Source: Myxococcales bacterium
GTDB taxonomy: Bacteria > Myxococcota_A > Polyangia > Nannocystales > Nannocystaceae
Length of the DNA stretch: 64,000 nt
Assembly: GCA_014240065.1 (NCBI GenBank)
Contig: JAAZXR010000001.1
Coordinates: forward strand, 1 to 64,000
Reading direction: 5' to 3'
The notes beneath the pieces are model-generated. The model ran no database searches. It had not been told where the DNA came from and saw only the letters and a program-made list of their open reading frames with translations. This document shows, piece after piece, positions 1 through 64,000 of this stretch. The translations under genes were made by a program, and so were the position numbers. Each line of letters opens with the position of its first letter. The first letter of the stretch is position 1.

Positions 1-3000
1 GACGTCAAACTCGGCGTCGAGAGGGTCAGCGGCGGCTGAAGACGCGCCGAAGCGCCGGCTTGACGACGATGACGACGCACCGACGCCGCCGCGCCGCCGA
101 GCCCGGGGCGCGGCGCGCGAGCCCCCGCGGTCGTGGTCGCGGGACCGAGGCGTGGGGTGGCGGCCTTGGTCGCCGCGGTCGCGGCTCCCGGCTCTTTTGG
201 CAGGCATCGGATGAAGCGAGGATCGTCGTCTTCCACCTCTTCACCGCGCTCTTTGGCCTCTTTGCGGAGGCGTCGCTCCCACGCGCGGCAGGTCTTGCGT
301 GGAAAGGAGCGGAACCGGGGCTGCTTCTCCTCCTCGATGCCGTACCTCTCTGCGAGCTCAGGCGAGAGTTGCCCCATCTGCTCGGTGGCGCACTTCACCG
401 TGTGCACCACGGTGTGGCGCTTGTGCTTGAGGTAGTGGGTCTTGGGATCGTAGGGACCTCTTCGCCACACGCGGACCGGCGATGGGATCGGATAGCTCAC
501 CTTGACGAGCTGCACCTTCTCGGGGAGTTCACCGTCGTGATCGCGGGCCCACTCGCGACAGATATACCGCGAGTGCCACTTTTGGTACCACGATCCCTTG
601 CCACCCTCGCTGCCGACCACGCGGCGATTCATCTTCCTCGTGCGGCTGTAGAAAACCCACGGGGTGGGATAGGTCGCGTCGCAGGTCTCCTTGGTCGCGC
701 CGGGCAAGAAACACGCGTACACGTCTGTTTGCAGATCCCAGGATTCGCCACTTTTCTCCGTGACGATCACCTGCATGAACACGTTGCGGCGGGGGGGGTT
801 GGGCGCGAACATGGACCACCCTTGTGTGGTCTGGGTGGTGCGGACCCAGGGAGAAACCGTCTGGTGGGCGGGAGCCCGGAAGCGGTTGTAGGCCTCACCG
901 CTCGGATAGACCCAGATGGTGATGGCCATGATGTGAAAGCAGACCAAAAAGCCAGTGAGGGCGCGGGTGATGGGCCCGGCGTTCCAGCCGACGCGCGGGC
1001 GCCCCGTGACCGGGTCGTGGGTCGGGAGCGGGGCGCATTCTTGGGCGGGGGCGCCGACGCTCGCGCCCAGCATGAGCGCGAGGGTGAGGGGGATTCCCCA
1101 GCCGAGCTCCAAGACCTCGTAGGTGCGCAAGGCCCCCATGGCCGCGACGAGCAGCACGAAGGCCGGGTAGGCCCACTGTCGCACGCGCCACCCGTACGCT
1201 TGTCGGACGGCGACCGTCATCAGCATGGTGAGGCAGTACAACACCGCCCAGCCCGCGTGCACGGCGGTGACGCTCTGGGTCCAATGTTCCGGCGTCGCAA
1301 ATTTGGAATCGACAGATCGCATCGCCTTCGCGACGACTGGGGCGAAGGCCGCCATGGTCGTCGCGTGCCAGAAGACTCCCACGAGCATCGCCGCGAGCAC
1401 CGCCCACATCGCCTTGCGGGGGAGCTGCAGGTTGTCGGCGTAGCGCCGGCAGGCGACGAGCGGATCGGGGCCCGCGATAAACCTCGCGCGCTTTGTCCAC
1501 CCTAGCTTGCGCGCGAGGGGGAGCGTCACTCGATCCACGACACGCCCGACCTCTTGCCCGTTGAAGAAGGCGGCGTAGGCCGCCAACACGATCGGCGAGA
1601 ACCAGCCAATATTCATCAACAAGATGAGATGCCCGTGGAAGACCAGGCCGAGGCCGAGCCACAAGGTGCGCCCCATGAGAATATTGGTGATCGCTTCGAG
1701 CGGGACGACCGGGGCGGGGGTCTTCGAGGTGGAGCGGCGGCGAGGTGAGCGCAGGTTCGACGCCCACGTACGGAGGCTCTCTCGACTGAGCTTCAAGCAG
1801 GTGACCGTGGGATCCCCAGCCGCGAGCTTGCGAGAATTGGACAAGAGCCTCCGCACCGTGAAGAACACGAGCCCGGTGAAGACAGCCGCGCCCGACGCCG
1901 TCAGGCTGACGACAGTCGCGATTGGCACGCCGTTCTTGCCCGGCTTGTAGCGGGCAGGAATGAGCCACAAGACCAACCCCCAAAAGGCGAGATAGCCGAG
2001 CATGATCGAGGCCTTCGCGAATTTTGATTGTCGCGGGCTGAGCCCCGCGGCTGGCCGCTCGCTGCGCACCCACCGGATGGCCAGCCCGATGAAGACCAGG
2101 GAGAAACATGATTCCCAGTAGTGCGTGACATGGGTGTTGACTCGAAACAGGTTGGTGCCGAGCCACGACGAGAGCAGCTGCGGCGGCATGCGGTAGAAGT
2201 GGTCGAGGTTGAACGCGTAGTACATCGCGTCGCCTCGCATCCACACCCCGCCATTCTTCAGCACGCCGGTGCACAGATACATCACGCAAAGCTGCAGCAT
2301 CATGAGCAGGCGCGGCCAAAACGGGATGGCCTGGTAGAATGGCGCGAGTCCGCGGGGGTGAGCGTCGCATGGCGCGAGGCCGGCGCCGTCGCCGGGGCCA
2401 CCGGGTTCGCTCAGGCGCCCTTCGCGTCGCAGCTTTCGCCGCCGAAGCCAGTTGTCTACGCTGTAGGCCGCGCCGCAGTTCGAGACGCACAAGTAGACGA
2501 AGATGGTGCGATAGACGTTCTCGGTGCCCTCCCAAAACAGGGCGTTGCGCATGATGATGGAGTTGAACAAGAACCACGAGGCCCACTTGGTCCATCGGGT
2601 CTTGTACCCGACGATCAGCATGGTGGTCGTGATCATGAACGCCCCCCAGTGGATCCAAAAGAAGGTCGGCGAGCTCTCGAGCAGGAGCAGCGAGTAGTTG
2701 GGGCCTTTGAGCCAGGTCCAAAACGCCTTCAGGTCATAGAAACCCGTGGGCTCGCCAGCGGCGAGCCCCTCGCCGAATCCGGCGAACTGCTTGCGCGCGC
2801 GGACGTGGCGTGCCACCTCGTCTGGGAAGATCCCCTGGTCTGTGAACAAGAACTCGTAGTGCTCCCACAGCTCGAGGATGTTGCCCATGACGCAGATGCC
2901 AATGCCGATACGAACGATGGCGAGCGGGCGAGGGTCTTCCACTCGTAGGATGAACCGTCGCAGCGTCTTCGCGTGGCTGATGAGGAAGCCCAACACCCCG

Positions 3001-3110
3001 AGGGCGACGAGGAGGGTGAGCCATCCGGCGAAGAAGCTCTTGTCGAGCGCGTTGAAATCGACCGGTTTGGCAGCGGAGACGAGCGGCGCCAACGAGTGGA
3101 GGTAGGCCAT
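1..3110 (-). CDS. HTTM / vitamin K-dependent carboxylase-like membrane protein (3' end outside window)
   Basis: The frame is open from ATG at 3110 to the window edge, giving at least 1036 residues; the stop lies outside. It is a polytopic membrane protein. After a first helix at about residues 28-46 come the features of the HTTM family (related to vitamin K-dependent gamma-carboxylase): VRIGIGICVMGN at about 66, and RNALFWEGTE at 188-197 between hydrophobic helices. Several further Leu/Val/Trp-rich helices follow. The last third is soluble-looking, with Cys residues, and ends in an Ala/Pro/Arg-rich low-complexity tail. No enzymatic role can be assigned; HTTM proteins are known mainly as membrane proteins of uncertain substrate. 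The start is supported by an immediately recognisable N-terminal coding pattern and by the upstream gene ending at 3294. The frame was read by hand because it runs off the window edge. Confidence 0.75.
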   Translation of the reverse strand, partial: MAYLHSLAPLVSAAKPVDFNALDKSFFAGWLTLLVALGVLGFLISHAKTLRRFILRVEDPRPLAIVRIGIGICVMGNILELWEHYEFLFTDQGIFPDEVARHVRARKQFAGFGEGLAAGEPTGFYDLKAFWTWLKGPNYSLLLLESSPTFFWIHWGAFMITTTMLIVGYKTRWTKWASWFLFNSIIMRNALFWEGTENVYRTIFVYLCVSNCGAAYSVDNWLRRRKLRREGRLSEPGGPGDGAGLAPCDAHPRGLAPFYQAIPFWPRLLMMLQLCVMYLCTGVLKNGGVWMRGDAMYYAFNLDHFYRMPPQLLSSWLGTNLFRVNTHVTHYWESCFSLVFIGLAIRWVRSERPAAGLSPRQSKFAKASIMLGYLAFWGLVLWLIPARYKPGKNGVPIATVVSLTASGAAVFTGLVFFTVRRLLSNSRKLAAGDPTVTCLKLSRESLRTWASNLRSPRRRSTSKTPAPVVPLEAITNILMGRTLWLGLGLVFHGHLILLMNIGWFSPIVLAAYAAFFNGQEVGRVVDRVTLPLARKLGWTKRARFIAGPDPLVACRRYADNLQLPRKAMWAVLAAMLVGVFWHATTMAAFAPVVAKAMRSVDSKFATPEHWTQSVTAVHAGWAVLYCLTMLMTVAVRQAYGWRVRQWAYPAFVLLVAAMGALRTYEVLELGWGIPLTLALMLGASVGAPAQECAPLPTHDPVTGRPRVGWNAGPITRALTGFLVCFHIMAITIWVYPSGEAYNRFRAPAHQTVSPWVRTTQTTQGWSMFAPNPPRRNVFMQVIVTEKSGESWDLQTDVYACFLPGATKETCDATYPTPWVFYSRTRKMNRRVVGSEGGKGSWYQKWHSRYICREWARDHDGELPEKVQLVKVSYPIPSPVRVWRRGPYDPKTHYLKHKRHTVVHTVKCATEQMGQLSPELAERYGIEEEKQPRFRSFPRKTCRAWERRLRKEAKERGEEVEDDDPRFIRCLPKEPGAATAATKAATPRLGPATTTAGARAPRPGLGGAAASVRRHRRQAGASARLQPPLTLSTPSLT

Positions 3111-3293
3111 GCGAACGCAGGATCCACCCTCGATCCGCGGGGCGCAAGTTGTCTGGGGCGTTTTTTGAGGGGCGGCGATCATTTGCTCACGGCCTCAACG
3201 CCTGCGTGGGCGAGGTCACGAGCGTCACGTGGGGGAGGTCACACGCGGCACGTCTCGCGGCCATCGCCTCGGCGAGGCCGTTTCGCGGCCAGA

Positions 3294-4556
3294 TCAAGGA
3301 GCCAGGGGCAGCGCGCCGCTGATCGCGGCGGCGGTGCGCGCGAGGTTGATCGCGATCAACCCGAAGACAGTCGCCTCGACGAATCTTCGGGTGCTCGGTG
3401 GCGACGTCGCTGCGCGCTCCATGAATCGAAGCATCCCGAACGCTAGAATGGGGGTGAGCCCCGCGAGCCGCCGGGCACCAAAGGCGTGTCCTCCGGAAGG
3501 ATCTCGCACCGTCGCCATCAAGGTCACCATCGCGAGCGCGACGACGACGGCTGGCAGCGCGACCTGGGGAGACGCAGGGAGCCCTGGGTCCGACCGCGGG
3601 GGGGCGGCGGTGCGTACAGCGACGACGAGGCCGAGGCTCGCGACCACGGCGAGCGGGGTGGCAGACCACAGCCCGTGGCGGCCCGCGAGCACGGTCCAAA
3701 GGTCGCCGCCAAGGTCGTGAAGATCGAAGAAGGAGGCGCCCCAACGGATGGGTCCGATGTCGGAACCCGGGTGCGCGACGGCCATGATCGCTTGAGGGGC
3801 GAGGCCGAGCAGGGAGACGCACGTGGTCGTGAGACAGCGCGCGAGCTCGCGCCGTCGAGCTCCGGCGGGCGCTCGCGCGCAAAGGAGCAGCGGCCACAAC
3901 AACCACAAGAAGTTCTGCATGCGAACCAGGACGCCCGCGGCGATGGCGAGCCCGATCAGCGCCGGTCGCCGCCGGGTCGCGACCGCGCCGAAGATCAGCG
4001 CGCAGACCGTGGCGTCGAGCGCGTGGGGATAGCCCACGTGGCCCAGGCTATAAAACGGGACCACAAACCCGAGCGGAAACAAGGCCGCGATGAAGCGGGC
4101 GCGCGGCGGGCTCTCGGGGCACGCCCGTCGGAGCGCCCAGCCGACGGCGAGCAGGCACAGGCCCAAGCACGCGCTGCCGAGGATCGCGGCGTAGCGAGGG
4201 GCGTCCTGCATGGGGGCGTGGAGGAGGTGATGGACCCACAGCCCCGGCACCATGATCAGCGCAGGACCAAGCTCGCGCACCGGGAAGCGCGTCCCGTCGG
4301 TCGCGGGGGCTTGGCCGAGTCCCCAACGGTCGCCGAGCACCATCAGTTGATTGGTCAGATCGATGTCTCCGTCCCACGCGATGCTGCGGGCGGCGGCGAA
4401 GCTGTAGAACGCGTCTCCCGCGATGGCGAGGTTTCCATCGCGGAGTTGACCGCTCCAGGTCCAAGTGAGGACGACGCCTGCCGCGACGAACAGCGCGGCG
4501 ATCCAGACCAGGGCGCGCTGTTTCGTCTCAGTACGGGGCACGTCCCATGGTGCCAT
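3294..4556 (-). CDS. Polytopic membrane protein, possible GT-C glycosyltransferase-like
   Basis: This is a 420-residue protein starting at ATG 4556 (MAPWDVPRTETKQRALVWIA). An in-frame extension to 4802 exists but would overlap the divergent kinase gene and lacks sensible coding content. A first membrane helix lies at about 17-35, then a soluble loop with GDAFYSFAAARSIAWDGDIDL, and roughly eight to ten further hydrophobic helices. The order 'first helix, acidic Asp-containing periplasmic loop, many helices' recalls GT-C type glycosyltransferases or DUF2029/PMT-like proteins, but no family motif is certain. It lies downstream of a divergent spacer of 96 bp shared with the kinase-FHA gene, and 183 bp upstream of the HTTM gene on the same strand. 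The product is best treated as a membrane protein of unknown function. Confidence 0.65.
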   Translation of the reverse strand: MAPWDVPRTETKQRALVWIAALFVAAGVVLTWTWSGQLRDGNLAIAGDAFYSFAAARSIAWDGDIDLTNQLMVLGDRWGLGQAPATDGTRFPVRELGPALIMVPGLWVHHLLHAPMQDAPRYAAILGSACLGLCLLAVGWALRRACPESPPRARFIAALFPLGFVVPFYSLGHVGYPHALDATVCALIFGAVATRRRPALIGLAIAAGVLVRMQNFLWLLWPLLLCARAPAGARRRELARCLTTTCVSLLGLAPQAIMAVAHPGSDIGPIRWGASFFDLHDLGGDLWTVLAGRHGLWSATPLAVVASLGLVVAVRTAAPPRSDPGLPASPQVALPAVVVALAMVTLMATVRDPSGGHAFGARRLAGLTPILAFGMLRFMERAATSPPSTRRFVEATVFGLIAINLARTAAAISGALPLAP

Positions 4557-4652
4557 ACGAGCAGAGGTGGCGTCCGGGTCCGAACCTCGCGTGGGGAGAA
4601 TCTCGTCGGGATTCACTGACGGTCCCTCGACCACGGTGGTACAAGACCAGGT

Positions 4653-5858
4653 ATGAGTTCGGCTGATCGGTACCGCCCAATTCGCGCGCTCGGGAAAGGC
4701 GCGGTCGGAGACGTGCTCTTGACGGTGGATCTCGAGCACCGGCGCCTCGGGGTATTGAAGTGGCTGCGCGCCAACGTGGAGGGGGAGAGCGACGCCGCGC
4801 ACCGCTTCCGTCGCGAAGCGTCACTCATGGCCGGCCGGGAGTTCGAGGGCGTCGTCGACGTGTGGGAGTGGCACACCGCGCGGGACGGACGGACGTGGAT
4901 GGCCATGGATTTGATCGACGGCATGGAGCCCCTCGATTTTATCCCCGTGGGGGACGTGGCGTCGACGCACCGGCTGCTGTCCTCGGTGGGGGCGAGCTTG
5001 GACCTCCTCCATGAGAACGGTGTCTTGCACCGCGACCTCAAGCCCGAGAATATCCTGCTGCGGGACGGCTCCTCGGGATGGGAGAGCGTCATCATCGATC
5101 TAGGCATCGCCAAGTGGCTGTTCGCGGACGACGCCACCTCCACCGGATCTGTCTTCGGGACACCCCAATATATGAGCGTGGAGCAGCTCAACGACGCGAA
5201 GCGGGTCGGACCCGCGACGGACCGGTACGCCTTGGGGGTGACCGCCTACGACATGCTCTGCGGCCGCAAGCCGTTTGACGGGGCGGACTTGATCACGCTC
5301 GTGCGCAACCAGGAGCGAGGGATCGTCGCGCCGCTCGGACTCACCAAGGGCATGCTCACCCGGGGTCAAGACCCGACGCCGGTGCCGACGCCGGCGCTCG
5401 ACGGCGTGATGAAGCGAATCTTGAGCCCGAAGGCGTCGCAGCGGTACTCCAGCTGCGTGGAGTTCGCCGGGGCTTTTCACGCGGCGGCGATCAAGGACGG
5501 CGTCATGGGTCCGCCGCTGTGCCCCGCGAGGGTGTTCCCGAAGGTCGAGCGCTACGCGGTGCGGCTCGAGGGGCCAGGCGGGGTGGAGTCGTTTGAATTA
5601 ACCGACGGGCCGGTGGTCATCGGCCGTCACGATCGATGCCAATACGTGATCGAGAGCTCGGAACTCAGCCGCGTGCACGTGTGCCTCTACCTTCATCAAG
5701 GGAGGGCGTGGGCAGCAGATATGCGCAGCCAAAATGGAACGCGCATGGATGGAGATCGACTCCAGTTCGGGCGTCCTCGTCCGCTCCCAAGCTCCGGAGA
5801 CGCGCTGCTCACTCTCCACAATGTGGGCGTAGAAGTGTACGTAGAGGCGGTCGCGTAG
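4653..5858 (+). CDS. Cytosolic Ser/Thr protein kinase with C-terminal FHA domain
   Basis: The protein has 401 residues. The kinase domain spans about 7-270: glycine loop GKGAVGDV (14-21), Lys36 as the ATP-anchoring lysine, a candidate helix-C Glu55, catalytic loop HRDLKPEN with Asp128, metal-binding DLG (Asp149; DFG is usual) and activation-segment end GTPQYMSVEQ. The C-terminal 100 residues are an FHA phosphothreonine-binding domain (VIGRHDRC, SELSRVH, NGT). No transmembrane helix is visible, unlike PASTA- or sensor-bearing PknB-type kinases, so it should act in the cytoplasm. The built-in FHA domain suggests binding to autophosphorylated kinase or to phosphorylated partners. It is transcribed divergently from the membrane protein at 3294-4556. 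Ser/Thr kinases fused to FHA domains are common in Myxococcota. The substrate is unknown. Confidence 0.92.
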   Translation: MSSADRYRPIRALGKGAVGDVLLTVDLEHRRLGVLKWLRANVEGESDAAHRFRREASLMAGREFEGVVDVWEWHTARDGRTWMAMDLIDGMEPLDFIPVGDVASTHRLLSSVGASLDLLHENGVLHRDLKPENILLRDGSSGWESVIIDLGIAKWLFADDATSTGSVFGTPQYMSVEQLNDAKRVGPATDRYALGVTAYDMLCGRKPFDGADLITLVRNQERGIVAPLGLTKGMLTRGQDPTPVPTPALDGVMKRILSPKASQRYSSCVEFAGAFHAAAIKDGVMGPPLCPARVFPKVERYAVRLEGPGGVESFELTDGPVVIGRHDRCQYVIESSELSRVHVCLYLHQGRAWAADMRSQNGTRMDGDRLQFGRPRPLPSSGDALLTLHNVGVEVYVEAVA

Positions 5859-5918
5859 CGTTTTTGTGGCGCAGTTACGGGACAGCCGAGGAGCGGGTAG
5901 ATCGTCTACACTCTCGCC

Positions 5919-7316
5919 ATGTCTCCCGACCGCGAGATGAACGCCCGGACCATTCACAGCGTTGACCCCGCGACCGGCGCGGCGCTGCCGCCAGTGCCAT
6001 GCACCTCGCTCAACGAGCTTGAGGCCTCCGTCGCGCGCGCGCGCGCGGCCGCCGGCGCGTGGGCGACGACCGATTTCGAGGCGCGCGCCGACGCGCTCCG
6101 CTCGTTTGGTGAGTCTCTCGCAGCGCCCGATGTCCTCGAGGAGATCGCGAGCACCATGACCGCGGAGATGGGCAAGCCGCTCGAGCAGGCGAGGGGGGAG
6201 CTCCGCTCTGTGGCGCCTCGCATGGAGGGGCTCATCGACCGGGCGCGCCAAGCGTGCGTCGATGAGGTCTCCACAGAGGGCGGCCTCGAGGTGACGGTGC
6301 AGTGGCGGCCCATGGGCGTCGCCGCCGTCATCGCGCCGTGGAACTACCCGGTGAGCACCCCGAACAACCTCATCGTATCGGCGCTCTTGACCGGCAACAG
6401 CATCGTCTTCAAGCCCTCCGAGGTGACGCCGCGGACTGGGGCGAGATACCACGACCTCCTCCGCGCGCAGCTCCCCGCGGGGGTGTGCGAGCTCGTCCAA
6501 GGCGAGGGCGATATTGGGGCGGCCTTGGTGGCGTCCGAGGTGGACATCATCGCGTTCACAGGCTCCGTCTCCACGGGGCAGCGCATCATGAAGGCCGCAG
6601 CCGACCGCATGTGCCGTCTCGTACTTGAGCTTGGCGGCAAGGATCCGATGATCGTCATGCGCGGGGCGGACCTGCACGCGGCGGCGGGGCACGCGGTGCG
6701 TGAGTCTGTGCGTAATTCCGGGCAGGTCTGTGTGGCGGTCGAGCGCGTGTTCGTGGATGAGGCTGTCCACGATGAGTTCATGGCGATCGTCCGTGAAGAA
6801 GTGGCGAAGGTGACGGTGGGAGATCCGCGGACCGAAGGGGTGACCATGGGACCGATGTCGAGCGATGCCCAGCGACGCCTGGTGCTCGAACATCTCGACG
6901 ACGCGCGGGCCCGCGGCGGCGTGTTCGTTCAAGAGCCCAAGACGTGGGATCCCGGGTACTTTCTCAGCCCCGCGGTGGTTACGGGTGTCACGGAAGACAT
7001 GCGGCTCGCTCGCGAGGAGACCTTTGGCCCCGTCGTGGCGGTGTCCACGTTTCGAGATGTGGAGGACGCCCTCGGGAGGGCGAACGCCTCCGTATACGGG
7101 CTCGGCGCCAGCGTCTGGGGAGGTGATGGCGATGATCCCGAGGGCGTGGCGGACCGTGTTAACGCGGGGATGGTGGGGATCAACCGTGGTCTGAGCGCGG
7201 CGGCGGGTGCTCCGTGGGTCGGTTGGAAGCAATCTGGGCTGGGATACACGCGAAGCGTGGCAGGAATGCGAACTTTCTTGCAGCCGAGGACGAAGACGAG
7301 AAAGATAGAGGGGTGA
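5919..7316 (+). CDS. NAD(P)-dependent aldehyde dehydrogenase
   Basis: A complete 465-residue aldehyde dehydrogenase. Visible family motifs are the cofactor-site PWNYP, KPSEVTP, FTGSVSTG, the general-base motif LELGGKDP, and the catalytic cysteine in SGQVCVAVERV. The nucleophile neighbourhood and the length fit succinate-semialdehyde or general aliphatic aldehyde dehydrogenases (about 455-490 residues), but substrate cannot be read from the sequence. Start is ATG 5919; an internal ATG six codons later (MNARTIHSVDP) is equally plausible because neither has a clear ribosome site. It starts 60 bp after the kinase-FHA gene on the same strand. Nothing links it to motility; it appears to be a metabolic gene flanking the flagellar region. 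Confidence 0.9.
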   Translation: MSPDREMNARTIHSVDPATGAALPPVPCTSLNELEASVARARAAAGAWATTDFEARADALRSFGESLAAPDVLEEIASTMTAEMGKPLEQARGELRSVAPRMEGLIDRARQACVDEVSTEGGLEVTVQWRPMGVAAVIAPWNYPVSTPNNLIVSALLTGNSIVFKPSEVTPRTGARYHDLLRAQLPAGVCELVQGEGDIGAALVASEVDIIAFTGSVSTGQRIMKAAADRMCRLVLELGGKDPMIVMRGADLHAAAGHAVRESVRNSGQVCVAVERVFVDEAVHDEFMAIVREEVAKVTVGDPRTEGVTMGPMSSDAQRRLVLEHLDDARARGGVFVQEPKTWDPGYFLSPAVVTGVTEDMRLAREETFGPVVAVSTFRDVEDALGRANASVYGLGASVWGGDGDDPEGVADRVNAGMVGINRGLSAAAGAPWVGWKQSGLGYTRSVAGMRTFLQPRTKTRKIEG

Positions 7317-7318
7317 GC

Positions 7319-7399
7319 ATGAAACCGACGACGCACGCAGGGGGCGGCCCGTTTCGGGACCGGCGGGATGAGGCACGTCGCGGGGAGGTGGCGCGGTGA
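7319..7399 (+). CDS. Possible 26-residue leader ORF overlapping the next start
   Basis: ATG 7319 opens 26 codons beginning MKPTTHAGGGPFRDRRDEAR. The TGA stop overlaps the GTG start of the CheX/receiver gene as GTGA. The ORF begins 2 nt after the aldehyde dehydrogenase stop. The ribosome site of the downstream gene (GGGGAGG, about 7382-7388) lies inside it, so translation could couple the two genes. The product is Arg-rich with no recognised family. It may simply be spacer sequence. Confidence 0.25.
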   Translation: MKPTTHAGGGPFRDRRDEARRGEVAR

Positions 7400-8415
7400 A
7401 CGAGGACACGCTCGCGAAGGCGAAGGAATTTGCGGAGGGGTTGTGGGGACGCGTGCCCAAGGTGAGCTCAGATGTGCTCGGCGAAGAGGTCACAGTCTCA
7501 AAGATGAAGCTCTCGGACGAGTGGGTGGACCACTCGAGCCAGTATGTGGCGTCGCTCCACGTGGAGGGGCCCCATGAGGCGCATCTGTTTTTGGTCTTTG
7601 ACGTCGAGCTGGCCATCGCGTTTGGCGGGCTGCTCGTGATGATGCAAGAGAAGGCCATCCGAGAAAAAATGGTCCGCAAGGAGATGACCGAAGACGACTA
7701 CGACGCCATGGGCGAGTGCGTGAATCAGATGTCATCCGCGATCAACGAGGCGCTCCGAGAGGTGCTCGGGGAAGGCTTCCACGCCCGCTTTGTGCAGGGT
7801 GTCGTCGGTGAGAACCCCGAGCTGGAGCCGTACCAGGAGCACGCCGTGGCTCGCGCGGCAGGCAAGCTCAAGGTGGGGTCCCTCCACGAGGGCAAGTTCC
7901 AGATCCTCATCCCTGATCGCATATTGACGGGGGAAGAGGAGGCTGACAGCGCGACCGAGGGCTTCGACCTCTCCGCCGAAGAGCTCGACGCGCTGCGAGA
8001 GGCGACGAAAGACGGCTTTCGATCGGTCTGCGATTCCATCGTCGTGCTGCTGGCGGTGGATCGAGAGAAGGAGACGTGGACCAAGACCCTGGAGGAGACG
8101 GGCCTCGAGATCAACGTGGCGCGCAACATCTTCGACGTGCGGAAGTACGCGCGAGAAGGCCAATGTGGTGTGGTCTTGGTCGACGCGGACGCCTCGCCCT
8201 CGGGCGGGCTGCCCGCGCTCGCGGCGATCCGCGGGGCCCGTGACATCGAAGCCCCTGTGATCGTGGCGGCGTCGGAGCCCACGCGCCCGCACGTCATCTC
8301 GTGCATGGCGGCCGGGGCGATCACCTACATGGTCAAGCCGCTGGACGTGGAGATGTTCAAGGACAGGCTCGAGAAAGCTGTCGCCGACTGGCACGACCGA
8401 GAGGCGCGACCGTAG
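7396..8415 (+). CDS. CheX/CheC-like phosphatase domain fused to a receiver-like domain
   Basis: A 339-residue protein starting at GTG 7396, with a strong ribosome site (GGGGAGG). Residues about 20-175 resemble the CheC/CheX/FliY phosphatase fold: the helix GECVNQMSSAINEAL carries the E-x-x-N pair (Glu107, Asn110) typical of CheY-P phosphatases. Residues about 220-335 look like a response-regulator receiver domain: LLAVDREKETW at strand 1, VVLVDADASPS with a central Asp, and YMVKPLD with the conserved Lys-Pro. The acidic pocket is partly altered (Asp-Arg-Glu in place of Asp-Asp). It could dephosphorylate CheY-like proteins under control of its own receiver. No other che gene is in the window. 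Domain calls are by motif only. Confidence 0.65.
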   Translation: MNEDTLAKAKEFAEGLWGRVPKVSSDVLGEEVTVSKMKLSDEWVDHSSQYVASLHVEGPHEAHLFLVFDVELAIAFGGLLVMMQEKAIREKMVRKEMTEDDYDAMGECVNQMSSAINEALREVLGEGFHARFVQGVVGENPELEPYQEHAVARAAGKLKVGSLHEGKFQILIPDRILTGEEEADSATEGFDLSAEELDALREATKDGFRSVCDSIVVLLAVDREKETWTKTLEETGLEINVARNIFDVRKYAREGQCGVVLVDADASPSGGLPALAAIRGARDIEAPVIVAASEPTRPHVISCMAAGAITYMVKPLDVEMFKDRLEKAVADWHDREARP

Positions 8416-8549
8416 CGGCAAAATTGCCGGCCTCCTATTCCCCTTGTTCGGCGCTACCGGTGCGCCAAGGCCGTCTGCGTCGCTTGAGACGCGTTCTACG
8501 GATGTACCTCCGTCTCCGAGGGCGGTTTTGATACTCTGCGCGGAGGCGC

Positions 8550-10253
8550 ATGGCGAATCTTTTCAGTTACATCGACGAGATCAGGGAGGTCGGGGGACAC
8601 GAGGGCTTGCTCGAGGCGGGGAGCCCCGTGATGGCCCGAACTCAGCAAGGCTATGAGCCGCTCGGGAATCCGCTGGAGGAGCCGACGCTCGTTGGTGCGC
8701 TCACCTCCGTGCTTACTTCGGAGCAGCAGGTGGACCTGGCGGTGGGAAATATTATCCAGTTCCCCGTGGAGCGACCGTCGGGGCGCTGGCATGTGCTGAT
8801 CGAATCAACCGCCACGGGGCTGCGGGTGCGGATGCGTGGCCCGGCGCTTGAGATTGAGCGGAAAAAGCAACGACGCACGTCGAGCTCGACCCCCGCGGTG
8901 TTTATTGAGACTCCCGCGGACTCGGGGGGGCGCCTCTCAATTCCGCTAGGGGTGGACGGTGGCCGAGAGGACGGCGGCCGAGAGGACGGCGGCGCGAACG
9001 ACCTGTCCGATCCTTTTCAGGCGGCGGACCACGACGAGGCTTCCAGCTCAGGGGTCCACCAGCAGCCCGATTGGGAGGTGGCTGCGCCAAACGAGGCGTC
9101 TCCCAGCGCCGGCTCGGCCACGGCGAGAGGCGGGTCTGGGGGACGTGAGACGCTGAGTGACCTCCCGGATGAGTCGCGGGCGGTGGAGCGTGCAGGCGAG
9201 TCACAGGCGGAGCCCCCGGTGCTCGCAGCGGGTGGTGGCCTCGATCCGTTTTCAATCGAGGATGATCTCGACGACGAATTTGAGATTGAGGATCCCTTCG
9301 CGGACTTCGGCGGGGCTTCGGCGGGCCTGGAGGCGGCCCCGCACGATCCAGCCGAGGAAGAAGACGACGGGTTCGATGATGCTCGCAGCCCCTTTGACTT
9401 TGATGACGAAGAGCTAGAGGGCGGCGGCATGCAGGCGAACTCAGAGGCTCCCATGGATGCGGAGCGCGCGGACGTTGAGGCGTCGACGACGTCTGAGCCC
9501 GAGGTGAGAGCGGGGGCTGCGCTGGGGGTGGAGGAGGCAGACGAGGCCACGATGGACGAGTCGCTGGATGACGAGGACTACCAGCCGGACCTCGGAGGCG
9601 AGGATGCGGAGGGCTCGTCGTCGCCGGAGGGCGAGGACGACCAGCCGGACTTCGGAGGCGAGGATGCGGAGGGCTCGTCGTCGCCGGAGGGCGAGGACGA
9701 CCACGTTGATCTCAGAGGCGAGGATGCGGAGGACTCGCCGTCGTTGGAGGACGAGCTGGTCGCGGGGATGAACGGAGGCGTCACCCATGAATCGGGCCCA
9801 TACGAAGCGATGACGGCTGGCTTTGGGGCCTCATGGTCGATCATCGCGGAGGGCGCCGACGCAGCAGCGCTCGTGGATCCGATCCCCGCGGGCGCGCTGT
9901 GTCATCTGCTCGGAGATTTCAGTTTTGAAGCGTCTGGACTGGATATTCTGGCCTTCACGGAGACGGACGATGAGGCCGCCTTCCTCGCGGACAGCAGGCT
10001 CCATGTATCTGGGAGGATCTTGTCCTTGGATGTGGAGGATCCATCGCGTTGGCTCACGTGGGTCGGGAGGAGACTGGAGGCGGGCTCGCGCGTCCTCGTG
10101 CGCTCCGACGCGACAACCGCGGAGGGGGCGTGGCGTGGTTTCGTGGGGCTCCAATCGCGCAACCGCGCCGAGGCGTGGTTCGCCGAGCATCCACACTACG
10201 CCATCTGCGTGACAGACGACGGATACCTGATCGCGCGGCGCAGCGTTAAGTGA
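8550..10253 (+). CDS. Acidic repeat-containing protein of unknown function
   Basis: A 567-residue protein with a good ribosome site (GGAGG) before ATG 8550. It has three parts. A conserved-looking N-terminal domain (about 1-105) starts MANLFSYIDEIREVGG and contains IIQFPVERPSGRWHVLIES. A long, strongly acidic, Ser/Gly/Asp/Glu-rich middle (about 110-410) is probably disordered and includes three 20-residue tandem repeats. A folded-looking C-terminal domain (about 425-567) contains SGLDILAFTETDDEAAFL and ends AEHPHYAICVTDDGYLIARR. There is no signal peptide or membrane helix. I do not recognise a family. It is codirectional with the CheX/receiver gene 134 bp upstream and converges on the fliD operon, so a role in signalling is possible but not shown. 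Confidence 0.6.
   Translation: MANLFSYIDEIREVGGHEGLLEAGSPVMARTQQGYEPLGNPLEEPTLVGALTSVLTSEQQVDLAVGNIIQFPVERPSGRWHVLIESTATGLRVRMRGPALEIERKKQRRTSSSTPAVFIETPADSGGRLSIPLGVDGGREDGGREDGGANDLSDPFQAADHDEASSSGVHQQPDWEVAAPNEASPSAGSATARGGSGGRETLSDLPDESRAVERAGESQAEPPVLAAGGGLDPFSIEDDLDDEFEIEDPFADFGGASAGLEAAPHDPAEEEDDGFDDARSPFDFDDEELEGGGMQANSEAPMDAERADVEASTTSEPEVRAGAALGVEEADEATMDESLDDEDYQPDLGGEDAEGSSSPEGEDDQPDFGGEDAEGSSSPEGEDDHVDLRGEDAEDSPSLEDELVAGMNGGVTHESGPYEAMTAGFGASWSIIAEGADAAALVDPIPAGALCHLLGDFSFEASGLDILAFTETDDEAAFLADSRLHVSGRILSLDVEDPSRWLTWVGRRLEAGSRVLVRSDATTAEGAWRGFVGLQSRNRAEAWFAEHPHYAICVTDDGYLIARRSVK
9573..9752 (+). repeat. Three 60-bp in-frame tandem repeats
   Basis: Units 9573-9632, 9633-9692 and 9693-9752 each encode 20 residues built on EDxxPDLGGEDAEGSSSPEG. 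Units 1 and 2 differ at only a few bases; unit 3 is more diverged. The period is a multiple of three, so copy-number change keeps the frame. Confidence 0.9.
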
Positions 10254-10296
10254 GCGCGCTTCGGGGGCCTACGAGAGCGGCGGGCGGCGACGTCGT

Positions 10297-10701
10297 CTAG
10301 TTGACCTCGGCGAGGTGCGTGCAGAGGTTCTGGTGGATGACCGGGTACTCTTCGAGGTTCCGGACGAGATCCAGCTCGATCGTATCGGCGACCTCGACGA
10401 GGTCGAGGTTGGAGAGCGGCTCCTCCAACGATTCAACCTGCTTCGCGATGGAGCCGACATATTCCACGACGCGGGACGACAAGGGGGCCTCCGATTCCAC
10501 GATCTCGCTCACCAGGGTGAGGTAGGTCAAGAAACTCTCGATGTCACCGGTGGATTCGCCGAGACTTGAGAGCGCCGGCGCGTCGTCACCTCTGCGGAGG
10601 CCGTCCGCGATGTCGGTGAGACGGGTGGCGAGGAGTTCGGCGAAAGGCAGGGCGCTCTCGCTCGCTTGTTGGGCCGCTTGGATTTGCTCTTGCGTTGGCA
10701 T
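10297..10701 (-). CDS. Small helical protein at end of the fliD operon
   Basis: A 134-residue acidic, nearly all-helical protein (MPTQEQIQAAQQASESALPF). It has no cysteine-rich, membrane or signal segment. It is the last gene of the fliD-fliS-fliT-like-ATPase-domain series, starting 22 bp after the preceding stop, which implies cotranscription. Helical small proteins at this location are often flagellar chaperones or regulators, but no family is recognised and FlgM-like features are not evident. It converges with the acidic repeat gene; 43 bp separate the two stops. Confidence 0.6.
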   Translation of the reverse strand: MPTQEQIQAAQQASESALPFAELLATRLTDIADGLRRGDDAPALSSLGESTGDIESFLTYLTLVSEIVESEAPLSSRVVEYVGSIAKQVESLEEPLSNLDLVEVADTIELDLVRNLEEYPVIHQNLCTHLAEVN

Positions 10702-10723
10702 GGTGATGTTCTTTCGGAGGGCG

Positions 10724-11329
10724 CTAGGACGCTAGCACCGCGGGGGTTGCACGGTTGGAGGTTTTGGTGGCGCTCGCAGCGTTATCGTCGCACGCGGTGC
10801 GCTCGATGGGGAGATGCAACGACACCCCAGGGGACTCGAGGTCGCGGACGATCTGGAGACGGCCGCCAGCGCCCTCGACGAGCCGCTTGCAGTGCGCGAT
10901 CGTTGGGTCGCCGTCGCCCCCGTTGGATTGGATAGCCTTCACGACGCTGGCCGAGAGCTCGCGGTCGCCTTGGACTCGCAAGATGAGCTCGTGAGGGGTG
11001 CTCGCGGCGCTCAGGCGCAGTCGCGTCGAGGGGTCTGTGTTGCGGTCGCGATGGCTGACGGTCAGCAGACCCGAGACGATGAACGCGAAGGTGTCGCCGT
11101 CTTCGTGAATATTGAGCGTGGAGTCAAGGGGGGTGAGGAGCACCGGCAGCGACGGCCGCGTATTGGAGGCGACGTGCTCGCACACGCGGATCAGCATCTC
11201 GTTGATCTCAATACTGTTGTCCGCGCCTTCAGGGGCGCGCGACCGGCATGGATCGTTCGCCGCTGTCGAGGCTGGGAACAGCTCAGTGAGCGAGGGGAGC
11301 GCTTTGTGATTGGATGGTGCGATGCGCAT
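10724..11329 (-). CDS. Degenerate histidine-kinase-type ATPase-domain protein
   Basis: A 201-residue protein from ATG 11329, preceded by GAGAG as ribosome site; a longer in-frame start at 11446 would lie inside the upstream gene. Residues about 43-175 follow the pattern of a histidine kinase CA domain: an N-terminal helix EINEMLIRVCEHVAS, a strand pair, and the characteristic late segment IAHCKRLVEGAGGRLQIV followed by GVSLHLPIER. The N-box Asn and the DxGxG ATP-lid motif are absent, and there is no HisKA phospho-acceptor domain. It therefore looks like a pseudo-kinase or adaptor that cannot bind ATP normally. It sits 8 nt after the fliT-like stop in the fliD operon. Family assignment is by pattern only. 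Confidence 0.5.
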   Translation of the reverse strand: MRIAPSNHKALPSLTELFPASTAANDPCRSRAPEGADNSIEINEMLIRVCEHVASNTRPSLPVLLTPLDSTLNIHEDGDTFAFIVSGLLTVSHRDRNTDPSTRLRLSAASTPHELILRVQGDRELSASVVKAIQSNGGDGDPTIAHCKRLVEGAGGRLQIVRDLESPGVSLHLPIERTACDDNAASATKTSNRATPAVLAS

Positions 11330-11337
11330 GGCGACTC

Positions 11338-11664
11338 TCAGGCGGAGTGGGTGATGATTTTTGCGTTGTTGTCTGCGTACACTTGAGGTGAGCGGCGTCG
11401 CTTTACGAGCCCTAACGCGAGCTTTTGCTGGGTCTGCTCGCACCACATGGAGAGCGCCCGGTCGAGACTAAGGAGCTCTGTGACGAGGGGTTCCATGGAC
11501 TTTGGGAGGGGAGATTCGATGGCGTTGAGGGCTGTGAAGAGGTCTTCTCGCTCTGCGATGCGGCGTTCGATGTCGCTGGCCGACGCCTGTCCGCTCCGCG
11601 CGTCTCGAACGATCGCGGCGGTGAGGTCGCGGAGCTCCGCGAGAAGTTGGCCCCAGTCTGTCAC
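11338..11664 (-). CDS. fliT: FliT-like flagellar chaperone
   Basis: A 108-residue helical protein (MTDWGQLLAELRDLTAAIVR) whose ATG overlaps the fliS stop (ATGA, 4 nt). Size, all-helical content and position directly after fliD-fliS match FliT, the export chaperone that binds the filament cap protein FliD. FliT is poorly conserved, so the call depends largely on context. It carries a basic Lys-Arg-Arg-Arg cluster near the C terminus. Confidence 0.55.
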   Translation of the reverse strand: MTDWGQLLAELRDLTAAIVRDARSGQASASDIERRIAEREDLFTALNAIESPLPKSMEPLVTELLSLDRALSMWCEQTQQKLALGLVKRRRSPQVYADNNAKIITHSA

Positions 11665-12050
11665 GCCCCTGAGTTCTCGACTTCGGCGACGGCGCTACCC
11701 CACGCTCCGCGAAGGTCACCCATCAGCTTGATGACGGGATCGATGAGGCTGGGATCCATCTTGATGTTCGCGAGCGAGAGTTGCTCTTGAAAGAAGATGT
11801 AGAGCCGCTCGAGTGAATCGCAGAGCTCGGGGGCGACCTCATGATCGAGCGTGCTCCGGAGCTCGCCGAGGATGGCGACGGCCTTGGAGATCATCTTCCC
11901 CTTGGCGGCGACATCTCCGGCCTCGATGTGAACTTGGGCAGCGCGGCAAAACCGAATGCACCCATCGTAAAGCGCGACGAGGATCTGCCCCGGCGAGGCT
12001 GTCTCGATCTGAGCTGCCTTGTATTTTCGAGCTGTGGCGAGTTGCGACAT
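11661..12050 (-). CDS. fliS: Flagellar export chaperone FliS
   Basis: A 129-residue FliS. The protein has the typical opening ATARKYKAAQIETASPGQIL, a YDGCIRFCRAA helix and a helical-bundle composition. FliS binds the C-terminal D0 helix of flagellin in the cytoplasm and delivers it to the export gate while preventing premature polymerisation; in some bacteria it also works with FliW. It starts 3 nt after the fliD stop and its stop overlaps the next start. One fliS must serve seven flagellins in this genome region. Confidence 0.93.
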   Translation of the reverse strand: MSQLATARKYKAAQIETASPGQILVALYDGCIRFCRAAQVHIEAGDVAAKGKMISKAVAILGELRSTLDHEVAPELCDSLERLYIFFQEQLSLANIKMDPSLIDPVIKLMGDLRGAWGSAVAEVENSGA

Positions 12051-12053
12051 GGC

Positions 12054-13388
12054 TTATTGTGAGAGCAGAAATTGTGCCAAGTAGTTCTGCTGGTTCTTCA
12101 GCATGGCCATCGTGGTCTCCAGCGCCGTATACTGGGCCCGTAAACCGTCCTCAAACCGGTCCAAATAGGCCTGCTGCTCAACCATGCGGTCTTCGTTGTC
12201 TTCGATGACGGTGTTGATTCCGTCCTTTCGGATCGTCAAGAGTCCGTCGGTCGAGTCGGTAAATCCCTCGATCAAGTCCGCGAATAGCGCAGAAAAACCG
12301 TCAATGGAGGAGGCTTCGTCGCCCGCGAACACGCGCCCGGCACCGCGAAAATCGGTGTTCAGTGCCTCGTCCAGGTCTGTCGAATTGAGCAGTATGGTGC
12401 CGTCTTTTTGGGTCTCGATGCCGAGCTGCGACAGCACCGCGTCTGCGCCGCCGACCCCAGACAGGCCAGGGATGGACTGCCCGATCATGGTTTGAAGCTG
12501 TGTCTCGATGCTGCGGACGGTGGAGTCTCCGCTCAGCGTCTCGTTTCCCTTCCCCTCACCAAGCTGCGCGTTGATGATCGAGAACACCGAATTGTAGCTC
12601 TTGACGAAGTCGTCAATCTTCGTCTTCACGGCTTCGGCGTCCGATTGGATCAGGAGGGTCGCCGACGAGGTGGTCTGCGCTTTGAGTTCGATGGTCGTGC
12701 CGGGGAGGACGTCGGACACGGTGTTGGAGGCGCTGGTGATGGTGAATCCGTCCACGATGAACGTGGCGTCCTGCGCGGATTGCACCGTATTGGTCATTCC
12801 TAGTCCGAGCCCGGAGTCCGTAAACGTGACGGCGTTTGCAGCGCCGGTCTCGTCCCCGACGACCTGAAGGTAGTAGTCTGATCCGTCGTAGAAGATACCG
12901 GCGGTGACGTCCGCCTCCGAGGCGTTGATCGCGTCCGCGACGTCTTGGAGGCTCGAGTTTGCGGCGACCGTCAACGAGGTTGTGGTCGCGCCGATGGTGA
13001 TATCGAAGGTCTGATCTACCCCGCTGAGCGCGGCGTTTTTGTCAGCGACCGCGTCCGAGTAGGTGCGTTGGGCGTAGGCGATGTCTGTCACCGACACCGA
13101 GTAGCTGCCAGGGATTGAGTCGCCGCTGGTGGTGATCGCCACAGCGCTCTCGTTGCTCGACGTGCCCGTATACGAGAGGAAGTCGCTGATGGTGCCGAGG
13201 GCGTCGGCCTTCGTGCTCAGATCGCTGAGTGAGCTGGACAGCGAGTCGATGATCTTGCTCTTCGACTGAAGGTCACGGTTCTCAGCCTCGAGCGCCTGCA
13301 AAGGGATCCGCTCAACGCCGACGAGTGCGTTGATGATGCTGTCGGTGTCGAGTCCACTGGCGAGGCCGCTGAAGGTGATTGCTGGCAT
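12054..13388 (-). CDS. fliD: Filament cap protein FliD
   Basis: A 444-residue FliD (hook-associated protein 2). The N-terminal FliD domain opens MPAITFSGLASGLDTDSIIN, a near-invariant signature. A middle region rich in Ser/Thr/Asp strands forms the head domains, and the C-terminal coiled coil ends with a QxxYLxRFEDGLRAQYTALE segment and MLKNQQNYLAQFL. FliD forms the cap that folds flagellin at the filament tip. The gene leads the fliD-fliS-fliT-like operon and has its own sigma-28 type promoter at 13434-13460, separate from the flagellin array. Confidence 0.97.
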   Translation of the reverse strand: MPAITFSGLASGLDTDSIINALVGVERIPLQALEAENRDLQSKSKIIDSLSSSLSDLSTKADALGTISDFLSYTGTSSNESAVAITTSGDSIPGSYSVSVTDIAYAQRTYSDAVADKNAALSGVDQTFDITIGATTTSLTVAANSSLQDVADAINASEADVTAGIFYDGSDYYLQVVGDETGAANAVTFTDSGLGLGMTNTVQSAQDATFIVDGFTITSASNTVSDVLPGTTIELKAQTTSSATLLIQSDAEAVKTKIDDFVKSYNSVFSIINAQLGEGKGNETLSGDSTVRSIETQLQTMIGQSIPGLSGVGGADAVLSQLGIETQKDGTILLNSTDLDEALNTDFRGAGRVFAGDEASSIDGFSALFADLIEGFTDSTDGLLTIRKDGINTVIEDNEDRMVEQQAYLDRFEDGLRAQYTALETTMAMLKNQQNYLAQFLLSQ

Positions 13389-13433
13389 GGTCGGTTGTGA
13401 GCGCCAGAAACAAGGCGCATTCCTACCCGCTAT

Positions 13434-13460
13434 GCATCGGCCAATTGGGCGCCAGCTTGA
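13434..13460 (-). promoter_or_regulatory. Sigma-28 (FliA) promoter of fliD
   Basis: On the minus strand, TCAAG (13456-13460) is followed by GCCGATGC (13434-13441). The spacing TCAA-N15-GCCGAT equals that of the FliA consensus TAAA-N15-GCCGATAA, with 6 of 8 bases in the -10 element. The predicted start lies about 40 bp before the fliD ATG. Confidence 0.75.
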
Positions 13461-13829
13461 GAAAGTACGGCGGTTTTTTTACGGAAAAAACGCTGCAATT
13501 TCGCAAATTTCGCGCGCAGACGAGGACTCGAAGCTCACGCCTAGACACAAGCGGTCAGCGGCGCGCTCCGAGCGATCTCGTGCGGACCCGAGGGCGTTCT
13601 ATTTGGGAGTGATTCTGGTGCAAATCCGCGCCCAATTTGACGCGGTGGGGGAGAGGCCCAGCCCTGATGCGTGGGCCTCGAGTGTTCACCTGGTGTGCGC
13701 GCTCGGAGAGGAGGAGAGGGAGAGGTGAGCGTGCCGACAAAGATTGTCAGCGGAGAGCGAAGCTGAGGAGGAGTCGAAGTGGTGAGCTGTGAACACTGAG
13801 TTTTCTTGTGTTGGAAGGGAAGGGAAAAC
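13461..13829. other. Spacer between flagellin A1 and fliD promoter
   Basis: The stretch has no convincing gene on either strand. It holds an A/T-rich block around 13475-13510 just upstream of the fliD promoter, and a G/A-rich segment around 13705-13760 similar in composition to other flagellin spacers. Confidence 0.5.
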
Positions 13830-13862
13830 GGGTCCCCGTCGCCCGCCGAGCGGCGGGGACCC
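13830..13862 (-). terminator. Hairpin terminator after flagellin A1
   Basis: The inverted repeat GGGTCCCCG (13830-13838) / CGGGGACCC (13854-13862) lies 14 nt past the flagellin stop. On the transcript it is followed by GUUUUCCC. The same GGGACCCC/GGGGTCCC stem follows flagellins A3 and A5. Confidence 0.7.
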
Positions 13863-13875
13863 ACGACTGACCGGA

Positions 13876-14703
13876 CTACAGGAGTGACAGTGCGACCTGA
13901 GGGCCCTGGTTTGCCTGCGCCAACATGGACGCACCAGCCTGAACGAGGATCTGCTGCTTGGTGAGCCTTGCAGTCTCCGCGGCTACATCCACGTCGATGA
14001 TGCGAGAATTCGCAGCCTCGAGGTTCGTGGAGTAGGTTTCCAGGTTGGACATGGTGACAGACAGACGATTCTGCATGGCACCGATGTTGGCACGACGCGC
14101 GGATACATTCCCGATCGCGGTATCAAGTCCCGAGATCGCTGCGTTCGCTCCCGTCACCGTCGCAACGGTGTCCGAGTTTAGCGCGAGCGCAGACGCTGTC
14201 GCTGTCGCGATCGTGAGCGTCAACTTGTCGTTCGCGGAGTTACCCGTCCCGACTTGAAAGTTGACCGGCGTAGTGCTTGAGTCGCCGTTCAACAAGTTGA
14301 TGCCGTTGAACTCAGAGGTGCCCGCGATCCGAGTAATTTCGGATTTGAGCTGGGTGAACTCGTCGTCGAGATACCCCCGCTGAGTTGTATTGATCGTTCC
14401 AGTTGCTGATTGGACAGCGAGCTCGCGCATACGCGTGAGCATGCCGCCAATCTCCTTGAGGGCCCCATCTGCGGTTTGAGCTAAGCTGACGCCGTCGTTT
14501 GCGTTTCGCTTGGCTTGATTCAAACCTCTGATCTTCGCCTTGAAGTCTTCGGAGATTGCGAGACCCGCAGCGTCATCGGCGGCGCTGCGGACTCGAAGTC
14601 CCGAAGACAAACGAGACATGCTGTCAGATAACCCCTCACTTGCTTTCGTGAGATTCATCTGAGCACGCATGGACGTCACGTTTGTGTTGATGGTGATGGC
14701 CAT
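13876..14703 (-). CDS. fliC: Flagellin A1
   Basis: A 275-residue flagellin. The N-terminal D0/D1 region (MAITINTNVTSMRAQMNLTK, then RLSSGLRVRSAADDAAGLAI) and the C-terminal D1/D0 region (RLSVTMSNLETYSTNLEAAN ... ILVQAGASMLAQANQ) are intact, and the central variable part is short, so the outer D2/D3 domains are absent. Type-A hallmarks are the MAI start, ending in ALSLL without a terminal Gly, and the shared 5' leader. It is the last copy of the array and the most diverged A member (MAITINTN instead of MAISVLTN). The ribosome site AAAGGAAG contains the AAGGA core also favoured by CsrA. Confidence 0.97.
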   Translation of the reverse strand: MAITINTNVTSMRAQMNLTKASEGLSDSMSRLSSGLRVRSAADDAAGLAISEDFKAKIRGLNQAKRNANDGVSLAQTADGALKEIGGMLTRMRELAVQSATGTINTTQRGYLDDEFTQLKSEITRIAGTSEFNGINLLNGDSSTTPVNFQVGTGNSANDKLTLTIATATASALALNSDTVATVTGANAAISGLDTAIGNVSARRANIGAMQNRLSVTMSNLETYSTNLEAANSRIIDVDVAAETARLTKQQILVQAGASMLAQANQGPQVALSLL

Positions 14704-14767
14704 TGTCGTTTCTTCCTTTCATGGACGATCGTCGCAAGCAGTGGTCTTTCTTGACGTCCTTGCGACG

Positions 14768-14825
14768 TGGGCATACCTGCCCATACAGGTCTAGCCGACC
14801 CGGGCTTTGGGAACCGCATGTCCCC
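14768..14825 (-). promoter_or_regulatory. Conserved three-hairpin leader of flagellin A1
   Basis: Read on the minus strand, three successive inverted repeats occur: GGGGA...TTCCC with TTT/AAA extension (about 14808-14825), GGTC...GACC (14788-14800) and TGGGCAGGTATGCCCA (14768-14783). The same series occurs at the same place before flagellins A3 and A5, 65-120 nt upstream of the start codon. It is not followed by a U-run, so it is not a simple terminator. It may be a translational or RNA-stability element. Confidence 0.6.
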
Positions 14826-15374
14826 AAACTTGTTTTTACTGGTTCTCCTTTTGTGAGAGCTCGAACGGTCGCGCGAGCTGAAGCCTCGAGTGGTGTTTTC
14901 CGATGGTGGATATTTCGGATCAAGTGAGGCTGATGTCGCGCGTGTCCAAGGGTTGTCGTTCGGTGATTGTGAGTGGGGTTGTTGTTGTTGTGACTTTCTT
15001 TGTGTGCGGGAATTCTGGGGGAGCATGGGCAGCGTCACCGCGGCGATCGAGGCGGCTCGCTGCTGAGGAACTTTTGTGACGAGTGGTGGTCGAAGGGCCT
15101 CTCGCGGTTGGGCCGCGGAAGCGGAGAGGCGCGGAGGCGGACGTGTCGCTCTGCTCGCGCCGGGGCTGGTCTCGAGAGCGATCGGGGAGGCGAGCGGAGG
15201 CGTCGCGTCGACCCAATCATTCCCACTCCAACTCATCCACATATCCCAATGTACTCGGTGATTTTGAGGCGAGGCAACCGGGGCGGGCCGGTCGCGTGGG
15301 GAGGACCCTCGCGCCGTGTCGTCGGCGGGGTTGGATGTGGGTGGTTTGGTCAAGAAGTGTCGGGAGTGAAAGGG
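14826..15374. other. Long spacer upstream of flagellin A1
   Basis: There is no supported gene. A minus-strand open frame of 257 codons covers it, but its Arg/Pro/Ser-rich composition, overlap with the leader and lack of a ribosome site argue against coding. No clear sigma-54 or sigma-28 promoter was found. Part of the sequence (GTTGTTGTTGTTG around 14976) is repetitive. Confidence 0.4.
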
Positions 15375-15394
15375 GCCGGCCCTTGCGGGCCGGC
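15375..15394 (-). terminator. Perfect 8-bp hairpin with GNRA-type loop downstream of flagellin B2
   Basis: GCCGGCCC (15375-15382) and GGGCCGGC (15387-15394) pair around a four-base loop that reads GCAA on the minus strand. Only a UUU follows, so it may be a secondary terminator for flagellin B2 or a structured RNA end. Confidence 0.45.
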
Positions 15395-15475
15395 ATGTAG
15401 GAGATGCGAATGGGGCGGGTCTTTGCAGGGATTTAACCCCAATCGCCATGTTGTGAGAGTGAAACTAGAGTGAAC

Positions 15476-15508
15476 GGGGCGGGGTAGCGTGGTCCGTTAC
15501 CCCGCCCC
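15476..15508 (-). terminator. Hairpin terminator after flagellin B2
   Basis: GGGGCGGGGTA (15476-15486) pairs with TACCCCGCCCC (15498-15508) 10 nt past the flagellin stop. No strong U-run follows on the minus strand. Confidence 0.65.
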
Positions 15509-15517
15509 GTGGATGCG

Positions 15518-16345
15518 CTATCCGAGGAGGGACAGCGCGATCTGCGGCGCCTGGTTCGCCTGCGCGAGCATGGATGCGCCGGCCTGCGACAAGATTTGAT
15601 TCTTGGTCAGTTGGGCGGTTTCGCTGGCGATGTCCACATCGACCACGCGAGAGTTCGCTGCCGAGAGGTTGGTGGCGTACGTGCTCAAGTTCGAGATCGT
15701 CACCGACAACCGGTTTTGCATCGCGCCGATGGTGCCACGTCGCGACGACACCGCCGAGATCGCGGCGTCGAGCGCCGAGATGGACGAGAGCGCTTTCGCC
15801 GAGGTCGAGACGCCGTTGTCGTCCACGGCGAACGCCGTGGTGGTCGCCGTCGCGATGGTGAGCGTGAGTCGGTCGTCCGCCGAGTTCCCTGAGCCAACCT
15901 GGAAATCAACCGGGGCGGCGGCCGAAGAGCCGTCGAGCAGGTTGATGCCGTTGAACTCCGTCGTCGCCGCAAGTCGGTCGATCTCGGACTTGAGCTGCGC
16001 GAACTCGTCGTCGAGATAGACGCGTTGACTGGCGTTCACCGTGCCGGTAGCGGACTGCACCGCCAGCTCCCTCATGCGGCCGAGCATGCCGCCGATCTCT
16101 TTAAGAGCGCCATCCGCGGTCTGGGCGAGACTCACGCCGTCGTTGGCGTTACGTTTCGCTTGGTTCAGGCCTCGGATCTTCGCCTTGAAGTCCTCCGAGA
16201 TCGCGAGTCCCGCGGCGTCGTCTGCCGCGCTGCGAACGCGGAGTCCCGAGGACAGACGAGAGAGGTTGTCAGAGAGCGCGGTAGAACTCTTCGAGAGGTT
16301 GTTCTGTGCGAGCATTGATGTGGTGTTTGTGAGTACTGAGATCAT
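15518..16345 (-). CDS. fliC: Flagellin B2
   Basis: A 275-residue flagellin of type B. Hallmarks are the MISVLTNTTSMLAQNNL start, a LSDNLSRLSSG segment, a C terminus ending ALSLLG, and a ribosome site AAGGAGG 8 nt before ATG. D0 and D1 helices at both ends are complete and the outer domains are missing. It is nearly identical to B4 (17783-18610) over most of its length. From RLSSGLRVRSAADDAAGLAI through QTADGALKEIGGML it also matches the A-type copies almost exactly. The upstream spacer carries a GTGAGA tandem repeat. Confidence 0.97.
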   Translation of the reverse strand: MISVLTNTTSMLAQNNLSKSSTALSDNLSRLSSGLRVRSAADDAAGLAISEDFKAKIRGLNQAKRNANDGVSLAQTADGALKEIGGMLGRMRELAVQSATGTVNASQRVYLDDEFAQLKSEIDRLAATTEFNGINLLDGSSAAAPVDFQVGSGNSADDRLTLTIATATTTAFAVDDNGVSTSAKALSSISALDAAISAVSSRRGTIGAMQNRLSVTISNLSTYATNLSAANSRVVDVDIASETAQLTKNQILSQAGASMLAQANQAPQIALSLLG

Positions 16346-16403
16346 GGTTTTTCCTCCTTGGAAAGGTCGCTCTTATGGATTGACCTGTGCCTCATTGAGG
16401 CGG

Positions 16404-16436
<33 letters not shown>

Positions 16437-16548
16437 CGGCAGTGTTCGTGGTCGGATGAGAAGGTGTGTTGTGGCGCCCTGTTTTTTTTTGTGTTGCCTT
16501 TTCGTTTCGGAAATTTGGTGGGATGTGCACCGATCCTTGGGAGAACTT

Positions 16549-16582
16549 GGGACCCCACTACCCGCCTGGATAGCGGGGTCCC
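16549..16582 (-). terminator. Hairpin terminator after flagellin A3
   Basis: GGGACCCC (16549-16556) pairs with GGGGTCCC (16575-16582), 14 nt after the A3 stop. The loop contains CCCGC/GCGGG-like bases. It is the same stem as after A5 and a mirror of that after A1. Confidence 0.65.
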
Positions 16583-16596
16583 ACGACTGTCCGTGA

Positions 16597-17421
16597 CTAC
16601 AGGAGCGCGAGCGCGATCTGTGGTCCCTGGTTTGCCTGCGCCAACATCGATGCACCAGCCTGGACGAGGATCTGCTGCTTGGTGAGCTGCGCAGTCTCGG
16701 AGGCCACATCTACGTCGACGATGCGAGAGTTCGCAGACGACAAGTTGGTGGAGTAGGTTTCCAGGTTAGACATGGTGACCGACAGTCGATTCTGCATAGC
16801 GCCGATGGTGCCGCGACGGGACGAGATGCTCCCGATAGCAGCGTCGAGCGCCGAGATCGCCGACAGCGCTGCCGCCGACGTCGATACAGAATCGCCTGAG
16901 ATCGACAGTGCAGTGGAGCTCGCACTCAACAACGACAGCGTGAGCTGGTCGTTACTTGAGTTGCCGGAGCCCACCTGGAAGGTGATGCCGCCGGCAGAAG
17001 CGCCGCTGATCAACGCGATACCGTTGTACTCCGTGGTCGTTGCGAGACGATCAATCTCACTTCGCAACTGCACGAACTCATCGTGGATATATCCACGCTG
17101 AGTGGTGTTAACGGTCCCCGTTGACGATTGCACAGCAAGCTCTCTCATACGATTGAGCATGCCGCCGATCTCTTTGAGTGCACCATCCGCGGTCTGAGCG
17201 AGACTGACGCCGTCGTTGGCGTTTCGTTGCGCTTGATCCAGACCTCGGATCTTCGCCTTGAAGTCCTCGGAAATCGCGAGTCCTGCTGCGTCATCTGCAG
17301 CTGAACGGACTCGGAGTCCCGAGGAGAGGCGAGCCATGCTGTCCGCCATTTGCCCGGACGCTTTCCCCAGGTTGGTCTGGGCAAGCATGGATGTTACATT
17401 GGTTAATACACTGATGGCCAT
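16597..17421 (-). CDS. fliC: Flagellin A3
   Basis: A 274-residue type-A flagellin (MAISVLTNVTSMLAQTNLGK, ending QIALALL). D0/D1 regions at both ends are intact. The central region is short and differs from A5 (SGASAGGITFQVGSGNSSND). The ribosome site AAAGGAAG and the three-hairpin leader are shared with A1 and A5. It differs from neighbours at IRGLDQAQRNAND, where other copies read IRGLNQAKRNAND. Flagellin is secreted through the type III flagellar export gate and polymerises beneath the FliD cap. Confidence 0.97.
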   Translation of the reverse strand: MAISVLTNVTSMLAQTNLGKASGQMADSMARLSSGLRVRSAADDAAGLAISEDFKAKIRGLDQAQRNANDGVSLAQTADGALKEIGGMLNRMRELAVQSSTGTVNTTQRGYIHDEFVQLRSEIDRLATTTEYNGIALISGASAGGITFQVGSGNSSNDQLTLSLLSASSTALSISGDSVSTSAAALSAISALDAAIGSISSRRGTIGAMQNRLSVTMSNLETYSTNLSSANSRIVDVDVASETAQLTKQQILVQAGASMLAQANQGPQIALALL

Positions 17422-17482
17422 TGTCGTTTCTTCCTTTCATGGATGGTCGCGCGAGCATTTTCTATTTTTCTAGCTCGCACGT

Positions 17483-17539
17483 GGGCATACGTGCCCGTGT
17501 GGGTTTCGCCAACCCGAGGCTTTAGGGACACAACGTCCC
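17483..17539 (-). promoter_or_regulatory. Conserved three-hairpin leader of flagellin A3
   Basis: The minus strand shows GGGAC...GTCCC (17525-17539), GGGTT...AACCC (17501-17515) and GGGC...GCCC (17483-17496). In hairpin 2 the closing pair is T-A here but C-G in A5 (GGGTC...GACCC), a compensatory change that supports pairing in RNA. Just upstream, GGAGGTATCCATGCA is conserved with A5. It could be a GG-N10-GC sigma-54-like element, or a ribosome site plus ATG for a short leader peptide. Confidence 0.6.
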
Positions 17540-17545
17540 CAAACT

Positions 17546-17750
17546 TGGTGCATGGATACCTCCGTGGTCGTAACCGTCGCAGACAGCACATCCATCGCGG
17601 CGCTTGCGGGCGCGTCGAGATGAGATGGCAGAATTTGAGAGTGCGATGCATGTCTGTCTATTGGTCGGTTACGAGTGAAAATGTTGAGAGAGTGTAGAGG
17701 GGATGTGTAGAGGGGCTGTGTAGAGAGGGTGTATGGAGAGGGTGTATGGA
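17546..17750. other. Spacer between flagellins A3 and B4
   Basis: No gene is supported. The right half is an imperfect G/A/T-rich repeat tract (units like GTGTAGAGGGG and GTGTATGGAGAGG, about 17691-17755). A segment TTCACTCGTA on the minus strand is shared with the spacer before A5 and might belong to a common promoter region. Confidence 0.4.
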
Positions 17751-17775
17751 GAGGCGGGGAGGGTGTCCCCGCCTC
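17751..17775 (-). terminator. Hairpin terminator after flagellin B4
   Basis: GAGGCGGGGA (17751-17760) pairs perfectly with TCCCCGCCTC (17766-17775) around a 5-nt loop, 8 nt after the B4 stop. No long U-run follows. Confidence 0.65.
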
Positions 17776-17782
17776 GGGGGGC

Positions 17783-18610
17783 TTATCCGAGCAGAGACAG
17801 CGCGATCTGTGGCGCCTGGTTCGCCTGGGCGAGCATGGACGCGCCAGCCTGCGTGAGGATCTGGTTCTTGGTGAGCAACGCGGTCTCGGACGCGACATCC
17901 ACGTCGACGACTCGAGAGTTCGCCGAGGAGAGGTTGGTCGCGTAGGTGCTGAGGTTCGAGATGGTCACCGAGAGTCGGTTTTGCATGGCGCCGACGGTGC
18001 CGCGTCGCGAGGAGATGGCTGTGATGGCCGCGTCGAGCGCCGAGATGGCCGAGAGCGCGGTCGCAGCGGTCGTGACGCCGTTGTCCAGAATGGACAAGGC
18101 CGTTGAATCGGTCGTCGCGATGGTGAGGGTCAAGCGATCGTTGGCGGAGTTGCCAGAGCCGACCTGAAAATCGACGGGGCTCGCCGAGGAGGTGCCGTCG
18201 AGCAGATTGATGCCGTTGAACTCGGTGGTCGCAGACAGACGATCGATCTCGGAGCGCAGCTGGGCAAACTCGTCTTGGAGGTAGCCTCGCTGCGTAGAGT
18301 TGACGGTTCCGGTCGCGGACTGGACCGCGAGCTCCCGCATTCGGCCGAGCATGGAGCCGATCTCCTTGAACGCTCCATCGGCGGTTTGGGCCAGGCTGAC
18401 ACCGTCATTCGCGTTGCGCTTCGCCTGGTTGAGGCCGCGGATTTTTGCTTTGAAATCCTCGGATATGGCGAGGCCTGCGGCGTCGTCGGCGGCGCTTCTT
18501 ACACGCAGTCCAGAAGAGAGTCTCGCGAGGTTGTCCGACAACGAGCTAGAACTCTTCGTGAGGTTGTTCTGGGCCAGCATGGACGTTGTGTTTGTTAGAA
18601 CAGAGATCAT
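17783..18610 (-). CDS. fliC: Flagellin B4
   Basis: A 275-residue type-B flagellin (MISVLTNTTSMLAQNNLTKS, ending QIALSLLG), nearly identical to B2. Notable differences are QTADGAFKEIGSML where B2 has QTADGALKEIGGML, and a different central segment (ATTDSTALSILDNGVTTAAT). The ribosome site is AAGGAGG before ATG. The D0/D1 helices needed for polymerisation are intact, so this should be a functional subunit and not a decayed copy. Confidence 0.97.
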   Translation of the reverse strand: MISVLTNTTSMLAQNNLTKSSSSLSDNLARLSSGLRVRSAADDAAGLAISEDFKAKIRGLNQAKRNANDGVSLAQTADGAFKEIGSMLGRMRELAVQSATGTVNSTQRGYLQDEFAQLRSEIDRLSATTEFNGINLLDGTSSASPVDFQVGSGNSANDRLTLTIATTDSTALSILDNGVTTAATALSAISALDAAITAISSRRGTVGAMQNRLSVTISNLSTYATNLSSANSRVVDVDVASETALLTKNQILTQAGASMLAQANQAPQIALSLLG

Positions 18611-18805
18611 GGGGTTGTTTCCTCCTTAGGATCGGTGTCTCGGGGTGGGAGACTGCTGCCTCCATAGAGACAGTGAATTGAGGGTGAGAGTGAGGACGGA
18701 GCACGAGCGTGAGGGAGTCATGTCAAAGACCGGGTGTGCCCGTAGGACGAAGGAATGAAGGGAGTGTGTTTCGATCTAGAAGTACGCGTGTTTCGTAAGG
18801 AAACT

Positions 18806-18839
18806 GGGACCCCACTACCCGCTGAGATAGCGGGGTCCC
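18806..18839 (-). terminator. Hairpin terminator after flagellin A5
   Basis: GGGACCCC (18806-18813) pairs with GGGGTCCC (18832-18839), 14 nt after the A5 stop. The repeat is nearly identical in sequence and position to the one after A3, showing that the duplicated unit includes the 3' region. Confidence 0.65.
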
Positions 18840-18853
18840 ACGACGGACCGTGA

Positions 18854-19684
18854 CTACAGGAGCGCGAGCGCGATCTGCGGTCCCTGGTTTGCCTGAGCCA
18901 GCATGGAGGCGCCGGCCTGAACGAGGATCTGCTGCTTCGTGAGCTGGGCAGTCTCTGAGGCGACATCCACATCGACGATGCGAGAGTTCGCAGCCTCGAG
19001 GTTCGTGGAGTAGGTTTCCAGGTTGGACATGGTCACCGACAATCGGTTCTGCATGGCACCAATGGTTCCGCGACGAGACGAGATGGTCCCGATCGCGGTG
19101 TCCAACGACGACATCGCGGCGAGTGCGGCGGTAGCCGTTCCGAGCGAGTTGCCCGAAATAGCGAGTCCCGCGGCTCCCGAGGAAACTGCCGAGAGCGTCA
19201 GCGTGAGCTGGTCGTTCGAGGAGTTTCCAGAGCCAACTTGGAACGTGATTCCCGTGTCCAAGTTGCCGTCGATGAGGTTAATACCGTTGAACTCAGTGGT
19301 GGCAGCGAGTCGATCAATCTCACTTCGCAGTTGGCCGAACTCATCGTCGAGGTAGCCGCGTTGCGTTGCGTTGACTGTGCCAGTTGCAGATTGTACGGCA
19401 AGCTCTCTCATGCGATTGAGCATGCCGCCGATCTCCTTCAGCGCACCATCCGCGGTCTGAGCGAGGCTGACGCCGTCGTTGGCGTTTCGCTTTGCTTGAT
19501 TCAGACCTCGAATCTTCGCCTTGAAGTCCTCGGAGATAGCGAGCCCAGCTGCATCGTCTGCAGAGGAGCGAACGCGGAGTCCTGAGGAGAGGCGAGCCAT
19601 GCTGTCCGACATTTGTCCGGATGCTCTTCCCAAGTTGGTTTGAGCAAGCATGGAGGTGACGTTGGTTAATACACTGATGGCCAT
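18854..19684 (-). CDS. fliC: Flagellin A5
   Basis: A 276-residue type-A flagellin (MAISVLTNVTSMLAQTNLGR, ending QIALALL). It matches A3 closely at both ends and differs mainly in the short central region (LDTGITFQVGSGNSSNDQLT then SGAAGLAISGNSLGTATAAL). It has the A-type ribosome site and three-hairpin leader. As with its neighbours, the missing D2/D3 domains mean a thin filament surface, which is also the region normally modified by Maf-type glycosyltransferases. Confidence 0.97.
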   Translation of the reverse strand: MAISVLTNVTSMLAQTNLGRASGQMSDSMARLSSGLRVRSSADDAAGLAISEDFKAKIRGLNQAKRNANDGVSLAQTADGALKEIGGMLNRMRELAVQSATGTVNATQRGYLDDEFGQLRSEIDRLAATTEFNGINLIDGNLDTGITFQVGSGNSSNDQLTLTLSAVSSGAAGLAISGNSLGTATAALAAMSSLDTAIGTISSRRGTIGAMQNRLSVTMSNLETYSTNLEAANSRIVDVDVASETAQLTKQQILVQAGASMLAQANQGPQIALALL

Positions 19685-19746
19685 TGTCGTTTCTTCCTTT
19701 CATGGATGGTCGTATTGTCTGCCCCATCGGGCTGCAGACAGTACGT

Positions 19747-19802
19747 GGGCGTACGTGCCCAGATGGGTCTAGCCGACCCAAGCTTTAGGGACACGATGTC
19801 CC
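19747..19802 (-). promoter_or_regulatory. Conserved three-hairpin leader of flagellin A5
   Basis: The minus strand shows GGGAC...GTCCC (19788-19802), GGGTC...GACCC (19765-19779) and GGGC...GCCC (19747-19760). The order and spacing match the A1 and A3 leaders. GGAGGTATCTATGCA lies just upstream, as in A3. Confidence 0.6.
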
Positions 19803-19803
19803 C

Positions 19804-19993
19804 AAATTCGTTGCATAGATACCTCCGTGGTGTAGTCATCACAGACAAACCAACATCACGGCGCTCGCGGGCGCAGAGAGTGAAGTGGCGGTGTGTGAGG
19901 GGGAGATGCATGGTTGCCTTGCTGACTACGAGTGAATGAGAGCGAGAGATTGAGAGAGTGTGGTTGAGTGAGAGTTAGAGGAGGGAGGTGGGA
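19804..19993. other. Spacer between flagellins A5 and B6
   Basis: No gene is supported. It contains a purine-rich tract of GAGAG/GTTGAG motifs at about 19931-19985, related to the stronger repeat upstream of B6. Confidence 0.4.
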
Positions 19994-20008
19994 GGGGGCG
20001 GCGCCCCC
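19994..20008 (-). terminator. Short GC hairpin after flagellin B6
   Basis: GGGGGC (19994-19999) pairs with GCCCCC (20003-20008), 15 nt after the B6 stop. It is small with a 3-nt loop, so a weaker terminator call than for the other copies. Confidence 0.4.
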
Positions 20009-20022
20009 CCCCGCTTGGTTGT

Positions 20023-20850
20023 CTATCCGAGGAGGGACAGAGCGATCTGCGGAGCCTGGTTGGCCTGCGCGAGCATGGCGGCGCCGGCTTGGGTGAGGAC
20101 CTGGCGCTTGGTGAGCTCCGAGGTCTCACGGGCGACATCCACGTCGACGATGCGAGAGTTCGCGGCCGAGAGGTTGGTCGTGTAGGTGTCGAGGTTGGAC
20201 ACGGTGACCCCCAGACGATTTTGCATGGCGCCGAGGGTGGATCGACGAGTCGAGACCTCGTTGATCGCAGAGTCGAGCAAACTGATCGCGGTGTCCGTGG
20301 AGGTCACCGAGCTCAGCGCAGAGGCCGCGGTCAAACCGAGCGCGGCGCTCGAGGACGTGGCGATGGAGACGGTGAGGCGATCGTTCGCGCTGGTGCCCAC
20401 GCCGATCTGGAAGACGATTCCAGCGGCTTGGTCGCCGTTGAGGACGTTGAGGCCGTTGAACTCGGTCGAGGCCGAGACCCGGTCAATCTCCGACTTGAGC
20501 TGCTGGAACTCATTGTTGATGTAGGAACGTTGGGTGCTGTTGACCGTGCCGTTCCGGGCTTGGATCGCCAGCTCTCGCATGCGATTCAGCATCGCGTGGG
20601 TCTCGCTGAGCGAGCCCTCCGCGGTCTGGATGAGTGAGACGCCGTCGTTCGCATTTCGTTTCGCCTGGGTGAGGCTGCGGATCCGAGCCTTAAAGGACTC
20701 AGAAATTCCAAGCCCAGCGGCGTCGTCGGCGGCGCTTCGAACGCGAAGCCCAGAGCTTAATTTGCTCAGGCTCGTGGCCAGGGCGGAGTTGTTGCGATTG
20801 AGGTTCGTTTGAGAAACAAGGGAGGTGGTGTTGGTGAGTACGCTAATCAT
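20023..20850 (-). CDS. fliC: Flagellin B6 (diverged)
   Basis: A 275-residue flagellin (MISVLTNTTSLVSQTNLNRN, ending QIALSLLG). It is type B by start, C terminus and position, but is the most diverged member of that class. It has ARIRSLTQAKRNANDGVSLI, QTAEGSLSETHAMLNRMREL and QARNGTVNSTQRSYINNEFQ, where B2 and B4 share another sequence. These features are closer to canonical proteobacterial flagellins, so B6 may represent the ancestral form before later copies were homogenised with type A. The ribosome site is GAAAGGAAA. Confidence 0.96.
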   Translation of the reverse strand: MISVLTNTTSLVSQTNLNRNNSALATSLSKLSSGLRVRSAADDAAGLGISESFKARIRSLTQAKRNANDGVSLIQTAEGSLSETHAMLNRMRELAIQARNGTVNSTQRSYINNEFQQLKSEIDRVSASTEFNGLNVLNGDQAAGIVFQIGVGTSANDRLTVSIATSSSAALGLTAASALSSVTSTDTAISLLDSAINEVSTRRSTLGAMQNRLGVTVSNLDTYTTNLSAANSRIVDVDVARETSELTKRQVLTQAGAAMLAQANQAPQIALSLLG

Positions 20851-21119
<269 letters not shown>

Positions 21120-21200
21120 CTAACGTTTCCGTTCTCCTCGACCTGATGCAGGGAGAGAGAAGGGGTAAACGTAGCTAGTGTGGGGTTCGTTGCGTGCCAT
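21120..21200 (-). CDS. Possible 26-residue peptide with strong ribosome site
   Basis: ATG 21200 is preceded by AAGGAGG at ideal spacing, and the ORF reads MARNEPHTSYVYPFSLPASG... to a TAG at 21120. No family is recognised. The context TCCAAGGAGGA is the same as that before the type-B flagellins, so this could be a leader peptide or the remnant of a lost flagellin 5' end. Confidence 0.3.
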   Translation of the reverse strand: MARNEPHTSYVYPFSLPASGRGERKR

Positions 21201-21611
21201 GTGGTATCCTCCTTGGATTCTCCCGCTGGGATTGGCGTCTCCGGCGGGGCGGGCGTCTTGCCCTGGCAGCGAGAGCGACATGCTCGGTGCTGCGTACACA
21301 AGGCCCATCGCCACGCCGGCCGAACCCTTGAGATTTTTTTCATAACTTTTTTGTATGTCCGGTTCAGCGAGGGGTCGGGGCGCTCGCGAAAGGACGCGCA
21401 GCAGCCCCTTTGCCGCCGCCAGTCCCATGGCGCAGACCCCGCTGTTCAGCTGATCGTGACGCTGCTCGTCGAGCGTGTGTCTTTGTGCTCGTGCTCGTGA
21501 GCGTTGGATCGGTGGTTTCGAGAGCAGGCGCTGTGAGCGTCACCCCGCTGCTGCGGGATCGTTGGTCGCCGCGGCGGGTGGCTCGTATCGGGCCGATCAC
21601 GGATCGCATAC
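21201..21611. other. Spacer between flagellin C7 and the B6 upstream region
   Basis: No confident gene on either strand. An A/T-rich run (ATTTTTTTCATAACTTTTTTG, 21332-21352) stands out against the GC-rich background and could be promoter-proximal. Frames covering the stretch have Arg/Ala/Ser-rich shadow composition. Confidence 0.35.
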
Positions 21612-21640
21612 AAAAAAGACGCCCCGGGGGAGGGGCGTCT
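21612..21640 (-). terminator. Rho-independent terminator of flagellin C7
   Basis: AGACGCCCC (21617-21625) and GGGGCGTCT (21632-21640) form a perfect 9-bp stem. On the minus strand it is followed directly by TTTTTTG. This is the clearest intrinsic terminator in the window. Confidence 0.9.
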
Positions 21641-21686
21641 GCAGGGAATTCATCAAGGAGATGAATGCTTGTTGTGAGAGAGAGAT

Positions 21687-22523
21687 CTAGCCGTTGAGTA
21701 GATTGAGCGCGAGCTGCGGGATCTGGTTGGCTTGGGCGAGGACGGAGACACCGGCTTGCATCAAGATGTTGTTCTTGGTGAGGTCTGCGGTCTCTTCGGC
21801 CACGTCGACGTCTCGAATCCGAGAGTTCGACGCGCTCACGTTGGCGTGTTGTGTGTTGATGTTGTTGATCGTCACCTGAAGGCGATTTTGCTTGGCGCCG
21901 AGGGTTGCTCGGCGAGCCGAGAGATCCTGGATGGCGGCGTCGATGACGCTCAATCCTGCTCGGGCGAGGGACGAAGTCGACACGGACACCGCTTCGATCC
22001 CGATGGCCGAGGGCGTGATCGTGGCGAGCGCCACGTTGATCTGCTGGGTGATGTCACCGGTCAGACCGACCTGGAAGGTGACGGGGTTGGCTGTGTTGTA
22101 CGTGCCGCTGAGCAGCGTGAGGCCGTTGTACTCCGCGGTTTCGCCGATACGGGTGATCTCGAGGCGAAGCTGGTCGAACTCCTCTTGAAGGAAGAGCTTT
22201 TGATCGTCGGAGACAGTGTCCGTTGCGCCCTGCATGGCGAGCTCACGCATCCGCATGAGGATCGACGTGATCTCCGACATTCCACCCTCTGCGGTCTGGA
22301 TGAGAGAAATTCCATCCATCGCGTTGCGTTTCGCTTGGGTCAAGGAGCGGAGGTCGGCGCGAAATTTCTCAGAGATGGCGAGGCCGGCGGCGTCGTCGCC
22401 TGCGCTGTTGATGCGCATACCGGAGGAGAGCTTCGTCATATTCTGAGCGAGGGCGTCGTTGGTTTTGTTCAGTGAATTGTTGGCTTGGATGGAGGCGATA
22501 TTTGTTCGAAGAGAGATACCCAT
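21687..22523 (-). CDS. fliC: Flagellin C7, first gene of the flagellin array
   Basis: A 278-residue flagellin (MGISLRTNIASIQANNSLNK, ending QLALNLLNG). It is clearly separate from types A and B: KLSSGMRINSAGDDAAGLAI, a MDGISLIQTAEGGMSEITSI segment, and NNINTQHANVSASNSRIRDV near the C terminus. D0 and D1 are intact and the variable region is short. It alone has a strong sigma-54 promoter (22680-22695) and a classical intrinsic terminator, so it is probably controlled separately and may be expressed before or differently from the A/B copies, for example as the hook-proximal subunit. The ribosome site is GCAGGAAAC. Confidence 0.97.
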   Translation of the reverse strand: MGISLRTNIASIQANNSLNKTNDALAQNMTKLSSGMRINSAGDDAAGLAISEKFRADLRSLTQAKRNAMDGISLIQTAEGGMSEITSILMRMRELAMQGATDTVSDDQKLFLQEEFDQLRLEITRIGETAEYNGLTLLSGTYNTANPVTFQVGLTGDITQQINVALATITPSAIGIEAVSVSTSSLARAGLSVIDAAIQDLSARRATLGAKQNRLQVTINNINTQHANVSASNSRIRDVDVAEETADLTKNNILMQAGVSVLAQANQIPQLALNLLNG

Positions 22524-22679
22524 GATTCTGTTTCCTGCTTGTGTTGGCGGATGCTTGCCGTTGATGGGGGATACCCGTCGCGATTCCTGGCTTGATGGTG
22601 TGGGCCTTACTTGGCCCAGGCCTCCGCCGGTGCAGTTGGAACAGTCGGCGGCTCTGGAAGCGGGTTCGCTCTCCCTAAG

Positions 22680-22695
22680 TGCAGAGACCGGGCCA
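22680..22695 (-). promoter_or_regulatory. Sigma-54 promoter of flagellin C7
   Basis: The minus strand reads TGGCCCGGTCTCTGCA. This fits TGGCACG-N4-TTGCA with two mismatches and exact GG-N10-GC spacing. It lies between the Maf gene stop and the flagellin start, leaving a leader of about 145 nt. Confidence 0.78.
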
Positions 22696-22742
22696 ACTTT
22701 CGAACGGGCGCTCGTTGGCCCATTCCAGGACGAGCAGGCGCG

Positions 22743-24596
22743 CTATTCGAGCGCGGCGACGCGCTGTTCGAGCTTATCGAGATCTTCTGCGAGGGGCTCG
22801 AGGGCCTGCTCTATCGCGCGATGGATGGCGTATAGGTTGAGCTCCCGACGCATATGCAGGCTCTCCAGCGGGCGTGAGAGCGCGTCTGCGGCGATGCTGG
22901 CTCGCAGCAGGATATCGGCGAGTTCTTGCTGCATCTCCGCGAGTTCGAGCTGGACGGGTTCTGGCGCTCTCAAGTCCCCCTCCGGATCGAAGTTCACGAG
23001 CACCTGAGCGCGAGCGCTAATCGCGCGAATGCGGGTGACGTCCGCCACTTCCTGGCGCACCGCCTCCAACAGGCGTCCCGTTTCGAACCCATCCTGATCC
23101 GCGAGATCGTTGAAACGTTGACGGATCGACGGCTCGGCGGGTCCGTGGGGCGTCACATATCGTTCGATCGCCTCGCGGAAGCTAATTTCGTCCCATTCTG
23201 GGATGCAGAGCCCCCCCTCGGTGCAGTTCAGGCACTCAATCTCGTCCGCCCGCAAGCGCACGGCGCTGCGCGAGAACCAGTCTCGGAACATGAGGAAATC
23301 AGCCGTGGACTCGACCTCACCGACGCCGCCCCAGCCCACCGCGACCTCGCGCTCGGCCTTGGCGGCCCCCACGGGCTTTCCACGGATGGCCTTCGTCGAC
23401 GATTCTAGGATGCGCTGCTTCGAGCCATCGTCGACGACCACCGCCTTGTCGCCTTGAACCTCCGAGCGCAGTCCTTCAAAGATCGTCCCCTTGGAGTACA
23501 TCCGGCCGTCTTGAAACGCGAGGTCTTGTCCGATGAGCATGATCGGTCCACACCCGAGCTTGTGGGCGATGGCGAAGGCGGTGTTGGCCACGCAAAATCC
23601 GCCCGAGAGCTGCGCGCCAGGGTCGAGCGCATACAAGAACCGGGAGCAGGTGGTGTTCTCTGTGCAAATGGGGATCAGGCGTCGAAACGGCTGCGCGAAC
23701 TGCTTGGGGCTCCCGGTCACCTCCATCATCCCGTTGATGTTGTGGAGAGTGTCGATGCCCTCGAACATCGTAGAGAGGTCTGCCGACTCCACCGCGACGA
23801 CGGCGTTGGGCTCAATTCCCGCCTTGTGGAGGGCGCCGATGGCCGTGTTGACGCACAAAATGAGCACGTCGTCGGCGATGGTCTTCAAGAGCGGGAGTTG
23901 CTTGGCGAGGCTCGGGCCCGCGGAACACACGACGGCGGGGATGCCCTTGAAGGTGCCGCGAAACGACCCGAGACTCGGCCCTTCGAGCACTCTCGGGAGG
24001 TTCTCGATGAAGAAGTTGAGCCATCCATCGCCCCGGAGCTCGGCGGTGAGGGCCCTGATCTTTGCGCGATGCACCGCCATCTCAAGCTCTTGGCGGACCT
24101 GCATATATTGACCTGCGTCGAGCCTGATGCTCGGTTGCCAGGGCACGAGTTGGCCGCGATCACCGGTGCCGAGCTGTGCGTACAGCACCGTCTTCACCGC
24201 GACTGGAGAGGCCAAAAATACCACGCTCTCCGGGATGTCGCCGTGGGTGAGCCCCCAGCGGAGGGCTTCGAGGCAGGGTTCGTACACAAACAGCGTGGCG
24301 TCCGTTTTCTTGTCGAGCGCGCGAGCGACGTAGCCGCTCCCGTAGCCGTACAGCACGATGCTGTTCGCCTCCGCGATGTTGAGCCCTCGCACGAAGCGCA
24401 TGGCCTCGCGGACCGGATCTCGCCCCGAGTGGAGCTTCTTCCCGTCGACGACGACGACGGGGCCGCGCTCCGTTGTGAACTCAGACACGCGGTCGCTGGC
24501 TTCGAGCGCGAGGAGCCGTTGGTACCCGTCGTTGTCGAGCCGGAACGCCTTCCTGACGAGCTCCTGATCAGGAATCGATGGTAGGGGGAGGGTCAT
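22743..24596 (-). CDS. Maf-type flagellin glycosyltransferase (DUF115)
   Basis: A 617-residue protein of the motility-associated factor family. The central DUF115/MptE-like domain shows IPAVVCSAGPSLAKQLPLLK, then DDVLILCVNTAIGALHKAGI, VVAVESADLS, and GPIMLIGQDLAFQDGRMYSK. Maf proteins transfer nonulosonic acids such as pseudaminic or legionaminic acid to Ser/Thr of flagellin in the cytoplasm. The gene lies between fliW and flagellin C7, which fits that role. No sugar-biosynthesis genes are in the window, so the donor is unknown. It is somewhat shorter than many Maf proteins. The C-terminal 120 residues are helical and may be the oligomerisation part. Confidence 0.88.
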   Translation of the reverse strand: MTLPLPSIPDQELVRKAFRLDNDGYQRLLALEASDRVSEFTTERGPVVVVDGKKLHSGRDPVREAMRFVRGLNIAEANSIVLYGYGSGYVARALDKKTDATLFVYEPCLEALRWGLTHGDIPESVVFLASPVAVKTVLYAQLGTGDRGQLVPWQPSIRLDAGQYMQVRQELEMAVHRAKIRALTAELRGDGWLNFFIENLPRVLEGPSLGSFRGTFKGIPAVVCSAGPSLAKQLPLLKTIADDVLILCVNTAIGALHKAGIEPNAVVAVESADLSTMFEGIDTLHNINGMMEVTGSPKQFAQPFRRLIPICTENTTCSRFLYALDPGAQLSGGFCVANTAFAIAHKLGCGPIMLIGQDLAFQDGRMYSKGTIFEGLRSEVQGDKAVVVDDGSKQRILESSTKAIRGKPVGAAKAEREVAVGWGGVGEVESTADFLMFRDWFSRSAVRLRADEIECLNCTEGGLCIPEWDEISFREAIERYVTPHGPAEPSIRQRFNDLADQDGFETGRLLEAVRQEVADVTRIRAISARAQVLVNFDPEGDLRAPEPVQLELAEMQQELADILLRASIAADALSRPLESLHMRRELNLYAIHRAIEQALEPLAEDLDKLEQRVAALE

Positions 24597-24662
24597 GTGG
24601 TCCGATCGGAGGGGGCTGCGGCAGCTGCGTCAGCGAGCACCGTCTCCCACCGACAGGATCAC

Positions 24663-25376
24663 CTACGCGGCGCGGGCCGGCAAGAATTCGGTGCGGGCTT
24701 CGTATTTTGTCTCGTGCAACAAGACTTGGGCGCCGAATTTCGAGTTCAATCCCACGCCGATCGGCGCCAGGAGGTTGACCGTGGGCTTGTCAGGGCGCGC
24801 GGGAATTGTACAGAGCGCGAGCACGACGATCTCTTCGTCTTCGGCGAGTTCGAGGAATCCGAGGTGCTTGCGCACCAAGTCGATCGGGTATTCCGGATCG
24901 ACGCGGCAGGGATCGATGACGACAAACGCGAGGTCCCTGTCCTCCATCGACTGGAGCCAGCGGAACATGGAGCCCGGCCGGTGGTCTAGGAGCACGAATT
25001 CGCGCGCGTTTGCGAAGCCTGGGATGCCTTGGGGTAGGGAGATGACGCCGTCTACGGGGACTTCGAGGGTTCCGAATCGGCTGGTGTCGAATCGTCGACA
25101 AGGGCCTCGAGATCCTCCAGGTCCACTGGCAGCGCCGCCTTCGCGTTCTCCGCCGCTATCTGTTGGTACAGCTCCTCCCGATACACCTGCAGTCCCTCCG
25201 GTGCCGTGATCCCCAGGCGCACCTGCCGACCCCGCACTTCCCGTACCACGATCTCTATCTTGTCCCCGATTCGAATCTTCTGACCCGCTTTTCTGGTCAG
25301 CGTTAGCATGGCTTGGCCCTCCTTGGCCGTCAGCCTCTCCCGAGGCTGCTTGGCGTAGTTGTTCGTTTACAGACAT
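24663..25376 (-). CDS. fliW: Flagellar assembly factor FliW (start unresolved)
   Basis: The FliW domain runs from about 25091 to the stop at 24663: FDTSRFGTLEVP, LPQGIPGFANAREFVLLDH, MFRWLQSMEDRDLAFVVIDP and PARPDKPTVNLLAPI are all family features. FliW binds flagellin and also CsrA, relieving CsrA repression when flagellin is being exported. The frame has no ATG, GTG or TTG between the domain start and ATG 25376. Using 25376 would add about 95 Gly/Ser/Ala-rich residues and enclose the whole csrA gene in another frame. Translation by coupling or frameshift from csrA, a noncanonical start, or a base error in this sequence are alternatives. The identity is firm; the N terminus is not. Confidence 0.85.
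   Translation of the reverse strand: MSVNEQLRQAASGEADGQGGPSHANADQKSGSEDSNRGQDRDRGTGSAGSAGAPGDHGTGGTAGVSGGAVPTDSGGEREGGAASGPGGSRGPCRRFDTSRFGTLEVPVDGVISLPQGIPGFANAREFVLLDHRPGSMFRWLQSMEDRDLAFVVIDPCRVDPEYPIDLVRKHLGFLELAEDEEIVVLALCTIPARPDKPTVNLLAPIGVGLNSKFGAQVLLHETKYEARTEFLPARAA
25052..25309 (-). CDS. csrA: Carbon storage regulator CsrA
   Basis: An 85-residue CsrA starting MLTLTRKAGQKIRIGDKIEI, with the conserved LGITAPEGLQVYREELYQQI motif that carries the RNA-contacting Arg. An ideal ribosome site (AAGGAGG) precedes ATG 25309. CsrA dimers bind A(N)GGA in mRNA leaders, usually blocking ribosome access; in flagellar systems flagellin mRNA is a known target. Here the flagellin ribosome sites contain AAGGA. 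The last 13 or so codons overlap the conserved FliW frame, one base shifted. The C-terminal 20 residues are an acidic extension beyond the usual 60-70 residue core. Confidence 0.96.
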   Translation of the reverse strand: MLTLTRKAGQKIRIGDKIEIVVREVRGRQVRLGITAPEGLQVYREELYQQIAAENAKAALPVDLEDLEALVDDSTPADSEPSKSP

Positions 25377-25536
25377 CGCGCGTCTACTTGTGGGTGCGCG
25401 GTCGCGACCCGTTCGATCCTTATTGTGCGCTGTTGCTGTGATGTTGTCCATAACTGGCGCATTCTGGTGCTAAGGGATTCATGGGGATCGTGGAGAGGGG
25501 GCGCAACAGGGCGAATACGCGCCCTCGCGCCAGCGG

Positions 25537-26439
25537 TTAGAGCGCATTGAGGAGCGTGGTTCCTTGGAGTCGACTGGCGACCGCGATGGACGCCTGGAGG
25601 GCCGTGTCGGCCAAGGTGAGTTTGGTGAAGGCCTCGGACGCGTCGGCGTCGACGAGGTCGGACTCGAGCTGAACGTACAAATCTCGCGCCTGGATGGCGG
25701 AGTCACGGGCGATGGACAGGCGATTGAGGCGGATCCCTACTTTGGAGCGCTCCGCGACGACTTGATTGTGCGCTTGATCGATGTTGTCAATCTCTGTGCG
25801 GATCGCCGCGGGGTCGTTGGCGTTGAGCGCGGTCGAGAGGTCTGCGAGCACCTGAAACACATCGACGCTGTTGGGGTTCGCGGCCCGCTGGGCGAAGGCG
25901 TGAGCGCCGGACGCCGAGATTTCACCGCGGGCCGAGGGCCCGATCTCGACGGCCCGAACGTCGAAGAAGGTGTCGACGTCGTAGGTGAAGTTCCCGTTGG
26001 AATCGACCGGAGCGCTGGTGCTGTTCACGTTCGCAAAGACAAATTCATCCCCTTGCTTCGTCCCGGCGAGGTCGACGAGGGAGCGCCGAAGCTCGTCGAC
26101 CTCGGTCGCGGTCCCAGCGCGTTGCTGTGCGTTCATGGTCTCGTTGGCCATGGCCAGGGCGAGCTCCTTGACTCGCACCAGGATGGAGGTCCCCTCCGAG
26201 AGCGCGATCTCGGCCTGTTGCAGCCGCAATTCCCCATATTCCACGTTGGAGAGGTAGCCCTCGCTCTCGGTTTGCAGCGCGCCGAGCAGCCGCGCGCGCG
26301 CCGAGGCGGTGGGATCATCGGAGGGGCTGTCGATGCGCCGGCCCGTCATGGCCTCTTCTTGGGCGTCGAGGAGGCGAACGCGATTGTCAGAGAGAGAACG
26401 AAGCGCGAGGCTTTGGAGTTGAGATTCGGTGACGCGCAT
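25537..26439 (-). CDS. flgL: Hook-filament junction protein FlgL (HAP3)
   Basis: A 300-residue FlgL with the N-terminal motif MRVTESQLQSLALRSLSDNR and RRIDSPSDDPTASARARLLG, and a C-terminal flagellin-like D0/D1 helix (DADASEAFTKLTLADTALQA). It joins FlgK to the filament. It starts 11 nt after the flgK stop in the flgN-flgK-flgL series. A weak hairpin with AGGGCG/CGCCCT lies just past the stop, and 227 bp then separate it from csrA. Confidence 0.96.
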   Translation of the reverse strand: MRVTESQLQSLALRSLSDNRVRLLDAQEEAMTGRRIDSPSDDPTASARARLLGALQTESEGYLSNVEYGELRLQQAEIALSEGTSILVRVKELALAMANETMNAQQRAGTATEVDELRRSLVDLAGTKQGDEFVFANVNSTSAPVDSNGNFTYDVDTFFDVRAVEIGPSARGEISASGAHAFAQRAANPNSVDVFQVLADLSTALNANDPAAIRTEIDNIDQAHNQVVAERSKVGIRLNRLSIARDSAIQARDLYVQLESDLVDADASEAFTKLTLADTALQASIAVASRLQGTTLLNAL

Positions 26440-26450
26440 GAGTGAGGTCC

Positions 26451-27833
26451 TTAGAGTGATAAAATGATGTCGTACATCATTTCGGTTGTTTCGATGATCT
26501 TCGCGCCGGCTTGATAGCCGCGCTGGTAACGGGTGAGGTCGAGCATCTCTTCGTCGATCGACACGCCAGTGGCCGATTCGCGGATGGCGTTGAGTTGCTG
26601 CAATTCAGAGGCGCTCTCGGTGGCCACGACATTGTTCGCCTGGACGAGGCGACCGACAGAGGACATGGCGTTGGCGATTTCCTCACGGAACGTGCGGGTG
26701 TTGGAGCCGGCGAGGGCCTGATCTTCGAGTCCGAGCAGGACCGCGAGGTTGCCGTTGCCTCCGACCGCGTCGACGGCGCTGGTGCTGGCGGCGATCCAGC
26801 CGGTGTTGTTGTCGAGGTCCGCGACGAGGGACAGGGTGGCCGCCGCGCCGGCGACGCCCGTGGGCGCGCCAAAGAAGTCACGCCCGGAGACCCCGTCGAG
26901 ACCAAATCCGGCGGAGTGCGCCGCGTTAAAGTTGGTCGCGAGATCAAAGGCGAAGTTGTCGAGCTGATCGAGCAGGGTGGGCAGCGTGTCATCACGGAGC
27001 TCGATGATTCCGCCGATGGTCCCGCCCTCCATCTCCAGCGTGATGTCATGGCGTACGCCAGAGTCGTGCACCAAGTCAATTCGGCGCAGGTTCCCGTAAT
27101 TCGGGTCCAAGGTGGCTTCGAGCCGCGCGGAGACGTGATTCTCCACGAGCGGCTGGGCGCCGTTGAACAAGACGGTGATCTGGGAGTCATCGCCCTCAAA
27201 TGTGGTGATGTCGATGAACGTGGAGAGCTCTCGCACGAGGTTGTCCCGGCGGTCCATGGCCTCGTAGGCGTCGTCACCGGCGCCCTTGATCTTGGAGATT
27301 TGCTCATTAAGGGCGGCGATGTTCGCGGTGATCGCGTTCACGCGGGCGACCGCGTCCTCCAAGGTCTGATCTGACTGGATACGCTGGGTCTCGATCTCTG
27401 TGGATGTGGCCTTGATCTTGTCCACGAGGGCCTGCGCCTGCGCGACCATATTCGTCCGGAGGTCGCCGTCGGTGGGGGAGGTCTCCAACGTCCGGATGGT
27501 GTCGAAGAACTTGTCGAGGCGATCGCCGAGGGAGCCGTCGCCGTCGGCGTACACACGATCGAGGCTCGCGAGCGCCGTCATCTTCGCCTCGGCGCCCGCC
27601 TTTCGGGACTCTTGAGCGAGGATGTTCACGCCCACAAACATGGCGCGGCGGCGGCGAACCTCGACGTTGGACAGCCCGTTGTAGCGCCCGTCGGCTTGAA
27701 ACATGGCGTCGCGCTTGGAGAAGCCTTCGGTGTTGACGTTCGCGAGGTTTTGCGACGCGGTCGAGATACCGGATTGGTGGGAGAGGAGGCTTGATTTCCC
27801 GGTCTGGAGGAGGCTGACGAGTCCGACGGTCAT
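26451..27833 (-). CDS. flgK: Hook-filament junction protein FlgK (HAP1)
   Basis: A 460-residue FlgK. The N-terminal rod-type motif SGISTASQNLANVNTEGFSK and the C-terminal motif EEMLDLTRYQRGYQAGAKII are both present, and the central region has the FlgK D1/D2 features (NEQISKIKGAGDDAYEAMDR). FlgK forms the first junction zone on the hook. It follows flgN by 8 nt and precedes flgL. The length is at the short end of the usual range (450-550). Confidence 0.97.
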   Translation of the reverse strand: MTVGLVSLLQTGKSSLLSHQSGISTASQNLANVNTEGFSKRDAMFQADGRYNGLSNVEVRRRRAMFVGVNILAQESRKAGAEAKMTALASLDRVYADGDGSLGDRLDKFFDTIRTLETSPTDGDLRTNMVAQAQALVDKIKATSTEIETQRIQSDQTLEDAVARVNAITANIAALNEQISKIKGAGDDAYEAMDRRDNLVRELSTFIDITTFEGDDSQITVLFNGAQPLVENHVSARLEATLDPNYGNLRRIDLVHDSGVRHDITLEMEGGTIGGIIELRDDTLPTLLDQLDNFAFDLATNFNAAHSAGFGLDGVSGRDFFGAPTGVAGAAATLSLVADLDNNTGWIAASTSAVDAVGGNGNLAVLLGLEDQALAGSNTRTFREEIANAMSSVGRLVQANNVVATESASELQQLNAIRESATGVSIDEEMLDLTRYQRGYQAGAKIIETTEMMYDIILSL

Positions 27834-27841
27834 GATGGCAG

Positions 27842-28237
27842 TTACCCGATGCTGGAGGTGAGGATGGGGCCCACTGCCGCGACAGGGGCGCTGTTGGGTC
27901 CATAGGAGCGTTGATCGGCGCCGGTCATGGCGTTGATCAGACCACGCACGGTGCGGTGGGCGGTTTGAAGACCACGCGCGTTTTGTTGGGCGAGGGGGCG
28001 GATGCTGTGCAGCAGCTCGACGTAGCGGGTTTTGTCCGCCTCCTCGAGCGAGAAGTCCGAAGCGCCCCGCCGCGCGCTGAAGTCTATGAGCGCTTCATCG
28101 AGGGCACGTTTCTCGGCGGCGGCCTTGTCGATGCCGGCGGGGTCAAGCTGCGCGATCGCCTCTCGCTCTTCGCGGAGGCAGACGAGCAGCGACTCTAGGG
28201 TTGTTATCTCTCGTTGGATGAGGGTGTTGGATTCCAT
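27842..28237 (-). CDS. flgN: FlgN-type export chaperone
   Basis: A 131-residue helical protein (MESNTLIQREITTLESLLVC) directly before flgK and flgL. FlgN is the export chaperone for FlgK and FlgL. Length, heptad composition and gene order fit; FlgN sequences are variable, so identity relies on both. The segment LHSIRPLAQQNARGLQTAHR resembles the conserved C-terminal helix of the family. Confidence 0.85.
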   Translation of the reverse strand: MESNTLIQREITTLESLLVCLREEREAIAQLDPAGIDKAAAEKRALDEALIDFSARRGASDFSLEEADKTRYVELLHSIRPLAQQNARGLQTAHRTVRGLINAMTGADQRSYGPNSAPVAAVGPILTSSIG

Positions 28238-28275
28238 GACACATTTCCTGGGGAGGGGCGCCCAATCGGTAAATG

Positions 28276-28291
28276 TTCATGTTTCGTGCCA
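28276..28291 (-). promoter_or_regulatory. Candidate sigma-54 promoter before flgN-flgK-flgL
   Basis: The minus strand reads TGGCACGAAACATGAA. The -24 half is perfect (TGGCACG) but the -12 half is ATGAA, not TTGCA, losing the conserved C. The position, 39 bp before the flgN start, is sensible. Confidence 0.4.
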
Positions 28292-28323
28292 ACTTGAGCC
28301 GAGCGCGAGCCGGATCGCGGCCC

Positions 28324-29241
28324 TTATCGGTTCGCGCGGAGCGCGGTGAGGTAATCCACGGGGTCGATGGGGTCGCCTCCGCGCTCCACCTGGAAGTGGA
28401 GATGAGGACCGGTCGCGTGCCCCGTCTGGCCGACGTCGGCGATGGACTCTCCGACCTCAATCTTGTCGCCGCGTCGGACGTGGACGCGAGAGGCGTGTGC
28501 GTAGCGCGTGATCGTACCGTCTCGATGTTCGAGCTCGACGACGTTGCCATAACCACCCTTGCTGCCGGCGAAGCGGACCTCGCCGGCTTGGACCGCGCGG
28601 ATCTCCGTACCGGTCGGGGCGGCGATATCCATGCCCTCGTGAAAGCGTCGCTTGCCGGAGATGGGGTGGGTGCGCCAGCCAAATTCTGAACTCACCACCC
28701 CCTCGACGGGCATGAGCCCTGGCTGTGGCAGGCCCACGCCGGCGACACCGGAGCGGACGCGTCCCGCGGTCGTGGGCATGAGCGCCTGGTACCGTCGCGC
28801 CGGCTTGTCGGGGGCCGCGAGGGATTTTGTGGGAGCGCCCATCTGGGCGGCGGAGGCGCCAGGCTGCGCCAACCGGAGTCGAGCCTCAGCGCCGCTGGCC
28901 TCGGGTCCGACGAGGGTCATGGCGTTCACCTCTTCCTCGGTGGCGCCAAGATCACGGGCGAGCATCGGCGCGAGCCCCAGGCCCCCGGCGGCGGTCTTGG
29001 AGATCGCCTCGTCGAACATGCCCCACACCGTGTTCATCGCGAATCCGTCCTCGTTCTCGGGGATCGTCGACCGCATCGTTTTCAACAGTTCGGTGACCAT
29101 CAGGCTCTCGAAGTTCTTCGCGGCGTCGACGGCGTTGGTTGGGCTGGTGTCGCCGCGCTTTTTGGAGAGCTCCGCCAGCTCGCTCGCGCCGGCGCGGGTG
29201 AGCGCGCCGGTGCTGGAGAGCTGGTCAAGAGGGGTGGGCAC
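28324..29241 (-). CDS. flgJ: FlgJ-type rod cap protein fused to an M23 peptidase domain
   Basis: A 305-residue protein. Residues about 35-100 are the FlgJ rod-binding domain (DAAKNFESLMVTELLKTMRS, then GLGLAPMLAR). Residues about 180-300 form an M23/LytM metallopeptidase: HEGMD (His and Asp zinc ligands), RYAHAS, and HLHF (catalytic and zinc His). Usual two-domain FlgJ carries a GH73 muramidase instead, so the wall-cutting partner here is an endopeptidase. A role in opening peptidoglycan for the rod is inferred. There is no signal peptide, as expected for a substrate of the flagellar export gate. It starts at the flgI stop (1-nt overlap). Confidence 0.9.
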   Translation of the reverse strand: MPTPLDQLSSTGALTRAGASELAELSKKRGDTSPTNAVDAAKNFESLMVTELLKTMRSTIPENEDGFAMNTVWGMFDEAISKTAAGGLGLAPMLARDLGATEEEVNAMTLVGPEASGAEARLRLAQPGASAAQMGAPTKSLAAPDKPARRYQALMPTTAGRVRSGVAGVGLPQPGLMPVEGVVSSEFGWRTHPISGKRRFHEGMDIAAPTGTEIRAVQAGEVRFAGSKGGYGNVVELEHRDGTITRYAHASRVHVRRGDKIEVGESIADVGQTGHATGPHLHFQVERGGDPIDPVDYLTALRANR

Positions 29242-30386
29242 TACTGGACCTCGATGTCCGCTTGCACGGCGCCCGCTTGTTGCATCGCGAGGAGGATCGC
29301 GACCAGGTCGCGTGGTTTGACCCCCAGGGTGTTGAGCGCGTTGACGACGTCACCCAAGGTCGGGCCAGGAGACAGCATGCGGACGTCGCCGCCCTCTTCG
29401 ATGACCTCGATGTCGGTCTGCTGGGTCGTGACGGTCTGCCCATCGGTGAGCGGGGCGTCTGGTTGGGACACGGCTTGCTGCTCGGAGATCTGCACGGTGA
29501 GGCTGCCGTGAGAGATGGCGACCGGCGAGATGCGGACGTGGGATCCCATGACGATGGTGCCGGTGCGCTCGTTGATGATGATGCGCGCGCGCTGGTCCGG
29601 GGTGACCTGGATATTCTCGATGGTAGCGATGAGGCCGACGAGGTTGGATTTTTGGGACGCTGGCACCATGACCTGCACGGTGGAGGGGTTGGACGCCTTC
29701 GCGAGGGGGGCGCCGAGTCGGTCGTTGATCGCGTGGGCCATCCGGGCGGCGGTGGTGAAGTCAGGGTCTTTGAGCGCGATGGTGATGGGGTCGGCCGCCG
29801 ACATCTTGTAGTCGAGCTCGCGGGCCACGACGGCGCCACTGGGGATCTGCCCCACCGTGGGGTGGTTCTTGGTGACGCTTGAGCCGCTGCCTCCCGAGGC
29901 GGAGAATCCGCCGATGGACAGGGGCCCCTCCGCCCACGCGAACACGGCGCCGTTCCCGGATTTCATGGCCGTGGGCAGGAGCGTGCCACCGAACAGGGAC
30001 TTGGCGTTGGAGGCGGAGGAGACGGTGACGTCGATGCGTCGTCCCATGGTGGAGAAAGCTGGCATGCGCGCGGTCACCATGACCACGGCGACGTTCCTCG
30101 CCCGGATATCGTTGGGGGTGACCATGGTGCCGAACTGCCGGCTCAGCACGTTGGAGACCATCTTTTTGGTCTGCTCGGACTGGAGGTCGTCGCCCGTCCC
30201 CGCGAGCCCGACGACGAGCCCGTACCCCACGAGGGAGTTTTCTGCGACGCCTCGAATGGAGGCGAGCTCCTTGATGCGATCCGCGTGCGCCGGGGCGGCG
30301 CCGAGGATGCACGCCACGAAGCCGAGGAGCGCGAGCAGGCTCGGCGCGAAACGAGTGGGGGTGTCTCGGTGGGTCAGAAGGGCCAT
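29241..30386 (-). CDS. flgI: Flagellar P-ring protein FlgI
   Basis: A 381-residue FlgI with a signal peptide (about 1-35, ending AHA). Family motifs follow: KELASIRGVAENSLVGYGLV, DIRARNVAVVMVTARMPAFS, and near the C terminus RDLVAILLAMQQAGAVQADI. It forms the periplasmic ring around the rod and is secreted by Sec. The start overlaps flgH by 13 nt. Its presence, with FlgH, establishes a Gram-negative envelope. Confidence 0.97.
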   Translation of the reverse strand: MALLTHRDTPTRFAPSLLALLGFVACILGAAPAHADRIKELASIRGVAENSLVGYGLVVGLAGTGDDLQSEQTKKMVSNVLSRQFGTMVTPNDIRARNVAVVMVTARMPAFSTMGRRIDVTVSSASNAKSLFGGTLLPTAMKSGNGAVFAWAEGPLSIGGFSASGGSGSSVTKNHPTVGQIPSGAVVARELDYKMSAADPITIALKDPDFTTAARMAHAINDRLGAPLAKASNPSTVQVMVPASQKSNLVGLIATIENIQVTPDQRARIIINERTGTIVMGSHVRISPVAISHGSLTVQISEQQAVSQPDAPLTDGQTVTTQQTDIEVIEEGGDVRMLSPGPTLGDVVNALNTLGVKPRDLVAILLAMQQAGAVQADIEVQ

Positions 30387-31069
30387 ACCGTGTCCATTCC
30401 GCGGTGAAGCATTCCCGGTCCTTGCTTGTCAGACACGACCCCTCGACCGCTGAAGTCGATGCGTGCGTCGAGGACTCGCGCGGACGAGACTGTGTTGGCC
30501 ATGTCGATGTCGTAGGGACGCACGACCCCGGAGAGGTACAGGTGGGTCTCTTCGCGGTTGATCTGAATGGTCTTTCCACCCTCGATGAACAGGTCTCCGT
30601 TGGGGAGCACTTGCTTGACTTGGCAGGTGATCGTGGCCGTCAAATTGCCGGCGCGCGTGGTCTCTCCGTCACCTTGAAACGAGTTCTTCATCATCGCCTT
30701 GATCAGCGCGGCCTTGTCGAAGTTGGGGTTCTTCGCCGCGTAGGCCTCGACGAGCCCGAAGAAGTTCTCAAATCCGGCCTCGACGGAGGACTGGGTCGAG
30801 GTGGTCGTGGAGGCCTCCTCGGACGCGTTCGCGGATTCGGCGATGCTGACGAGGACGATGTCGCCGAGGTGACGGCTGCGGTTGTCCTCGATGACGAGCG
30901 GCGTGTTGGCGCCCCACAACAGCCCGGTCTTTGAGCTGACGTCGACGGCGTAGTCGCTCGGGGTGTAGGAGCGCTGCGGGAACTCGAAGGTCTTGACGGG
31001 ACCCGCGCAGCCAGAGGCGAGCCACAACGCCGCGACGACGAGCAGCCAAAAGGAGCGCGAGCTGCTCAT
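30374..31069 (-). CDS. flgH: Flagellar L-ring lipoprotein FlgH
   Basis: A 231-residue FlgH with a lipoprotein signal peptide (lipid-modified Cys about 21, ASGC). Family motifs include NTPLVIEDNRSRHLGDIVLV and the C-terminal LYLSGVVRPYDIDMANTVSS. It forms the outer-membrane ring. The start overlaps the flgA stop by 4 nt, pointing to translational coupling within flgA-flgH-flgI. Confidence 0.96.
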   Translation of the reverse strand: MSSSRSFWLLVVAALWLASGCAGPVKTFEFPQRSYTPSDYAVDVSSKTGLLWGANTPLVIEDNRSRHLGDIVLVSIAESANASEEASTTTSTQSSVEAGFENFFGLVEAYAAKNPNFDKAALIKAMMKNSFQGDGETTRAGNLTATITCQVKQVLPNGDLFIEGGKTIQINREETHLYLSGVVRPYDIDMANTVSSARVLDARIDFSGRGVVSDKQGPGMLHRGMDTVWPF

Positions 31070-31992
31070 GGAGAGGTCCCTCCAATTGTGATTCGAGCTT
31101 CGTTGGCGGACACCACCTCGGCGCGGAGCACTCGTCCACCGGAGCCCGGCTGGACGCGGATCCAGTCGCCGATGAGGCCGTCTTCTTTGGCGGTCGCACG
31201 TTGCGCGACGCGGACGCCGGAGCCCGTGGCCACGAGCATGATCTCTCGACCACGTTTGATGACCGGCGGGGTCTTGACGGCCGTGCGCTGGAGGGTGGTC
31301 CCGGCGCGTGTGGCCTGGCTCAGCTCTTTCCCGACCAGCTCCTCTTTGCGCAGCGCGGCGCGGTGGGGGAGCTTGCTATAGTCGGTGGCCTTCATCTCGA
31401 GATCGCCGTCTCCGATGACGGACTGGCGCGGCATGTCCCGCCGGAGCACGGGGGTCATGGGTTGGCCGGAGAGGTTGATGGTCGCGGTGAGGGTCGCCCA
31501 CACGCGCTTGCCTGTTTTGACCACGATGGTGCCGGTGGATGCGCGCCGCAGCCGCGGCACGCGGACCTCGACCTCCGGGGTCTCGTTGGGGATCGAGACG
31601 TCGCGCAAGCCGACGATGGTGCGCACGTCGACGCCGACGGGGAGCCTGCGGCGCATCTCGGCGATGACGTATCTCTCGAGCTCATCTTTGGTGATCAGGC
31701 GCGCGGTTCGCTCCACTTGGGTCCGGGCGGGGAGCCCGTCTGCGAGCCTTGAGTCGGCGCCGGCGCGCGTGAGCGCGGCGCGGATCGCCTCGCGCGAGAC
31801 GACGGTGGCCTTGCCAGGGTTGGGCGAGGGGCCGACGTCGAGGTGCATGAGCTCTCGAGGCACCGTGGGGTTGAGATCTCCGAGCTCGATGCGGTCGCCA
31901 GCGACCTCGACGGAGGGCGCTCCTGCGGTCGCGACCGACGGACCGAGGAGCGCGAGGACCAGGGCGATGAGGGGGAGGGTGGAGCGATTCAT
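31066..31992 (-). CDS. flgA: P-ring assembly chaperone FlgA
   Basis: A 308-residue periplasmic protein with a signal peptide (1-23, VATAG). The C-terminal half is a SAF-type FlgA domain (GQPMTPVLRRDMPRQSVI, then REIMLVATGSGVRVAQRATA, IRVQPGSGGRVLRAEV). FlgA is the periplasmic chaperone for FlgI polymerisation. It lies between flgG and flgH, the usual context. It is longer than the E. coli protein (about 220) owing to an N-terminal domain. Confidence 0.92.
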   Translation of the reverse strand: MNRSTLPLIALVLALLGPSVATAGAPSVEVAGDRIELGDLNPTVPRELMHLDVGPSPNPGKATVVSREAIRAALTRAGADSRLADGLPARTQVERTARLITKDELERYVIAEMRRRLPVGVDVRTIVGLRDVSIPNETPEVEVRVPRLRRASTGTIVVKTGKRVWATLTATINLSGQPMTPVLRRDMPRQSVIGDGDLEMKATDYSKLPHRAALRKEELVGKELSQATRAGTTLQRTAVKTPPVIKRGREIMLVATGSGVRVAQRATAKEDGLIGDWIRVQPGSGGRVLRAEVVSANEARITIGGTSP

Positions 31993-32011
31993 GGCGATGC
32001 CTGTTCCTGGG

Positions 32012-32797
32012 TTACCCGAGCTGCGAGGTGTTGCGCATCATCTCGTCGGCGGCCTGGATGACCTTGCTGTTGACTTCGTAGGCGCGCTGGGTGGAGATGA
32101 GGTTGATCATCTCTTCGACCACCTTGACGTTGGACATCTCAAGGAATCCCTGGGTGAGGGTCCCGCGCCCCTCGAGGCCCGGCTGTCCCACCTGGGGGTT
32201 GCCGCTGGCGGAGGTGCGCCGGTAGAAGTTGCGCCCGATGCTCTCGAGGCCCGCGGGGTTGATGAACGAGGCGAGCTGGATTTGACCGATCTCGCTGGAG
32301 TCTTCTTGTCCGGCCTGCTGCACGGAGACTGTGCCGTCGGTGCCGACCGTCACGTTGACCGCGTCGGGCGGCACGGTGATCGCGGGCTCCATGGCGAAGC
32401 CGTCGGAGGTGACGACCCGGCCGGTGTCGTCGAGGGTCCAGTTGCCCGCGCGGGTGTAGGACTGGGTGCCGTCGGGCATGGTCACTTGGAAGAACCCGCC
32501 ACCTTCGACGGCGATGTCGAGCTGGTTGCCGGTCTGGGCCATGTCTCCTTGGGTGAACATCTTCTGGGTCGCGACGGTGCGAACGCCCTGTCCGACTTGG
32601 AGGCCCGTGGGGACGCGCACGCCCTGAACAGAGGAGGTGCCTGGCGCCCGGACGCTCTGGTAGAGCAGGTCCTGGAACTCGGCGCGGGACTTCTTGAACC
32701 CGGCGGTGTTCACGTTGGAGAGGTTGTTGGCGGTGACGTCGATGCGTTGTTGTTGTGCATCCATGCCGGTGGCGGCAGTACTCATTGCGCGGATCAT
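32012..32797 (-). CDS. flgG: Distal rod protein FlgG
   Basis: A 261-residue FlgG with the rod N-terminal motif QQQRIDVTANNLSNVNTAGF and the C-terminal FlgG motif VKVVEEMINLISTQRAYEVN. The length (260-262) is exactly typical. FlgG forms the distal rod; the segment LLYQSVRAPGTSS marks FlgG rather than FlgF or FlgE. It follows flgF by about 30 nt. Confidence 0.97.
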   Translation of the reverse strand: MIRAMSTAATGMDAQQQRIDVTANNLSNVNTAGFKKSRAEFQDLLYQSVRAPGTSSVQGVRVPTGLQVGQGVRTVATQKMFTQGDMAQTGNQLDIAVEGGGFFQVTMPDGTQSYTRAGNWTLDDTGRVVTSDGFAMEPAITVPPDAVNVTVGTDGTVSVQQAGQEDSSEIGQIQLASFINPAGLESIGRNFYRRTSASGNPQVGQPGLEGRGTLTQGFLEMSNVKVVEEMINLISTQRAYEVNSKVIQAADEMMRNTSQLG

Positions 32798-32828
32798 TGG
32801 GAGTCTTTCGAGAGAGGAGGGGGAGGCG

Positions 32829-33575
32829 TCAGATTACGTCGAGCGTTTTCTTGTCAATCTGCTGCACCCGGTTCATCACTCGTGTCGCCTGCTCGAAATC
32901 TCGAGTCGCGGCGATGAGCTCGATCATCCCCCGGACGGGGTTGACGTTGCTCTTCTCAATGAATCCCGACACGAGGTCGGGCGCGGCTACGGGTTGCAGC
33001 GCTGTCGCTGGGGCGGAGTAGTTGGAGCCACCTTTGTGGGTCAACTGTTGAGTCTCTGCGTCCATGATTGACAGTGTTGCGATTACCGTGCCAGCTTGAC
33101 CGCCACGCATTTGTTGTTCTACGGTGCCATCGGTCCCGATGCTGACCGGCCCCTTGGTGGGGTCGACCCGGATCGGGCCCCCTGGGCCACCGCCTGCGGC
33201 GCCCGCGAGGACCGCCAAGCCGTCTGCGTTGACGAGGGTGCCATCCGCGGTGATGCGAAAGCTCCCGTTGCGCGTGAGCATGTCGCCGTCGGGGCCTCGC
33301 ACCATGAAAAAGCCTGGGCCAGAGAGCGCCACGTCGAGCGGGTTGCCGGTGGGTTGAAGCCCGCCCGCGGTGAGGTCTGTCTGCGTCAGCGCCATGGCGC
33401 TGAAGCCCTTGTCGGTGATCCCGTCGGGGCCCTCTTTGACGAGGAAATCTTGGAAGGCGATCCGCGTCTTCTTGAAGCCTGCGGTGTTGACGTTGGCGAC
33501 GTTGTTGGCGACGACGTCGAGGCGATTGTCCGCTGCGATGGCGGCGGACATCGCGATGTAGACGCTATTGGCCAC
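32829..33575 (-). CDS. flgF: Proximal rod protein FlgF
   Basis: A 248-residue FlgF: MANSVYIAMSAAIAADNRLD, NNVANVNTAGFKKTRIAFQD, and the C-terminal VNPVRGMIELIAATRDFEQA. Its start overlaps the fliA stop by 11 nt. FlgF is a proximal rod subunit exported by the flagellar gate without a Sec signal. Confidence 0.96.
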   Translation of the reverse strand: MANSVYIAMSAAIAADNRLDVVANNVANVNTAGFKKTRIAFQDFLVKEGPDGITDKGFSAMALTQTDLTAGGLQPTGNPLDVALSGPGFFMVRGPDGDMLTRNGSFRITADGTLVNADGLAVLAGAAGGGPGGPIRVDPTKGPVSIGTDGTVEQQMRGGQAGTVIATLSIMDAETQQLTHKGGSNYSAPATALQPVAAPDLVSGFIEKSNVNPVRGMIELIAATRDFEQATRVMNRVQQIDKKTLDVI

Positions 33576-34464
33576 GCCGGGCCTCCGAGCGCATCATCAC
33601 TCGCAGTTTGTTGGTGGCCTCGCCCATGATCTGGCAGACGCGCGATTCAGTGACGCCGACCTGCATGCCGATCTGTTTCAGGGTCATGCCGCGGTCGTAG
33701 TACATCTCGATGATCCGCTGCTGCCGCTCGGGGAGGCCGTTGATGGCGTCGCGCAGGTGCTCGCGGAGCTCGCGGACGGAGGTGACCTCGTCGGGCGCCA
33801 TGCCGTTGGCGGGCAGCTCGAACGAGCGCTCGTTGCCCTCGGCGTCGGAGCTCACATCGTCGAGGCTGAAGACCCGGACGCTGCCGACCCGGTTCACCAG
33901 GTTGCGGTAGTCGGTCACGCTCATCTCCATGGCCCGAGCGAGCTCAGACTCCGTGGGCGGGCGTCCGTACAGCGCGGTGAGCTCGTGAGACTTTCGCGCG
34001 ATCTTCTTGGAGGTGAGGCGCGCGTTCCGAGCCATGATGTCGTAGCGGCGGAGCTCGTCGAGGATGGCACCTTTGACGCGGAACTCGGCGAAGGTCTCGA
34101 AGCGCTCGGCTTTGACGGGGTCGTAGCGCTCTTTGGCGTCGATGAGCCCCAGGATCCCCGCGCCGATGAGGTCGTCGAGGGAGACGTGGCTCGGGAGGTT
34201 CCGCGCCATGCGGCTCGCGATCCTGCGCACGAAGTCGAGGTAGTCCGTGGGATCGATGATTTTCTTTTGAGGCTTGCGGGCCCGGCCCTTTCCGCGGCGG
34301 GATCGCCCGCGGGCGTTCTCGCGGATATTGGCGGCGGGTCCGTGGGTGATGAGGCCCTCGAGGCGCGCTTCCGGTCCGCTGTTGGCGGCGCTCTTCTCCG
34401 AGGGTGGCTTGTCCGCGACCTTTTTGGCGTCGTTCATTTCGTTTGCTGCTGCGGTCATGTTCAT
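33565..34464 (-). CDS. fliA: Flagellar sigma factor FliA (sigma-28)
   Basis: A 299-residue sigma-28. Region 2 has SLDDLIGAGILGLIDAKERY and FETFAEFRVKGAILDELRRY; region 4 has RQQRIIEMYYDRGMTLKQIG followed by VTESRVCQIMGEA. A 70-residue basic, disordered N-terminal extension precedes the conserved region. FliA directs late-gene transcription; the fliD promoter here matches its consensus. The gene is embedded in the fliL-flgJ series, overlapping flhG by 4 nt, so it should be made under sigma-54 control. No FlgM anti-sigma factor was recognised in the window. Confidence 0.97.
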   Translation of the reverse strand: MNMTAAANEMNDAKKVADKPPSEKSAANSGPEARLEGLITHGPAANIRENARGRSRRGKGRARKPQKKIIDPTDYLDFVRRIASRMARNLPSHVSLDDLIGAGILGLIDAKERYDPVKAERFETFAEFRVKGAILDELRRYDIMARNARLTSKKIARKSHELTALYGRPPTESELARAMEMSVTDYRNLVNRVGSVRVFSLDDVSSDAEGNERSFELPANGMAPDEVTSVRELREHLRDAINGLPERQQRIIEMYYDRGMTLKQIGMQVGVTESRVCQIMGEATNKLRVMMRSEARRGQ

Positions 34465-35384
34465 GCCCCTCCTTGACGAAGAAGTTTGCGCCAGAACAAT
34501 CGAATCGCTCCCTGTCGGTCGTCGGGGTCGTTGGAGCTCAGGAGGGTCTGGGCGACGTTGTCGACGGCGCGCGAGGCGGCGCTGTCGGGGTAGATGGTGG
34601 AGAAGGGCTCACCGCGGACGACGCAGCGGGAGACGACGGGGTCTTTGGGCACGTTTCCGATGTGCTCGAGGAACACGTCGAGGAAGCGGCTGGCGAGGTT
34701 GCTGAGGCGCTGGAAGACGCGCTGGCCTTCGAGGTTGCTGTTGGTCATGTTGACGACGACCCGGATCCGGCGCACGCCGCATCGCGTGGAGAGCACCTTG
34801 ATGACCCCGTAGGCGTCTGCGACGCTGGTGGGCTCGGGGGTCACGACGACCACGATGTCGCGCGCGGCCGAGGCGAAGCCCATGGCGTTCGAGCCGACGC
34901 CGGCGCCCGTGTCCACCACGACCGCGTCAAAACGATCTTCGACGGTGTCGATGGCGTCGAAGAACGCGCGCCGTCCACGGTCGTCGAGGTTCGCGAGGTC
35001 GTGCTGTCCGGACGCGCCCGGGAGGAGCCACACGTTCTCTGGGCCCTCGATGAGCACGTCCTCCACGTCCACCTCGCCCGTGACGAGCTCCGCGGCTGTG
35101 TAGGTCGGCGCGACGCCCATGATGATGTCCATATTCGCGAGCCCGAGGTCGGCGTCCACGGCCAGGGTTCGCAGCCCCTGCTTGCCGAGCGCGATGGCGA
35201 GGTTCACCGAAATATTTGTTTTGCCGACGCCACCCTTCCCAGAGGTGATCGCGATGACGGTGGGCGCCACCGGCTGCTTGCCGGCGTTGATCGAGACGAC
35301 GCGGCCTGGGTGTTGGGTGGTTGAATCGTCGTCTGGGACGATCATCTGCGACAAATCCGTTTGTGCTGCGTTGCTTTCTTTCAT
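34461..35384 (-). CDS. flhG: MinD-like ATPase FlhG (FleN)
   Basis: A 307-residue MinD/ParA-family ATPase with deviant Walker A SGKGGVGKTNISVNLAIALG, switch DADLGLANMDIIMG and Walker B-region VVVDTGAGVG. FlhG restricts flagellar number together with FlhF and influences the sigma-54 activator in polar flagellates. It follows flhF with a 4-nt overlap and precedes fliA with a 4-nt overlap. The flhF-flhG-fliA order is typical of polar flagellar clusters. Confidence 0.95.
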   Translation of the reverse strand: MKESNAAQTDLSQMIVPDDDSTTQHPGRVVSINAGKQPVAPTVIAITSGKGGVGKTNISVNLAIALGKQGLRTLAVDADLGLANMDIIMGVAPTYTAAELVTGEVDVEDVLIEGPENVWLLPGASGQHDLANLDDRGRRAFFDAIDTVEDRFDAVVVDTGAGVGSNAMGFASAARDIVVVVTPEPTSVADAYGVIKVLSTRCGVRRIRVVVNMTNSNLEGQRVFQRLSNLASRFLDVFLEHIGNVPKDPVVSRCVVRGEPFSTIYPDSAASRAVDNVAQTLLSSNDPDDRQGAIRLFWRKLLRQGGA

Positions 35385-36562
35385 GGGGTCGCTCCTCCGA
35401 GCAGAATGTCCGTCAAGCTCTCTGGGTTGGCCGTCATGAAGTCTTCAGGGACCTGCTGTCCGGTCGTCAGGAACGAGAACGGGAGTCCGATTTGGACGCG
35501 GGCCGAGAGCATCGATCCGATGGCCACGGCCTCGTCGAGTTTTGTCGCGATGAGGTCGGCCGGCTCGACACGCCCGTAGACGTGGAGGATGCGGTCGAGC
35601 TCTTCTTGGCGCGTGGCGGCGGCGACACAAAGGTGGGTGGTGATGGATTCACCCGCGCGTCGCAGGCGAGCGCGGAGGGCCTCGAGCCCCGTGCCCGTGG
35701 AGGGGGAGACGCCCGCGGTGTCGATGAAGACGAGCTCCACGTCTCGCAGGCTCGCGAGGATGCGCGCGAGGCTGTCGTCGCGGCCGCAGGTGTACAAGTT
35801 GGCGCCGAGCACGTCGGCGTACGCCCGCAGCTGCGCGGTCGAGCCGAGGCGGAGGTCGTCGAGGCTCACGAGCGCGACCTTCCGGTTCTCGACCAGGGTG
35901 GCGTGCGCGGCCAGCTTGGCGATGGTCGTGGTCTTGCCGACGCCGGTGGGGCCGACGAAGGCGGCGACGCGGGCGCCGCGACCCACGAGGGGGGCGGGGG
36001 CGCCGAGCAGATTGCGCAGGTTGGCGCGCAGTCGCTGCTCGGCCTGGGACGGCGCGAGCTCTGCCGGGAGCTGCTTGAGCCACTGCTCACAAAGCTCCCT
36101 GGGGATCAGGCTCGCGAGCAGGCGGCGACGGAGGCGCGCGTGGGTCGCCACGCGCCCGATGGAGCCGGCGGCCGCGGCCGAGAGGGCCTCCCGAGGGTTG
36201 CGCATGATCGACGCTTGGGGCGTCTGCACGGGCTCGCGCCGCTCACGGTTTCGTTTCGCCCGCTGGAGGGCGAGGAGGGCCTTGTGGCGGTTGGCCGTGA
36301 CGACCACGTTGTCCTCTTCGTCTCGCTCTTTTTGCGCGACCGCCTGCGGTGACGGCTTGCGCAGCCCGGCGGGCTTCGTGGCGTGGGTGCTTGGCGCCGC
36401 TGCAGATTGGGCAGTGACTTCAATGAACGATCCTCCCAAAAGGCCCATGGCGCGGCCTGGAATGCGGCGCGTGCCGACGACGACGGCGTCGGGGCCGAGG
36501 TCTCGGCGGACCAGCGCGAGCGCTTCCTTGATCTCTTTGGCCTGGAAGGTATGGGATTGCAT
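35381..36562 (-). CDS. flhF: SRP-type GTPase FlhF
   Basis: A 393-residue FlhF. The N terminus (MQSHTFQAKEIKEALALVRR, DLGPDAVVVGTR) is the B-domain start, a basic linker follows, and the NG GTPase domain has the P-loop AFVGPTGVGKTTTIAKLAAH, the DTAGVS motif and the TKLDEA guanine-specificity motif. FlhF marks the pole where the flagellum is built and recruits FliF. It lies between flhA and flhG. Confidence 0.96.
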   Translation of the reverse strand: MQSHTFQAKEIKEALALVRRDLGPDAVVVGTRRIPGRAMGLLGGSFIEVTAQSAAAPSTHATKPAGLRKPSPQAVAQKERDEEDNVVVTANRHKALLALQRAKRNRERREPVQTPQASIMRNPREALSAAAAGSIGRVATHARLRRRLLASLIPRELCEQWLKQLPAELAPSQAEQRLRANLRNLLGAPAPLVGRGARVAAFVGPTGVGKTTTIAKLAAHATLVENRKVALVSLDDLRLGSTAQLRAYADVLGANLYTCGRDDSLARILASLRDVELVFIDTAGVSPSTGTGLEALRARLRRAGESITTHLCVAAATRQEELDRILHVYGRVEPADLIATKLDEAVAIGSMLSARVQIGLPFSFLTTGQQVPEDFMTANPESLTDILLGGATP

Positions 36563-36611
36563 CGAGTCTCCTTAGGGCGTGTAAAGGGGGATGAGGTAGT
36601 AGGAGGTGGGA

Positions 36612-38699
36612 TTAGGCGGCAAGCTTGACGACACCTGCGGTTTTGACGGTGGCGCGCGAGTCCACCTCTCGGAAACTAAGGACTGCAAGACCCGGTGCAT
36701 GTCGGGATGCCAACGCTGCAAAAGTCCGGCGAATGTCGGGAGAGGTGAGGACAAGTGGCTCATTTGGGACGTTGGCGAGGCTCCCGAGGGCGCGCTCAAG
36801 GCCCGCCACAATGCGTGGAATCATTGTGGGATCGACGAACGCGCTGCCTTGGCTGTCCTCCGGCCCTTGCCCGCGCAAAATGCGCTCGACCTGAGGATCG
36901 AGGACGAGCGCGTGCATGCTGCCGGTGGGATCCGCGAAGCGGGCCGTCAGCGCACGCGACAGTCGCTGTCGCACGAGCTCTGTCAGCTGCTCCGGATCTT
37001 TGACGGTCGCGCCGTGATCCGCCAAGGATTCGAAGATGGTCCGGAGATCCCGGATGCTGACGCCCTCCTCGAGGAGGTTCTTGAGCACCTTGATCACCTC
37101 GCCGAGGGGCATGATGGTCGGGATGAGCTCTTCGACGAGTTTGGGGTTGACCTCGGTGAACTCGTCCACGAGCTCTTGGGCTTCGAGGCGCCCGAGGAAC
37201 TCGGCCGCGTTCACGCGGATCAACTCGGTGAGGTGCGTGGCGGCGACCGTGGCGGGATCGACGACGGTGTAGCCGAAGATGTCGGCGCGGTCGGCGTCGC
37301 CCGAGGGGATCCAGTAGGCGGGCATCCCGAAGGCGGGATCCACCGTCTTCTCCCCCTTGAGCTTGCCCGAGACGCCCCCCGGATCGATGGCGAGCATGCG
37401 GTTCATGCGGAGGTCGCCTTGACCCACGGAGGTGCCCGACAACACCAGCCGGTAGGCGTTGGAGGGGAGCTGGAGGTTGTCACGCACGCGCACTGGCGGC
37501 ACGACAACACCGAGTTCTTGGGCGACTTGCTTGCGAATTTGGCCGATTCGCTTGAGCAGCTCGCCACCGCGGGTCTTGTCCACGAGGGGGACGAGGTCGA
37601 AGCCGACCTCGAGGGCGAGCAAATCCACCGCCATGAGCTCTGCCATGGAGGGCTCGGCGTCTTCTTTCTTGGGCGCGGTGCCCTCCGCTGCGGCGGTCGC
37701 GGCGGTCTCGCGGGCGGCGGTGGCGGCCTCGAACTCCTTGGCGCGGCTCGCGAGGTAGAAACAGCCACCGGAGAGCGCCAAGAAGGTGAAGGTGGGCATG
37801 CCCGGCAGCAGCGCGATACCGACGAGGACGACCCCCGCGAGCAGCAGCGGCTCGCGTCGAGCGAGGATTTGGAGTCGGATGGTGTTGCCTAGATCGTCGC
37901 CAGAGGCGGTGCGCGTGGCGATGAGGCCGGCGGCCGCCGACACGAGCAGGGCGGGGATCTGAGAGACGAGGCCGTCGCCGACGGTGAGGATCGTGTAGGT
38001 CTCCGTGGCTTCGGCGAGCGAGAGGTCGTTTTGGGCGACACCGATGATGATCCCCGCGATGATGTTGATGGCGGTGATGATAATTCCGGCGACCGCGTCG
38101 CCCTTCACGAACTTGTTGGCGCCGTCCATCGCGCCGTAAAAGTCCGCCTCATCGGACACCTTGGTGCGACGCTTGCGGGCCTCGGCCTCTGTGATGTGGC
38201 CGTTGGCGAGGTCGTTGTCGATGGCCATTTGCTTGCCGGGCATCGCGTCGAGGGTGAAGCGCGCGGCGACCTCGGAGATACGACCGGCACCGGCGGTGAT
38301 CACCTTGAAGTTGATGATCACGAGAATCAAAAATATGATGATGCCGACGACGTAGGACCCTCCTACGACGAATTGACCGAACGACGCGATGACGTTGCCG
38401 GCGGCGTCGGGGCCCTCGTGTCCCTTGAGCAGAATCAGGCGCGTGGAGGCGATGTTGAGCGACAGCCGGAATGTGGTCGCCACCAGGAGGATGGAGGGAA
38501 AGGTGGAGAACTCGACGGGGTCTCCAAAGTTGATCGCGAGCAAGAAGACGAGCAGCGAGATGGTCACGCTGAACGTGAGCAGCACGTCGAGGAGCACCGC
38601 CGGGACGGGCACGAGCAGCATGATGACGACGCCGACGAGGCCGAGCGCGAAGATGCGGGACCCGGCGAGACTCTCAGTGTTGCTGTTGGATTCACTCAT
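36612..38699 (-). CDS. flhA: Export gate protein FlhA
   Basis: A 695-residue FlhA. About seven or eight membrane helices occupy the first 330 residues, with the FHIPEP-family cytoplasmic loop including SEVAARFTLDAMPGKQMAID. The large C-terminal cytoplasmic domain (about 360-695) docks chaperone-substrate complexes and FliI/FliJ. The linker (about 325-350) is unusually rich in Ala/Thr/Glu. It is located between flhB and flhF. Confidence 0.97.
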   Translation of the reverse strand: MSESNSNTESLAGSRIFALGLVGVVIMLLVPVPAVLLDVLLTFSVTISLLVFLLAINFGDPVEFSTFPSILLVATTFRLSLNIASTRLILLKGHEGPDAAGNVIASFGQFVVGGSYVVGIIIFLILVIINFKVITAGAGRISEVAARFTLDAMPGKQMAIDNDLANGHITEAEARKRRTKVSDEADFYGAMDGANKFVKGDAVAGIIITAINIIAGIIIGVAQNDLSLAEATETYTILTVGDGLVSQIPALLVSAAAGLIATRTASGDDLGNTIRLQILARREPLLLAGVVLVGIALLPGMPTFTFLALSGGCFYLASRAKEFEAATAARETAATAAAEGTAPKKEDAEPSMAELMAVDLLALEVGFDLVPLVDKTRGGELLKRIGQIRKQVAQELGVVVPPVRVRDNLQLPSNAYRLVLSGTSVGQGDLRMNRMLAIDPGGVSGKLKGEKTVDPAFGMPAYWIPSGDADRADIFGYTVVDPATVAATHLTELIRVNAAEFLGRLEAQELVDEFTEVNPKLVEELIPTIMPLGEVIKVLKNLLEEGVSIRDLRTIFESLADHGATVKDPEQLTELVRQRLSRALTARFADPTGSMHALVLDPQVERILRGQGPEDSQGSAFVDPTMIPRIVAGLERALGSLANVPNEPLVLTSPDIRRTFAALASRHAPGLAVLSFREVDSRATVKTAGVVKLAA

Positions 38700-38720
38700 A
38701 GCGATGCGTTGGGAGGGGGC

Positions 38721-39803
38721 TTAGGCCGCGGCGCGGCGTTGGGTCATGCGGTACAGGTAGGCGAGGACCCTCGCCACCATGGCGTAGAGCTCGTTGGGGA
38801 CGGGTTCGCCGATACGGGCAAACTCATGGAGTGCCCGCGCGACTGGAGGGTTGGCGATGATCGGAATTTGGTGTTTCCGAGCGATTTCACGGATCCGAAG
38901 GGCGGTCTGGTCCTTGCCCTTGGACAACACGCGGGGTGCGTTGTCTTCGTCGGGGTTGTAGGCCAAGGCCACCGCGTAATGGGTCGGGTTGACCACGACC
39001 ACGTCGGCGTCGGCGGTCTCGGCGAGCATCTTGTTTCGGCCGATTTGCCGCATGCGTTGGCGCAGGCGGCCTTTGACGAGGGGGTCGCCCTCTTGTTGCT
39101 TGTGCTCTTCTTTGACCTCTTGCTTGCTCATCTTCATCTGCTTGTGGATGCGCATGCGGTTGAGGGCGTAGTCGGCGATAGCCAACGCGCTCGCCGCGAG
39201 GACCCCGACGATAAACAGCTTCAAAAACACGCCCCCGAGCAGCGCCAGTGAGGCCTCAAGCTCGAGCCCCGGTAAGGTGAGCATCATGGGCATCGCGGCG
39301 CGGATGACGAAGAACAACGCGACGGCGATGACGAGCGCCTTGAGCAGTGACAGCCCCACCTGCGCCACCGCCCAGATGCTGAAGATTTTGTTCTTGAGAT
39401 TCGTGACCGGGTTGAACTTCTCGGCCTTGAGCTCCATGGGCTTCAAGGAGAAGTTCAGCCCGGTCTGCGCGACGCCGGCGGCGAGCCCCGCGGCGCCGCA
39501 GGCGGCGACGACGAGCCCAATGGCGCGCAGATATGCGGCGCCGGAGCTCCTCGCGACTTGGGTGTACAGGTCCAACGTGCCGAAGTCTCGGACGCGACCG
39601 GCGAGCTCGAAGCTGTCGGTGAACGACCCTGCGATGCCGCGGTAGATGGGGCCGCCTCCGAGCGCCACGACCAAGAGGACGATGGCGAGGATCGCGGCGC
39701 CGCCGACGTCGGGGCTGGTCGCGATATTGCCCTCTTCCCGAAACTTCTCGCGTTGTTTCGGGGTGGGCTCTTCGGTCTTTTCCGCGCTTTGGTCTTCAGC
39801 CAT
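38721..39803 (-). CDS. flhB: Export gate protein FlhB
   Basis: A 360-residue FlhB with four membrane helices and the autocleavage motif NPTH (in VVVNPTHYAVAL). Substrate-specificity switching from hook to filament proteins depends on cleavage there and on FliK. The N terminus EKTEEPTPKQREKFREEGNI is typical. The start overlaps the fliR stop by 8 nt. Confidence 0.97.
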   Translation of the reverse strand: MAEDQSAEKTEEPTPKQREKFREEGNIATSPDVGGAAILAIVLLVVALGGGPIYRGIAGSFTDSFELAGRVRDFGTLDLYTQVARSSGAAYLRAIGLVVAACGAAGLAAGVAQTGLNFSLKPMELKAEKFNPVTNLKNKIFSIWAVAQVGLSLLKALVIAVALFFVIRAAMPMMLTLPGLELEASLALLGGVFLKLFIVGVLAASALAIADYALNRMRIHKQMKMSKQEVKEEHKQQEGDPLVKGRLRQRMRQIGRNKMLAETADADVVVVNPTHYAVALAYNPDEDNAPRVLSKGKDQTALRIREIARKHQIPIIANPPVARALHEFARIGEPVPNELYAMVARVLAYLYRMTQRRAAA

Positions 39804-40620
39804 CCGGGGCCTGGAGCGCGAATCGGGTCACTTGATCCGCGATCTCCGTCAGATGAGATGCAACTGCCGCGCCGATCGTGGGCATGGCCACCACGAGCAG
39901 CACGTGCCCCATTAAAATCGTCAGCGTGAACGAGAGCACGAAGAGCTGAATTTTCGGGGTTATTCGCGCGAGGAGGGCAATCGAGAGCTTGAGCGTGAAA
40001 AGCGCACCGATGATCGGAGTGGCGAGTTGGAGGCCCGTCCTGAACATCTGATTGCCGAGATTGATGAGCTGCTCGGGCGAAAACAGCGAGAACTTCGCGA
40101 GGCCGAGGGGCTGAATATTGACGCTCTCCCCGAGCGCGAGAATCACGCTCCGGTCGAGCCCGAGCGCGAAGAAAATCTGGATGGCGATCTGTCCAAACAG
40201 GATCGCGATGGGCGTGGTTTGGTCTTGCGACATGGGGTCGGCGACGGCGGCGAAGGACAGCCCCATCTCCACGCCGCAGACCTCGCCCGCGAACCGCACC
40301 GCCGCGAGGCCGATGTGCACGAAAAACCCCATGGCGATGCCGAGCCCGAATTCTCCGATGGCGAGGGAGCCCAGGGCGATCTCGGGATTCGGCGCGCCAA
40401 AGACGTTGATGGTGGGCCCCGTGGCCACCACGAGCGCGGCGCCGAATGACACCGCCAAAATGGCCTTGACCATCCGCGGGACCCGGGGGCTCAAGGTGTG
40501 GGGGAGGGCGAGCAGAACACCCGCGACCCGGGCCAAGGCGAGCGCGAGGGTGGCGGCCCACGGCATCAGCATCGGGAGCAGCAGGTTCAGGTCTTGCGTG
40601 AGGTCTGAGGGGCCGACCAT
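39796..40620 (-). CDS. fliR: Export gate protein FliR
   Basis: A 274-residue FliR with several membrane helices; GLDRSVILALGESVNIQPLG and MFRTGLQLATPIIGALFTLK are family segments. With FliP and FliQ it forms the export-gate core complex. Order fliP-fliQ-fliR-flhB is canonical. It overlaps flhB by 8 nt. Confidence 0.95.
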   Translation of the reverse strand: MVGPSDLTQDLNLLLPMLMPWAATLALALARVAGVLLALPHTLSPRVPRMVKAILAVSFGAALVVATGPTINVFGAPNPEIALGSLAIGEFGLGIAMGFFVHIGLAAVRFAGEVCGVEMGLSFAAVADPMSQDQTTPIAILFGQIAIQIFFALGLDRSVILALGESVNIQPLGLAKFSLFSPEQLINLGNQMFRTGLQLATPIIGALFTLKLSIALLARITPKIQLFVLSFTLTILMGHVLLVVAMPTIGAAVASHLTEIADQVTRFALQAPDG

Positions 40621-40630
40621 CGCTGCTCCG

Positions 40631-40903
40631 CTAGCGGTTGCTGACCGTTCCTATCATTTGATAGGTGTCGATGTAAAAGCCCGTCATCTTGTTCACGGCC
40701 CACGGACCCATCACCACCAGGGCGAGCATGATGGCGCCGAGTTTGGGGATGAAGGTGAGGGCCGGCTCGCTGAGCTGCGTGGCGGCTTGGACGAGGGCCA
40801 TCAGCAGCCCGACACCGCCGCCGAGCAACAGCACCGGCGCGCCGATCTCCGTGGCGACCCAGATGGCGCGGTTGAGCACCTCGAAGATGACGATATCGCT
40901 CAC
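40631..40903 (-). CDS. fliQ: Export gate protein FliQ
   Basis: A 90-residue FliQ with two membrane hairpin helices; GGGVGLLMALVQAATQLSEP matches the family core, and the C-terminal part ends NKMTGFYIDTYQMIG. It is a gate component. The start overlaps fliP by 4 nt. Confidence 0.95.
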   Translation of the reverse strand: MSDIVIFEVLNRAIWVATEIGAPVLLLGGGVGLLMALVQAATQLSEPALTFIPKLGAIMLALVVMGPWAVNKMTGFYIDTYQMIGTVSNR

Positions 40904-41700
40904 GTGGAGAAACTCCTCACGAGGGATCCGATGAGCAAGGCCCAGCCGTCAGCGAGGACGAAGAGCATCACTTTGATCGGCAAGGCGATGAGGGTCGGGG
41001 GCAGCATCATCATGCCCATCGACATCAAGACGGAGCCGACGATGAGGTCGATGACCATGAACGGGATCAACACCAAGAACCCCATCTGGAACGCGATCCG
41101 AACCTCCGAGAGGATGAAGGCGGGGACGAGGACGATGAACTCTACGTCCTCCCGCGTCTGAGGGCGCGCTCTCTTGGAGATGTCGTAAAACAGGCGTAAG
41201 TCCTTGTCAGCGACCTGTGACAGCATAAAACCGGCCATCGGCGCCTTCGCTTTTTCCACGGCATCCATCATCGAGATTTGGTTCTCGACGAGGGGCTCGA
41301 TGGCTTCGCTGTGGATGCGCTCACCCACGGGCGCCATGATGAAGAAGGTCAAGAACAGCGACATGCCGACGATGATTTGCGTGGGCGGCATGCCTTGGAC
41401 GCCGAGCGCTTGCTTCAAAAATGAGAACACGATGACGATGCGCGCGAAGCTCGTCATGGTCATGACAAGGGCCGGCAACAGCGACAGCGCCGTCATCATG
41501 ATCAGGATGCGCAACGCCGACTGCGCGCCCGATTGAGGGGGCAGCGCCGGGTCGAAGGTCGTCAAGATGGCGCCGCCCTCCTCGGCGGCGGCCGCCGCGA
41601 TGTCGGTCGCTGGCTGCGCGGCGTGCGCGAGGTCGGGGAGCCCGAGCACACCCGCTGCGAGGACCGTGGCGGTGAGGAGGACTTTGGCCGAGGGCTTCAT
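40900..41700 (-). CDS. fliP: Export gate protein FliP
   Basis: A 266-residue FliP. ATG 41700 is chosen because it opens a good signal sequence (MKPSAKVLLTATVLAAGVLG ... AHA); the frame extends upstream to 41760 but would overlap fliO. Family motifs are FARIVIVFSFLKQALGVQGM, TQIIVGMSLFLTFFIMAPVG, and FILSEVRIAFQMGFLVLIPF. FliP is the main subunit of the export gate pore. Confidence 0.96.
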   Translation of the reverse strand: MKPSAKVLLTATVLAAGVLGLPDLAHAAQPATDIAAAAAEEGGAILTTFDPALPPQSGAQSALRILIMMTALSLLPALVMTMTSFARIVIVFSFLKQALGVQGMPPTQIIVGMSLFLTFFIMAPVGERIHSEAIEPLVENQISMMDAVEKAKAPMAGFMLSQVADKDLRLFYDISKRARPQTREDVEFIVLVPAFILSEVRIAFQMGFLVLIPFMVIDLIVGSVLMSMGMMMLPPTLIALPIKVMLFVLADGWALLIGSLVRSFST

Positions 41701-41732
41701 CGAGGTGCCTGTGCTTCGTCGTGGGAGGGGCG

Positions 41733-43151
41733 TTAGGCTTGGATGTCTGTGGAGGCCCACGCGGGGTCTTTGCGGTCGGTGGCGCCCGACAGGACGCGCC
41801 GGAGGTCATCGACCTGCTGGGCCTGGGCCTGCTCGCCGCGCTCGCCGCTGTCGTTGTCGCCCATCTCGCGCGTCAGGGCGGCGTTGAGGCGGGCTTTGAA
41901 GGCGTCGATCTTGGAGTCACCCGCCGTGGCGGCGGAGCCCTCAGCGGGGCGCTCAGGGCCTTGTGCGGAGGCCCACCGATCCGACTGGGCAGCCACCGGA
42001 TCGGTGATGCCTGGGATCGACTGACCCGCGAGCAGGTGCGCTGCGGTGGCGGCCGAGGCGCCCATGGAGGTTGTGACGTCGGAGATGAGCCCCACTTGGT
42101 GCTCGGTCACGCCGAGGAGCAGCTCGCGGCCGCCCACTTTGACTTGGATGACCTGCTGCTTGGGGCCGAGCGCGATTTTGGACATGACCTCCATGCGCCC
42201 GGTGGCGGCGGCGACGGTGTGACGCTTTTTGTTCCAGAGCATCAGCAGCGCGAGCCCGAGGATGGTGGGGACCATCATCACGAGTCCGAAGCGGTTGAGC
42301 TGAGAGGGCTCGCTCCCCGACGCGAACGGAGAGGCGCTCGCGGCGGCGGCTTGTGGCGCGGTGTTCTCCGCGAATAACGGGGTGCCCGACGAGGCTTGCT
42401 CGGGCGCAGTGGCGGGGTCGTCGTCGGTGGCCTGGGCCTCGTCCGCGTCGGCTCCCGGGGCGTCGTTCGCTGCGAGCGGGGCGGCGGTCGCGTCGAGGAT
42501 GGCGCCGGTCGGGATCTGGCCCGGGTCCACCGGGACTTCGCCGCCGAGTTTACGCTGAAGCGCGGCGATGGTGGCGGCAGCCGCGGGGGTCGCGGTTTCG
42601 TCCATCGGGGAGTTTTGGACGACCGGGGCGTCTGCGTCTGCGTCGGGCGCCGCGGTCGTCGGCGCTGCGGCGTCGACCGTGGGCAGGTCGGCGAGGGAGG
42701 TGGCCTCGGGCTCGAGCTTGGGCATCACCTTGTTCTCCTCGATCACGATGTCCATACCGCCGAGGACGCGGATGATCTTGACGTTGTCTTCGATGGGGCT
42801 CGGTCGATAGCGTCGCTGCTCGAGTCGCACCACGGCGCGCGTGCCGTACTGCTGGGTTTGCAGGCGCCCGAGCCGCCAGGCGTTCATGCGGTGGAAGGAG
42901 GTGTCCACGGTCTCGCCGGGGAACGACAGCATGTACCCGCGTCGCGAGGTCACCACGTCGGGCTTGCTCAGCGCACCGCTGGCGTCGCGGATGTGGACGA
43001 CGACCTCGTTTTCGAATTCTTCAAACGTCACCTCAAGCTCCGAATTCGCCGGAGTAGCGGCGTTGCCGTCGGAGGTTTCTGCCTGGGCGAGGGAGGGAAG
43101 TCCCGCGCCAACCGCGAAGAATACGATGGACGAAAAGACGATTGATTTCAT
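41733..43151 (-). CDS. fliO: FliO-type export protein with N-terminal AMIN-like domain
   Basis: A 472-residue protein from ATG 43151 (MKSIVFSSIVFFAVGAGLPS, signal peptide); ATG 43166 is possible. The C-terminal part holds a membrane helix (MVPTILGLALLMLW) and a FliO domain (MEVMSKIALGPKQQVIQVKV, then LLLGVTEHQVGLI). The N-terminal periplasmic part (about 35-150) is AMIN-like (VVHIRDASG, YMLSFPGETVDTS, AVVRLEQRRYRPSP), a peptidoglycan- or envelope-binding fold. About 130 Ala/Asp/Pro-rich linker residues connect them. Classical FliO is about 120 residues. FliO assists FliP assembly; here it may also touch the cell wall. Confidence 0.85.
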   Translation of the reverse strand: MKSIVFSSIVFFAVGAGLPSLAQAETSDGNAATPANSELEVTFEEFENEVVVHIRDASGALSKPDVVTSRRGYMLSFPGETVDTSFHRMNAWRLGRLQTQQYGTRAVVRLEQRRYRPSPIEDNVKIIRVLGGMDIVIEENKVMPKLEPEATSLADLPTVDAAAPTTAAPDADADAPVVQNSPMDETATPAAAATIAALQRKLGGEVPVDPGQIPTGAILDATAAPLAANDAPGADADEAQATDDDPATAPEQASSGTPLFAENTAPQAAAASASPFASGSEPSQLNRFGLVMMVPTILGLALLMLWNKKRHTVAAATGRMEVMSKIALGPKQQVIQVKVGGRELLLGVTEHQVGLISDVTTSMGASAATAAHLLAGQSIPGITDPVAAQSDRWASAQGPERPAEGSAATAGDSKIDAFKARLNAALTREMGDNDSGERGEQAQAQQVDDLRRVLSGATDRKDPAWASTDIQA

Positions 43152-43155
43152 TGCT

Positions 43156-43482
43156 TTATGCAGCATTTGTTTGTTCCTTGTCTCCCGAGGGGCCACCGTC
43201 AGCCGCAGGATCGCGGTTGAGCACCTCGGTGATGCGGACGCCGTATTTTTCTCCCACCACGACCGCTTCTCCGCGCGCGACGAGCTTGCCGTTCACGAGG
43301 ATGTCGAGGCTCTCACCGGCGGCCTTTCCGAGCTCGACGACCGCGCCTGGTCCGAGCGAGAGCACGTCAGAGACGGGCAGGGTGCGCTGACCAAGTTGCA
43401 CAGAAATCTCTACAGGGACGTCGAGTACGAGGCTCAGATCATTGTCTTTATTGTTCACGGGAGGGTTCCTTTGGCGTGTCAA
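43156..43482 (-). CDS. fliN: Flagellar switch protein FliN
   Basis: A 108-residue FliN: a single surface-presentation (SPOA) domain with LVLDVPVEISVQLGQRTLPV, GPGAVVELGKAAGESLDILV, VARGEAVVVGEKYGVRITEV. It forms the bottom of the C-ring with FliM and helps dock FliH. The start overlaps fliM by 4 nt. Confidence 0.96.
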   Translation of the reverse strand: MTRQRNPPVNNKDNDLSLVLDVPVEISVQLGQRTLPVSDVLSLGPGAVVELGKAAGESLDILVNGKLVARGEAVVVGEKYGVRITEVLNRDPAADGGPSGDKEQTNAA

Positions 43483-44429
43483 TCACACGTGCGAGTGATC
43501 TCGATGGCGAGGGCTCCGCCGTCGGCGACGGGGAGACCATGAAATTTGGTGATGCCGGAAATTTTGACGGGGAGCTCCTCCGACGGGTGTCGCTCGAGTT
43601 TCAGGATTTGCCCCACTTCGAGCTGGGACAGCTTGCGCAGCCCAATGCTGGCGCGCCCGAGCTCGACCTCGAGGTCTACGGGCGTGCGGCGGACGATGTC
43701 GTGCATCACCGCGGAGCTCTTGGCGGCCTCCGTGGGCACGCCGAGCATGCCGCGCAGGGGCTCGAGCACCGAGCCGGGGAGCGCGATGGACATGCTCGCC
43801 AGGCGGTCATTGAGCTGCATGGTGATGGGGATGTGCAGCACGGTGACGTCTGGGGTGAAGCCCGTGACGAGGTCGAGGTTGCACTCGATGCAGCTGGTCT
43901 CGAACTCGAAGGTGCCGCGCGGCTCGAGGGTCTCGTTGAGCGCGTCCACCACCGGTTGCAGCGCGCGCTGGAGGACGCGGCGCTCGAGGGGGGTGAGGGG
44001 GCGATCGATCTCTTTCGAGTCCCCCTCCGTATCCCCACCGAACAGTCGATCGATCAGGGCAGAGGTCAAGCGCCGGTCGATGCAGAGGATGGAGGATCCT
44101 CGGACTTCGCCGTACACGCGGGTGGTCAAGCCGAGCATGCAGCCGGCGTGCTGCGCGACCCGCATGAGGCCGCGGCCGGTCATGATTTCGGGCTTCTCGT
44201 CTTGGACCTCGGCTTTCACCCTCAGCAGCGATGTGAGGACTTTGCGGAGGGTCTCGGCCAATCGCACGTATCCCACCGAAAGCGAGGGGATCATCATCTG
44301 GATGTATCGGTCGCTCGCGAGCAGGTCGATGGACTCTGCTTGGATCTGAAGCCGCGCCACGTCCGAAGACTCGAGGAGCTCTTCGACCTCGGTGGGGCTC
44401 AGGATCGGTACTCGGCTAAAATCGGTCAC
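43479..44429 (-). CDS. fliM: Flagellar switch protein FliM
   Basis: A 316-residue FliM. The N-terminal CheY-P binding peptide is recognisable as LSPTEVEELLES, the middle domain contains TGRGLMRVAQHAGCMLGLTT, and the C-terminal SPOA domain has RTPVDLEVELGRASIGLRKL. It overlaps both fliL and fliN by 4 nt. The retained CheY-binding motif implies that a chemotaxis pathway exists elsewhere in the genome. Confidence 0.96.
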   Translation of the reverse strand: MTDFSRVPILSPTEVEELLESSDVARLQIQAESIDLLASDRYIQMMIPSLSVGYVRLAETLRKVLTSLLRVKAEVQDEKPEIMTGRGLMRVAQHAGCMLGLTTRVYGEVRGSSILCIDRRLTSALIDRLFGGDTEGDSKEIDRPLTPLERRVLQRALQPVVDALNETLEPRGTFEFETSCIECNLDLVTGFTPDVTVLHIPITMQLNDRLASMSIALPGSVLEPLRGMLGVPTEAAKSSAVMHDIVRRTPVDLEVELGRASIGLRKLSQLEVGQILKLERHPSEELPVKISGITKFHGLPVADGGALAIEITRTCD

Positions 44430-44944
44430 TGGACGATGAAGGTGATCAGGTGGACGTCGACGGCGGCGTCGGTGCCGACCGCTTCGTTGAGGCGTTTGAG
44501 CAGCCGTCGCTTGATGGCCAGCTTGTTCTTGTTGCCCATGGTTTGACGGAAATTGAGGTCGGAGAGCTCACGGATGAAGTGATCGGTGATGATCGGCTTC
44601 GACTCCTCGACGACGCTGGTCATCTTGGCGTTGGTGAGCTGCACCGCGATTTGGATCTTGAGATAGCGGGCGCCCTCGGGCTCGTTGAGGTTCACCACCA
44701 TGGCGTCGAACGGCACGATGGGGCCCGCGCCGCTGGCGGGCACGCTGCCCCCGTCGCCCTCAGCGCCGTGGCCGTCGCCCTCAGCGCCGCCTTCGACGGC
44801 CGTGGCCGCTTTCGCCTCGCCGCTGTCTTTGCTCACGAAATATGCCGCAGCGCCGCCCACCACCAGCACGTTGGCCGCGATGATGATGAGGAGCAGTGGC
44901 TTTTTCTTCTTGCCGGTTTCTTCGTTGGACTCTTCTTCTGCCAT
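44426..44944 (-). CDS. fliL: Flagellar basal body protein FliL
   Basis: A 172-residue FliL: short cytoplasmic N terminus, one membrane helix at about 14-33 (LLLIIIAANVLVVGGAAAYF), a Gly/Glu-rich linker, and a periplasmic domain with VNLNEPEGARYLKIQIAVQL and FRQTMGNKNKLAIKRRLLKR. FliL forms stator-associated rings. It is the first gene of the long fliL-flgJ series and has a strong sigma-54 promoter at 44998-45013. Confidence 0.95.
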   Translation of the reverse strand: MAEEESNEETGKKKKPLLLIIIAANVLVVGGAAAYFVSKDSGEAKAATAVEGGAEGDGHGAEGDGGSVPASGAGPIVPFDAMVVNLNEPEGARYLKIQIAVQLTNAKMTSVVEESKPIITDHFIRELSDLNFRQTMGNKNKLAIKRRLLKRLNEAVGTDAAVDVHLITFIVQ

Positions 44945-44997
44945 GGGTCACTCCGGGGGAATGGGAGGGCGTCAAGCGCCCGACGTCTCCCATCAAA

Positions 44998-45013
44998 TGC
45001 ATGACCCGTGCCG
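44998..45013 (-). promoter_or_regulatory. Sigma-54 promoter of the fliL operon
   Basis: The minus strand reads CGGCACGGGTCATGCA, matching TGGCACG-N4-TTGCA except at two positions, with exact GG-N10-GC spacing. It lies 54 bp before the fliL ATG, downstream of the flgE terminator. Confidence 0.82.
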
Positions 45014-45051
45014 TCTTTTGGGTGCGATACCGCGCCAGCAAGGACAAAGAG

Positions 45052-45079
45052 GGCCCGCACCGGTGTCCCGGTGCGGGCC
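45052..45079 (-). terminator. Terminator of the flgB-flgE operon
   Basis: GGCCCGCACCGG (45052-45063) pairs with CCGGTGCGGGCC (45068-45079), a perfect 12-bp stem with a 4-nt loop, about 50 nt after the flgE stop. CTCTTTGTCC follows on the minus strand. Confidence 0.85.
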
Positions 45080-45131
45080 AGGGGGGCCGAGGGTCGAGTC
45101 TGCGAGCGGATGACCCTCGTGAAAAATGACG

Positions 45132-46421
45132 CTATCGCTTGATCGCGAGCACGTCACCGAGCATTTCGTCGGCCGTTGTGATCGACCTAGAGTTGCTCTG
45201 GAATCCTCGTTGCAAGGAGATCATCTCCACAAATTGCTGGGCAAGATCCACGTTGGATGCCTCCAAGCTGCCAGAGATGACAGTGCCACGGCCGCCGGTG
45301 CCGGCGGTGCCGACCACGGCTTGGCCGGAGTCGGTGGTGGAGGCGAACAAGCTCGAGCCCGCGCGGTTCAACCCGTCGTTGCTCGCGAACTTGGCGAGCG
45401 CGACCTGTCCGAGCGTCCGCTGTTGGCCGTTGGAGAACATCCCCGTGAGGATGCCAGCGTCGTTGATGGCCAGCCCGGCGAGGTCACCGGAGGTGTGGCC
45501 GTCTTGCGACATGAACGAGACCGAAGATTCCAGGGCGTATTGGGTGATGCCGTCGACGCCGGTGCCGCCGTTCGCCGTATCAGAGCCAAAGTCCAGGGCG
45601 ATGTCGGCCGAATCGGCGCCGAGCCAATTCGCCGTGACCGAGGTGAGGTCGTAGGAGGTGAGCGAGCCGTCCGTGCCGAAGGTCGCGGTGCCCGAACCCA
45701 GCTCCACCAGCGGCGTGGCGGACGCGGGGTCCAGCTCCGCGCCTGGAGCCATCACATGGTAGTCCCAGGTCGCGTTGGGTGAAGCGGCGGTTTTTTGGAA
45801 GTACACCTCCACCTGGTGCTCGATCCCCAGGGAGTCGTACACGGTCACCGCGGTGGAGAAATCGGAGGTGTTGCTGGGATCGAGGGGATCCCAGGTCACG
45901 CCGCTCACAGCCTGCTCTGCGTCGAGGTTGGCGACGATGCTCATCTCCGCGGTCGCGTTGGGTTGGATCGAGCCTGTGTCGATTTGGAGGTCGCTGAGGG
46001 CGTTGGCGACGCCGCCGGCGCCGTCGCTCGCGTAGCCTTGGACCTTCAGGCCGTCCGTGTTTTGAACGAAGCCGTCTTCGTCGAGGGTGAAGGCGCCGTT
46101 GCGGGTGTAGAAGTTGTTGTTGACGCCGTTGAAGGTGCCGTTCACGACGAAGAAACCGTCGCCACCGATGGCGAGGTCTGTGGTGTTGCCCGTGCCGAGG
46201 AACGAGCCCTGCAAAAAGCTGGTCTGGACGCTGTTGACCATCGAGCCTTGGCCTACGCCTTTGCCGCGCATGGTGCCGCCGAGGACATCTGCAAAATTGG
46301 CCCGCGACTTTTTGAAGCCGACCGTGTTCACGTTGGCGATATTGTCACTGACGATGCCCATGGCGTCGCTGTGTGCGTTGAGGCCGCTGGCGCCGGCATA
46401 CATGGTTGAAATAATGGACAT
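45132..46421 (-). CDS. flgE: Flagellar hook protein FlgE
   Basis: A 429-residue FlgE: NIANVNTVGFKKSRANFADV at the N terminus, GDGFFVVNGTFNGVNNNFYT, and the C-terminal signature VDLAQQFVEMISLQRGFQSN. It polymerises into the hook beneath the FlgD cap, with length set by FliK. It is the last gene of the TPR-flgB...flgE operon and is followed by a strong hairpin terminator. Confidence 0.97.
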   Translation of the reverse strand: MSIISTMYAGASGLNAHSDAMGIVSDNIANVNTVGFKKSRANFADVLGGTMRGKGVGQGSMVNSVQTSFLQGSFLGTGNTTDLAIGGDGFFVVNGTFNGVNNNFYTRNGAFTLDEDGFVQNTDGLKVQGYASDGAGGVANALSDLQIDTGSIQPNATAEMSIVANLDAEQAVSGVTWDPLDPSNTSDFSTAVTVYDSLGIEHQVEVYFQKTAASPNATWDYHVMAPGAELDPASATPLVELGSGTATFGTDGSLTSYDLTSVTANWLGADSADIALDFGSDTANGGTGVDGITQYALESSVSFMSQDGHTSGDLAGLAINDAGILTGMFSNGQQRTLGQVALAKFASNDGLNRAGSSLFASTTDSGQAVVGTAGTGGRGTVISGSLEASNVDLAQQFVEMISLQRGFQSNSRSITTADEMLGDVLAIKR

Positions 46422-46496
46422 GAGGTGCTCCTAGTGAGGAATTGGGGGAGAAGGGGAGAGGGGAGGTGAAGGGGGTGTGTCGGGCTCGGCGTGAGC

Positions 46497-47258
46497 CTAC
46501 GGTCCGCCGAGGCTGCTGGAGCCGCCTGGGAGCGTGGTGGTGCCGTCCTCCTCGTCCGAGGGCAGCGGGGAGGAGGTGCCGTCGCCGTTGGAGATGGTGA
46601 CGATGTCGGCGGGGATGATGCGCGCGAGGCCCACGAGGAGCTCGGGATATCCGTTCTCGAAGGTGATGCCGTCGACCACGCCCTTGGTGAGCGGGGACGA
46701 TTGGACCGGGTTGCCCTGGGCGTCGGTCGCCTCCACAGAGACGGTGTAGCGGCCGTCTTCGAGCGGCTGGCCGGTGCTGTCGTTGCCATCCCAGCCGATC
46801 TCTTGCACGCCCGCGCCGACGTTCGCGCGGGTCATCACGCGCACAGTGCCGCCAGTCTCGTCTTTGATCGTGATGGTGACTTCGGACGCGGGGGCGGCGA
46901 GCTCGACGCCCACCGGTTGGGCTTGGCCGCTGTCGATGTGGATGTAGTCGCCGCGAGCGACGATCTCTTTTCCGACGAATCCGGCGAGTTGGGCGTTGGC
47001 GAGCCCCATCTGCGACATTTGAATTTGTCCCAACGAGTCGTTGGTGAGCACCTGCTGCTCAAGCGAGGAGAACTGCGCGAGCTGGGCGACGAACTCGTGG
47101 TTTTGGAGTGGGTTCATCGGATCTTGGTTTTGGAGCTGCGCGGTGAGCAGCTTCAAAAATTCGTCTTTGCCCATGCCGTCGTTGGGGAGGGCGGTGGTCG
47201 AGGGAGTTGCGGAGGCGCCCGAGGTTCCGAGGCCGGTCGTGGGAAGATCGATGTTCAT
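46497..47258 (-). CDS. flgD: Hook cap protein FlgD
   Basis: A 253-residue FlgD. The N-terminal conserved region is present (MGKDEFLKLLTAQLQNQDPM, NHEFVAQLAQFSSLEQQ), then a tudor/fibronectin-like cap domain (ELAAPASEVTITIKDETGGT, IGWDGNDSTGQPLEDGRYTV). A Gly/Ser/Asp-rich tail of about 30 residues extends past the usual end. FlgD caps the growing hook. It lies between fliK and flgE. Confidence 0.95.
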   Translation of the reverse strand: MNIDLPTTGLGTSGASATPSTTALPNDGMGKDEFLKLLTAQLQNQDPMNPLQNHEFVAQLAQFSSLEQQVLTNDSLGQIQMSQMGLANAQLAGFVGKEIVARGDYIHIDSGQAQPVGVELAAPASEVTITIKDETGGTVRVMTRANVGAGVQEIGWDGNDSTGQPLEDGRYTVSVEATDAQGNPVQSSPLTKGVVDGITFENGYPELLVGLARIIPADIVTISNGDGTSSPLPSDEEDGTTTLPGGSSSLGGP

Positions 47259-47342
47259 GATGGAGTTCTCGTGGTCAGTTGTTTCAAGTCGCGTGCCAGG
47301 GTGGCGGGAGAGAGGTGGCCCGTGATGGGCCAGTTCGGTCGT

Positions 47343-48971
47343 TCAAACGACGATGTCGACGATTCCGTCCGGGGATAGAACCCTCGCGGTGCGGGGGGGC
47401 GAGGGGGTGGGTGCCACATCGGGACCAGGCGGTCGTGGAGCGTGGACGCGGTGGGCGGCGAGGTTCGCCTCGCGAATGGAGCGGTTTGGGCGCCGCTGCG
47501 GCGGGTCTTCGCCGCTCGCGTCGAGGTCGAAGCTGATGTCCTCGTCGATGTCTTGGAGCGCGCTCGCGATCCGTCGGCGCTCCGCTTGGAGGAGCTCCTC
47601 GGTCTGCCGCTCGCGGGGGCGGAGGACGACCTCCCACCCTTGCTCGGTGCGCTGCACCTTCATCTCAAAGTCGCCGAGCCCGTCGGCGGAGAAGTGGAGC
47701 GTCGCGTGGCCGTTGAAGCCGCGGATGCGGGCGGTTTGTTGGAGCACCTGCGCGCGGAGCTGCTCGACTGCGGCCGCGCGCGCCGTGGCGTCGGATCCCT
47801 GCGGGGCGGCGAGTTGGGAGACTGCGGCGGCACCCACCGGTGAGGAAGGGGCTGCCGCGGAGCCGAGGCTGCCCGCGGGCAATTCCATGGTGGAGGTGGA
47901 CAGCGCCGACGAGTTCGCGATGAGTCGCAAAGCATCGGCGCTAGGGAGGGGTTGGGGTCCGTTGGAGGACCCCGGGGGGGTGGGGGACCCCGGACTTACG
48001 CCGAGTCCGGAGTCTTTGGATGGTCGCGTGGAGTGGTCGGATTCGGAGGAAGAGGCGTACGTGGTCGAGGGAGTGTTTCGTGATTGAGAAGGATCGCGTG
48101 AGTGGTCGTGTGAGTGGTCGCGAGAGTGGTTCGAGTGGGTGGAATTCGTGGTGTTGGCCGCGCTGTTGGCCGCGGCACGGGGCGCGCGAGCGTGGCCGTC
48201 GGTGCCGGCCTGCTTCATGCTCTCAGCGGTGGGCTGTGCGGCGGCCGCGGCGGTCGCGGCGACATTGGAAGCTGGTTGGGAGGTGGATTCGCCCGGGGAG
48301 GCGGCGCGGCTGGAGATGGTCGCCTCTTGCAGGATCGCGGCGCGCAGCTGGGCTTGGGCTGCCTCGGGGGACTGTGGACCCGCGGCGGGGCGCCCGGTCT
48401 TGGTGGTGGCCTGAGGTTGCGCGCGGGCGCTCGTTCTTCGCGCCGCCTTTGCGCCGCGTGGTCGGGGGGAATCGGTGGCGCGGTCGCCGGAGCTCGCGCG
48501 CCGTGCCTCTGCGCCGTCTGCGGGCCGTGCATCCTGCTCGCGGACGCGCACGTCGGCGCCCCGGCGCTCCTGGGCCGCCGTCGAATCGCGTGGGTCGGAA
48601 GCGCGCCGAGGCGCGGGGACGCGGCCACGCCGCGAGGGGTCTGCGCTCCGCGGGGGAACGATCTTTGAGGGCGCTTCGCCGGCCAGCGCGGCAGACGAAG
48701 ATGTCGGTGTGCCCGGCCCTTCCTGGGGCGGGCTCGAGCCTTGGAGCATGGAGGTGTGGCGCTCGGCCGTCGACATCTCCGCCCACGACATGGGGCCACG
48801 GGCCGAGGTCGGTTCGGGGGAGCGACGGGGCGCGCTCATGGAACGATGGGCCAACATGCCGGCAAATTCATCCTGTGTCGCGTCGCCGTCGTGGTCGTGG
48901 TCGGCGCGGGCTTGAGGAGCTATCTGCGAGGTCGTTGGTCGTTCTTCAATATTCAGGTCGAAGGGCCTCAA
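47343..48971 (-). CDS. fliK: Hook-length control protein FliK
   Basis: A 542-residue protein. The first 400 residues are low-complexity (Ala/Ser/Pro/Thr, His/Ser-rich at about 270-300), as expected of the molecular-ruler part. The last 130 carry the FliK C-terminal substrate-switch domain (GHATLHFSADGLGDFEMKVQ, then EELLQAERRRIASALQDIDE). FliK senses hook length and flips FlhB specificity. It overlaps the MotE-like gene by 4 nt and precedes flgD. Confidence 0.88.
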   Translation of the reverse strand: MRPFDLNIEERPTTSQIAPQARADHDHDGDATQDEFAGMLAHRSMSAPRRSPEPTSARGPMSWAEMSTAERHTSMLQGSSPPQEGPGTPTSSSAALAGEAPSKIVPPRSADPSRRGRVPAPRRASDPRDSTAAQERRGADVRVREQDARPADGAEARRASSGDRATDSPRPRGAKAARRTSARAQPQATTKTGRPAAGPQSPEAAQAQLRAAILQEATISSRAASPGESTSQPASNVAATAAAAAQPTAESMKQAGTDGHARAPRAAANSAANTTNSTHSNHSRDHSHDHSRDPSQSRNTPSTTYASSSESDHSTRPSKDSGLGVSPGSPTPPGSSNGPQPLPSADALRLIANSSALSTSTMELPAGSLGSAAAPSSPVGAAAVSQLAAPQGSDATARAAAVEQLRAQVLQQTARIRGFNGHATLHFSADGLGDFEMKVQRTEQGWEVVLRPRERQTEELLQAERRRIASALQDIDEDISFDLDASGEDPPQRRPNRSIREANLAAHRVHAPRPPGPDVAPTPSPPRTARVLSPDGIVDIVV

Positions 48972-49759
48972 GGCGCCGTGACCTCCTCCGGGGCTGGCCG
49001 CTGTGCGTCCGTGCGCGCGGATGGGGGGGAGGCGGCGCCGTCCGGGGCTGCCGCTTCCCCGAGCGGGGAGAGCTTCTCGCGCTCCGGGACCGCTCGGGGA
49101 TCAAGATCGAGATACAGTTGACTCAGCTGGGCTGCGCGCTCCGTGGGCATGAGGGCCATGAGCTTCGCGGCCTTGCGCTGGCTCGTACGGGCGACGGCCA
49201 GCAAGATCCACTGGGCGTCCTCGTCGGACAGGCTCGCGACCATGTCGGAGCCGGCTTGGGGGGTCATGGAGGCGACGAGCTCCGCGAGGGATTCGATGCG
49301 CGCGTCGCGGCGCTGTCGGGCCACTTCGCCGACGCCAACCTGGTCCTGGAGGCGTTTTTCGAGGGCGTTGATGCGCGCGAGACGGGCTTCAAGTTCGCCC
49401 TCCAAGGTCTCGGCCGACCGCGACCGCGTCGCGAGGGAGAGCTCTCGCTCGTCGAGGGAGCGGCTGCGCTGGGTGATGCGCTCCATGATATCTCGTTCGG
49501 CGCCTGTGACCTCTGGTGGGCGTCGGCCTGGGTCGTTGGTTTCGAGGGTCAAGTCGCTCCCGTTCGCCGTGAGCGCCGTAGCGGCGGCCTCCGACTCGCT
49601 CGCTGAATCGGCGGCAGGGCTGGCCGCTTCCGTCGTCGGGGGCGCAGCGTCGGCGGCGTCATCCGCAGCGGCGGTCTTGTCCGTCGACGCGCGGACGTCG
49701 CTGTTGCAGCCTGCGAGCAGGAGCGCGGCGGCGAACGCGAGCGGCGCGGGGCGAGTCAT
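48968..49759 (-). CDS. MotE/MgtE-N-like protein with lipoprotein signal
   Basis: A 263-residue protein located between fliJ and fliK, where motE is often found. It begins with a lipoprotein signal (LLLAGC, Cys18), followed by an Ala/Ser/Asp linker, a coiled coil at about 90-145 (DIMERITQRSRSLDERELSL ... LEKRLQ), and a MgtE N-terminal-like helical domain at about 150-215 (VASMTPQAGSDMVASLSDED, ALMPTERAAQLSQLYLDLDP). MotE proteins assist stator or motor assembly. A lipobox would place this one in the periplasm on a lipid anchor, which is not the usual topology. It overlaps fliK and fliJ by 4 nt each. Confidence 0.72.
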   Translation of the reverse strand: MTRPAPLAFAAALLLAGCNSDVRASTDKTAAADDAADAAPPTTEAASPAADSASESEAAATALTANGSDLTLETNDPGRRPPEVTGAERDIMERITQRSRSLDERELSLATRSRSAETLEGELEARLARINALEKRLQDQVGVGEVARQRRDARIESLAELVASMTPQAGSDMVASLSDEDAQWILLAVARTSQRKAAKLMALMPTERAAQLSQLYLDLDPRAVPEREKLSPLGEAAAPDGAASPPSARTDAQRPAPEEVTAP

Positions 49760-50157
49760 CTTCGCCCTCCCACTGCGCCGGCGCGATCGTCCATCTCGCG
49801 CTGCTCGGTGCGGAGGGTGTGGGCGCGCGTCTCGTTGGCGGCCTTGGCGTGGAGTTTCTCCGCGCGGTCAAGGGCGACCCCCGCGGTCATGAGTTCGGAG
49901 CGACGGATGTCGAGGTCATTGGCGGCTTGCTCGACTTGCTTGGCGCGGTAGGCGATCACCTGTCCGAGCTCTTCAAGTTGCACCGGCGAGATCTCGGCGC
50001 CGGTGGTGAGCTCCGAGATCGCTCGAACCGCCTCGTCTCTCGCTTCCACGGCCGCGCAGTGGGCGAGCCTTGTGTCGTTGAACGAAGCCGCGGCGACATC
50101 ACGCTGCCTGGATCGCACATCGACCAATCGCTTCAGTTTGTTCGCTCGTTTTCGCAT
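49756..50157 (-). CDS. fliJ: Flagellar export protein FliJ
   Basis: A 133-residue, charged, entirely helical protein (MRKRANKLKRLVDVRSRQRD) with an antiparallel coiled-coil pattern. It follows fliI by 2 nt. FliJ is the stalk of the FliH-FliI ATPase and a chaperone escort. The sequence is poorly conserved in the family, so the call rests on fold and context. Confidence 0.85.
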   Translation of the reverse strand: MRKRANKLKRLVDVRSRQRDVAAASFNDTRLAHCAAVEARDEAVRAISELTTGAEISPVQLEELGQVIAYRAKQVEQAANDLDIRRSELMTAGVALDRAEKLHAKAANETRAHTLRTEQREMDDRAGAVGGRR

Positions 50158-50159
50158 GA

Positions 50160-51488
50160 CTAGCTCTCGATGATTTGCGTCATCAGACTGACGGTTTGCT
50201 CAGGTGGGGTGGGCCCTTGGCGCCCGTCTTGTAAGAATTCGTCCACGAGTGTTCTCTTCTGCAGGGCTCGATCCAATTCTTCGTCAGAACCCGCGACATA
50301 TGCGCCAATTTGCAAGAGTTCCTCCGCTTCGCGCACCTTGCTGATCAACGTGCGGAAACGACGCGCTACTTCGAGGTTCTGGGCTGGCACGACGTCTGCC
50401 ATGACACGTGAGATCGAGGGCAACACGTCGATGGCGGGATAGTGGCCGCGGGAGGCGAGGGCGCGCGAGAGGGAGATATGCCCGTCGAGGATGGAGCGCG
50501 CGGCGTCTCCGATGGGGTCGTTGGGGTCGTCGCCTTCGACGAGCACGGAGTAGACGCCGGTGATGGATCCGGCGCTACCGAACTGGCCGGCGCGCTCGAG
50601 CAGCCGCGGCAGCTGGGCGAAGACGGAGGGGGTGTAGCCGCGGGTGGTAGGCGGCTCCCCCATGCTGAGACCGAGCTCGCGTTGGGCCATGGCGAAGCGC
50701 GTGAGGCTGTCCATCATGAGCAGCACGTGCTTGCCCGACTCTGCGAAATGCTCCGCGATCGCCGTGGCGACGAAGGCGCCTCGCACGCGGTCGAGGGGCG
50801 ATTGGTCCGAGGTCGCGACCACCAACACCGTCCGCTCGCGCGCCTCTGCGCTCAAGGTCCGATGGATAAACTCGCCGACCTCTCGCCCGCGCTCGCCGAT
50901 GAGCGCGATCACGTTGACGTCGGCGTCGGAGCGCTGCGCGATGGTCCCAAGGAGGGTGGACTTCCCGACCCCCGCGCCTGCCATGATGCCGATGCGCTGG
51001 CCGCGGCCCAAGGTGGTCGTGCCGTCGATGGCTCGGACGCCTGTGTAGAGCGGGGTCTCGATGAGGCGTCGACTCAAGGGGTCGGGGGCGTCGCCGTAGA
51101 TCGGGCGTCGCTCGATGACTCCTTCGATGGGATGGCCGCCTCGATCGATCGGTTTTCCGCGCGCGTCGATGACCCGCCCGAGCAGCGCGTCGCTGCACGC
51201 GACGGAGGCGGAGAGTCCGAGGTGTGTGACGCGGCTCCCGATGGTGACGCCGCGCGCCTCCCCGAGCGGGACCAGGAGCACGCGGCCGTCTCGGAGTCCC
51301 ACGACCTCCGCGGGCAGGGGCGCGTTCCCGCCGGAGATCTGCACCACGTCGCCCACGGCTGCGCCCGGACAGTGCCCCTCCACGAGCAAGCCGACCACGC
51401 TCAAGACGCGGCCAGAAACCCGCGGTTGGAGGGCCGAGTAGAGCTCTTGAGGCGTCACCCGCGTCAACGGGAGGAGGTTCTCACTCAT
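50160..51488 (-). CDS. fliI: Flagellum-specific ATPase FliI
   Basis: A 442-residue F1-beta-like ATPase: P-loop IMAGAGVGKSTLLGTIAQR, ALIGERGREVGEFIHRTLSA, LLMMDSLTRFAMAQRELGLS and GEPPTTRGYTPSVFAQLPRL. It powers release of export substrates from chaperones at the gate. The start overlaps fliH by 8 nt. Confidence 0.97.
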   Translation of the reverse strand: MSENLLPLTRVTPQELYSALQPRVSGRVLSVVGLLVEGHCPGAAVGDVVQISGGNAPLPAEVVGLRDGRVLLVPLGEARGVTIGSRVTHLGLSASVACSDALLGRVIDARGKPIDRGGHPIEGVIERRPIYGDAPDPLSRRLIETPLYTGVRAIDGTTTLGRGQRIGIMAGAGVGKSTLLGTIAQRSDADVNVIALIGERGREVGEFIHRTLSAEARERTVLVVATSDQSPLDRVRGAFVATAIAEHFAESGKHVLLMMDSLTRFAMAQRELGLSMGEPPTTRGYTPSVFAQLPRLLERAGQFGSAGSITGVYSVLVEGDDPNDPIGDAARSILDGHISLSRALASRGHYPAIDVLPSISRVMADVVPAQNLEVARRFRTLISKVREAEELLQIGAYVAGSDEELDRALQKRTLVDEFLQDGRQGPTPPEQTVSLMTQIIES

Positions 51489-52179
51489 GGTCCTCCGTGG
51501 GCGCTGGTGCGGTGCCGCGAATCATCTCGCAGGCCCGGTCAAATCGCTCTTGGAGGCGACTCCCGAGGCTGCCAGCGTCGGAGCGGATTTGGACATCGCC
51601 GGCCTCGAGGTTGGCGTCGACGTGGACGCGGATGTCGAGGCCGGCGGCGCGTCGCTCCGCCGCCCACGCCTCCATCATCTCGCCTTCTGCGGCGGAGACC
51701 ACCGCGTCGATGCGGCCAACCTCCTCGAAGGCTGCGACGGCGCGCTCCACGAGCTCACGCGCGGCCCCGTGATCTGCGAGCTCGCGCTGCACGACGCTCT
51801 TGGCCATCCCGATGGTGAGCTCGAGCACCTGCGTGCGGTAGGCCTCGGTGAGCGTGCGTTCGAGGACGGCGAGTCGCTCAAGACTCGCCTGCGAGGACTG
51901 CAAGCGGCCGCGGAATTCATCCTCCGCCATCTTGCGGGCCTCTTCGAGCCCCGCGGTCAGGCCTTCTTGTTTCGCCTGCTCACGCAGCTGATTGAGCTCG
52001 GCCACCAAGGGATCCATCGCTTGTTGAGCGTTGCTCCCTTCGCCCGACAGCGGCGCGCCGATGGTGGTGCGCTGAAAGTTGGGGGCGCGCGCGTCGCGAG
52101 GGGCTTGAAGGTACGGTGGCGTGGGCTTCGCCGCGCCTTGCTCGTCGACCGAGGGCGGGATGAAGCGCGAATGAGCCAT
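51481..52179 (-). CDS. fliH: FliI regulator FliH
   Basis: A 232-residue FliH. An extended N terminus (Pro/Gln-rich) leads to a coiled coil with short-residue spacing (GLTAGLEEARKMAEDEFRGR), and the C-terminal domain resembles V/F-ATPase stator subunits (LTIGMAKSVVQRELADHGAA). It tethers FliI to FliN at the C-ring. The ATG overlaps the fliG stop by 1 nt (TAATG). Confidence 0.9.
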   Translation of the reverse strand: MAHSRFIPPSVDEQGAAKPTPPYLQAPRDARAPNFQRTTIGAPLSGEGSNAQQAMDPLVAELNQLREQAKQEGLTAGLEEARKMAEDEFRGRLQSSQASLERLAVLERTLTEAYRTQVLELTIGMAKSVVQRELADHGAARELVERAVAAFEEVGRIDAVVSAAEGEMMEAWAAERRAAGLDIRVHVDANLEAGDVQIRSDAGSLGSRLQERFDRACEMIRGTAPAPTEDHE

Positions 52180-53195
52180 TAGACCATCTCCTCACCGCCG
52201 GCGCCGGCGACGGTGATCTTGCCATCGGCCTGGAGTCGCAGCGCCACCTCGACGATGGCGCCCTGCGCGTCCTCGACCGCGGTGAGCTTGACCGGCCCCA
52301 TGGTGTCGATGTCGTCGAGCAACATCTCGGCGGCCCGTCGGGACATGGCCGAGAGGATGTGCTCTTTGAGCTCCGGTGAGGCGGTCTTCATCGCGAACTT
52401 GAGCTGTTCGCCGGCGACCTCGCGGAGCAACGTCTGCATGTCGCGGTTGTCCACGTTGATGAGGTCCTCGAAGGTGAACATGGCGCGCTTGATGGCGAGC
52501 GCGAGCTGATCATCGGTGTCATCGATCTCGTCGAGCAGCCGCTCGCTGACGTCGCCTTGCAGTCGCGAGACGATGGCGGCCGCTCGTTTGACGCCGTCGA
52601 TGGACGCGACCTTCGCCTCGGCCACGAGGGCGAGCTCGTCGCGGAGCGCGCGCTCGGCTTCCTGGATGGTCGTGTTGGGGATGGTCTCGAGGGTGGCCAT
52701 GCGCTTGACGACCTCAAGTTGGACGTCGTCTGGGAGGTGGGAGAGGACCACGGAGGCTTTCTCTTCATCGGCGTGCGCGAGCAGGGCCGCGAGGCTCTGG
52801 GGGTGCTCTTTGCCGAGGAGGCTCGCGAGGGTCTCTGGCTCGATGCGGTTGAGCAGACGGAGGGGGGAGGGCGCCTCGATCTGTCGGGCGAGGAGGTCGT
52901 CCGCCTTCTCGGGGCCCATGACCGCCGTGGCGATCCTGCGCATCATATTCTCACCCCGCCCGATGGAGAACGCGTGGTGCTCTTGCGCCTCGATGAAGTC
53001 GTCGAAGACTTTCTCCACTTGGGCGTTGGAGATGGAGCGCATGGTCTCGAGCGCCTCCGTTACCTTGCGAATCTCCTGCTCTGTCAGGTGCTCGACGACG
53101 CTCTGTGCCCGCTCTTCCCCGAGGGTCAAGAGGAGGGTGATGGCGCGCTCGGATCCAGTGAGGGGGCGATCTTCAGTCATGGCGAGTTGATTCAT
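52179..53195 (-). CDS. fliG: Flagellar switch protein FliG
   Basis: A 338-residue FliG with all three ARM-like domains: N-terminal region for FliF binding, middle EHPQSLAALLAHADEEKASV, C-terminal torque-generating helix with LKEHILSAMSRRAAEMLLDD followed by IDTMGPVKLTAVEDAQGAIV. The charged torque residues are in that last helix. It overlaps fliF by 4 nt. Confidence 0.97.
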   Translation of the reverse strand: MNQLAMTEDRPLTGSERAITLLLTLGEERAQSVVEHLTEQEIRKVTEALETMRSISNAQVEKVFDDFIEAQEHHAFSIGRGENMMRRIATAVMGPEKADDLLARQIEAPSPLRLLNRIEPETLASLLGKEHPQSLAALLAHADEEKASVVLSHLPDDVQLEVVKRMATLETIPNTTIQEAERALRDELALVAEAKVASIDGVKRAAAIVSRLQGDVSERLLDEIDDTDDQLALAIKRAMFTFEDLINVDNRDMQTLLREVAGEQLKFAMKTASPELKEHILSAMSRRAAEMLLDDIDTMGPVKLTAVEDAQGAIVEVALRLQADGKITVAGAGGEEMV

Positions 53196-54802
53196 GCGGC
53201 GACGTCCTCTTCGAGCCAGGCCCGAATAATCTCCGCTGTTCGTTCGGGGTCATCGCCCGATGCGGAGATAACTTGCTCACGAAGTTGGGTCAGGTTGTCA
53301 GAAGTTGCGGCTGCGAGCGCGCTCTGGAGCGCGTTTTGGTCGAGCGAGGGATCGCCAGTTGCGATCGCGCGCTGCAGCTCCGAAACCCGGGTGGGGAACT
53401 GTACGACTTCAGCCGTCGCGGCGCCGCGACCACCTCGCCGTCGCAGCAACAAGAAGGCGATGACGGCGAGCAAGAGCGCGCCTCCGCCGCCGGCGGCGTA
53501 CATCATCGTGCGGTCGGCGGCGGCGTCGGCGGCCATCTCGCTCGCGTCGAGCCGTTGTCGATCCACGAACGGTACGCTCGCGATTTTTACCTTGTCGCCG
53601 CGGGCTGCGTTGAAGCCGATAGCCGTCTCGATGACCTGCTGCAGCGACTGGATCTCCTCCGCGGAGCGCGGCGCAAACACCGGCGCGGAGCCGTCCTCGG
53701 CGGCGGTGTAGGTGCCGTCGACCAGCACCGAGACGCTGAGTCGCTTGACCTGCGCCGTGGGGCTCTGGGTGTGAATCACCGTGCGATTCACCTCATAGTT
53801 CTTGCTCTTGACGATGCGGCGGGAGCTGTCGGTGCTCCCCGCCCCAGCGGCGGTCGCCGCGTTCGGCTGGTTGGCGGGGGCGCCCGCGAGCCCCTGGGCG
53901 TTGTCGGTGGCGCTGCCTTCGTAGGCTTCTTGGGTGGACTCGCTGCGGACAGCGATTTGGTCGGGGTCGTAGAGTTCCTCGGTCGTCTCGGTCTTGGAGA
54001 AGTCGATCTCCGCGGAGACCTTTGCGTGAACGCCTCCGACCCCCACGGTGCGCTCGAGCAGGCGCGTGAGCTCGCGCTCCGTCTTGCGCTCCACGTCGGT
54101 CTTGTAGTCGAAGCTCGCCTGGGAGCGCGGGTCCATGCCGGTCTTGCTCAACAGCGTCCCGTTGGTGTCGACCACGGTGACCTGCTCGGTCTCGAGGCCC
54201 TCCACCGCCGCCGCGATCATGTGCTGGATCGCCATCACGTTGGCGTCGGAGAGGCGCCGGCCGCTGAGGAGGTTGAGGGTCACCGACGCGGTCGGTGGGA
54301 TTTTCTCGTCCTCGAAGACCGCTCGCTCAGGCATGGTGACATGCACGCGGGCGCGACCCACGGCGTCGAGGTTCGTGATGGTGCGCTCGAGCTCTCCTTG
54401 GAGGCCTCGCAGGTACAGCACCTTCTGGTCAAACTTGGTGCGCCCGAACTTGGGCTCCGAGAACAGCTCGGCGAGGCCAACGGCCCCGCCTTTGGGGAGG
54501 CCTTGCTCGGCCAGCATGAGGCGCGTGCGAGAGATTTCGGCCGCGTCGACCTGAATCATCGTGCCGCCGGCGCCGAGCTGGTAGTCCACTCGGGCCGTCT
54601 CCAGCGCGCTCACGACGGAGGCCGCGTCTTGCTCGTCGAGGCCGGAGTACAACACCTTGTATTGGGGACGGACGGCGAGCCCCGTCCCAATCAGCACGAG
54701 GAGCCCGATCCCCAAGATCAGTCCAAACAGGCTGCGGGTCGCCTTGCTCATGCTGTTCCAACCGCCGAGGAGCTGTTCTGCGAGTTTGTTGATGCCGTCC
54801 AT
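53192..54802 (-). CDS. fliF: MS-ring protein FliF
   Basis: A 536-residue FliF: membrane helix at about 23-46, ring-building motifs (LYSGLDEQDAASVVSALETA, SEPKFGRTKFDQKVLYLRGL, ARVHVTMPERAVFEDEKIPP), a second membrane helix at about 440-460, and the FliG-binding C terminus. It is the first assembled part of the motor, placed by FlhF. It follows fliE by 61 nt. Confidence 0.97.
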   Translation of the reverse strand: MDGINKLAEQLLGGWNSMSKATRSLFGLILGIGLLVLIGTGLAVRPQYKVLYSGLDEQDAASVVSALETARVDYQLGAGGTMIQVDAAEISRTRLMLAEQGLPKGGAVGLAELFSEPKFGRTKFDQKVLYLRGLQGELERTITNLDAVGRARVHVTMPERAVFEDEKIPPTASVTLNLLSGRRLSDANVMAIQHMIAAAVEGLETEQVTVVDTNGTLLSKTGMDPRSQASFDYKTDVERKTERELTRLLERTVGVGGVHAKVSAEIDFSKTETTEELYDPDQIAVRSESTQEAYEGSATDNAQGLAGAPANQPNAATAAGAGSTDSSRRIVKSKNYEVNRTVIHTQSPTAQVKRLSVSVLVDGTYTAAEDGSAPVFAPRSAEEIQSLQQVIETAIGFNAARGDKVKIASVPFVDRQRLDASEMAADAAADRTMMYAAGGGGALLLAVIAFLLLRRRGGRGAATAEVVQFPTRVSELQRAIATGDPSLDQNALQSALAAATSDNLTQLREQVISASGDDPERTAEIIRAWLEEDVAA

Positions 54803-54863
54803 GGGAGTTTTTTCGTGGGTGGGAGGTGCGGTCGTGGGGGCGTGGAGGGAGCGGCGGGGGAGA

Positions 54864-55166
54864 TCAGCCGGCGCCGGAGTTCATCAGCTGTTGGTACGCG
54901 TCGAGGAGCTTGTTTCGTACGGTCGTGCCGAGCTTGAGCATGAGGTCTGCTTTCTCCATGCACACCATGGCCTCGTGGATATCGACGGAGCCGTCGATGA
55001 GCCCGTCGGCGGCTTGATCGGCCTGTTTGGCCACGCGCCCAACCTCGCCGAGCGCCTCCGCGAACGACTCTCCGACGGAGCCACTCTTGCCAGGGGCGGG
55101 GGTCGCGGCCGGGCGCCCGATGGGGAGCTGGCCGTCGATGAATGGGCGCTCTAGGTTGACGTTCAT
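54864..55166 (-). CDS. fliE: MS-ring/rod adaptor FliE
   Basis: A 100-residue FliE: SVGESFAEALGEVGRVAKQA, then IHEAMVCMEKADLMLKLGTT and VRNKLLDAYQQLMN, both standard family segments. FliE joins the MS-ring to the rod. It overlaps flgC by 4 nt. Confidence 0.96.
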   Translation of the reverse strand: MNVNLERPFIDGQLPIGRPAATPAPGKSGSVGESFAEALGEVGRVAKQADQAADGLIDGSVDIHEAMVCMEKADLMLKLGTTVRNKLLDAYQQLMNSGAG

Positions 55167-55612
55167 CGACCGATCCTCAGGGCTTGCTCCGCCATTGTTT
55201 TCACGGTGGTCATCATCTTCGCGCCGGCCTCGTAGGCGCGGGCGGCGGACATCATATTGACCATCTCCTCGATGCCGGAGACGGCGGGCATCTCTACGTA
55301 CCCCTCTTCATTGGCGTCTGGGTGCCCGGGGTCGTAGTGCAGGCGGAACTGATCGTTGGATTTTTGCACCGCTTGCACCTTCACGCCGAGGTTCGTGGGT
55401 CCGCCCTTCATCGCGGTCTGTAGGCGAGACGCGAACCCATTTTTGTCCACCTCTACCGCCTCGAGGACGACGTCGCGGCGCTGGTAGACGCCGCCGTCTG
55501 CCGAGCGGGTGGTGTTCTTATTGGCCATATTCATCGCCGCCACGTTCATGCGTGTGCGCTGGGCTTTCATGCCGCTAGAGGCGATTTCGAGGGTTGTGAA
55601 GATACTGCTCAT
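55163..55612 (-). CDS. flgC: Proximal rod protein FlgC
   Basis: A 149-residue FlgC: SSGMKAQRTRMNVAAMNMAN at the N terminus and PAVSGIEEMVNMMSAARAYE near the C terminus. The length is typical. It follows flgB by 11 nt and precedes fliE. Confidence 0.96.
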   Translation of the reverse strand: MSSIFTTLEIASSGMKAQRTRMNVAAMNMANKNTTRSADGGVYQRRDVVLEAVEVDKNGFASRLQTAMKGGPTNLGVKVQAVQKSNDQFRLHYDPGHPDANEEGYVEMPAVSGIEEMVNMMSAARAYEAGAKMMTTVKTMAEQALRIGR

Positions 55613-55623
55613 GGTGTGGTTCC

Positions 55624-56016
55624 TTATCTGCCGTCACGCGCGGCGTACTTGAGCATCCCGAGCTTGCGCGAGAGCAGCTCGTTGATGGCGGAGAAGCGGA
55701 GTTGGTTGGAGACCGTGCGGGCCATCTGTCTCTCCAAAGAGACAGAGTTGCCGTCTTGGTCGGGGGTCTCGTCGTCTGTCACGACGACCTCTTCTGAGAA
55801 GCGCATTTGGCCGACAGAGCGACCTTTAGCGTCCCGCATGGAGGAGAGCTCCTCTTTGAAGGTGATGTCGCGGCTGCGGTACCCTGGCGTGTCGATATTC
55901 GCCATATTCCCGGCGATGACCTGCTGGCGGCGTGCGTGGAAACCGAGAAATTTACTCAGCCGGTCCAGCCCCGCGAAGGGTGTGTTGGTGCCTGTTACTT
56001 TGATCGATTCACTCAT
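55624..56016 (-). CDS. flgB: Proximal rod protein FlgB
   Basis: A 130-residue FlgB: FHARRQQVIAGNMANIDTPG, YRSRDITFKEELSSMRDAKG and the C-terminal LERQMARTVSNQLRFSAINE. It overlaps the upstream TPR gene by 4 nt, so the two are translationally coupled and share its sigma-54 promoter. Confidence 0.96.
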   Translation of the reverse strand: MSESIKVTGTNTPFAGLDRLSKFLGFHARRQQVIAGNMANIDTPGYRSRDITFKEELSSMRDAKGRSVGQMRFSEEVVVTDDETPDQDGNSVSLERQMARTVSNQLRFSAINELLSRKLGMLKYAARDGR

Positions 56017-57815
56017 CCGTCAGCCTCTTTTCCTCTCAACGTGGCGCCGTTCTTGGATTCAAGCCCGAGGACAATTTGTTCGAGTCCTCGCTCGCGAAGT
56101 CGGGCCCGGGCGACGCGACCCCAGTGGGTGCTGTGGGTCGCCAATGTCCTCAAAATCTTCTCGCCGTCGCGACGATTCCCGTCCTCGATCTCTGCCATCG
56201 CGAGGACGTAGCCCATCTCGTCACGAAGCTCCGCGTCTGTGGAGCGCGCGATCCAGGCGCGCAGCATGGGGATCGCCTCGGAGCGCCGCCCAATGCGCGA
56301 GAGTCCCAGCGCGAGCGTCGGCGCTTGCTCGCCCTCGTCCTCGAAGCCGACGGCCTGCAGTCGCTCGAGCGCGCGCACGACCTGGGCCGGCGAGCCCCAG
56401 GCGGTCGCGAGCTCCGCGCCGGTGCCCAAGATGGCCTTTTGAAGGGTGGGAGTCCCGGCGATCTTGTGCATCGCGTCGAGCCGAGCGAGCGCCTCGTCGA
56501 TCCCCGCGGTGCGTCGGACGTTGACGCCAAAGTCTCGAATTTGAGCGCTGAGGCCGGGAGCGCGGGGGTGCTTCTCGATCTGGAAGGCGAGGACTTCATG
56601 GGCGTGCTTGGCTTCATCGAGCTGGAGGTAGGCTTCGATGAGCTGGCCGATGATGCGCGCCTCTTCGTAGCTCGTGGGGCGGCGGGACAGGGCGCCGCGC
56701 AACAGCTCGATGGACGGCCGGGCGAGCCCGACGCGCAGGTAGGCGGAGGCCGCCTCTTGCTGCAGCTGAGCTTTTTGGGGATGTTTGTCGAGCTTGTCCG
56801 CCCACGCCTCGAACTGCACGATCGTCTCGATGTCGTCGCCGAACAGCGCCGGGACCCCGATCGCGGCGGCGATGAGGCGGTCGTGCTCGATCCGCGCGTT
56901 GTCTTGCAGCATGTCCGGGAAGTGATCCATGGCGGGGAAGAAGTGCAGCCCACGGTCGGCCGCGTCGAGGAGGATGAACACCTCGGTGGAGCGCATCCAC
57001 GTGAACGCCTCGTAAAACGAGCGGTCACCGGAGGTCGCCGCGAGCACGACCTGCCCGGCCCTGGGCGGCTCGTCTTCCGTCACCGCTTCAAGGTGCAGGG
57101 CTGTGAGTCGGGCCAAGGCGGCGCCAGTGGATCGAGGATGATCGCGCGAGACGGATCGGAGGCGCTCGAGCGCCTCGTTCACGTGGCCGGAGATCACGAA
57201 GAGCTCCGCGAGGCGCAGGCGGGCGAGATCGCGGTGCTCGGGGTGCTCGGCGAGTTTCTCCCAGAGTCGCCGGGCCATGGCGAGGTCTCCGCGGCTCGTA
57301 GCGCGCTCGGCGTCCTCCCACAGCTCGAGGAGTGATCCGAGCTTCGCGGGCACGGGGATGGCCTGCTGCACGCGGGCAGCGAGCTTTCGCAGGCGGGTCT
57401 CCTCCGACTCGGGGCCGATGCGAATCCGGTAGGTGCGCTTTTTGAGTCGTGAGCTCCAGCGAAGCTCCGCGGCCCCGTGCACCATGCGAATGCGGACCCC
57501 GTCTTCGAGGGGCAGCACGCTGTACTCCAGCTCTTCGGGCAGCTTGCTCAGGTAGGCGTCCGCCTCTCGCGCGGGGATCGGGAGGTCAACCTCGAGTCCG
57601 CGGCGACTTGGGAGGCCCTTGGCCGTCGGGGAGAAGGCGGGTTTGCGGGGGAGTTTGAAGTCCAGCACGGCCTCGCGCGCGACGCCGTGGAGCGTCATAG
57701 AACCGCGATCGGCGACGCCGCGGGCGGGGGCCGCGTGAGCCACAGGACCGACCACGGCCCAAAAGGGGACCGCCAGTAGGGCACTTAGGAGCGTATTGCG
57801 TCGGAATCTCGACAC
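56013..57815 (-). CDS. Periplasmic TPR-rich protein, first gene of the flgB operon
   Basis: A 600-residue protein starting at GTG 57815 with a Sec signal peptide (MSRFRRNTLLSALLAVPFWA ... AHA). After a beta-rich N-terminal region (about 40-145; FSPTAKGLPSRRGLEVDLPI, EDGVRIRMVHGAAELRW), the rest is a string of helical TPR-like repeats: RGDLAMARRLWEKLAEHPEH, LRLAELFVISGHVNEALERL, SAYLRVGLARPSIELLRGAL, IGRRSEAIPMLRAWIAR. It should lie in the periplasm. Coupling to flgB implies a role in rod or motor assembly. It recalls PflA-like periplasmic TPR proteins of other flagellates only in general layout; no orthology is claimed. The start is nearly at the predicted transcription start. Confidence 0.75.
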   Translation of the reverse strand: MSRFRRNTLLSALLAVPFWAVVGPVAHAAPARGVADRGSMTLHGVAREAVLDFKLPRKPAFSPTAKGLPSRRGLEVDLPIPAREADAYLSKLPEELEYSVLPLEDGVRIRMVHGAAELRWSSRLKKRTYRIRIGPESEETRLRKLAARVQQAIPVPAKLGSLLELWEDAERATSRGDLAMARRLWEKLAEHPEHRDLARLRLAELFVISGHVNEALERLRSVSRDHPRSTGAALARLTALHLEAVTEDEPPRAGQVVLAATSGDRSFYEAFTWMRSTEVFILLDAADRGLHFFPAMDHFPDMLQDNARIEHDRLIAAAIGVPALFGDDIETIVQFEAWADKLDKHPQKAQLQQEAASAYLRVGLARPSIELLRGALSRRPTSYEEARIIGQLIEAYLQLDEAKHAHEVLAFQIEKHPRAPGLSAQIRDFGVNVRRTAGIDEALARLDAMHKIAGTPTLQKAILGTGAELATAWGSPAQVVRALERLQAVGFEDEGEQAPTLALGLSRIGRRSEAIPMLRAWIARSTDAELRDEMGYVLAMAEIEDGNRRDGEKILRTLATHSTHWGRVARARLRERGLEQIVLGLESKNGATLRGKEADG

Positions 57816-57828
57816 CGATGACTAACAG

Positions 57829-57844
57829 AGCAACGCCCGTGCCA
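57829..57844 (-). promoter_or_regulatory. Sigma-54 promoter of the TPR-flgB-flgE operon
   Basis: The minus strand reads TGGCACGGGCGTTGCT, a perfect TGGCACG-N4-TTGC match. Placing C of GC at -12 (57830) puts +1 at about 57818, only 3 nt before the GTG start codon. Confidence 0.92.
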
Positions 57845-57960
57845 CTTGCGGCCCACGGGGTCAACCGGCTGAAAAAGCTGCCCTCCCGGGATGTAGGTGC
57901 GGCTCGCACGTCGCGGCTCGCGTGGGGAGCGCGGTGCCGCGCAGGCTGCGACCGCGGGGC

Positions 57961-59565
<1,605 letters not shown>

Positions 59566-59590
59566 TTCGGCGAATCGACCCACTGGCCCG

Positions 59591-59620
59591 ACTATGCCTG
59601 CGTTATTTCTAGATAGTCAA
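59591..59620 (-). promoter_or_regulatory. Sigma-70-like promoter of the sigma-54 activator
   Basis: On the minus strand TTGACT (59615-59620) and CATAGT (59591-59596) are separated by 18 bp. The start would fall near 59584, about 19 nt before ATG 59565, in an A/T-rich stretch. Confidence 0.55.
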
Positions 59621-59701
59621 CTGTTTGACACCTAAAATAGAGGCGCGATACCGAACGTTTTTCTGATCGTCTGCGTGGCCGGGTGTCTGTGTGGCCGCGT
59701 G

Positions 59702-60145
59702 TCAGCCTGACGTGGTGCCCGAACCGGTGCCGCTTCCGGTCTCGGTGCCGCTGTCGAACGTGTCGGTGCCGGTGTCGGTGCCGGTGTCGGTGCCGGTGTC
59801 GGTGCCGGTGGTGCCGGTGGTGCCGGTGTCGGTGCCGGTGTCGGTGTCGGTGCCGGTGTCGGTGCCGGTGTCGGTGCCGGTGTCGGTGCCGGTGGTGCCG
59901 GTGTCGGTGCCGGTGTCGGTGCCGGTGCCAGTGCCAGTGGTGCCGGTGTCGGTGCCAGTGCCAGTGCCGGTCATGCTGGTGCCGGTGGTGCCGGTGCCGG
60001 TGGTGCTGGTGGTCCCGACGCACACCCCGGCCACACACTCGCTGTCGGCGGGACAGTCGGAATTGCGGAGGCAGCCGTCGCCCGAGCACGCGAGCGTGAG
60101 GGCTGCGCTCGCCACGAAGGCCCCAATGTAGACGCTTGGTCGCAT
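59702..60145 (-). CDS. Repeat lipoprotein with Cys-rich head and Thr-Gly-Asp tail
   Basis: A 147-residue protein. A signal peptide ends at a lipobox-like TLAC (Cys20). A small Cys cluster ([18 protein letters not shown]) follows, of the kind common in secreted Myxococcota and Bradymonadia proteins, then about 100 residues of TGTDTG repeats. It is probably a surface-exposed, extended tail. The start lies 2 nt after the stop of the barrel gene and its ribosome site (AAGG) lies within that gene. No function is known. Confidence 0.7.
59761..60015. repeat. 12-bp/6-bp minisatellite encoding TGTDTG repeats
   Basis: Tandem units of GGTGTCGGTGCC and GGTGGTGCC variants (plus-strand reading) fill about 250 bp inside the lipoprotein gene. 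All units are multiples of three, so length changes keep the frame. Confidence 0.9.
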
Positions 60146-60147
60146 GG

Positions 60148-60669
60148 TCAGAACCTTATCTCCAGACCGAACGCGAGGTCGAATTTCGCGAGCGCGGAGC
60201 CCTTCATGAGGTCGCTCCCGGCGAAGAACACGCTGGCGGTCCCCTCGGCGACCAACGCGACGTTGCGATGGACGTCGACGGCCGTGCCGAGCCCCACTTG
60301 CGCGCCGACGAGCGAGAAGGGGTGGACGAACAGCGGGACGCCGACGAGGCCATAACCGCCGACTCGCCTCCGGGACGGGATGTGGGCCCGGGCTCTCCCG
60401 AGCAGGCCAAAGGACACGCGCCCTTCCATCTCCATGGTGAAGCCCCCGGTGAGCTCGAGCCATGAGAGGTTGCTGGGCCGTATGCCGGCCTCCGCCACCA
60501 AGAACGCCGGTGATCGAGCTGTGAGGGATTGGCCAGAGGCGCCCGCCACACTCAGCCCAGTGCCGGAGGTGAGGCGCGCCGTGATATCGACGGATTCTGC
60601 GGGGGCCATGGATTGGGTCAGCCCGCCGGCGAGGAGGGTGGATTTCAAGAGGAGAGGGGAGAGGAGCAT
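60148..60669 (-). CDS. Small outer-membrane beta-barrel-like protein
   Basis: A 173-residue protein with a short hydrophobic leader ([20 protein letters not shown]) followed by alternating hydrophobic/polar strands ([56 protein letters not shown]) and an aromatic terminal residue (EIRF), the pattern of a small outer-membrane barrel. An AAGGA ribosome site precedes it. It lies between the second MinD-like gene and the lipoprotein, forming a three-gene series. The family is not recognised. Confidence 0.55.
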
Positions 60670-60707
60670 GGGAGAGGTTCCTTAGGGGGCGTGGATGGAG
60701 GGCGAGC

Positions 60708-61976
60708 CTAGGCGAGCTGGCGAGCGGGCAGTTGGATGCGCCCCGTGGACAGCGCGCGCTTGATGGCGAGGTGGTGGAGGCGAGGGCGCTCCTCCGGGCT
60801 CGCGGAGATGCGCTGGAAGAAGGGATCGGTGTACGGGGTGGCGCGGGAGAACACCGCGCGCCCCTCGGGCGAGAGCACCTGCGTGAAGATGCCTCCCCCG
60901 GACCCCAGGTCCTCGGTGCGGAGGCGTACGACGGCGTGCTCAAGCTGCAGCCGCTCCTCGATGGCCTTCGACTCCTCGATGGCCTTCGACTCCTCGACGG
61001 CCGCCGTCGTCTGCGGGTCGGCCGCCGTCGGTGCGGTCGCGGCGGCGGCTTGGTCACCTCCGATGAGCAGACGGATGAGACGCTGTAGATCGGCCGCAGC
61101 GCCGTCTGCGGCGCCGCTCTCAAGCAGGGGCCGCATCTGTTGGATCGACTTGCGGGCCGCCGGGTCGTCGCGGACGCTCCCAACGAGGTCCACTTGGCTC
61201 CCGAGGAAGCGGCGGGCGAGCCCGCCGAGGGTACGCACGACCGTCTGCGCTTGGGCCGCCCGGGCGCGGTTGATGATCAACGGGATCCGCTTGGCCAGCG
61301 CGCGCTGCACCTCCGGGTCGCTCGGATCGAGGGTGCGATTGAGCGGCCCAACCATGGCCTCCCGCCGCTTGACCCCCGATCTCCGCTCCAGGCCGCGCAA
61401 GGTCACGGATTTGATGAACGAGAAGCAGTTTTGTATGGCCGTGGGCTCGGGCACCGTCACCACGAGCCCCATGTCGGCGGCGTTGAACAGATCCAGGGTG
61501 TTGAACGAGGTCCCTGCGCCGAGGTCGACGATGACGAGGCTCGCCGAAATCTTCCGCAGGTGCCGGATGAGTTTCTCTTTTTGCGAGTGGTGCGGGGCGG
61601 CGGCGGCCAGACTGTCCGCGTCGCCCGCGATGAGTGAGAGCCCCGGGACCCCGGTGTCCATGGCCAGATCGTCCAGCGTGGCGACATTTTTCCGGAAGAA
61701 GTCGCCCAAGGACACGGTCGGACGCGGGCAGCCGAGGAAAGTGTCGAGGTTCGCGCCGCCCAAATCGGCATCGAGCAGCACCACTCGGTACCCGGCTCGG
61801 GCCGCACCCACCGCCAAGTTTGTGGCGATGAAACTCTTTCCGATCCCACCTTTTCCCCCGCCGAGCGCCCAGATCGCCGGGCCCTCCGGTCGGTTCGCGG
61901 CCCCAATTGGGCCAGATCCGGGAGATGTGGCCCGTTGCTGCGCGGATCCGTCAGTTCGTTGGGGTGGGGGAGGCAT
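60708..61976 (-). CDS. Second MinD/ParA-like ATPase
   Basis: A 422-residue protein from ATG 61976. Residues about 35-300 form a MinD/ParA ATPase: [20 protein letters not shown] (deviant Walker A with Lys), [14 protein letters not shown], and [16 protein letters not shown]. This resembles FlhG at 34461-35384 but with a different C terminus of about 120 residues, Ala/Glu-rich, ending [20 protein letters not shown] and [15 protein letters not shown]. Such ATPases position structures on the membrane or pole. It starts the series with the barrel and lipoprotein genes and is divergent from the DUF4388-like gene. Whether it acts on flagella is unknown. Confidence 0.85.
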
Positions 61977-62157
61977 CCGTGCACAAGGGAAGCAAGCATG
62001 GTGCCACCTACACACGGCCGCATCTGGACGGTGCGCGTCGGGGGGCGGCCAGCATCGGTATGGCTCCTACGCTCAAGCCCGCGCGTGAGTACGTCGATAT
62101 TTTTGCTAGGCGCGCCATTTTCCTCTCACCACGAAGTTGCCCCGCCGACGATCGCTG

Positions 62158-63258
62158 ATGCTCCCTGACGAACCCACACGTGTCTTGTTTGTGCCCTCCC
62201 GCGCCGGCGCGGTGCAGTCGGCGCTTCGAGAGGTGACGCGACTCGGGAGGGACTACGCCCCCGTGTGCGTCGAGTCGGTTCAGCAGGCGCGGGAGCTCAT
62301 GATGGATCGCGAGCCCCGGTTCATCGTCGTGGGCGCCGGGGACTGGACGCCATGCGAGGAGGCGCGCCGGGAATTTCCTCAGGCCGAGCTGATCCTGGTG
62401 GGGGAGCGGACAGAGGTGCCGCAGGTCGAACTCGCGGTCCGGCTGCGCGCGGTCGCCCTCATTCGCACGCCGTGCGAGGCCGCCGCCTTTCGAGATGTGT
62501 TTCAGCGGGTGAGCCCCATGCCGGCGCTTCAAGGGACCTGCAGGGGGCTCTTGACCGCGGAGATATTGGCCATGTACTGCCAGACGGGCGCCGACGGGGC
62601 CTTGTACCTGCACCGCAGCAGTGACGGCGCCTCGGGCTGCATCCACGTCGAGGGCGGGCAGCCGACCCACGCGGCGGCCGGCGCGCTCGTCGGCCCGGAG
62701 GCGGTCCAAGAGATGCTGCAGTGGAGCGACGTGGATTCGCGGTGGATCCCCGGCCGCAGCTGTCCGGCCCGCACCATCATCGGGCGATGGGAGGCCTTGA
62801 TGACGATCCCGAAGGTGGTCCTCGCGGAGGAGCCCGTGCTCCCCTTGGCGATCCCTCAGGTCATCGAGAAACTCGTTCGGTTGGCGCAGACCCCCGACAT
62901 CCTCGGCGCGTTCTTGTTGAAGAATGGCGAGGTGGTGACCGGCCGCTGCCTGCCGAACCTCGATGAGCGCGTCCTCGGCAGGACGCTGTCGCGGCTCGCC
63001 AACGTGCAGTTCGATATTGAGGGGATCGACGGGGAGACCGCCGGGGATGAGGTGCAGGCGACGCTGGGGTCCGTTCGGCTCGTCGTCGACAGCCTCGGAC
63101 CGCGTGAGTTCCGCTATCAGGTGGGGGTCGTGGTGCGGCAGGCGAGCCCGGTGTGCAAATCCTTGCGGCGTCTGCTGAGGCAGATCGATCGGAGCTTCCA
63201 GCGGTCCATGAATCGCGAGCTGCGCGCGCTCGCGGATCAACTCGCTGTGGTGGCGTAG
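62158..63258 (+). CDS. DUF4388/roadblock-like signalling protein
   Basis: A 366-residue protein from ATG 62158; a TTG at 62137 is the only longer option. Residues about 1-110 look like a degenerate receiver domain (VLFVPSRAGAVQSALREVTR, IVVGAGDW, lacking phospho-acceptor geometry). Residues about 120-200 resemble DUF4388 (LTAEILAMYCQTGADGALYL, GCIHVEGGQPTHAAAGALVG). The C-terminal 120 residues look like a roadblock/LC7 fold (DILGAFLLKNGEVVTGRCLP, then VRLVVDSLG). These combinations are frequent in Myxococcota signalling and small-GTPase systems. It is divergent from the second MinD-like gene, with about 180 bp between. Domain calls are by pattern. Confidence 0.6.
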   Translation: MLPDEPTRVLFVPSRAGAVQSALREVTRLGRDYAPVCVESVQQARELMMDREPRFIVVGAGDWTPCEEARREFPQAELILVGERTEVPQVELAVRLRAVALIRTPCEAAAFRDVFQRVSPMPALQGTCRGLLTAEILAMYCQTGADGALYLHRSSDGASGCIHVEGGQPTHAAAGALVGPEAVQEMLQWSDVDSRWIPGRSCPARTIIGRWEALMTIPKVVLAEEPVLPLAIPQVIEKLVRLAQTPDILGAFLLKNGEVVTGRCLPNLDERVLGRTLSRLANVQFDIEGIDGETAGDEVQATLGSVRLVVDSLGPREFRYQVGVVVRQASPVCKSLRRLLRQIDRSFQRSMNRELRALADQLAVVA

Positions 63259-63274
63259 GGGCCAGCGGCGAGGG

Positions 63275-64000
63275 TCACGGTGATTGGCATTGGCTGCGTT
63301 CACGCCGCCGCGTCGCGTCGTCTTGGGCGAGCTCCGCGAGATCGCAGTGGATCGAGGGGATCAAGGGGTTCATCCACACCGCGTCCATGAGGCGCTCCAG
63401 GGCGCGCTCAAGCTGTCCGGCGAGGCGCAGCGCCCGGCCGTGATCCGCCGCGAGAGAGGCGCGCTGCGGGTCTGCGGCCGACGCCAGTTCGAGCAGTGAG
63501 AGCGCCCGCTCGGGCTCGCCGAGAGCGACGTAGAGGCGACCGAGCTCACGCGCGAGCGTGGGGTCGTCGCGGATCTCCTTGGACTCCCCGCGCGCCTTCT
63601 CAAATTCGATCGCCGCGGCCCGCTGATGCCCTCGCACGGCGAGCAAGAGCCCGATGCGCGCCAGCTGTCGGCCCCGCCCACCGCTCAGGTGCGAGAACAC
63701 ATCGGCGTCCGGAGGCGGTGGTTCGTCGTCGTCGGACGCGTCGAATTGCCGCGCCCTAAATCGCCCGGCGGCGGCGGTCGGGACGCGGAGGGTGTCGGCC
63801 TTCCACGCCGCCATGAACGCCTCGAAGCTGTCGCCCCAGGCCGTCGCGAGGGCGGTCTTCGCGGGCAGGCCGGCGGCGACGTCGTCGATCAGCGCGCGGA
63901 TCGCCGCGTCCCCGCCCTTGCGCCACACCATCTCCAGCATGGTCTGGACCTCCGCGTACGCGAGGGCCGCGTCTTGCTGGCTCGGGAGCAGCGCGATCGA
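63275..64000 (-). CDS. Peptidase-MA-like/TPR protein (5' end outside window)
   Basis: The frame stays open to the right edge, so only the C-terminal 241 residues are present. The first part (QDAALAYAEVQTMLEMVWRK, then LPAKTALATAWGDSFEAFMA) resembles the C-terminal end of peptidase-MA family (gluzincin) domains, but the catalytic HExxH would be outside the window. The last 130 residues are TPR-like (ARELGRLYVALGEPERALSL, then HGRALRLAGQLERALERLMD). It converges with the DUF4388-like gene, 16 bp apart. A periplasmic or secreted role is possible but the signal region is not visible. Confidence 0.6.
   Translation of the reverse strand, partial: SIALLPSQQDAALAYAEVQTMLEMVWRKGGDAAIRALIDDVAAGLPAKTALATAWGDSFEAFMAAWKADTLRVPTAAAGRFRARQFDASDDDEPPPPDADVFSHLSGGRGRQLARIGLLLAVRGHQRAAAIEFEKARGESKEIRDDPTLARELGRLYVALGEPERALSLLELASAADPQRASLAADHGRALRLAGQLERALERLMDAVWMNPLIPSIHCDLAELAQDDATRRRERSQCQSP

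Follow-up and report, generated by a model that had tools for sequence, protein, structure and literature searches.

Dimers of FlgY, together with PflA, form the 17 spokes that run from the MS-ring to the stators in the flagellar motor of Campylobacter jejuni, and motors of this organism that lack PflA carry no stators (PMC11870540). The N-terminal domain of PflA was named AMIN by Feng et al. for its likeness to PilQ, AMIN domains being peptidoglycan-binding modules, and a transmembrane motif and a mid-protein antiparallel β-pair are marks of PflB (PMC11870540). FliL of C. jejuni has been found in pulldowns of PflA (PMC12222027). Beyond Campylobacter, about 52% of flagellated species are reported to encode TPR proteins, mostly single-copy and PflA-like, close to their flagellar genes (PMC11870540), and in 2018 a TPR protein in a flagellar operon of Bdellovibrio bacteriovorus (WP_011165745.1) was noted, speculatively, as PflA-like (PMC5758724). 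Since such proteins have already been reported this widely, the kind of gene described here is known; its family and its setting are what we add.

Results

Position of the gene and signal peptide

The window, the whole 64-kb stretch of DNA that was analysed, comes from a 4.7-Mb draft genome in 235 contigs. On its minus strand, an open reading frame of 600 codons (56013..57815, stop included in the coordinates) runs from a GTG start at 57815 and encodes a PflA-like TPR protein of 600 residues; the flgB operon begins with this gene. Its base composition by codon position (GC1/2/3 of 0.73/0.48/0.83) resembles that of coding DNA, and the frame fits without conflict between flgB and a sigma-54 activator gene. 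The ATG of flgB (55624..56016, minus strand; Flg_bb_rod match) shares 4 nt with the end of the TPR gene, and the same strand continues with flgC, fliE, fliF, fliG, fliH, fliI, fliJ, flgY, fliK, flgD, and flgE; fliL, fliM, flhF, a MinD/FlhG-like gene, and a FliA-type sigma factor lie farther downstream. The original prediction of a 600-residue signal-peptide TPR protein that opens the operon and overlaps flgB by 4 nt is thus confirmed by the reading frame, Pfam, the structure model, and synteny.

Residues 1–28 (57732..57815, minus strand) form a signal peptide predicted from sequence and hydropathy, with a basic RFRR followed by the hydrophobic stretch LLSALLAVPFWAVVGPVA and then AHA, after which cleavage is taken to occur. 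The mean hydropathy over 12 residues reaches 2.1 at this N terminus, homologs from other families have signal peptide-like N termini too, and there is no transmembrane helix apart from the signal peptide. Judged by its predicted signal peptide, the TPR protein is periplasmic by design.

Two other stretches of the window are also of note. Seven tandem flagellin-like genes of near-equal length (274–278 amino acids) occupy 13876–22523 on the minus strand, and the region 59691–60131 codes for low-complexity Thr/Gly/Asp repeats (TGTDTGTD) that close a putative secreted protein; at one homolog locus (L177), TD repeats resembling these are found upstream of the TPR gene.

Promoter

An exact −24/−12 sigma-54 promoter, TGGCACGGGCGTTGCT (57829..57844, minus strand), is located 14 nt before the GTG of the TPR gene. 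The exact pattern was found twice in the 64-kb window against 0.07 expected. Outside the window, a comparable site is present at 12 of the 13 homolog loci examined, L096 being the sole locus without one. Its distance to the start codon is 13–15 nt at 11 of these loci (f1, the window's family, and f8) and 4 nt at the f10 locus, where the start was chosen arbitrarily; homolog start codons had been picked before the promoter was noticed, L056 excepted. Because the TPR gene lies between promoter and flgB, its predicted expression is that of a basal-body gene, with the rod and MS-ring genes. The sigma-54-dependent response regulator encoded upstream (57961..59583, minus strand) probably activates the operon. 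Where the TPR gene is missing, many genomes have a comparable sigma-54 site immediately ahead of flgB.

The 13–15 nt that separate promoter and start codon in most homologs would leave a leader of only a few nucleotides, that is, a near-leaderless mRNA. The second exact site (61991–62006, minus strand) falls within the predicted 5′ end of a MinD/ParA-like open reading frame (60708–62015). Translation of that frame therefore probably begins farther downstream, and this gene may be part of the flagellar regulon.

Sequence and structure comparisons

At the level of sequence, the protein has only weak matches to TPRs. Pfam TPR_19 matches above its cut-off (E = 6e-6) and TPR_5 weakly, NCBIfam returns weak matches to general envelope TPR proteins (LapB/BamD/YbgF-like), sequence searches of the PDB return generic TPRs only, PADLOC has no matches, and no sequence-level match to PflA was found. 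A scan of genome contigs with the single sequence recovered no relative; a scan with an alignment recovered seven, from metagenome genomes labeled Myxococcales, Nannocystaceae, or "Deltaproteobacteria." The source is accordingly taken to be a member of Myxococcota, most likely Nannocystaceae-like.

The AlphaFold2 model of the whole protein, built from eight sequences, has a mean pLDDT of 84 and a pTM of 0.71, with residues 1–45 of low confidence. It predicts an N-terminal β-sandwich, possibly AMIN/PilQ-like, at residues 46–136 (57408..57680, minus strand) and an α-solenoid of about 11 TPR-like hairpins and a long C-terminal helix at residues 160–599 (56019..57338, minus strand), where Pfam places TPRs as well. 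About 10 loop residues separate helix 138–149 from the first TPR helix at 160. A mid-protein antiparallel β-pair was not seen in the model.

When the whole model was compared by Foldseek with 350,542 PDB chains, 9hmf_K ranked first (E = 2.1e-7 over 784 alignment columns), ahead of generic TPR solenoids starting at E = 1.2e-5, a rank to be read with caution, since a query with an extended TPR solenoid may draw long TPR targets. Chain K is PflA of the C. jejuni periplasmic scaffold as matched by length: its 773 residues equal PflA 16–788, and the modeled PflB spans 113–820. Rigid-body overlay on 9hmf_K is poor (TM-scores low, 0.21), as would be anticipated for superhelices that differ in curvature and a target that is an α-carbon trace. 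VIA on the whole model gave 50 rows of generic TPR proteins, BamD and YbgF included and PflA not among them; a search that lists generic TPRs does not discriminate, and the absence of PflA from it is no counter-evidence.

The N-terminal domain, folded alone from 14 sequences, reached a pLDDT of 91.8. PilQ is an outer-membrane secretin without TPRs. Its B2/AMIN domain (PDB 4AV2 and 4AQZ) occupies the top two VIA rows for the isolated domain and is its best structural match, with middling scores that concern this domain only (Z of 6.3 and 6.0, rmsd 3.4; unrelated rows at or below 5.1). By Foldseek, 9hmf_K and PilQ are both among weak matches to this domain that are not significant (E = 0.56–0.67).

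Distribution in relatives

Within the window's family, the TPR gene is present in 8 of the 12 flagellated genomes, identified by their rod genes, and in none of the 17 non-flagellated ones (Fisher p = 1e-4). The four flagellated genomes without it are G001 and G004, both incomplete, and G010 and G018, where a sigma-54 activator precedes flgB instead. That the gene would accompany flgB in close relatives therefore holds for most but not all of them: of the 10 family genomes in which flgB can be recognized, 8 have it before flgB, and G010 and G018 do not have it. G010 also has no gene in the flgY slot.

Homologs precede flgB in three further families. Profile A1 finds a co-linear one in f19 (G082, E = 8e-11) and another in f10 (G037, E = 1e-8). 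In f8, a single sequence matches A1 at an E of only 0.014, whereas the group (G035, G119, G120, and G125, with the gene directly before flgB) matches the enlarged profile over 492 columns at 2.5e-10; in another f8 genome, G121, an open reading frame with the same kind of N terminus precedes flgB. As in the window, the gene overlaps or abuts flgB in f10 and f8. Whole-protein homologs directly before flgB in eight family genomes and three further families make the arrangement more than chance. Many other flagellated families of the class do not have this gene in the slot before flgB. Weak profile matches across the class (E of 1e-3 to 1e-8) were left out of these counts because they are mostly short stretches of proteins of about 300 residues or of much longer ones.

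Family f4 encodes signal-peptide TPR-like proteins at flgB or one gene before it (L128 1373–2737, L043 2128–3519, and L048 2389–3903). The profile link to the window's TPR family (E = 0.06) does not connect them, and they may be a separate solution, a second and independent type of spoke, or too diverged.

FlgY and its co-occurrence with the TPR gene

The proposed partner of the TPR protein is encoded between fliJ and fliK at 48968..49759 (minus strand). Its product, which has a lipobox, is by sequence the E-ring protein FlgY/FlbB, with a match to NCBIfam collar_FlbB that lies below the curated cut-off (E = 5.9e-9) and a weak one to MgtE_N (E = 0.013). Proteins of this kind have an MgtE_N/ARM-like C-terminal domain, are encoded beside fliJ/fliK, and are secreted or anchored in the membrane. 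The adjacent fliJ (49756..50157, minus strand; FliJ E = 2.7e-7) serves as a synteny marker for flgY, and fliL, for a stator-associated protein, is at 44426..44944 on the minus strand.

The FlgY profile matched 11 of 317 genomes of the class, all in f1 and f8, both of which are families with the TPR gene. Nine of the 11 have a TPR gene before flgB (G000, G002, G005, G019, G021, G024, G119, G120, and G121), and the other two, G001 and G124, cannot be judged because the genome is incomplete or the contig stops. Judged by gene order, the slot between fliJ and fliK is filled by a FlgY-like gene in the TPR-bearing G037 (f10) and G120 and in G047 (f4, with the unlinked TPR protein), and it is empty in G010, G044, G268, and G313, which have no TPR gene. 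In G011 and G014, where the contigs with flagellar genes break off early, no FlgY was found. Thus flgY and the TPR gene, as read from sequence, tend to be present or absent together, a co-occurrence that comes from a small number of loci, outside f19, whose gene order was read. The FlgY proteins of f4 and f10 are diverged and escape the profile. Joint presence and absence is expected if both proteins build one structure.

The FlgY/FlbB homologs of f1, f8, and f10 (48968–49759 on the minus strand of the window; L156–L161, L178, and L180) carry lipoboxes such as LLLAGC, VAPGC, LLIGC, and LVSLGC. The E-ring protein of these families is predicted to be a lipoprotein, whereas the reviews consulted describe versions with a signal peptide or a transmembrane segment. 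In G037 (L178 5420–6943, minus strand), FliJ and FlgY share one uninterrupted frame with the lipobox midway along it, which reflects either gene fusion or an error in the sequence.

Discussion

We propose that the TPR protein serves as a spoke of the PflA type in the scaffold of the flagellar motor, extending from a FlgY E-ring toward the stators, and we put the probability of this reading at roughly 0.78. It draws on the place of the gene in the flgB operon and its promoter, the co-occurrence with flagella and FlgY, the first rank of PflA in the fold search, and, more weakly, the likeness of the N-terminal domain to PilQ AMIN. This fold rank, the N-terminal domain, and the co-occurrence lend good support to the suggestion that the locus encodes a periplasmic TPR scaffold of the motor, akin to those known from Epsilonproteobacteria.

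In the mechanism that we envisage, the sigma-54 promoter would drive the TPR protein together with the rod and MS-ring genes, and the signal peptide would secrete it. The TPR superhelix would then radiate toward the stators, starting at the E-ring that FlgY forms around the MS-ring, with the AMIN-like β-sandwich facing outward and touching peptidoglycan, stator-side proteins such as FliL and MotB, or both. So placed, the protein could position or stabilize stator units. Binding to FlgY, the ring geometry, and the effect on stators are what we infer for the protein.

The tight coupling to flgB, with the gene at the head of the rod operon and a 4-nt overlap, would be explained if the protein were a periplasmic factor for assembly of the rod or P-ring, its TPR solenoid acting as a chaperone or as a peptidoglycan-gap guide for FlgB/FlgC export and rod assembly. 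The coupling is conserved in f1, f10, and f8, and AMIN domains bind peptidoglycan (PMC11870540). We nonetheless consider this unlikely, for fold and domain order match PflA, the gene is tracked by FlgY and not by a rod gene, and the many genomes with a sigma-54 site directly before flgB indicate that rods form without the TPR protein. The original prediction had allowed for a rod scaffold, which finds no support beyond the flgB coupling; PflA relatives act on the stator and E-ring side. A collar or rim protein like PflB, MotC, MotK, or FlcB, which would encircle the stators in the manner of Borrelia collars or alphaproteobacterial MotC, seems a shade less likely still. Such proteins are TPR-rich too (PMC13023049), their E-ring partner is FlgY/FlbB/MotE, and the window's FlgY scores with collar_FlbB. 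However, the PflB marks, transmembrane helix and mid-protein β-pair, are absent from the TPR protein, and an N-terminal AMIN-like domain, which its β-sandwich may be, is a mark of PflA. Least probable is a general envelope TPR protein (LapB/BamD/YbgF-like) that sits in a flagellar operon by chance: the generic VIA rows, BamD and YbgF among them, and the weak NCBIfam matches would fit, but the gene is absent from 17 of 17 non-flagellated family genomes, and its operon position and sigma-54 promoter are conserved over several families.

The near absence of the linker that wraps PflB makes a true PflA ortholog with a PflB rim less likely and does not lower the case for a spoke. Together, the shorter solenoid, a linker too short to wrap PflB, and no PflB-like gene within the window suggest a scaffold made of spokes alone, possibly one that serves a narrower ring of stators. 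More tentatively, and in our view less likely than not, these Myxococcota may have a minimal PflB-less scaffold in which a lipid-anchored FlgY E-ring and a short AMIN-TPR spoke alone position the stators, gained or lost as one module; it may preserve a spoke-only state from which the Campylobacter disks grew.

The locus offers a concrete gene for the E-ring/spoke module in Myxococcota, a phylum unnamed in the main text of the cited module papers, and an unstudied, simpler version, divergent in sequence, of the torque-supporting scaffold known from Campylobacter. With its short spoke and no PflB seen, such a scaffold is a simple setting in which to ask how high-torque motors with fixed stators arose. 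It also suggests how TPR spoke candidates may be recognized where sequence search fails, by looking for the gene that immediately follows the sigma-54 promoter at the head of a flgB operon.

Among described systems, the Bdellovibrio protein resembles the window's protein, by description, as a TPR protein of a flagellar operon in a (then) deltaproteobacterium, but it has about 1000 residues of TPRs after a signal sequence and a transmembrane helix. MotC, MotK, CC_2058, and FlcB of alphaproteobacteria and Borrelia are likewise comparable by description, as TPR-rich periplasmic partners of FlgY/MotE/FlbB (PMC13023049). The label "lineage-specific" holds for the sequence family, so far confined to part of the class, and not for the kind of protein, which is widespread (PMC11870540, PMC5758724). 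New here are the Myxococcota family, its place at the head of a flgB operon with a sigma-54 promoter, and its tendency to be present or absent along with FlgY. The closest counterpart is PflA of C. jejuni (9HMF chain K; PMC12222027, PMC11870540). PflA is longer (788 versus 600 residues) and without sequence similarity to the window's protein, has 16–17 hairpins rather than about 11, and wraps PflB with a linker of 38 residues (126–163) where the window's protein has about 10; unlike PflA, the latter is encoded by the first gene of the flgB operon, with no PflB-like gene seen in the window. Both proteins nevertheless combine a signal peptide, an N-terminal β-sandwich (tentatively AMIN-like in the window's protein), and a C-terminal TPR superhelix; both are restricted to flagellated bacteria, and in each case the genome also encodes FlgY.
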